The position numbers and the translations under genes are program-made. The notes under the pieces are model-generated. The model saw only the letters and a list, made by a program, of their open reading frames with translations. It made no database searches and was not told where the DNA came from. Of a stretch of 21,740 nt of DNA, positions 1 through 21,740 are shown piece by piece (position 1 is the stretch's first letter; each line of letters opens with the position of its first letter). The stretch spans positions 1 to 21,740 of the IMG/VR virus record IMGVR_UViG_3300038654_000146; one strand, written 5' to 3'. The stretch comes from a virus.

Positions 1-1746
1 ATTCATATCTGTAACACTACTAACATCCCAATTTGAAGTGTCAGGATTTGCTGATGATGCACTACGAAACATAGCATACATAGTAGTAACACTACTTAAA
101 TTTGGTACATCTGTAGCAGTTGTTAACATATTTGAACAACCAAAAAATGATTCACTAAAACTACTCCAAACAACATCTCCCCACTGCTTTATGTCTGTAA
201 TTTTAAGTTTATCCCCTCTATTATTAAAATTAATTCTATTAAACCCATTAATTTCCTTAGCTTTAATTGCTAAATCATATACACCACTACTAGGTAAAGT
301 GATAGTTTGTTGACCACTTAAATCATTGAAAGTAGCTACTTGTGTACCATTTTGTTTTGCAACTACATCGTATTCACCTTGTGCACCAGTAAATTGGAAT
401 TGATTATTATTAGAAACTCCTGTATTAGCAGTATCAACTTCTATGATAAATGGTACACTTGTAACTCCACCGATAACTCCACCATCGGTTATAATCCAAT
501 TATATGTATTTGTTAGTATATCTCTTCCAGCTTGTCCTGATTCAAAGTACTGTGTACTTCCTGCACTAAATTCAACGTTTTGTTGTAATGTTAATAATGA
601 CCAATTCTCATAACAGGCTGTTAGGTTTTCGACTGATAAATTTGAATTTTCAAGCATAAAATCCATAGCAGTAACACTACTAACATCCCAATTTCTCATA
701 TCTGGATTTGCTGATGATGCATTATAAAACATACTATCCATATCAGTAACACTACTCACATCCCAATTTGTAGTGTCTGGATTTGCTAATGTTGCATTAA
801 AAAACATACTTTGCATATCAGTTACATTACTTACATCCCAATTTATTGTGTCTGGATTTGCTGATGATGCATTATAAAACATATACTGCATATTCGTAAC
901 ACTACTAACATTCCAATTTGTAGTGTCTGGGTTTGCTGATGATGCACCTTGAAACATACTACTCATATTAGTAACACTAGAAACATCCCAATTTGTTGTA
1001 TCTGGATTCGCCGATGATGCATTAGAAAACATAGCATACATATTCGTAACATTACTTACATTCCAATTTGTTGTATCTGGATTTGCTGATGTTGCATTAG
1101 AAAACATAAAATACATATTAGTAACACTACTAACATTCCAATTTGTTGTATCTGGATTTGCTGATGTTGCACCTTGAAACATATTACTCATATTGGTAAC
1201 ACTACTAACATCCCAATTTGAAGTATCTGGATTTGCTGATGATGCAATACCAAACATATAATCCATATTAGTAACACTACTTAAATTAGGTATATCAGTA
1301 GCAGTTGTTAACATATTTTCACAACCATAAAATGCCCTTTCAAAACTACTCCAAGCAATAGTTCCCCATTGTTTTATATCTGTAATTTTTAATTTATCAC
1401 CACTACTATTAAATTGTATTCTATTAAATCCATTTGTAGCTTTTGGTGTAATTTCTAAATTATAAACACCACTACTAGGTAAAGTGATAGTCTGTTCACC
1501 ACTTAAGTCGTTGAAGGTAACTACAACTATATCATTTTGTTTTGCAACTACATCATAGTCTCCTTCTGCACCAGTAAATTGGAATTGATTATTATTAGAA
1601 ACTCCTGTGTTAGCAGTATCAACTTCTATGATAAATGGTATAAAGGAATTATCAAAAACTACATTCTCACCTAAGTATAGTTTTTTAATTTCTACACCTC
1701 CTAAGTATGCTTTATTTATATTTTTATTACCTAATTTTATAGCCAT
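1..1746 (-). CDS. BspA-like (DUF285) repeat tail/adhesion protein, 3' end beyond window
   Basis: The minus strand is open from an ATG at 1746 to the window edge (582 codons, no stop), so the C-terminus lies outside. The N-terminus has the YLG..I.K.YLG pattern (residues 14-25) that I associate with tail-tip proteins of Bacteroidetes phages. A beta-rich stretch starting near residue 35 is followed by nine 25-residue DUF285/BspA-type repeats (about residues 148-378, core NWDVSSVTNM..MF..A) and a closing segment with the usual W.I.DGG ending. The whole module then restarts at about residue 432 (PFIIEVDTANTGVSNNNQF recurs) and leads into a second repeat array. BspA-like repeats are known from surface proteins that bind host or matrix ligands. 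The gene lies 15 nt downstream of the SHAEG fibre, in the same operon. A virion receptor-binding or accessory adhesion role is inferred. Confidence 0.85.
   Translation of the reverse strand, partial: MAIKLGNKNINKAYLGGVEIKKLYLGENVVFDNSFIPFIIEVDTANTGVSNNNQFQFTGAEGDYDVVAKQNDIVVVTFNDLSGEQTITLPSSGVYNLEITPKATNGFNRIQFNSSGDKLKITDIKQWGTIAWSSFERAFYGCENMLTTATDIPNLSSVTNMDYMFGIASSANPDTSNWDVSSVTNMSNMFQGATSANPDTTNWNVSSVTNMYFMFSNATSANPDTTNWNVSNVTNMYAMFSNASSANPDTTNWDVSSVTNMSSMFQGASSANPDTTNWNVSSVTNMQYMFYNASSANPDTINWDVSNVTDMQSMFFNATLANPDTTNWDVSSVTDMDSMFYNASSANPDMRNWDVSSVTAMDFMLENSNLSVENLTACYENWSLLTLQQNVEFSAGSTQYFESGQAGRDILTNTYNWIITDGGVIGGVTSVPFIIEVDTANTGVSNNNQFQFTGAQGEYDVVAKQNGTQVATFNDLSGQQTITLPSSGVYDLAIKAKEINGFNRINFNNRGDKLKITDIKQWGDVVWSSFSESFFGCSNMLTTATDVPNLSSVTTMYAMFRSASSANPDTSNWDVSSVTDMN
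666..1320 (-). repeat. Tandem 75-nt (25-residue) BspA/DUF285 coding repeats
   Basis: Nine in-frame repeats of 75 nt encode the motif SSVTNM..MF..ASSANPDT.NWDV. Equivalent bases, such as the end of the atccca block at 690 and 765, fall 75 nt apart. Units differ mainly at the two residues after VTNM/VTDM (DY, SN, YF, YA, SS, QY, QS, DS, DF). A second array of the same unit starts at about position 115 and runs to the left edge. Confidence 0.85.
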
Positions 1747-1761
1747 TTTTTAATTAATTTT

Positions 1762-3762
1762 TTAGTCTGTTATAATATAAAATGTAGTTGATATTGGTGT
1801 ACCTGCATCATATTCTGCTTGGGTTAATGATACTATATTTGCTACTTTATCACTTCCATTAGGTTCATTTATAGTCTTAGAGTCTATCTTTTGTGATAGT
1901 GTATTACCATTATTATCCACCACTACAGTTCCTTTTATAGTACCAACAACATCTAATTTAGTACTTGGACTAGTAGTACCTATACCTACATCTCCTAAAT
2001 CAGTTAATCTAAAACCTTCTAGGCTATTTGGGCCATAATTAAATCTTATTTTTCCATAAGAACCAAGAGTACTAGGTGTTAAAACCATATTTCCAGTCAG
2101 ACCATCATAAGGCAAAAAACTAGAGTTATTAGCACCTTCAAAGGCTTTACCACTATCAAGTTTTATGCTTTCGTCAGTATTAAATTGACCTGTTATGTTT
2201 AATCCACCTTCTATATTAACAGCAGAAGTACCATTTAATGTTCTTAAATTTATACCACCCGTTTGTGGATTATACATTTCAATAAAATTACTTCTAGAAA
2301 TTCCTCCAAATATTTTATCTCCTTTATTCTTAAAGTGTAAATTTCCAACTATTCCTACCTCACCATTAAAAACAGGTTGATTAAGAGATGACTTATCATT
2401 TAAAACACTCACTAAATCTGTTTGGTCTAGTAATGAACCTTGTATATCTCCCCAAGAAATACCTAATTCATCCACATATGCTAATCCCTTCCATTCAGTT
2501 CCGTTATGTATCGTTGGTCTGTTATTATCATCAGAATCGTAAATTAATAATCCTTCTTTACTTGAATTTGTTATACCACTTGTTGTGGTTCTATAAAACC
2601 TAACTGCCCCATTCTTATAAATAGTAAACGCATCATCTCTAGAATAGTTTGTGCCATTACCATAGTTAACTAATCTATCAGTATCGTCATTATTAGGTAT
2701 ATAATCGGTACCGTATATACCACCAGAATGTTCACCAAATGCCCTAGCAAAGTTATTATCACCCTCGGCATGGGAACCTCTACCACTAGCTATTGTATCA
2801 TTACCTTCAGCGTGTGAGTACGTACCAAGAGCTATTGTATCATTACCTTCAGCGTGTGAGTACACACCACTAGCCTCAGTATCATTACCTTCAGCATGAG
2901 AACTAACACCACTAGCTATCGTACCATCACCTTCGGCGTGAGATTGAGAACCACTAGCCTCAGTACCTAGCCCTTCAGCATGTGAAATAACACCACTAGC
3001 TTCAGTATCACTACCTTCAGCGTGAGAGAAATTACCACTAGCCCTTGTATAACTACCTTCAGCATGTGAAATAACACCACTAGCCCTTGTATAACTACCT
3101 TCAGCGTGTGAATATAACTCACTAGCTTCAGTATAATTACCTTCAGCGTGTGAAGCTACTGCACTAGCCTCAGTATCATTACCTTCAGCGTGTGAATATA
3201 ACCCACTAGCTATCGTACCATCACCTTCAGCGTGTGAAGCTACTTGACTAGCCTCAGTATCATTACCTTCAGCATGTGAAATAACACCACTAGCTTCAGT
3301 ATAACTACCTTCAGCGTGTGAGTACGCACCACTAGCTATTGTATCAGTACCTTCGGCGTGAGATTGAGAACCACTAGCTATTGTATCTTTACCACCAGCG
3401 TATGAATATAACCCACTAGCCGTTGTATTAAAACCTTCAGCAAATGAAAAGGCACCTGTTGCGCCCTTTGTTGTTGATGGGTCATCACTAAAGCTAAAAT
3501 CTTTTGCATTTTCACCAATACTACCATAGTTACCAGCAACCCTATCTTTTAAGATATAACCAATACCATTACCTTCATCTACAGCTGTTAATTGACCTAC
3601 ATCATTTAAAACTAAACTACTTAAATCTGTTGTAAATGCTGATACGGCATTACTCATATTATAATAAATGGTATTATTATCAAATGTAGTTCCACTTAGG
3701 TAACTATCACTCCCCAATGCAGGTTGAATTATAAATGTTTTATTAAATCTTGAATCATTCAT
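1762..3762 (-). CDS. Tail fibre with YadA-head-like SHAEG repeats
   Basis: This is a 666-residue protein. Residues about 55-100 form a module found three times in the window (DEGNG.GY.LKDR...NYGSIGENAKDFSFS). Residues 105-340 hold fifteen SHAEG repeats with a 14-residue period (xxSHAEGxxTxASG), as in YadA-type trimeric adhesin heads. A conserved connector follows (HSGGIYGTDY...DRLVNYGNG...RDDAFTIY.NGAVRFY) with NNRPTIHNGTEWKGLAYVDELG near 413-434. The C-terminal part has the fibre motif GIGTTSPSTKLDV and ends in LTQAEYDAGTPISTTFYIITD-like sequence seen at many phage fibre C-termini. No S74 chaperone domain is present, unlike the larger paralogue at 17915-21740. The ATG lies 2 nt after the upstream gene's stop, so the genes are co-transcribed. 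Trimeric host-contact fibre is inferred from the repeat family. Confidence 0.85.
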   Translation of the reverse strand: MNDSRFNKTFIIQPALGSDSYLSGTTFDNNTIYYNMSNAVSAFTTDLSSLVLNDVGQLTAVDEGNGIGYILKDRVAGNYGSIGENAKDFSFSDDPSTTKGATGAFSFAEGFNTTASGLYSYAGGKDTIASGSQSHAEGTDTIASGAYSHAEGSYTEASGVISHAEGNDTEASQVASHAEGDGTIASGLYSHAEGNDTEASAVASHAEGNYTEASELYSHAEGSYTRASGVISHAEGSYTRASGNFSHAEGSDTEASGVISHAEGLGTEASGSQSHAEGDGTIASGVSSHAEGNDTEASGVYSHAEGNDTIALGTYSHAEGNDTIASGRGSHAEGDNNFARAFGEHSGGIYGTDYIPNNDDTDRLVNYGNGTNYSRDDAFTIYKNGAVRFYRTTTSGITNSSKEGLLIYDSDDNNRPTIHNGTEWKGLAYVDELGISWGDIQGSLLDQTDLVSVLNDKSSLNQPVFNGEVGIVGNLHFKNKGDKIFGGISRSNFIEMYNPQTGGINLRTLNGTSAVNIEGGLNITGQFNTDESIKLDSGKAFEGANNSSFLPYDGLTGNMVLTPSTLGSYGKIRFNYGPNSLEGFRLTDLGDVGIGTTSPSTKLDVVGTIKGTVVVDNNGNTLSQKIDSKTINEPNGSDKVANIVSLTQAEYDAGTPISTTFYIITD
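2743..3450 (-). repeat. 42-nt SHAEG repeat array in the first fibre gene
   Basis: Fifteen copies of a 14-codon unit with core SHAEG are preceded by degenerate SFAEG and SYAGG units. The variable positions recur in a few combinations (NDTEAS, NDTIAS, SYTEAS, SYTRAS, DGTIAS), which indicates recent expansion or shuffling of units. Confidence 0.85.
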
Positions 3763-3764
3763 AG

Positions 3765-4823
3765 TTACGTTAATTTTCCATTAATTACGAGTGCTGAACT
3801 TGATGATGAATCATCAGTCGTTATTGTCACGTCAATCTTATCGTTAATACCTACATTAATAGGATTAGTTATCTCCAAACCACTAAACACTTCAGTATTA
3901 TTAACTTCTATTATTACACTAGTCACGTTGGTTAAATTTCGTAAACTAATTAATTGAGAATTGAAATCAGAGTTAAAATCAAATGTTAGTGAACTATTGG
4001 GTTTAAAAGTTATATCATATAAAAATGTGTTTTGAGTTACTTGTTTAACCTTAAATCCACTTTTAGTTTTACCTTTTAAAACTTCTTTGAATTTGATGTT
4101 AGCTCTATTAATAGTAGGTATTAATTCGAAATCATCTTCATCTAAAATGTAACCTAATATCTTCATCTCAAAACTTTGTACATAAAACCTTCTTTTATCA
4201 AAATCACTTTTTTGACTCTCATCCCCTATAGTCTCTAAATGTATTGGCATTGGGTGTCCGTTAACTTTGATGTAAAATTGTCTAGAGTTAAAAGTTTTCT
4301 GTATTTTTTTATGAAATTTATTTAAATCTTTCATTCTATTACAAAACAACCTAACCTCATAATTTATATCGATTGAAGTTGGTTGAGGTATTTTATACGT
4401 ATCAATACCCTTTCTTCCATCTACATTAGTAGGAACCTTCAAATAAGTATATAAATTACGACCTGGTATATTCCAATTACCAGCTTGATTCGTACCCACT
4501 TGTAAATTAGGTTCTCTAACTATTGTAATAAAAGGCATTTTAACATTTTTATATTTATCAGAAAAACTCCAAGTCTTACTAAATTCAGCCCATTTTTGTA
4601 TTGTTAGGAATAAAACAGGTACTTCCTCACCATCAACTTGTAATGATATTTCATCATCAACAAATTCAATAAAAGTTCTATCAATATCCTCAGTCTCTAC
4701 ACCCTTAGGTAGGTACATGCCTTTATAATCAATATCATCTAAATACTCTTGCCTCCTCTCAGGTCCAGTACTTTGTTTAATAATATTAACATTTTTTCTA
4801 AATCCTTTTGGTAAACCTGACAT
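3765..4823 (-). CDS. Probable T4 gp15-like tail completion/sheath-stabiliser protein
   Basis: This 352-residue protein lies between a probable neck protein and a tail fibre. Its layout resembles the gp15 family, which caps the tail tube and stabilises the sheath in contractile-tailed phages. It has a basic N-terminus, a KWAEFSKTW segment near 77-85, MPFITIVREPN near 96-106, then IPQPTSIDINYEVRLF (145-160), a helical stretch, a strand-rich HPMPIHLE segment (190-197), and RRFYVQSFEMKILGYIL (211-227). Residues about 250-352 form an extra beta-rich C-terminal domain ending in a serine run. Residue-level homology is judged by eye only; the 14-15 gene order of T4 gives independent support. The ATG overlaps the stop of a 13-codon upstream ORF as TAATG. 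A generic structural protein is the alternative. Confidence 0.5.
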   Translation of the reverse strand: MSGLPKGFRKNVNIIKQSTGPERRQEYLDDIDYKGMYLPKGVETEDIDRTFIEFVDDEISLQVDGEEVPVLFLTIQKWAEFSKTWSFSDKYKNVKMPFITIVREPNLQVGTNQAGNWNIPGRNLYTYLKVPTNVDGRKGIDTYKIPQPTSIDINYEVRLFCNRMKDLNKFHKKIQKTFNSRQFYIKVNGHPMPIHLETIGDESQKSDFDKRRFYVQSFEMKILGYILDEDDFELIPTINRANIKFKEVLKGKTKSGFKVKQVTQNTFLYDITFKPNSSLTFDFNSDFNSQLISLRNLTNVTSVIIEVNNTEVFSGLEITNPINVGINDKIDVTITTDDSSSSSALVINGKLT

Positions 4824-4864
4824 TATGTTATTTTATTAAATTTAGTTAAATTATCTTTAGTCAT
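4823..4864 (-). CDS. Possible 13-codon leader ORF before the gp15-like gene
   Basis: In the 54-nt gap between the neck-protein stop and the gp15-like start, an ATG at 4864 opens a 13-residue ORF (MTKDNLTKFNKIT). Its TAA overlaps the next gene's ATG as TAATG. The arrangement would permit termination-reinitiation coupling. It is very short and could be chance in AT-rich DNA. Confidence 0.2.
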   Translation of the reverse strand: MTKDNLTKFNKIT

Positions 4865-4877
4865 AATTTTATAATAT

Positions 4878-5399
4878 TTATCTTCCGTTAAATTCATCTT
4901 CATTGGCTATAGTACACTCAATCATTCTATAAGCGCTTTTATAACCCATTATTGTGTGTTTATTGTCGTAGTTCTTTTCACCAGCGTTAGTTACACTAAA
5001 ATAAATCATGTCAGTTTCATTAATTGGATAACCTACATAATCACCTACAGTAACGTCAACACCTAATTCGTTCAAATGCTCTACATAAACAATAAAACTT
5101 AAATTACCATCTTCTTGATACCTAAAGTTTGACTCATTATAAGTTAAATTCTTAGCTTCATTAATTGTAGGAGTGACGTATAACTCAACAGGTGGGTGGT
5201 AATTCAATTCATTAGCGTTAGCTTCATTATATATGTCATCAGATTGTGTCGTCTCTCTATCAACCCTATACAAAATAACTGTGAAGTTACCATCACCTTC
5301 CATAGATTCTCTACCCATTTCAATTTCTAAATCAAAATCTTCACCTGAAAAAAACTTGTTTATTCTCTTAATTGGTATTTTTCTTTTTCCGTTACTCAT
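4878..5399 (-). CDS. Probable neck/head-completion protein (gp14-like), tentative
   Basis: This is a 173-residue soluble protein without a signal peptide or membrane segment, and the first gene of the left minus-strand operon. Visible features are a very basic N-terminus, a DDIYNEANANEL stretch near 53-64, PPVELYVTP near 69-77, GDYVGYPINETDMIYFSV near 119-136 and a final GYKSAYRMIECTIANEDEF segment. The order of a D.IYNEA-type loop, a GD.V.YP.....YF.V hairpin and a C-terminal Y...CT strand recalls neck proteins of T4-like marine phages. The next gene resembles gp15, giving the T4 14-15 order. The assignment is inferred from pattern and synteny. I can securely say only that it is a conserved-looking phage structural protein. 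Confidence 0.4.
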   Translation of the reverse strand: MSNGKRKIPIKRINKFFSGEDFDLEIEMGRESMEGDGNFTVILYRVDRETTQSDDIYNEANANELNYHPPVELYVTPTINEAKNLTYNESNFRYQEDGNLSFIVYVEHLNELGVDVTVGDYVGYPINETDMIYFSVTNAGEKNYDNKHTIMGYKSAYRMIECTIANEDEFNGR

Positions 5400-5519
5400 G
5401 GTTAATCTATTAGCTTTAAAGATAAATATTTAACTATTAGTAAATCTGACGATATACTTTACTTTTTATTAAAAATAACTATATTAAGTAATGTAATATA
5501 TTGTTAAACACTTAAAAAA
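5400..5519. promoter_or_regulatory. Divergent intergenic region between structural operon and helicase
   Basis: This 120-nt AT-rich gap separates the minus-strand neck gene (ATG at 5399) from the plus-strand helicase (TTG at 5520). It must carry promoters for both directions if each side is transcribed from here. I see no convincing TTTG/TAnnTTTG pair or T4-late TATAAATA box. An imperfect palindrome GATAAATATTTAAC lies near 5421-5434. Confidence 0.3.
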
Positions 5520-8450
5520 TTGATAGATATAAATGATTTAAAGGGTAGGGGTGCAGTAACTTTATTGCAAACATACGAAGGTATTAACCCTTATATAAAG
5601 GAGTTAAAATCTAAGTTACTCAAAACAGGTAAAATAAGTTTAACTGAAGGGCAATCTCAGTACATAACTGATTTTCACGATACTCCACCTCAAGTTTTAA
5701 ACAAGGTGGTTGAAATAAACCCATTATTGGGTAACTCTTTAAAGGAAAAAGAAAATCTATCTTTTCTTCCAGAAAGAATTCTAATTCAAGCCATGTTAGC
5801 TGACCAAGAAAAAACTTATCACGTATACGGTAAGCTTAAGAGGAATCAGAAACACGCTAAAATGTATTTCTTACCAAAAACTATGGTATTGGATGACCCT
5901 TATTTTACTGAGTGTGATTTAGATATTGACTGGGAGAGGTACGAAAAAATGGACGCTGACTGTAGGTTACCTTATGAGCACCAAAAAACTGGAATTGAAT
6001 TTTTATCATGCAGAGATGGTGCTATTTTAGCTGACGATATGGGTTTGGGTAAAGCGGTGATTATCAATGAGTTAGTTTACACACCAACTGGAAAGGTTAA
6101 AATTGGCGATTTAAAAGTGGGTGATTATGTAATTGGTTCTGATGGTAAAAAAACAAAAGTTCTTGAAGTTCACCCACAACCTAAAAAAGACTTATTTAAA
6201 ATAACATTTAATGATGGATATTCTACTATTTGTTGTAAAGAACATATGTGGACTGTTACAGCAAATAATGGTAGTGTGAATAATAAAAATAGGTCAATTA
6301 GATACACTAATTTAACAATCGAACAAATGTTGGATAAAGAATTAGAGTTAGAACAAAGGGGTTTTGGATGGAATGAGAAAAGACCTTATAAGTTTAAAAC
6401 ATATTACAAACAACCTAATGGACAAAACAAATGGCAAATTCCAATTGTTAAACCAATTGAATTTGAAAATGAATATAAATTACCTATTGAACCTTATTTA
6501 TTAGGTGTTACTTTGGGTAATGGACATATCAAAAAAACGGGTGTTATTAGTATTGGCTTACATAAAGCTGATTTTGATGAAATATTTAAAAATCAATGTG
6601 TTAATGAAAGTTCAGGTGGTTTTAATATAAGATTAAATTATTTAAATAATTTAAAAGAAGAAGTATGTGCACTTAAATTAAATGGTACTTTATCTCACAC
6701 CAAATTCATTCCAGAAATATATAAATATTCTTCAATTGAAGATAGATTAGCTATCCTTCAAGGTCTTATGGACACTGATGGTCATTGTATGAAATCAAAA
6801 AGCGGCAATTTTACTGGAACTGAATATTGTAGTGTATCTGAACAATTAGCTGATGATGTGGCTGAAATTGTACATAGTTTGGGTGGTATTGTAAGAAAGA
6901 AGAGTAAAATAGGTTCTTATAAAAATTCAGATGATGAAAAAGCTTATCGTTTAAATATTAAATTACCAGAAGGGATGAATCCATTTAGGTTAAAGAGAAA
7001 AGCTAATGAATATAACACACCTGAAAAATATAAGGTTGGTAGATACATTAAAAATATAGAATCTATTGGTGAAGGTGATAGTGTGTGTATTAAGGTTGAT
7101 GCTGAAGACTCATTATTTGTTATTAATCATGGTATTGTTACACATAATACATATCAATCAATTATATCCTCTTTAGAAGTTGGAGCTAAAAAAGTGTTAA
7201 TCGTATGTCCAGCTAGTGTTAAGATATCTTGGCAAAGGGAAGTTGAAAGCTTCGGTAAGAAAGCGATTATAGTTAGTGGTAGTAACTGGCCAGACGTTGG
7301 TCAATATACAATTATAAATTATGACATTCTAAAGAATTTTCATTCAACAGGTTCTCGTAAGAAAAATGAACCTTACTATGAGGATATCATGAAAGAAAAT
7401 TATGATTTAGTTATCATGGATGAAGCTCATAAAATTAAAAACCCTAAAGCTCAAAGAACTAAAATAATGAACGACATTATAGAGCGTGGTAATATAGAAA
7501 AAGTTTGGTTATTAACAGGTACACCAATTGCCAATAAACCAATGGATTTTTTCAACCTATTAAAATTAATAAAATCACCATTAGGTGCTAACTGGAAGTT
7601 TTTTGCCACAAGATATTGTGATGCCAAGCGTTTCTATAAAAAACTTAAAAACGGTAGAACTAAACAAATATGGATTACTGATGGAGCGTCAAATTTAGCT
7701 GAATTAGGTATTAGAACTAAAAACAGTTTGTTAAGAAGATTAAAATCTGAAGCATTAGATATGCCAGATAAAACCATAACTACAATGTACCATGATTTAT
7801 CTAAACGTGGTTGGTCAGAATACGAAAACTTGTGGGAAGAGTACTTAGAAAAAAGAGCTGAAGAAGGTAAACGTAAAACAAGTTCAGTACATAAGGACTT
7901 AGTTGAATTAGGTCTATTGAGAAAATTCATTGCGATGGAAACAATACCTAAATCAATTGAGTTAGCTGAGGAAGCTATTGAACAAGACCAGAAAGTTATT
8001 ATATTTACAACATTTACTGAAGAACTAGAGGAGTTATCTGAACACTTCGGTAATAAGTGTGTTATACATAATGGTAGAATGAGCAGTAAAGCTAAGCAAG
8101 AATCAATTGATAAATTCCAAAATAACAAGAAAACAAAAGTTTTCATTGGTAACATAACATCAGCTGGTGTCGGTATTACCTTAACTGAGGCCACGGTTGT
8201 AATATTCAACTCTTTTAGTTGGGTACCAGGTGATAATGAACAAGCAGAAGATAGAAGTTATAGAATTGGTCAAAAAAACAATGTATCGGTATATTACCAG
8301 TTATTTAGAGGTACTATTTCTTTAATGATGTGGTATTCTGTTATGAGTAAACAAAAAAATATTGATGAGATACTAACTAAAGGTGATAAACACAGTGAAA
8401 GGATGGCAAATCTTTTGGGTGAGTTAAAAGAAAATGACTTAAAACTATGA
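5520..8450 (+). CDS. SNF2-family (SMARCAL1-like) helicase interrupted by an intein
   Basis: The 976-residue precursor becomes 611 residues after loss of a 365-residue intein (residues 179-543). Extein landmarks are a Q-like motif LPYEHQKTGIEFL before the Walker A motif, which is split as DDMGLGK | T, then VLIVCPASV, the DEAH box D634-E-A-H637, LLTGTPIAN, KVIIFTTFTEE, SAGVGITLTEA (motif V) and Q908AEDRSYRIGQ918 (motif VI). These define an SF2/SNF2 ATPase, and the compact form resembles SMARCAL1-type DNA-annealing translocases, implying fork remodelling or recombination. The start is TTG at 5520: an in-frame stop lies at 5505-5507 and no ATG codon occurs before residue 91. The stop overlaps the glutaredoxin start as ATGA. 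ATPase activity should require splicing because the intein splits the P-loop. Confidence 0.9.
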   Translation: MIDINDLKGRGAVTLLQTYEGINPYIKELKSKLLKTGKISLTEGQSQYITDFHDTPPQVLNKVVEINPLLGNSLKEKENLSFLPERILIQAMLADQEKTYHVYGKLKRNQKHAKMYFLPKTMVLDDPYFTECDLDIDWERYEKMDADCRLPYEHQKTGIEFLSCRDGAILADDMGLGKAVIINELVYTPTGKVKIGDLKVGDYVIGSDGKKTKVLEVHPQPKKDLFKITFNDGYSTICCKEHMWTVTANNGSVNNKNRSIRYTNLTIEQMLDKELELEQRGFGWNEKRPYKFKTYYKQPNGQNKWQIPIVKPIEFENEYKLPIEPYLLGVTLGNGHIKKTGVISIGLHKADFDEIFKNQCVNESSGGFNIRLNYLNNLKEEVCALKLNGTLSHTKFIPEIYKYSSIEDRLAILQGLMDTDGHCMKSKSGNFTGTEYCSVSEQLADDVAEIVHSLGGIVRKKSKIGSYKNSDDEKAYRLNIKLPEGMNPFRLKRKANEYNTPEKYKVGRYIKNIESIGEGDSVCIKVDAEDSLFVINHGIVTHNTYQSIISSLEVGAKKVLIVCPASVKISWQREVESFGKKAIIVSGSNWPDVGQYTIINYDILKNFHSTGSRKKNEPYYEDIMKENYDLVIMDEAHKIKNPKAQRTKIMNDIIERGNIEKVWLLTGTPIANKPMDFFNLLKLIKSPLGANWKFFATRYCDAKRFYKKLKNGRTKQIWITDGASNLAELGIRTKNSLLRRLKSEALDMPDKTITTMYHDLSKRGWSEYENLWEEYLEKRAEEGKRKTSSVHKDLVELGLLRKFIAMETIPKSIELAEEAIEQDQKVIIFTTFTEELEELSEHFGNKCVIHNGRMSSKAKQESIDKFQNNKKTKVFIGNITSAGVGITLTEATVVIFNSFSWVPGDNEQAEDRSYRIGQKNNVSVYYQLFRGTISLMMWYSVMSKQKNIDEILTKGDKHSERMANLLGELKENDLKL
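6054..7148 (+). other. Intein in helicase Walker A (Ala1...His-Asn/Thr+1) with LAGLIDADG endonuclease
   Basis: A 365-residue insertion sits exactly between GLGK and T of the P-loop. Its first residue is Ala (GCG at 6054), not Cys or Ser. The N-terminal splicing domain shows VKIGDLKVGDYVIGSDG (block A) and ICCKEHMWTV (block B, with the His). The C-terminus is DSLFVINHGIVTHN followed by extein Thr. Ala1 is the signature of inteins that skip the first acyl shift and let the +1 residue attack directly. Two LAGLIDADG-type motifs are present: LLGVTLGNGH, in which the catalytic Asp position is Asn (N334, AAT at 6519-6521), and GLMDTDGH with Asp intact (D420). Splicing looks possible; nuclease function is doubtful. 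Confidence 0.9.
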
Positions 8451-8698
8451 TTAGAATATATACAAGTGAAGAATGTGTATACTGTAATGATTTAAAAACC
8501 AAATTACAGAGGGGTAATATTGAATATACCGACATTGACGTGGATAATGACAAAAATAGAGAACATGTTGATAAATTATATGAGTTTGTTGGTAAATCCA
8601 TAATACCTATAATCATCAAGAAACCCCATATATTAATACCAACCAGAAGTTTCAATACGATAGATGAAGCAATTGAGTTGATTAAATCATTAGAGTAG
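8447..8698 (+). CDS. Glutaredoxin
   Basis: This 83-residue thioredoxin-fold protein has an N-terminal strand MIRIYTSEE, the dithiol active site C10-V-Y-C13, a YTDIDVDND strand region, a SIIPIII segment that supplies the expected cis-proline, and a C-terminal helix (DEAIELIKSL). Length and motif order match glutaredoxins. In phages such proteins typically reduce ribonucleotide reductase or keep cytosolic thiols reduced, but no reductase gene is in this window. The ATG overlaps the helicase TGA as ATGA, so translation is likely coupled to the helicase. The downstream gene begins 23 nt after its stop. Confidence 0.85.
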   Translation: MIRIYTSEECVYCNDLKTKLQRGNIEYTDIDVDNDKNREHVDKLYEFVGKSIIPIIIKKPHILIPTRSFNTIDEAIELIKSLE

Positions 8699-8721
8699 TA
8701 TATTTATTATAAAAATAAACA

Positions 8722-9084
8722 ATGGATTTTTACATAAATAAAGGAAGTACTTTACCTAGATTAAAAATGGAGTTAATTAACGATGGTAGAAATGATTTTG
8801 ATAATTTTCACGATAGGTTACAGGATTCCATTATTACGTTCTGTATGACTGATGCTAATACAGGAATCAAAAGAATAGGTGGTAAAGAAGCTCTATGTAT
8901 TTTAAAAGAACCAGAACCTGACAGCATTAGTGAAGAATACTACATCGGCTATCAATTTAGCGAAAAAGAAACTAGAAAAGCTGGTACCTATGTGGGTGAA
9001 TTCACAATTAGATTTAATGATGGTTCAGGTAAATTAATCGTCCCTATAAAAGACGAGTTATACATCCATATCCTTGATAATTAA
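8722..9084 (+). CDS. Small beta-rich phage protein, possibly virion (BppU/DUF2479-like N-terminal fold)
   Basis: This 120-residue protein starts MDFYINKGSTLPRLKMELINDGR, then has an ITFCMTDANTG strand, a central acidic loop and GTYVGEFTIRFNDGSGKLIVPIKDELYIHI. The alternation of strands (low-complexity binding motif, A.V.F.M.D strand, then Y.GEF.I.F..G) recalls the Ig-like N-terminal domain of baseplate upper proteins. That comparison is by eye and weak. No signal peptide or membrane segment is visible. It lies in the plus-strand cassette after glutaredoxin, away from the other virion genes. Its last 27 nt overlap the end of a convergent broken RHH gene. Confidence 0.6.
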   Translation: MDFYINKGSTLPRLKMELINDGRNDFDNFHDRLQDSIITFCMTDANTGIKRIGGKEALCILKEPEPDSISEEYYIGYQFSEKETRKAGTYVGEFTIRFNDGSGKLIVPIKDELYIHILDN

Positions 9085-9188
9085 ATTCCTCATATAAGTT
9101 GAAACACTTACATCATCTTTCATTAATTTTGAAGATAACTTAGCATACAAATCATCATCAACTATAAATTGTATTAATTTATTTTTAT
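9058..9188 (-). pseudogene. Truncated ribbon-helix-helix-like gene cut by an IS200/IS605 remnant
   Basis: Minus-strand codons ending in TAA at 9058-9060 read KLIQFIVDDDLYAKLSSKLM, then KDDVSVSTYMRNLIIKDMDV. This is the strand, helix, (S/T)VS.Y.R.LI helix pattern of RHH/CopG-type DNA-binding proteins. No ATG, GTG or early TTG opens the frame at the right place. Going upstream the frame runs straight into the IS left-end hairpin (9204-9232) and on to the TnpA stop at 9256, so the native N-terminus has been lost. The 3' end overlaps the convergent gene at 8722-9084. It may once have been a phage regulator or antitoxin. Confidence 0.5.
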
Positions 9189-9475
9189 ACCATGAGCGTA
9201 AAACCCATTCATCGCTTTTTAGCGTGGATGGGATGTAAGCGACAAAGGTAACTAATTAACCTTGACTTAAAATATATTGACGAATTGTACCTGGATTTAC
9301 TTCACCTATTGAACAAACAAAATAACCTGCACTCCATAAAATGTTTTTGTACCAGTACTCTCTACGAAGTAATGTGGGATGTAGTAACCATATTTGTTTA
9401 GTAGATTGTTGTTTTAACCTACGTACTATTTGAGATATAGACAAACCTGGTAAACACCACTTTATTTTAAAAATT
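9185..9475 (-). mobile_element. IS200/IS605 remnant A: left end plus 3' part of tnpA
   Basis: The left part is a subterminal hairpin (CCCATTCATCGC, T-rich loop, GCGTGGATGGG; 9204-9232) and the GAGCGTAAAACCC end sequence shared with the elements at 14119 and 15102. It is followed, reading inward, by the C-terminal half of a Y1 transposase. The tnpA N-terminal half, tnpB and the right end are missing, and the break lies near 9470. The left boundary is less certain because its outermost bases (ATACCAT) differ from the ATAAAACG of the other two copies. Confidence 0.7.
9256..9444 (-). pseudogene. tnpA: C-terminal fragment of IS200/IS605 Y1 transposase TnpA
   Basis: The fragment reads SISQIVRRLKQQSTKQIWLL, then HPTLLRREYWYKN and LWSAGYFVCSIGEVNPGTIR, ending QYILSQG. 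These match the second half of IS200/IS605 TnpA, including the C-terminal helix with the candidate nucleophilic Tyr (in QYILSQ). The HUH metal-binding motif and N-terminal strands are absent. The frame continues upstream for a few codons (KWCLPGL) before similarity fades near 9470. Without the HUH site it cannot catalyse transposition. Confidence 0.75.
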
Positions 9476-9487
9476 ATTACAAAAAAC

Positions 9488-9518
9488 TTGTTTTTCGGTT
9501 ATTATACTAGTTACTTTG
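9488..9518 (+). promoter_or_regulatory. Possible Bacteroidetes-type promoter for the DNA polymerase gene
   Basis: Upstream of the polymerase ATG (9544) a TTG at 9488-9490 precedes a TACTTTG at 9512-9518. The Bacteroidetes primary sigma consensus is TTTG about 19-21 bp before TAnnTTTG. The second box is one base short of consensus, so this is tentative. Confidence 0.25.
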
Positions 9519-9543
9519 TAGGTAATAAGTATAATATAGTTTT

Positions 9544-12500
9544 ATGATTAACGATGAACAAATATCAAGATTCTTAGAAGGAAGAAACCCTCAAAAATAC
9601 ATTGTAAATGTTGAAATACCTTATGGTGCCGATAAAGTTTCTTTAATAATAAACGACCCAGTTAAGGGTAAATACGTGGTTAAAGATGATATCACGTCGT
9701 TTGTTTGGTTTAAGGAACCTATCACAAAAAAAATGTATGGTGGTAAAAGGAATAAGATTAAACAAGCTTGTAAGAAATTCGGCGTTACTATAACTAGACT
9801 AAAGACTTCATTAAATAACCAAGGTATTGCACCAAGGATGGAAGATGGTTTTAAGTTTATGGCCAAATGTACTGGTCCTTATGGAAAACTATTAAATTTC
9901 TTTAAGCAGGGTGGTATTGATGTGTATGGTGAGAGTGATAAAAGAAACTTTGTTGCAATCAACCCTATCGAACAATACTTAATTGCATCAGGTAAGCGTT
10001 TATTTAAAGGGTTTAATGACTATGATGATTTACACAGATTACAATTTGACTTAGAGACAACTGGACTTAAACCTAAAGGTACTTTATTATCACGTGAGGA
10101 AATAGAAGACGTTAAAAGTCGAATGAGTACTGGCGAAGATTTGACCAAACTTTATGAGTTCGATGAGAAAAATCAACCAGTTAGGTATAAGGATGCAAGA
10201 ATATTCCAAGTCGGTGTAAAGGATAATAGAGGTTACGAAGATATTATAGAAATTAAAACAGGTCCTGATGTTGACGATAGAGAAGAAGAGTTATTCGCTA
10301 TATTCAAGATGTTCGAGGTTATTAAAAAATTAAAACCTGATACAATTGCTGGCTATAACTCAGAAAACTTTGACTGGGATTTTATTTTCACTAGATGCGA
10401 CATTTTAGGTGTTGACATTGAATTGGTGGCCAAAACTTTGGACCCTACTGGTGAGCACAAAATAAAAAGAGTTGATAAATCTCTTAAATTAGGTGGTGAG
10501 CGAGAGTATTACAAGCAAACAACGATGTGGGGTTATAATATTATTGATGTTTATCATGCTGTGCGTAGAGCAAAAGCAATTAACTCCAATATAAAAAGCG
10601 CTGGATTAAAGTATATTACTAAATACGCTAAAAAGAACAAACCTAACCGAGTGTATGTGGACGGTGATAAGATTTACAGCATGTGGGCTGATAGCGTTAC
10701 TGATTACGCTTTTAATGATACTGACGGTACATATTATAAGATTACTGAAGAAAAGCCATTAGAAGAAGGATATAAGCTTGTCAAAGGTAAAATGATTATA
10801 AGGAGATACCTACTTGACGACTTATGGGAAACAGAAAAAGTCGATGCTGAATTTAACCAAGCAGCTTTCTTATTATCTAAGTTAATACCTACCTCATACA
10901 TGAGGTCTATAACCATGGGTACCGCAGGTATATGGAAATTGATTATGTTAGCTTGGTCGTATGAGAATAGGTTGGCCGTACCAGAGTTAAAAGAAAGACA
11001 AAGTTTTACAGGTGGTTTATCTAGGTTACTGGAAGTTGGTTATAGAACTGATGTTGTTAAGTTGGACTTTGCTGCCCTATACCCTAATATTGAAATAACT
11101 TGGGATATATTCCCAGATACGGATATTAGTGATGTAATGAAAGGTATGTTACTTTATATTGCAAATACAAGGGATAAGTTTAAAGGTTTAATGAATGAAC
11201 ATAAAGCTGAAGTTAGAACATTCCAAGAGATTATAGATACGAAAGGTGAATCTATGACTGAGGAAGAGTTGGGTTTTGCTAAAAAACAAGTAAAAGAAAA
11301 CTCAGCTTTAGCAAGTACGTATGATAAGAAACAATTACCTATTAAAATTCTAGGTAACTCATTTTTTGGTTCTTTGGGCGCACCTAACATATTTAACTGG
11401 GGTGATATTGAATGTGCTGAAGAAACCACTTGTAGAGGTAGACAATATCTAAGATTAATGGTTTGGTTCTTTGTTGATAAAGGATTCACACCTTTAGTTG
11501 GAGATTCAGTAACCTTTAACACTCCAATATTTATCAGGTGGAAAAAAACGAAAGAGATAGATATTCTACCAATCTCTGATTTATATAATCCTAACTCAGA
11601 GTTTATTGATGAAGAAGAACTTAGAGATTATGAAATCAAACCATATGAAGTCTTAACCGTAAATGGTTGGAAAGAAATTAATTATATATATCGTCATAAA
11701 ACAGATAAAAAAATACATAGAGTCTCTACAAAGGATAAATTAGTTTGTGTAACCGAAGACCACTCACTTTTTCAAAATACTAAACAAATAAAACCTAAAG
11801 ATTTAAAAAGAGGTGATTTATTAGATGTTAGAAATGTTGAAAATTTTAATAATGAAGGTATTGAATATTTAGATGAAGAAGTATCATTTCTATATGGTTA
11901 TTTTTTAGGTGACGGTTCCGCTACTTATGGTGATAGAAAACAATATTATAAATATAAAAGAACTGGTGAAATAAATATTAATAAAGGGAAAAGAAGTGTT
12001 TTTAAAATTTCTTCATCTAACTATGATAAATTACTTAAATTACAATTAATTATAGAAGAACAATTTGATATTAAAACAAAGATTAAAGACCATAGAAAAT
12101 CTAGTGGTGTTTATAATCTAGTTAGTTATTCTAAATACGTAAGTATTAAATTTAGTAAAGATTTTTATACCTCATACAGAGAGAAGAAAATTCCGTATTA
12201 CATATTAAATGCTAGTGATAAAAATAAATTAGCTTTTTTAAATGGTGTTTTTTCCTCAGATGGTTATGGTGATTATTTAGAAGATTGTTCAGATATTGGT
12301 ATAAAATCTCAAGTTGCTATGTCTGGTATTGGGTATATTATGGATTGTTTAGGTATTGATAAAAAAATAAGAACTAGAAAAGATAAAGAAAATTTCATCT
12401 CATTTAGATTAAAAAATAAAAATAGAAATAACTCATCTTTTACTAATAAAACTAAAATGAAAAGTGATGAAGTTTGGTTAAATGAGGTTATAAAAAATAG

Positions 12501-14082
12501 ATGTCCTAATGGATATGTGTATGACATTTCAACAGAAGATGGTACTTTTGTTGGTGGAATTGGAGGTGTTGACTTAAAGAACACTGATGGTTTCAACTTT
12601 GCAATACCTAAAGATGTTGACAAGTTTAGATATACACCTAAAGGTACGCATAGATTTACGGAAAGCAAAAAAGGTGTTGAGTCTGTTGGTTTAGATGCAG
12701 TTGTTGATGAGTACAATGAATTGTATATGATTGGCCGTATGGGTCTAGATATTGATGATATTTGTGAATCAACAATTAATTTCTCTAGGAAAAATTATGC
12801 TAACCTTATCGATGGTAAGATTAAATTAGTTGGTAATACAATTAAGTCATCTAAAATGCCAATATACATTGAAGAATTTTTATCAGAAGCTATTAAATAT
12901 TTATTAAATGGTGATGGTTACAAATTCATTCAACTATATAATAAAACTGTTGACGATATCTACAACTTTAGGGTACCACTGATGAAAATAGCATCTAAAT
13001 CTAATGTTAAAGAGTCTAAATCAACTTACATTAAGGAATCTAAAACTAAGACTAAAGCTGGTAACTATAAAGCTAGAAAGGCTCACATGGAGTTGGCTAT
13101 TCAGAATGATGTGGACATTCATTTAGGTGATACAATGTATTATGTAAATACTGGTACTGTAAAGTCACATGGTGATGTTAAAGTTAAAACTGATAAAGAA
13201 ACTGGTAAAAGAAGCGTACATCTAAATTGTATGATGATTCCAGCTGAACAAATTGAGGGTAATCCAGAATTAACAACGGAAGAATATAATGTACCAAAAT
13301 ATTTGGATAACTTTAATAAAAGAATAAAACCTCTATTAGTTTGTTTTAGTCCTGAAATTAGAGATGATATTATAGTCGATATGGTTAAGGATAAGAAGAC
13401 TAAAGAAATGACATTAAGTGATTTCAAGGTATTCACTGAGTCACAATGTCAATTAACCAATGGAACATCAATAAAAGAAGGTGACCAAGATGACTATAAT
13501 GATAATTTAATGTCAATGGAGGATAAAGAAATCCAATTTTGGTTAAGAAATAAAAAAGTACCTAATAATTTAGAAGATTTAGGGTTAAAGTGGAATGAAG
13601 TTGTTGATGATTATAATAAAAGAAAGGAAATAGAAAGAATTGAAGGTATTAAATACGATAAAAATATGTTTTTATCCACAATAAAACGTTTAGAAGTTGA
13701 AGATATTAATACAATGAAAGGGTCTTCTAAAATACCTAAGCAATTGGAAGCATTCGCTGAATTTAATGTACATGACGACGATAAAGGAAATCCAAATATA
13801 TTTGTAACCTCAACGAAATGGGGTGTTGATTTAGGTACGGTAGAGGATATATTAAAGTACGAGCCTTGGGCTGAACAAAGAAGTTATTGGTATTTAAATG
13901 AAAATCCAAGTAAAAATGACAAAAACTTTGAAGGGTGGATATATAACATGTGGGTTAAAGCTAAACTTAATAAAGATGAAGGTAAGGCCAATAAAATAGA
14001 AAAAGAATTGAATTTAGTTGGCATTGAAATCGATGTTGAGGATTACAAAAAACTTAGAAAGTTAGAAAAAAAGGAGGTTTAA
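9544..14082 (+). CDS. Family B DNA polymerase with 3'-5' exonuclease, interrupted by an intein
   Basis: The precursor is 1512 residues, 1153 after removal of a 359-residue intein (655-1013). Exonuclease motifs: Exo I D169-L-E171, Exo II N272...F276-D277, Exo III Y388-A-F-N-D392. Polymerase motifs: A, D508-F-A-A-L-Y513-P-N-I; B, K601-I-L-G-N605-S-F-F-G609; C, VGD654 | T1014-D1015-G, which the intein splits between the first Asp and Thr. Downstream, SRKNYANL and IKSSKMP fit the KKRY/thumb region. This is the replicative polymerase. About 240 residues at the C-terminus (from about 1270) are charged and match no family I recognise. An intrinsic terminator overlaps the stop. The ATG at 9544 follows an A/T-rich leader with no Shine-Dalgarno sequence. 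Confidence 0.92.
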   Translation: MINDEQISRFLEGRNPQKYIVNVEIPYGADKVSLIINDPVKGKYVVKDDITSFVWFKEPITKKMYGGKRNKIKQACKKFGVTITRLKTSLNNQGIAPRMEDGFKFMAKCTGPYGKLLNFFKQGGIDVYGESDKRNFVAINPIEQYLIASGKRLFKGFNDYDDLHRLQFDLETTGLKPKGTLLSREEIEDVKSRMSTGEDLTKLYEFDEKNQPVRYKDARIFQVGVKDNRGYEDIIEIKTGPDVDDREEELFAIFKMFEVIKKLKPDTIAGYNSENFDWDFIFTRCDILGVDIELVAKTLDPTGEHKIKRVDKSLKLGGEREYYKQTTMWGYNIIDVYHAVRRAKAINSNIKSAGLKYITKYAKKNKPNRVYVDGDKIYSMWADSVTDYAFNDTDGTYYKITEEKPLEEGYKLVKGKMIIRRYLLDDLWETEKVDAEFNQAAFLLSKLIPTSYMRSITMGTAGIWKLIMLAWSYENRLAVPELKERQSFTGGLSRLLEVGYRTDVVKLDFAALYPNIEITWDIFPDTDISDVMKGMLLYIANTRDKFKGLMNEHKAEVRTFQEIIDTKGESMTEEELGFAKKQVKENSALASTYDKKQLPIKILGNSFFGSLGAPNIFNWGDIECAEETTCRGRQYLRLMVWFFVDKGFTPLVGDSVTFNTPIFIRWKKTKEIDILPISDLYNPNSEFIDEEELRDYEIKPYEVLTVNGWKEINYIYRHKTDKKIHRVSTKDKLVCVTEDHSLFQNTKQIKPKDLKRGDLLDVRNVENFNNEGIEYLDEEVSFLYGYFLGDGSATYGDRKQYYKYKRTGEININKGKRSVFKISSSNYDKLLKLQLIIEEQFDIKTKIKDHRKSSGVYNLVSYSKYVSIKFSKDFYTSYREKKIPYYILNASDKNKLAFLNGVFSSDGYGDYLEDCSDIGIKSQVAMSGIGYIMDCLGIDKKIRTRKDKENFISFRLKNKNRNNSSFTNKTKMKSDEVWLNEVIKNRCPNGYVYDISTEDGTFVGGIGGVDLKNTDGFNFAIPKDVDKFRYTPKGTHRFTESKKGVESVGLDAVVDEYNELYMIGRMGLDIDDICESTINFSRKNYANLIDGKIKLVGNTIKSSKMPIYIEEFLSEAIKYLLNGDGYKFIQLYNKTVDDIYNFRVPLMKIASKSNVKESKSTYIKESKTKTKAGNYKARKAHMELAIQNDVDIHLGDTMYYVNTGTVKSHGDVKVKTDKETGKRSVHLNCMMIPAEQIEGNPELTTEEYNVPKYLDNFNKRIKPLLVCFSPEIRDDIIVDMVKDKKTKEMTLSDFKVFTESQCQLTNGTSIKEGDQDDYNDNLMSMEDKEIQFWLRNKKVPNNLEDLGLKWNEVVDDYNKRKEIERIEGIKYDKNMFLSTIKRLEVEDINTMKGSSKIPKQLEAFAEFNVHDDDKGNPNIFVTSTKWGVDLGTVEDILKYEPWAEQRSYWYLNENPSKNDKNFEGWIYNMWVKAKLNKDEGKANKIEKELNLVGIEIDVEDYKKLRKLEKKEV
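11506..12582 (+). other. Intein in polymerase motif C (Ser1...Lys-Asn/Thr+1) with LAGLIDADG endonuclease
   Basis: The 359-residue insertion interrupts GD | TD of the YGDTDS-type motif, a recurrent intein site in family B polymerases. It starts SVTFNTPIFIRW and ends in GGVDLKN followed by extein Thr. The penultimate residue is Lys where His is usual. Block B is TEDHSLF, with the conserved T..H. Both LAGLIDADG motifs keep their acidic residue: YGYFLGDGSA (D790) and LNGVFSSDGY (D906), so a functional homing endonuclease is plausible. Because the reading frame is continuous through the insertion, this is an intein and not an intron. Confidence 0.92.
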
Positions 14083-14100
14083 CACCTCCTTTTTTTTTTT
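14073..14100 (+). terminator. Rho-independent terminator after the polymerase gene
   Basis: A GGAGGT/ACCTCC stem (14073-14078 with 14084-14089) has a 5-nt loop, is flanked by A and T tracts that lengthen it, and is followed by a run of eleven T (14090-14100). The polymerase TAA (14080-14082) lies in the loop. Confidence 0.9.
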
Positions 14101-14126
14101 ACTTTATTTTAACTTCATATTGTGAA

Positions 14127-14255
14127 CTACCCACCCACGCCAGAGGCGATGGGATGGGCTTCGGAGGTCATAGACTCACCTAATGTCAACGCCTTGCTAC
14201 GTTTTTGTTTTATATCCGAGTCAGTTCCTGAACCAGATAGTATTTTTAAACCTTG
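14127..14255 (-). pseudogene. tnpB: C-terminal fragment of TnpB
   Basis: The minus strand reads GLKILSGSGTDSDIKQKRSK, ALTLGESMTSE, then the hallmark TnpB ending AHPIASGVGG and TAG (14127-14129). This tail lies past the RuvC and zinc-finger parts, which are all missing, so no nuclease can be made. In intact elements this 3' region doubles as the template for the reRNA/omega-RNA scaffold. Confidence 0.75.
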
Positions 14256-14267
14256 TTTTTTAAACCT

Positions 14268-14414
14268 ACTCGTCAAATATGGTTGTTACACCCAACTTCA
14301 CTTCGTAAAGAATATTGATACAAAGATATGTTTTGGAGTGATGGGTATTTCGTTTGTTCAATAGGTGAAGCATCACCTGATACTATTCGTGAGTATATCC
14401 TTAATCAGGGTTAG
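14268..14414 (+). pseudogene. tnpA: C-terminal fragment of TnpA with an in-frame stop
   Basis: The plus strand reads RQIWLLHPTSLRKEY, stop, YKDMFWSDGYFVCSIGEASP, then DTIREYILNQG and TAG. It aligns residue for residue with the fragment at 9256-9444. The TGA at 14316-14318 replaces the Trp of REYWYKN (TGG to TGA). The candidate catalytic Tyr (in EYILNQ) is still encoded, but the HUH half is gone. Confidence 0.75.
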
Positions 14415-14468
14415 TCGCTTACATCCCACCCACGTAAAAACGATGGGTGGGTTTTACGCTCCGTTTTA

Positions 14469-14798
14469 TCAAAATAAATCTACGTCCCAAGTACCATCGG
14501 TTCTTGGTTCTACTAATTCATATTGATTATTATCATTTACTTTCCATACCTTAACTACATTTCCATCCTTAACAATTAATTTTCTATAAATTTTCAAACT
14601 CATTATCTCATGAGCTATATGTTCACCATCATTCCAATTACCTAGTAATTGCATTGAAAATGGATTCAACATAGGAAGTTTATCAAGTTCCTCTTTACTA
14701 ACTTCAAACGGATTGTAGAAGGTAGGTTTTAACGCTTTTAATCTAACATCTTTTGGTAGTAGATTAAATTTTAAATCTTTAATATCTATATTTTTCAT
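14469..14798 (-). CDS. Hypothetical protein, 109 aa
   Basis: I do not recognise this protein. It is soluble and charged, with no signal peptide or membrane segment. The N-terminal half contains FYNPFEVSKEELDKLPMLNP; the C-terminal half looks strand-rich (LIVKDGNVVKVWKVNDNNQYELV) and ends WDVDLF. It forms a pair with the membrane-anchored protein upstream (21 nt gap) and both sit between two IS605-type remnants. Its TGA stop (14469-14471) coincides with the outer edge of element B, so the natural C-terminus may have been trimmed by the insertion. Confidence 0.65.
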   Translation of the reverse strand: MKNIDIKDLKFNLLPKDVRLKALKPTFYNPFEVSKEELDKLPMLNPFSMQLLGNWNDGEHIAHEIMSLKIYRKLIVKDGNVVKVWKVNDNNQYELVEPRTDGTWDVDLF

Positions 14799-14819
14799 AC
14801 TATAATATATAGTTTAGTT

Positions 14820-15059
14820 TTAAAATAAAAATATAGCTAAACCTACACCTACACCTAGCACTATTAAAACCCCTATAGCTATTTTAGCTGCAAGACTCAA
14901 ACCCTTTTTATCTTGAACAGTCCCTGACCCCTTAAAACCTCTATTTGGTGTACCTTCAGTGTTATTATCATCTTCATCTTCCCTTCCTATGTAATTTCTT
15001 GGGTCTGAGTTATCTCTTAGAGTTTTACCTCTTTTTAAATTTCTGTTTTTTTCTTCCAT
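14820..15059 (-). CDS. Small C-terminally membrane-anchored hypothetical protein, 79 aa
   Basis: Residues 1-53 are hydrophilic, first basic then acidic (GREDEDDNNTEG), and likely disordered. Residues 55-79 (LAAKIAIGVLIVLGVGVGLA, then IFLF) form one hydrophobic helix reaching the C-terminus, so it is predicted to be tail-anchored in the host inner membrane with the bulk in the cytosol. I do not recognise a family. An A-rich leader precedes the ATG, and the next gene follows after 21 nt. Small membrane proteins in phages often act in lysis control or superinfection exclusion, but nothing here shows which. Confidence 0.6.
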   Translation of the reverse strand: MEEKNRNLKRGKTLRDNSDPRNYIGREDEDDNNTEGTPNRGFKGSGTVQDKKGLSLAAKIAIGVLIVLGVGVGLAIFLF

Positions 15060-15101
15060 TTTTTTTTGTTTTTATTATATATTATTATTAATCATTTAAT
15101 T

Positions 15102-15180
15102 GTGAACTACCCACCCACGCCAGAGGCGATGGGATGGGCTTCAGGGGTCAGCACTTTGACTAACGTCAACAGTTCGTCCT
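15102..15180 (-). ncRNA. Possible residual omega-RNA (reRNA) scaffold of element C
   Basis: In intact TnpB elements the guide RNA comes from the 3' end of tnpB through the right end, with the guide read from flanking DNA. The equivalent stretch here keeps the strong CGCC/GGCG-cored hairpin and is nearly identical in element B (14119-14200). If transcribed leftward, the guide would be taken from the DNA just left of 15102. Expression is not shown by sequence. Confidence 0.25.
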
Positions 15181-15250
15181 GATTTTTAAGAGTGTGTTCC
15201 CCACTCAAATTATTTTTTAAAGCTAATCTATATTTAAAACCTTTAAGCAT
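15107..15250 (-). pseudogene. tnpB: 47-codon TnpB N-/C-terminal fusion left by internal deletion
   Basis: An intact ATG-to-TAG frame begins MLKGFKYRL, which matches the usual TnpB start (MLKA.KYR.YP). It then jumps to a TnpB-like tail, ALKNNLSGEHTLKNQDELLT and LVKVLTPEAHPIASGVGG. Everything between, including the RuvC-like catalytic residues and the zinc ribbon, is missing. The deletion kept frame, start and 3' end, so the transcript across the right end could still be translated. The peptide itself has no expected activity. Confidence 0.7.
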
Positions 15251-15440
15251 ATGTTATTAAATACTCTAAACTTTTGTAAAAGTACGATATTTTTTGGCAA
15301 AAACGAAAATTTGTTTAAATTTACAAAACGTAAGTGTAATTGAAATCGCTTACATCCCATCCACGCAAAAGCGATGAATGGGTTTTACGCTCCGTTTTAT
15401 AAATATGTAATTTTTTATTAAACATCATAATCATTTTAAA

Positions 15441-16688
15441 TTAAATACCATCTGAAAAATCACATATTCCAAAACTAGTGAATGACTGAGTTCTAATATC
15501 CCAAAACTTCCATGTATTACCATCTGAATAATATCCAGAAATCTGTTCTAAATCACCATTACTATTTTCATATAATTGACTAGCTGAACTGAGGGATTCA
15601 GTGTCTGTATATTTAGTTAAATTTAACACACCACCACAAGCATTTTCTATTGAAGAATAATCTCTAGCTAAGGTTTGTTGAAATGTAAGTGAATCTGAGA
15701 ATTGTCTTAATGAAATTGTTCTAGTTATAAAACTATCTGTTGTCCTTAAAACTATACTTCCAATTCTTTCATTACCAGTAGTATTCTGTGAATAATTTAC
15801 CGAAACTGTATTATCATTACCTATTCCAGAGACAGTCGAATAATTTATATCTATCCAAGAATCATTACTAAAAACATTCCAAGTAGTATTTGAAGTTACA
15901 CTAAATGAAAATATACCTGCACTATCATCTACGTCTTCACTTGAAGGTATAACACTTAATGATTGTGAACAATCATATTTTAGTGTTATAATACCATTTG
16001 AATCTACTTTAATTATTGAATCACTAGTGGCTTGATTATCTTCATTAAATGTGTAGAATTTATTATTACCATCAAAGGGTAATGTACCTTCTATATTTTC
16101 AAATAACTTATCAGTACCCCCAACTTCACCATTATTCAGTTGGTTATCCCAAAAAATAAGTCTCGTTAATGATAAAGAACTACAAGCTTGTTGTGTGGTA
16201 TCAAAAGCATCGATTGATATATTAATAGTTGGTAAATTTTTAACAGTACCAGTGAACAAACTATCGCTAGTCCCTACATTATTAGCCGCATCTCTAGCGG
16301 TAATATAAATGAAATAATTCGTATTTATCCCTAAACCACTTATCGTATAATTCCTAACACCACCTCCAACATTTATTGTTAACCAAACACCACCAGCCGC
16401 TTGGTAATATATAGTTTGAGATACCACACCAACATCATCAGTACTATTCCAGCTAATACTTATAGATGTTTGAGAATTATTAGTTTTAGCTAAATTAGTT
16501 ACTACTGGTGGTTGACCATCAGAATTAGTTATTGGGCAAATAGATGTATTAAAAACTGGAGCTACGTAGTCCTCATTTAATTCACCACCTATAAACTCTG
16601 TATTGGGTTTAGTCTCACCTGTTGGTTCACCCGTATCAATATTATATCTCTCTAAAATCCCATAACCCACAAATCCGTTATTTGCCAT
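15441..16688 (-). CDS. Virion surface protein with FN3 and BACON domains
   Basis: This 415-residue protein is the last gene of the right minus-strand operon. Domain order: a short N-terminal segment ending DYVAPVFNTSICPI (40-53); a fibronectin type III domain (about 60-150; SISISWNSTDD, YTISGLGINTNYFIYITARD); a roughly 80-residue domain starting QACSSLSL; a BACON domain (about 241-330; FSVTSNTTWNV...WI.I....G.G...VSV.YS.N......RIGSIVL, ending RTISLRQ); and a second copy of the 80-residue domain starting NACGGVLNL. BACON is a Bacteroidetes-associated domain thought to bind carbohydrate or mucin and is known in crAss-like phages. There is no signal peptide, consistent with assembly into virions. 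Glycan or surface binding is inferred. It lies 27 nt downstream of the VWA gene. Confidence 0.8.
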   Translation of the reverse strand: MANNGFVGYGILERYNIDTGEPTGETKPNTEFIGGELNEDYVAPVFNTSICPITNSDGQPPVVTNLAKTNNSQTSISISWNSTDDVGVVSQTIYYQAAGGVWLTINVGGGVRNYTISGLGINTNYFIYITARDAANNVGTSDSLFTGTVKNLPTINISIDAFDTTQQACSSLSLTRLIFWDNQLNNGEVGGTDKLFENIEGTLPFDGNNKFYTFNEDNQATSDSIIKVDSNGIITLKYDCSQSLSVIPSSEDVDDSAGIFSFSVTSNTTWNVFSNDSWIDINYSTVSGIGNDNTVSVNYSQNTTGNERIGSIVLRTTDSFITRTISLRQFSDSLTFQQTLARDYSSIENACGGVLNLTKYTDTESLSSASQLYENSNGDLEQISGYYSDGNTWKFWDIRTQSFTSFGICDFSDGI

Positions 16689-16715
16689 ATTATCTTTATT
16701 TATTTATTTATTAAT

Positions 16716-17915
16716 TTATACATTACATGAAGATTCAATGATATCAGAAATGGTGTTAGCGTTATATGTGGTATTGAAATCACCTCCAGTATCTGTTGCA
16801 AGGTCTTGCCAAATTGGGTTTGCAGCACCTTGACCAAGAACTATAACAACAACACCATTATCAATACAATCTTGTGTTAATGATGCGATACGATTTCTAA
16901 CTTCCTCAGTAAAATCATCATCTAATCCACCAGGTAAAGCATCGGTTATTAAAATTACATATCTAGCAACACCTGACCTAAATTGACCAAGTAAATTGTT
17001 ATTTAAAACTTTATCTAATGCTATATCCATTGGTTCTGGAACATTAAAACCATACCCTAATCCAAATACACCGCTGTTTATCTTATTTAATTGGGTATTA
17101 AACGTAGAGTTATTATTTATATTAAACATCTCCATTGCTGTTATATAAATCGTTGTATCTGCATTACTATTTAACGTTAATTTTTGATTATTAGGTAATT
17201 CATCATAATATATATTATTATAAATAGGTGGAGATGACGAATTATGCCATTCATCTACAATACATAAACCCAATCTATAATCATTAGTGTTAGTTTCAGT
17301 TTCAATAGTGTTAACCAAATCTGATACACCAGATTTAGTGTTTTCAATATATGCACCCATACTCGAAGAGTAGTCAATTATAATAGCTACATCCATTCCT
17401 TCAGCACATTCAACTGCACCTTCGTATAAAATAGTACTTATACTCGCTGTATTACCTCTAGAATCTTCTACGGTAACGGTATAAGTACCCACAGTTAAAT
17501 CAGTAATTGTGTTAGTGATAGATGAAGTACTAGTTGTAGAACCATTACTCCATGTATAAATGTAAGGACCTTCACCTGAGGTTACAGTCACCGTCGCTGT
17601 CCCGTCCAATGCTCCACTAATAGTAGGGTCTGTAGATTCAATCTCTAATGTAACGCCTTCTTCACAAAATTGAGAATCTTGTTTAACTCTCCACCCTAGG
17701 TTTGTTAATGGTGACAATAATTGATAAGGGACTACTTGATTCATATCCAAACTAGAAATCCTTGTTTCATCAATTTGTAAAAAAAATTGTATTGCCGCCT
17801 TACTCATACATTCACTTCCAGTGGGCATTGCAGATTGCAATTGGAAATACCCCTCATTAGCCACCATGTAATGAGCATCATCAAATGTTACTACTGCATT
17901 GAACTCTCTTGCCAT
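16716..17915 (-). CDS. SprB-repeat plus von Willebrand A domain virion protein
   Basis: This protein has 399 residues. The N-terminal 85 residues are unassigned (MAREFNAVVTFDDAHYMVAN and on). Residues about 90-165 match the SprB repeat of Flavobacterium gliding adhesins (GEGPYIYTWSNGSTTSTSS...DLTVGTYTVTVEDSRGNTAS). Residues about 170-399 are a von Willebrand factor A domain with a MIDAS DxSxS (D181-Y-S-S-S185) and the later Asp in ILITDALPGG (D325); the middle MIDAS Thr is not obvious. VWA domains coordinate a divalent ion in protein-protein contacts, so this could be an adhesin or virion-assembly partner. The ATG overlaps the fibre stop (TAATG), implying coupled translation. There is no signal peptide, which argues against a secreted host protein. 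Confidence 0.8.
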   Translation of the reverse strand: MAREFNAVVTFDDAHYMVANEGYFQLQSAMPTGSECMSKAAIQFFLQIDETRISSLDMNQVVPYQLLSPLTNLGWRVKQDSQFCEEGVTLEIESTDPTISGALDGTATVTVTSGEGPYIYTWSNGSTTSTSSITNTITDLTVGTYTVTVEDSRGNTASISTILYEGAVECAEGMDVAIIIDYSSSMGAYIENTKSGVSDLVNTIETETNTNDYRLGLCIVDEWHNSSSPPIYNNIYYDELPNNQKLTLNSNADTTIYITAMEMFNINNNSTFNTQLNKINSGVFGLGYGFNVPEPMDIALDKVLNNNLLGQFRSGVARYVILITDALPGGLDDDFTEEVRNRIASLTQDCIDNGVVVIVLGQGAANPIWQDLATDTGGDFNTTYNANTISDIIESSCNV

Positions 17916-20900
17916 TATATATCTTCAATTAATTTCAATCTCTTTTCTAATTCGTCAAGCTTATTTAACTTATTTTCTAAATACTTGTTCTTTTGTGATA
18001 ATTCCTGTATTGCCTTAGCTTGAACAAATAAAGTTTTATACAAGTTAACAGCATCTCTTTCTTCTGTTAAAAACTCATCAGGTGAATCATCAGCCATAAT
18101 ACCTATTTGGTCCACCCCTTTATTCTCCTCCTTATAATCAAAAGTATAAATATCTAGGGAGTCTACTAAAGCTAGTGCAGAATTGTTAAAAGGTGATAAA
18201 TTTTTCTTTAATTTTCTTAAAGATGATGTTGCTGATGTAGAATAAACTTTATCTGCTATTATATTACCGTTTACATCTAATTTAGCAGATGGTGTATCTG
18301 TCCCTATACCTAAATTACCACCATTAAAAAAATAACCCTCAGGTGACCAAGATGTTTCACTTGCAGGTGCATTAGCCTGTCCTGATGATACATCAGGGGT
18401 AAAGTAGCTACTGTGGTTTCTAATCCCTATTTGTAAGTTATCGTATGGCTGAGTACTTTTCATCCAAAGTTCTGCAACGTTAGCAGAGGTTCTATATAGA
18501 TAATAAGTTTCAGCATATGTACTACCTTTTACAAAAAATGTTCTAATAAAATCAATTTGGTTTGAACCCCTTTCTATGTTTACATGTACAGTATGGTTAC
18601 CACCATATCTAGTTAAAACTTCTACTATAGCTTGACCATCCATATATTGGTTAGCTAAAGTAAAATATCCTATTTTAAAATATCTTACTGAATTATTCCC
18701 AACACTTTTAAGTTCACCTAATTTCAAATGGTCTAAAATACTATTACCGTTTACATGTAATTTAGCAAATGGTGTATTTGTCCCTATACCTACATTATCG
18801 TTGAAAAGTGAATAAGAAGTAAAAGTTTTCTCACCTGTTATAGTTTCATTTGATGACTTATCAACATACCTACCGTCTAAATCTGCTGTTTGATTAGTAC
18901 CCCCAATTATATCTAATGTTAAAACTCCATTAGAGGTATCAAATAAAACATCATTAACATAAGTATCAGTGAAACTAGTTATATAACCAGCGTCATTATT
19001 GAAATAACTTATATCCACTGGGAAATTAGTTATATCTGATATTGTGTGTGTATGGTTTAATAATGAATACCTACCATCTAAATCAACAGTTACAGTAATT
19101 GAATCATCTCTAGTTGCAGTTAGAACTCCATCAGCTGAGTTAAAACCTAATCCATTTATTTTAGTATCAGTACCACCACTACCTAATTCATCCACATATG
19201 CTAATCCCTTCCACTCAGTTCCATTATGAATAGTCGGTCTATTATTATCATCAGAATCATAAATTAAGAAACCAGCGTCAGCGTTAGTTATAGCTGAAAG
19301 TTCATTTCTATAAAACCTAACTGCCCCATTTCTGTATATAGTGAACGCATCATCTCTAGATGAAGTACTAATACCATTACCGTAATTAACCAATCTATCA
19401 GTTGGGTGTTCTGTATCACCACCATTAACTGGTGTATAATCAGTACCATAAGCACCACCAGAAAATTCACCAACACCCCTAGCGTAATTGTAATAACCTT
19501 GAACATGTGAATATTGACCAGTGGCTAGTGTCGTATATCCTTCAGAGTGTGAAGTTGAACCAAGAGCTTCTGTATCATTACCTTCAGCGTGTGATATAGG
19601 ACCACTAGCTATTGTTTCACTACCTTCAGCGTGTGAAGCTACTTCACTAGCCTCAGTATCACTACCTTCGGCATGAGAAATGTTACCACTAGCTATTGTA
19701 TTAAATCCTTCAGCAAAAGAATACATAGCCGTTGCACCTTTTGTTATTGATGTAGTATTACTAAAACTAAAATCTTTTGCGTTTTCACCAATACTACCAT
19801 AGTTACTAGCAACCCTATCTTTTAAGACATAACCAACACCATTACCTTCATCTATTGCCACTAACTGACCATTACCTTCGGCAACATTTAAATCATCGAC
19901 ATAAGCTAATCCTTTCCATTCAGTTCCATTGTGTATTGTTGGTCTGTTATTATCATCAGAATCGTAAATTAATAAACCTTCTTTATTTGTGTTAGTTATA
20001 TCACTAGTTGTGGTTATATAAAATCTAACCGCACCGTTCCTATATATAGTAAATGCATCATCCCTAGAAGAAGGCCCTATACCATTACCATAATTAACCA
20101 ATCTATCAGTTAAATTACCATTAGCTGTATAATCAGTACCATATATACCACCAGAATGTTCACCAAGACCTCTAGCAAAGTTATTATCACCTTGGGCGTG
20201 AGAAAACGCACCACTAGCAATTGTTTCTCTACCCTCTGCGTGTGAATTTTGGTTACTAGCTTCTGTGTCAAAACCTTCAGCATGTGACGCAAAACCACTA
20301 GCTACAGTATCAGAGCCTTGGGCATGCGAATACGGGCCACTAGCTACAGTATTAAAACCTTCAGCGTGTGAGGCTACTTCACTCGCAACAGTAGTATCAC
20401 CCTCAGCATGTGAGTTAGGTCCACCAGCAATTGTAGAACTACCTTCTGCGTGGGATGTAAAACCACTAGCTATTGAACCACTACCTTCTGCATGTGAATT
20501 AGTCTCAGTAGCTTGGGTATTATTACCTTCAGTATGTGAAAAAGTACCTAAAGCTTGAGTACCTTGACCCTCAGCATGTGAATATGCACCACCAGCAACA
20601 GAATCACCTTCGGAATGAGAAGTAAACCCACTTGCCACTGAACCATCACCTTCAGCATGAGAATTAACACCACTAGCCACTGAACCATCACTTTCGGCAT
20701 GTGAATTTGGACCACTAGCTAGTGTATTAGAACCTTCGGCATGTGAATTGTTAGAGGTAGCCTGTGTATTCCTACCTTCAGCATGTGAATTAGGTCCACT
20801 AGCTGTTGTATTAAACCCTTCAGTAAATGAATTCTCACCCGTTGAACCAAGTGTTGTTGACAAAGTATCACTAAAACTAAAGTCTTTTGCATTGAAACCT

Positions 20901-21740
20901 ATAATACCATAATTACCAGAACTTCTGTCTTTTAAGGCGTATCCATCGCCATTACCTTCATTTATTTTAATTAACTCACCCGTTGAACCACTGGCTCCAC
21001 CACCTAGTTCGTCCACGTACGCTAATTCTTTCCATTCAGTTCCATTATGTATTGTCGGTCTGTTATTATTTTGATTATCTAAACCAAAGGCTCCTTCAAC
21101 ACCATTTGGTATATTAACATTAAACGGTGCGTTTTTAACGTTAATTGGTCTGAATTTTATAAGACCAGACCTAAATACAAACAATTGAGAATTTCTATTA
21201 TTTTGGTCAGCTGAAGTACCAACGTGGAATGATAAATCATTTATACTTACTTCGTTAGGGTTTTGAGCCATAACATCTAATGAGTTAGCACCCACAACAA
21301 TTTCACCAGCCGCTCTACCAGTACATCTAATACCAATTGTAGATGACCCAGCACCAGTACTTAAGTTTCGGTTACCAAACGAAGAAGAAAACTGATTATT
21401 GGAGCTATTTCTAGCACCAAATACAATAGAGGTATTACCAGAAACAGAATTTAAAAAACCAAAAGCCGCCGAAAAATCTCCTAGTACACGATTAGTCGCA
21501 CCCGCAGCAAAAGAAACATCACCCTCTATTGAGTGGTTAATTCCTGTAGCAAAACTAGCTACACCAGTAACACCATATGTGTTTATCGTACTAGAAGTAA
21601 GTGATGGGTCGTAAAGAGTTAAGTTTACTGAACCAAAACCTACTTGACCAAAATTACTTTGGTCTATATTTTTAATAACATAACCATCACCATCAGAAAT
21701 TAACTGACCACTTTCAGCACTAAATGTTATTGTATCACCA
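17915..21740 (-). CDS. Giant SHAEG-repeat tail fibre with C-terminal S74 chaperone, 5' end beyond window
   Basis: The frame is open to the right edge. A GTG at 21295 could be read as a start, but 148 further sense codons lie upstream with the same style of sequence (SFATGINHSIEGDVSFAAG, degenerate YadA-head units), so the gene almost certainly starts outside. At least 1274 residues are visible. Numbered from 21295: TIHNGTEWKELAYVDELG (81-98), SHAEG array 1 (155-372), connector HSGGIYGTDY...GAVRFY (380-426), a second module with array 2 (525-605), collagen-free beta regions, two GIGT.TP.AKL.VNG motifs (836-850, 996-1010), and a peptidase S74 intramolecular chaperone (about 1018-1110; SSLRKLKKNLSPF, DIYTFDYKEE, DQIGIMADD) ending in a coiled coil. 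S74 domains trimerise fibres and then cut themselves off. It forms the host-contact fibre, co-transcribed with the VWA gene. Confidence 0.88.
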   Translation of the reverse strand, partial: GDTITFSAESGQLISDGDGYVIKNIDQSNFGQVGFGSVNLTLYDPSLTSSTINTYGVTGVASFATGINHSIEGDVSFAAGATNRVLGDFSAAFGFLNSVSGNTSIVFGARNSSNNQFSSSFGNRNLSTGAGSSTIGIRCTGRAAGEIVVGANSLDVMAQNPNEVSINDLSFHVGTSADQNNRNSQLFVFRSGLIKFRPINVKNAPFNVNIPNGVEGAFGLDNQNNNRPTIHNGTEWKELAYVDELGGGASGSTGELIKINEGNGDGYALKDRSSGNYGIIGFNAKDFSFSDTLSTTLGSTGENSFTEGFNTTASGPNSHAEGRNTQATSNNSHAEGSNTLASGPNSHAESDGSVASGVNSHAEGDGSVASGFTSHSEGDSVAGGAYSHAEGQGTQALGTFSHTEGNNTQATETNSHAEGSGSIASGFTSHAEGSSTIAGGPNSHAEGDTTVASEVASHAEGFNTVASGPYSHAQGSDTVASGFASHAEGFDTEASNQNSHAEGRETIASGAFSHAQGDNNFARGLGEHSGGIYGTDYTANGNLTDRLVNYGNGIGPSSRDDAFTIYRNGAVRFYITTTSDITNTNKEGLLIYDSDDNNRPTIHNGTEWKGLAYVDDLNVAEGNGQLVAIDEGNGVGYVLKDRVASNYGSIGENAKDFSFSNTTSITKGATAMYSFAEGFNTIASGNISHAEGSDTEASEVASHAEGSETIASGPISHAEGNDTEALGSTSHSEGYTTLATGQYSHVQGYYNYARGVGEFSGGAYGTDYTPVNGGDTEHPTDRLVNYGNGISTSSRDDAFTIYRNGAVRFYRNELSAITNADAGFLIYDSDDNNRPTIHNGTEWKGLAYVDELGSGGTDTKINGLGFNSADGVLTATRDDSITVTVDLDGRYSLLNHTHTISDITNFPVDISYFNNDAGYITSFTDTYVNDVLFDTSNGVLTLDIIGGTNQTADLDGRYVDKSSNETITGEKTFTSYSLFNDNVGIGTNTPFAKLHVNGNSILDHLKLGELKSVGNNSVRYFKIGYFTLANQYMDGQAIVEVLTRYGGNHTVHVNIERGSNQIDFIRTFFVKGSTYAETYYLYRTSANVAELWMKSTQPYDNLQIGIRNHSSYFTPDVSSGQANAPASETSWSPEGYFFNGGNLGIGTDTPSAKLDVNGNIIADKVYSTSATSSLRKLKKNLSPFNNSALALVDSLDIYTFDYKEENKGVDQIGIMADDSPDEFLTEERDAVNLYKTLFVQAKAIQELSQKNKYLENKLNKLDELEKRLKLIEDI
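19481..19723 (-). repeat. 42-nt SHAEG repeat array 2 in the giant fibre
   Basis: Six units (SFAEG, four SHAEG/SHSEG, SHVQG) share unit types SDTEASEVA and NDTEALG with the smaller fibre. They are followed by a diverged connector (YYNYARGVGEFSGGAYGTDY). Confidence 0.8.
20180..20833 (-). repeat. 42-nt SHAEG repeat array 1 in the giant fibre
   Basis: Sixteen or so 14-residue units with core SHAEG, SHAQG, SHSEG or SHTEG occur here. They are more diverged than those of the smaller fibre. One unit (SHSEGDSVAGGAY) is a residue short, an in-frame 3-nt loss near 20600-20620. Confidence 0.8.

Follow-up and report, generated by a model that had tools for sequence, protein, structure and literature searches.

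The locus

The window, meaning the whole 21.7-kb virus record, carries on its minus strand a gene for a 399-aa protein with a von Willebrand-type (VWA) domain. The gene, its neighbours and its parts are as follows.

15441..16688, minus strand: downstream gene, 415 aa, with an FN3 domain and a BACON-like stretch
16716..17915, minus strand: VWA gene, 399 aa, ATG start; N-terminal part, Ig/PKD-like (SprB) putative stalk, C-terminal integrin-like VWA
17915..21295, minus strand: upstream fibre gene, with YadA-head repeats and a C-terminal Peptidase_S74 chaperone; its stop overlaps the VWA gene start
17658..17915, minus strand: N-terminal part, residues 1-86, containing C36 and C84; low model confidence
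17415..17657, minus strand: Ig/PKD-like domain (residues 87-167), within which the SprB repeat matches at about 95-127
16719..17414, minus strand: VWA domain, residues 168-399, from Pfam, the AF2 model and Foldseek

The gene is a member of a virion fibre block, to which the downstream gene likely also belongs. Its ATG shares one base with the stop of the YadA-head/S74 fibre gene (TAATG), so the translational coupling to a tail fibre proposed in an earlier note on this DNA is plausible. The same note had described a SprB repeat joined to a VWA domain in a protein that lacks a signal peptide, and this description holds. Both Pfam families exceed their cut-offs: SprB (PF13573, cut-off 28 bits) scores 29.2 bits with the whole protein (E 7e-7), 30.7 when the domain is taken by itself and 32.3 when the genome is searched; and VWA (PF00092, cut-off 23.8 bits) scores 27.2 bits (E 5e-6; range 27-30). 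The SprB repeat is present as a single copy, barely above threshold. Read from its sequence, the N-terminus has no hydrophobic signal.

Residues 1-86 matched no Pfam family, and the N-terminal 88 aa had no relative in the viral contigs searched; this part may serve as an anchor in a tail or fibre assembly, which is a guess. A tblastn search with the whole protein and with VWA representatives against 50,697 phage records gave nothing at E<=1e-3 (a chance-level match had E 8), the first scan of genome contigs gave no match, and the plasmid search gave one weak SprB-type match, in Runella. An Rfam search also gave no match.

The phage and its neighbouring genes

The fibre gene matches phages of Flavobacterium, Leeuwenhoekiella, Tenacibaculum and Chryseobacterium, among others, which makes a Bacteroidota host likely; the phage is taken to be T4-like. 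The window encodes a family B DNA polymerase and a SNF2-type helicase, each split by a LAGLIDADG-bearing insertion, along with a gp53-like baseplate protein recognized by a weak match only. The insertions in the helicase, 5520-8450 (+), and the polymerase, 9544-14082 (+), read as inteins. A 197-kb relative, G001, has the polymerase, helicase, g120, g173 and gp53-like genes in common with the window at 50-76% identity; its helicase and polymerase are shorter (617 vs 976 aa and 1152 vs 1512 aa). Other close relatives lie on short contigs.

Several further features of these genomes were noted. Intergenic repeats with hairpin-like ends flank the polymerase gene (14120-14460, 15100-15400 and 9217-9444), one pair of them inverted. 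By eye, a 62-aa ORF at 9256-9444 (-) resembles an IS200/IS605 transposase fragment, and the repeats, which had no Rfam match, look like decayed IS200/IS605-type remnants. A fibre-like ORF of at least 582 aa runs off the end of the window at 1-1746 (-), with 25-residue repeats (SVTNMxxMFxxASSANPDTTNWDVS) that by eye have the appearance of BspA/DUF285-type surface repeats. A second YadA-head fibre gene, at 1762-3762 (-), ranges from 81 to 1326 aa among relatives otherwise about 99% identical (L004-L006, L008-L010); this variation in length and content suggests fast shuffling of fibre parts. Two relatives carry about 540 additional bases between g173 and the gp53-like gene (L007 5947-6542; L020 3423-4018) that the others lack. 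In G001, a gene run at about 51.8-67.9 kb (L026-L027) reads by eye as glycosyltransferases and sugar-nucleotide enzymes, and a small 213-aa VWA-like protein is encoded at 44799-45440 (-) (L026 4799-5440), with VWA_2 below cut-off and no relation by search to the VWA family described below.

A predicted metal site in an integrin-like fold

The VWA domain contains a MIDAS, as the earlier note had claimed, and two cysteines bracket the domain.

17406..17408, minus strand: C170, first bracketing cysteine, in 21 of the 21 rows that reach the position
17361..17375, minus strand: MIDAS motif 1, D181-Y-S183-S-S185; D181 and S185 invariant and S/T at 183 in 22 members
17034..17036, minus strand: MIDAS motif 2, E294 in PEPxD, invariant in 22 members
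16941..16946, minus strand: MIDAS motif 3, T324-D325, invariant in 22 members
16725..16727, minus strand: C397, second bracketing cysteine, in 22 of 22 rows

The D-x-[ST]-x-S, E and TD elements are invariant in all 22 aligned members, as are Y182 and M186 (a further member, L175, is in alignment A5 and was left out of the 22-row conservation set). All 21 aligned relatives match Pfam VWA at E<=0.01. We infer a disulfide between C170 and C397.

An AF2 model from a 19-sequence alignment resolved the VWA, with mean pLDDT of about 70-96 per block; residues 1-104 were modelled poorly, and an earlier two-sequence model (pLDDT 38) was discarded. Model and Foldseek agree on a Rossmann-like VWA fold. 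Among the PDB matches listed by Foldseek, integrin beta chains take nearly all top places, from E 3e-9; a phmmer search of the VWA against PDB gave a chance-level match only. The DxSxS/Glu/Asp metal-site set is that of integrin beta chains, and as in those chains E replaces T at the third MIDAS element. The domain thus resembles the integrin beta I (beta-A) domain (PF00362, VWA clan) in fold ranking and metal-site set; it differs in that identity in the structural alignments is 12-20%, an alpha subunit is absent, and the scaffold is that of a phage. Pfam Integrin_beta gave weak matches below the cut-off in 3 of the 21 VWA members (17.7 bits for member P0002, cut-off 24.8) and reported none for the window protein. 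Since the profile stays below its cut-off, the VWA is better said to work like integrin beta than to be one.

The best viral structural match by far is A0A7S9SU38, a VWFA protein from Virus NIOZ-UU157, which aligns over 442 columns with 24% identity (E 1e-25). At 986 aa it is much longer than the 399-aa window protein, and the papers found do not describe its function.

Variable loops

The near-identical L001 phage differs from the window by about 1% in the polymerase and by 8% in the VWA, where 16 of the 19 amino-acid differences fall in three loops.

17349..17366, minus strand: variable loop 1 (residues 184-189), which follows strand 1; 4 of its 6 residues differ from L001
17211..17246, minus strand: variable loop 2 (residues 224-235), which follows strand 2; 6 of its 12 residues differ
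17040..17072, minus strand: variable loop 3 (residues 282-292), immediately ahead of E294; 6 of its 11 residues differ

From strand order and topology in the model, all three loops are predicted to lie at the MIDAS end of the domain. In the face-loop set pN is 0.147 and pS 0.015, compared with 0.013 and 0.019 elsewhere (Fisher p 1.6e-6); the set was taken from the model, but after the differences between window and L001 had been seen, so this p-value is partly post hoc. Because synonymous changes are very few, dN/dS is imprecise. Among twelve further pairs, five showed enrichment (p 0.003-0.03, some sharing members), six, including the pair from contractile-injection (eCIS) loci, showed none, and one was reversed.

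Replacements so sharply localised between near-identical phages could suggest that a diversity-generating retroelement acts on this gene. The changes are nevertheless not confined to adenine (A/G 9, G/T 6, C/T 5, A/C 4, A/T 4, C/G 2), they fall in three loops spaced about 330 nt apart, and the window repeats listed, covering 21.7 kb of the genome, include no VWA template repeat. A retroelement therefore deserves almost no credence, and the reading was rejected.

One domain on many scaffolds

More than 30 viral contigs and two eCIS loci of Bacteroidota encode relatives of the VWA. The domain usually lies at the C-terminal end of virion-type proteins that are unrelated in their other parts, or is encoded alone directly after the major capsid gene. 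In a search of 395 genomes the matches to the whole protein were mostly to the Ig-like stretch and came largely from long open frames, but one stood out: a 1079-aa protein of G046, 37-39% identical to residues 125-397, has cadherin/Big-type repeats followed by a VWA at its end. Directly upstream of its gene lie a gp25 gene and the genes of two large proteins, of which one has Baseplate_J; still further upstream are genes that, read from sequence, look like those for tube, LysM and, in three copies, sheath proteins. The G046 locus is an eCIS operon, and its layout recurs in another genome, G673.

Profile searches of IMG/VR found 14 viral loci with an alignment of three VWAs and 32 with eleven. 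The scaffolds on which the domain occurs are these.

L151: VWA ends a 1765-aa tail-type protein
L152-154, L156, L163, L165-172, L174, L180, L182: VWA ends 720-750-aa FN3-type proteins
L173, L179: VWA at the end of a 2238-aa protein from a baseplate cluster, behind a long Thr-Pro linker
L181: VWA ends a 1196-aa fibre-block protein
L176-178: VWA internal to a 499-aa tail-cluster protein
L175: VWA internal to a 2136-aa protein
L155, L157: VWA ahead of propeller-like repeats, in a polymerase-adjacent gene
L158-162: VWA as a protein by itself, 261-295 aa; its gene immediately follows the major head gene

The linker of L173, encoded at 1989-8705 (+), runs to several hundred residues of Thr-Pro repeats ahead of the VWA tip. 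Some relatives lie beside the polymerase gene, in the same fibre block as the window gene; others lie in baseplate and tail clusters; and two of the scaffolds occur in G001 without a VWA. Such varied scaffolds are, on the gene sequences, the pattern of an exchangeable tip.

The ML tree is consistent with exchange. It places the window VWA with L152 and L153, which come from another phage type (95/94), and those of eCIS with L155 (95/94), which shares the polymerase and neighbouring genes with the window phage lineage; branches are long and the deep forks weak. These groupings indicate that the tips move, and a single vertical descent of the VWA with each phage type is not favoured. As tips, domains of this family appear to be swapped among the particle proteins found in Bacteroidota-type phages and in the injection machines of bacteria.

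eCIS fibres of the eBAP4 type have been linked with VWA and PKD domains, and VWA domains in eCIS fibres have been catalogued (PMC12923769). The G046 and G673 proteins resemble these fibres in carrying a C-terminal member of the family after eCIS baseplate genes. The window protein differs in belonging to a phage and in lacking the long N-terminal part; the eBAP4 baseplate anchor is N-terminal, and the window protein's N-terminus has no known match in Pfam. In the open-licence literature searched, no account turned up of phage structural proteins that carry a family of integrin-type VWA tips, and this family of integrin-like metal-binding domains is apparently undescribed so far.

What the protein may do

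With a probability of about 0.68, the window protein is a receptor-binding protein displayed on the virion, with a modular, integrin-beta-like VWA tip that acts through a metal. The N-terminal part would anchor the protein in the tail or fibre assembly; the one Ig/PKD-like domain (the SprB repeat) would form the stalk; and the C-terminal VWA would be the working tip, which probably grips the target cell surface. Judging by the fold and the invariant residues, the MIDAS (D181, S183, S185, E294 and D325) would hold a divalent metal, its coordination completed by an acidic group of a ligand on the target cell, as in the integrin beta I domain. Loops around the MIDAS may diversify and so alter specificity, and phages and eCIS may exchange the modular tip between unrelated scaffolds. 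For the wider proposal, that a mobile integrin-beta-like MIDAS tip, with rim loops that diversify within populations, acts in metal-dependent receptor binding and is traded among T4-like phages, a second phage type and eCIS, we see even odds.

The earlier note had proposed that adhesin-like sequence in a virion part could contact the host gliding machinery or mediate metal-dependent attachment. The second idea is supported by gene context, an invariant MIDAS, the integrin-like fold and diversified face loops. Contact with gliding has a single SprB repeat match (29-32 bits) in its favour, and the comparison with the SprB gliding adhesin of Flavobacterium ends there: the window protein has no repeat array, no signal peptide and a phage context, and its Por_Secre_tail score, for the T9SS sorting domain, is 14 bits against a cut-off of 27. 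The repeat itself is generic, a common Ig-like module of surface proteins in Bacteroidota. It occurs in 10 of the 14 Bacteroidota genomes sampled; PKD, Big_13 and PPC match the same stretch, all below cut-off; G001 has two copies (43.5 bits together) in a 1161-aa protein of a baseplate gene cluster; and phage proteins named 'SprB repeat' are already present among predicted viral structures. Nor is it common to the VWA relatives, whose scaffolds are FN3, cadherin/Big, Thr-Pro linker, propeller-like or none. Being generic and not shared by the relatives, the repeat is best seen as an Ig/PKD-like stalk module for the VWA, the putative working domain. The analysis saw nothing that connects the protein with gliding proteins, and contact with the gliding machinery is highly improbable.

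The stalk also bears on another possibility: instead of recognising a host receptor, the protein could decorate the virion and attach to glycans, matrix or mucus-like polymers in the environment, concentrating phages near hosts, as has been proposed for Ig-like Hoc and BACON domains. The SprB stretch matches PHROG 2973 (Hoc-like) at E 7e-6 and, weakly (E about 0.01), PDB 'decoration protein' entries 5lxk, which we take to be T5 pb10, and 8zvi, together with a neck-whisker protein; Hoc-like and pb10-type proteins lack a VWA tip. The BACON-like stretch in the downstream gene fits this view, as do the relatives that stand alone directly after the major head gene, where a head decoration might be. 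Against it, the window gene belongs to a fibre block and comes straight after a tail fibre gene; in other relatives the VWA forms the end of a baseplate or tail protein; and loop diversification better suits a variable partner. A decoration role is accordingly unlikely. Still less probable is a virion-assembly co-chaperone paired with an AAA+ ATPase, in the manner of MoxR-VWA and CobS/CobT-like viral pairs. Viral VWA proteins with AAA+ ATPase partners are known (PMC7824862, PMC7911831, PMC8651126), yet no AAA+ gene was found adjoining the VWA gene in the window, for which reason this reading was rejected; moreover, the domain terminates long fibre-like proteins, and its conserved bracketing cysteines fit an exposed domain.

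Implications

Little is known about the tips with which Bacteroidota phages bind their receptors. A receptor-binding VWA tip would give an alignable family with a testable metal site, which may help to predict receptor-binding proteins in viral metagenomes, and would link phage tips to the fibres of eCIS, whose targets remain a question. It would also be a case, outside animals, of adhesion of the integrin type for which a selective driver is likely. If the reading is true, integrin-style adhesion would serve the recognition of a bacterium by a virus.
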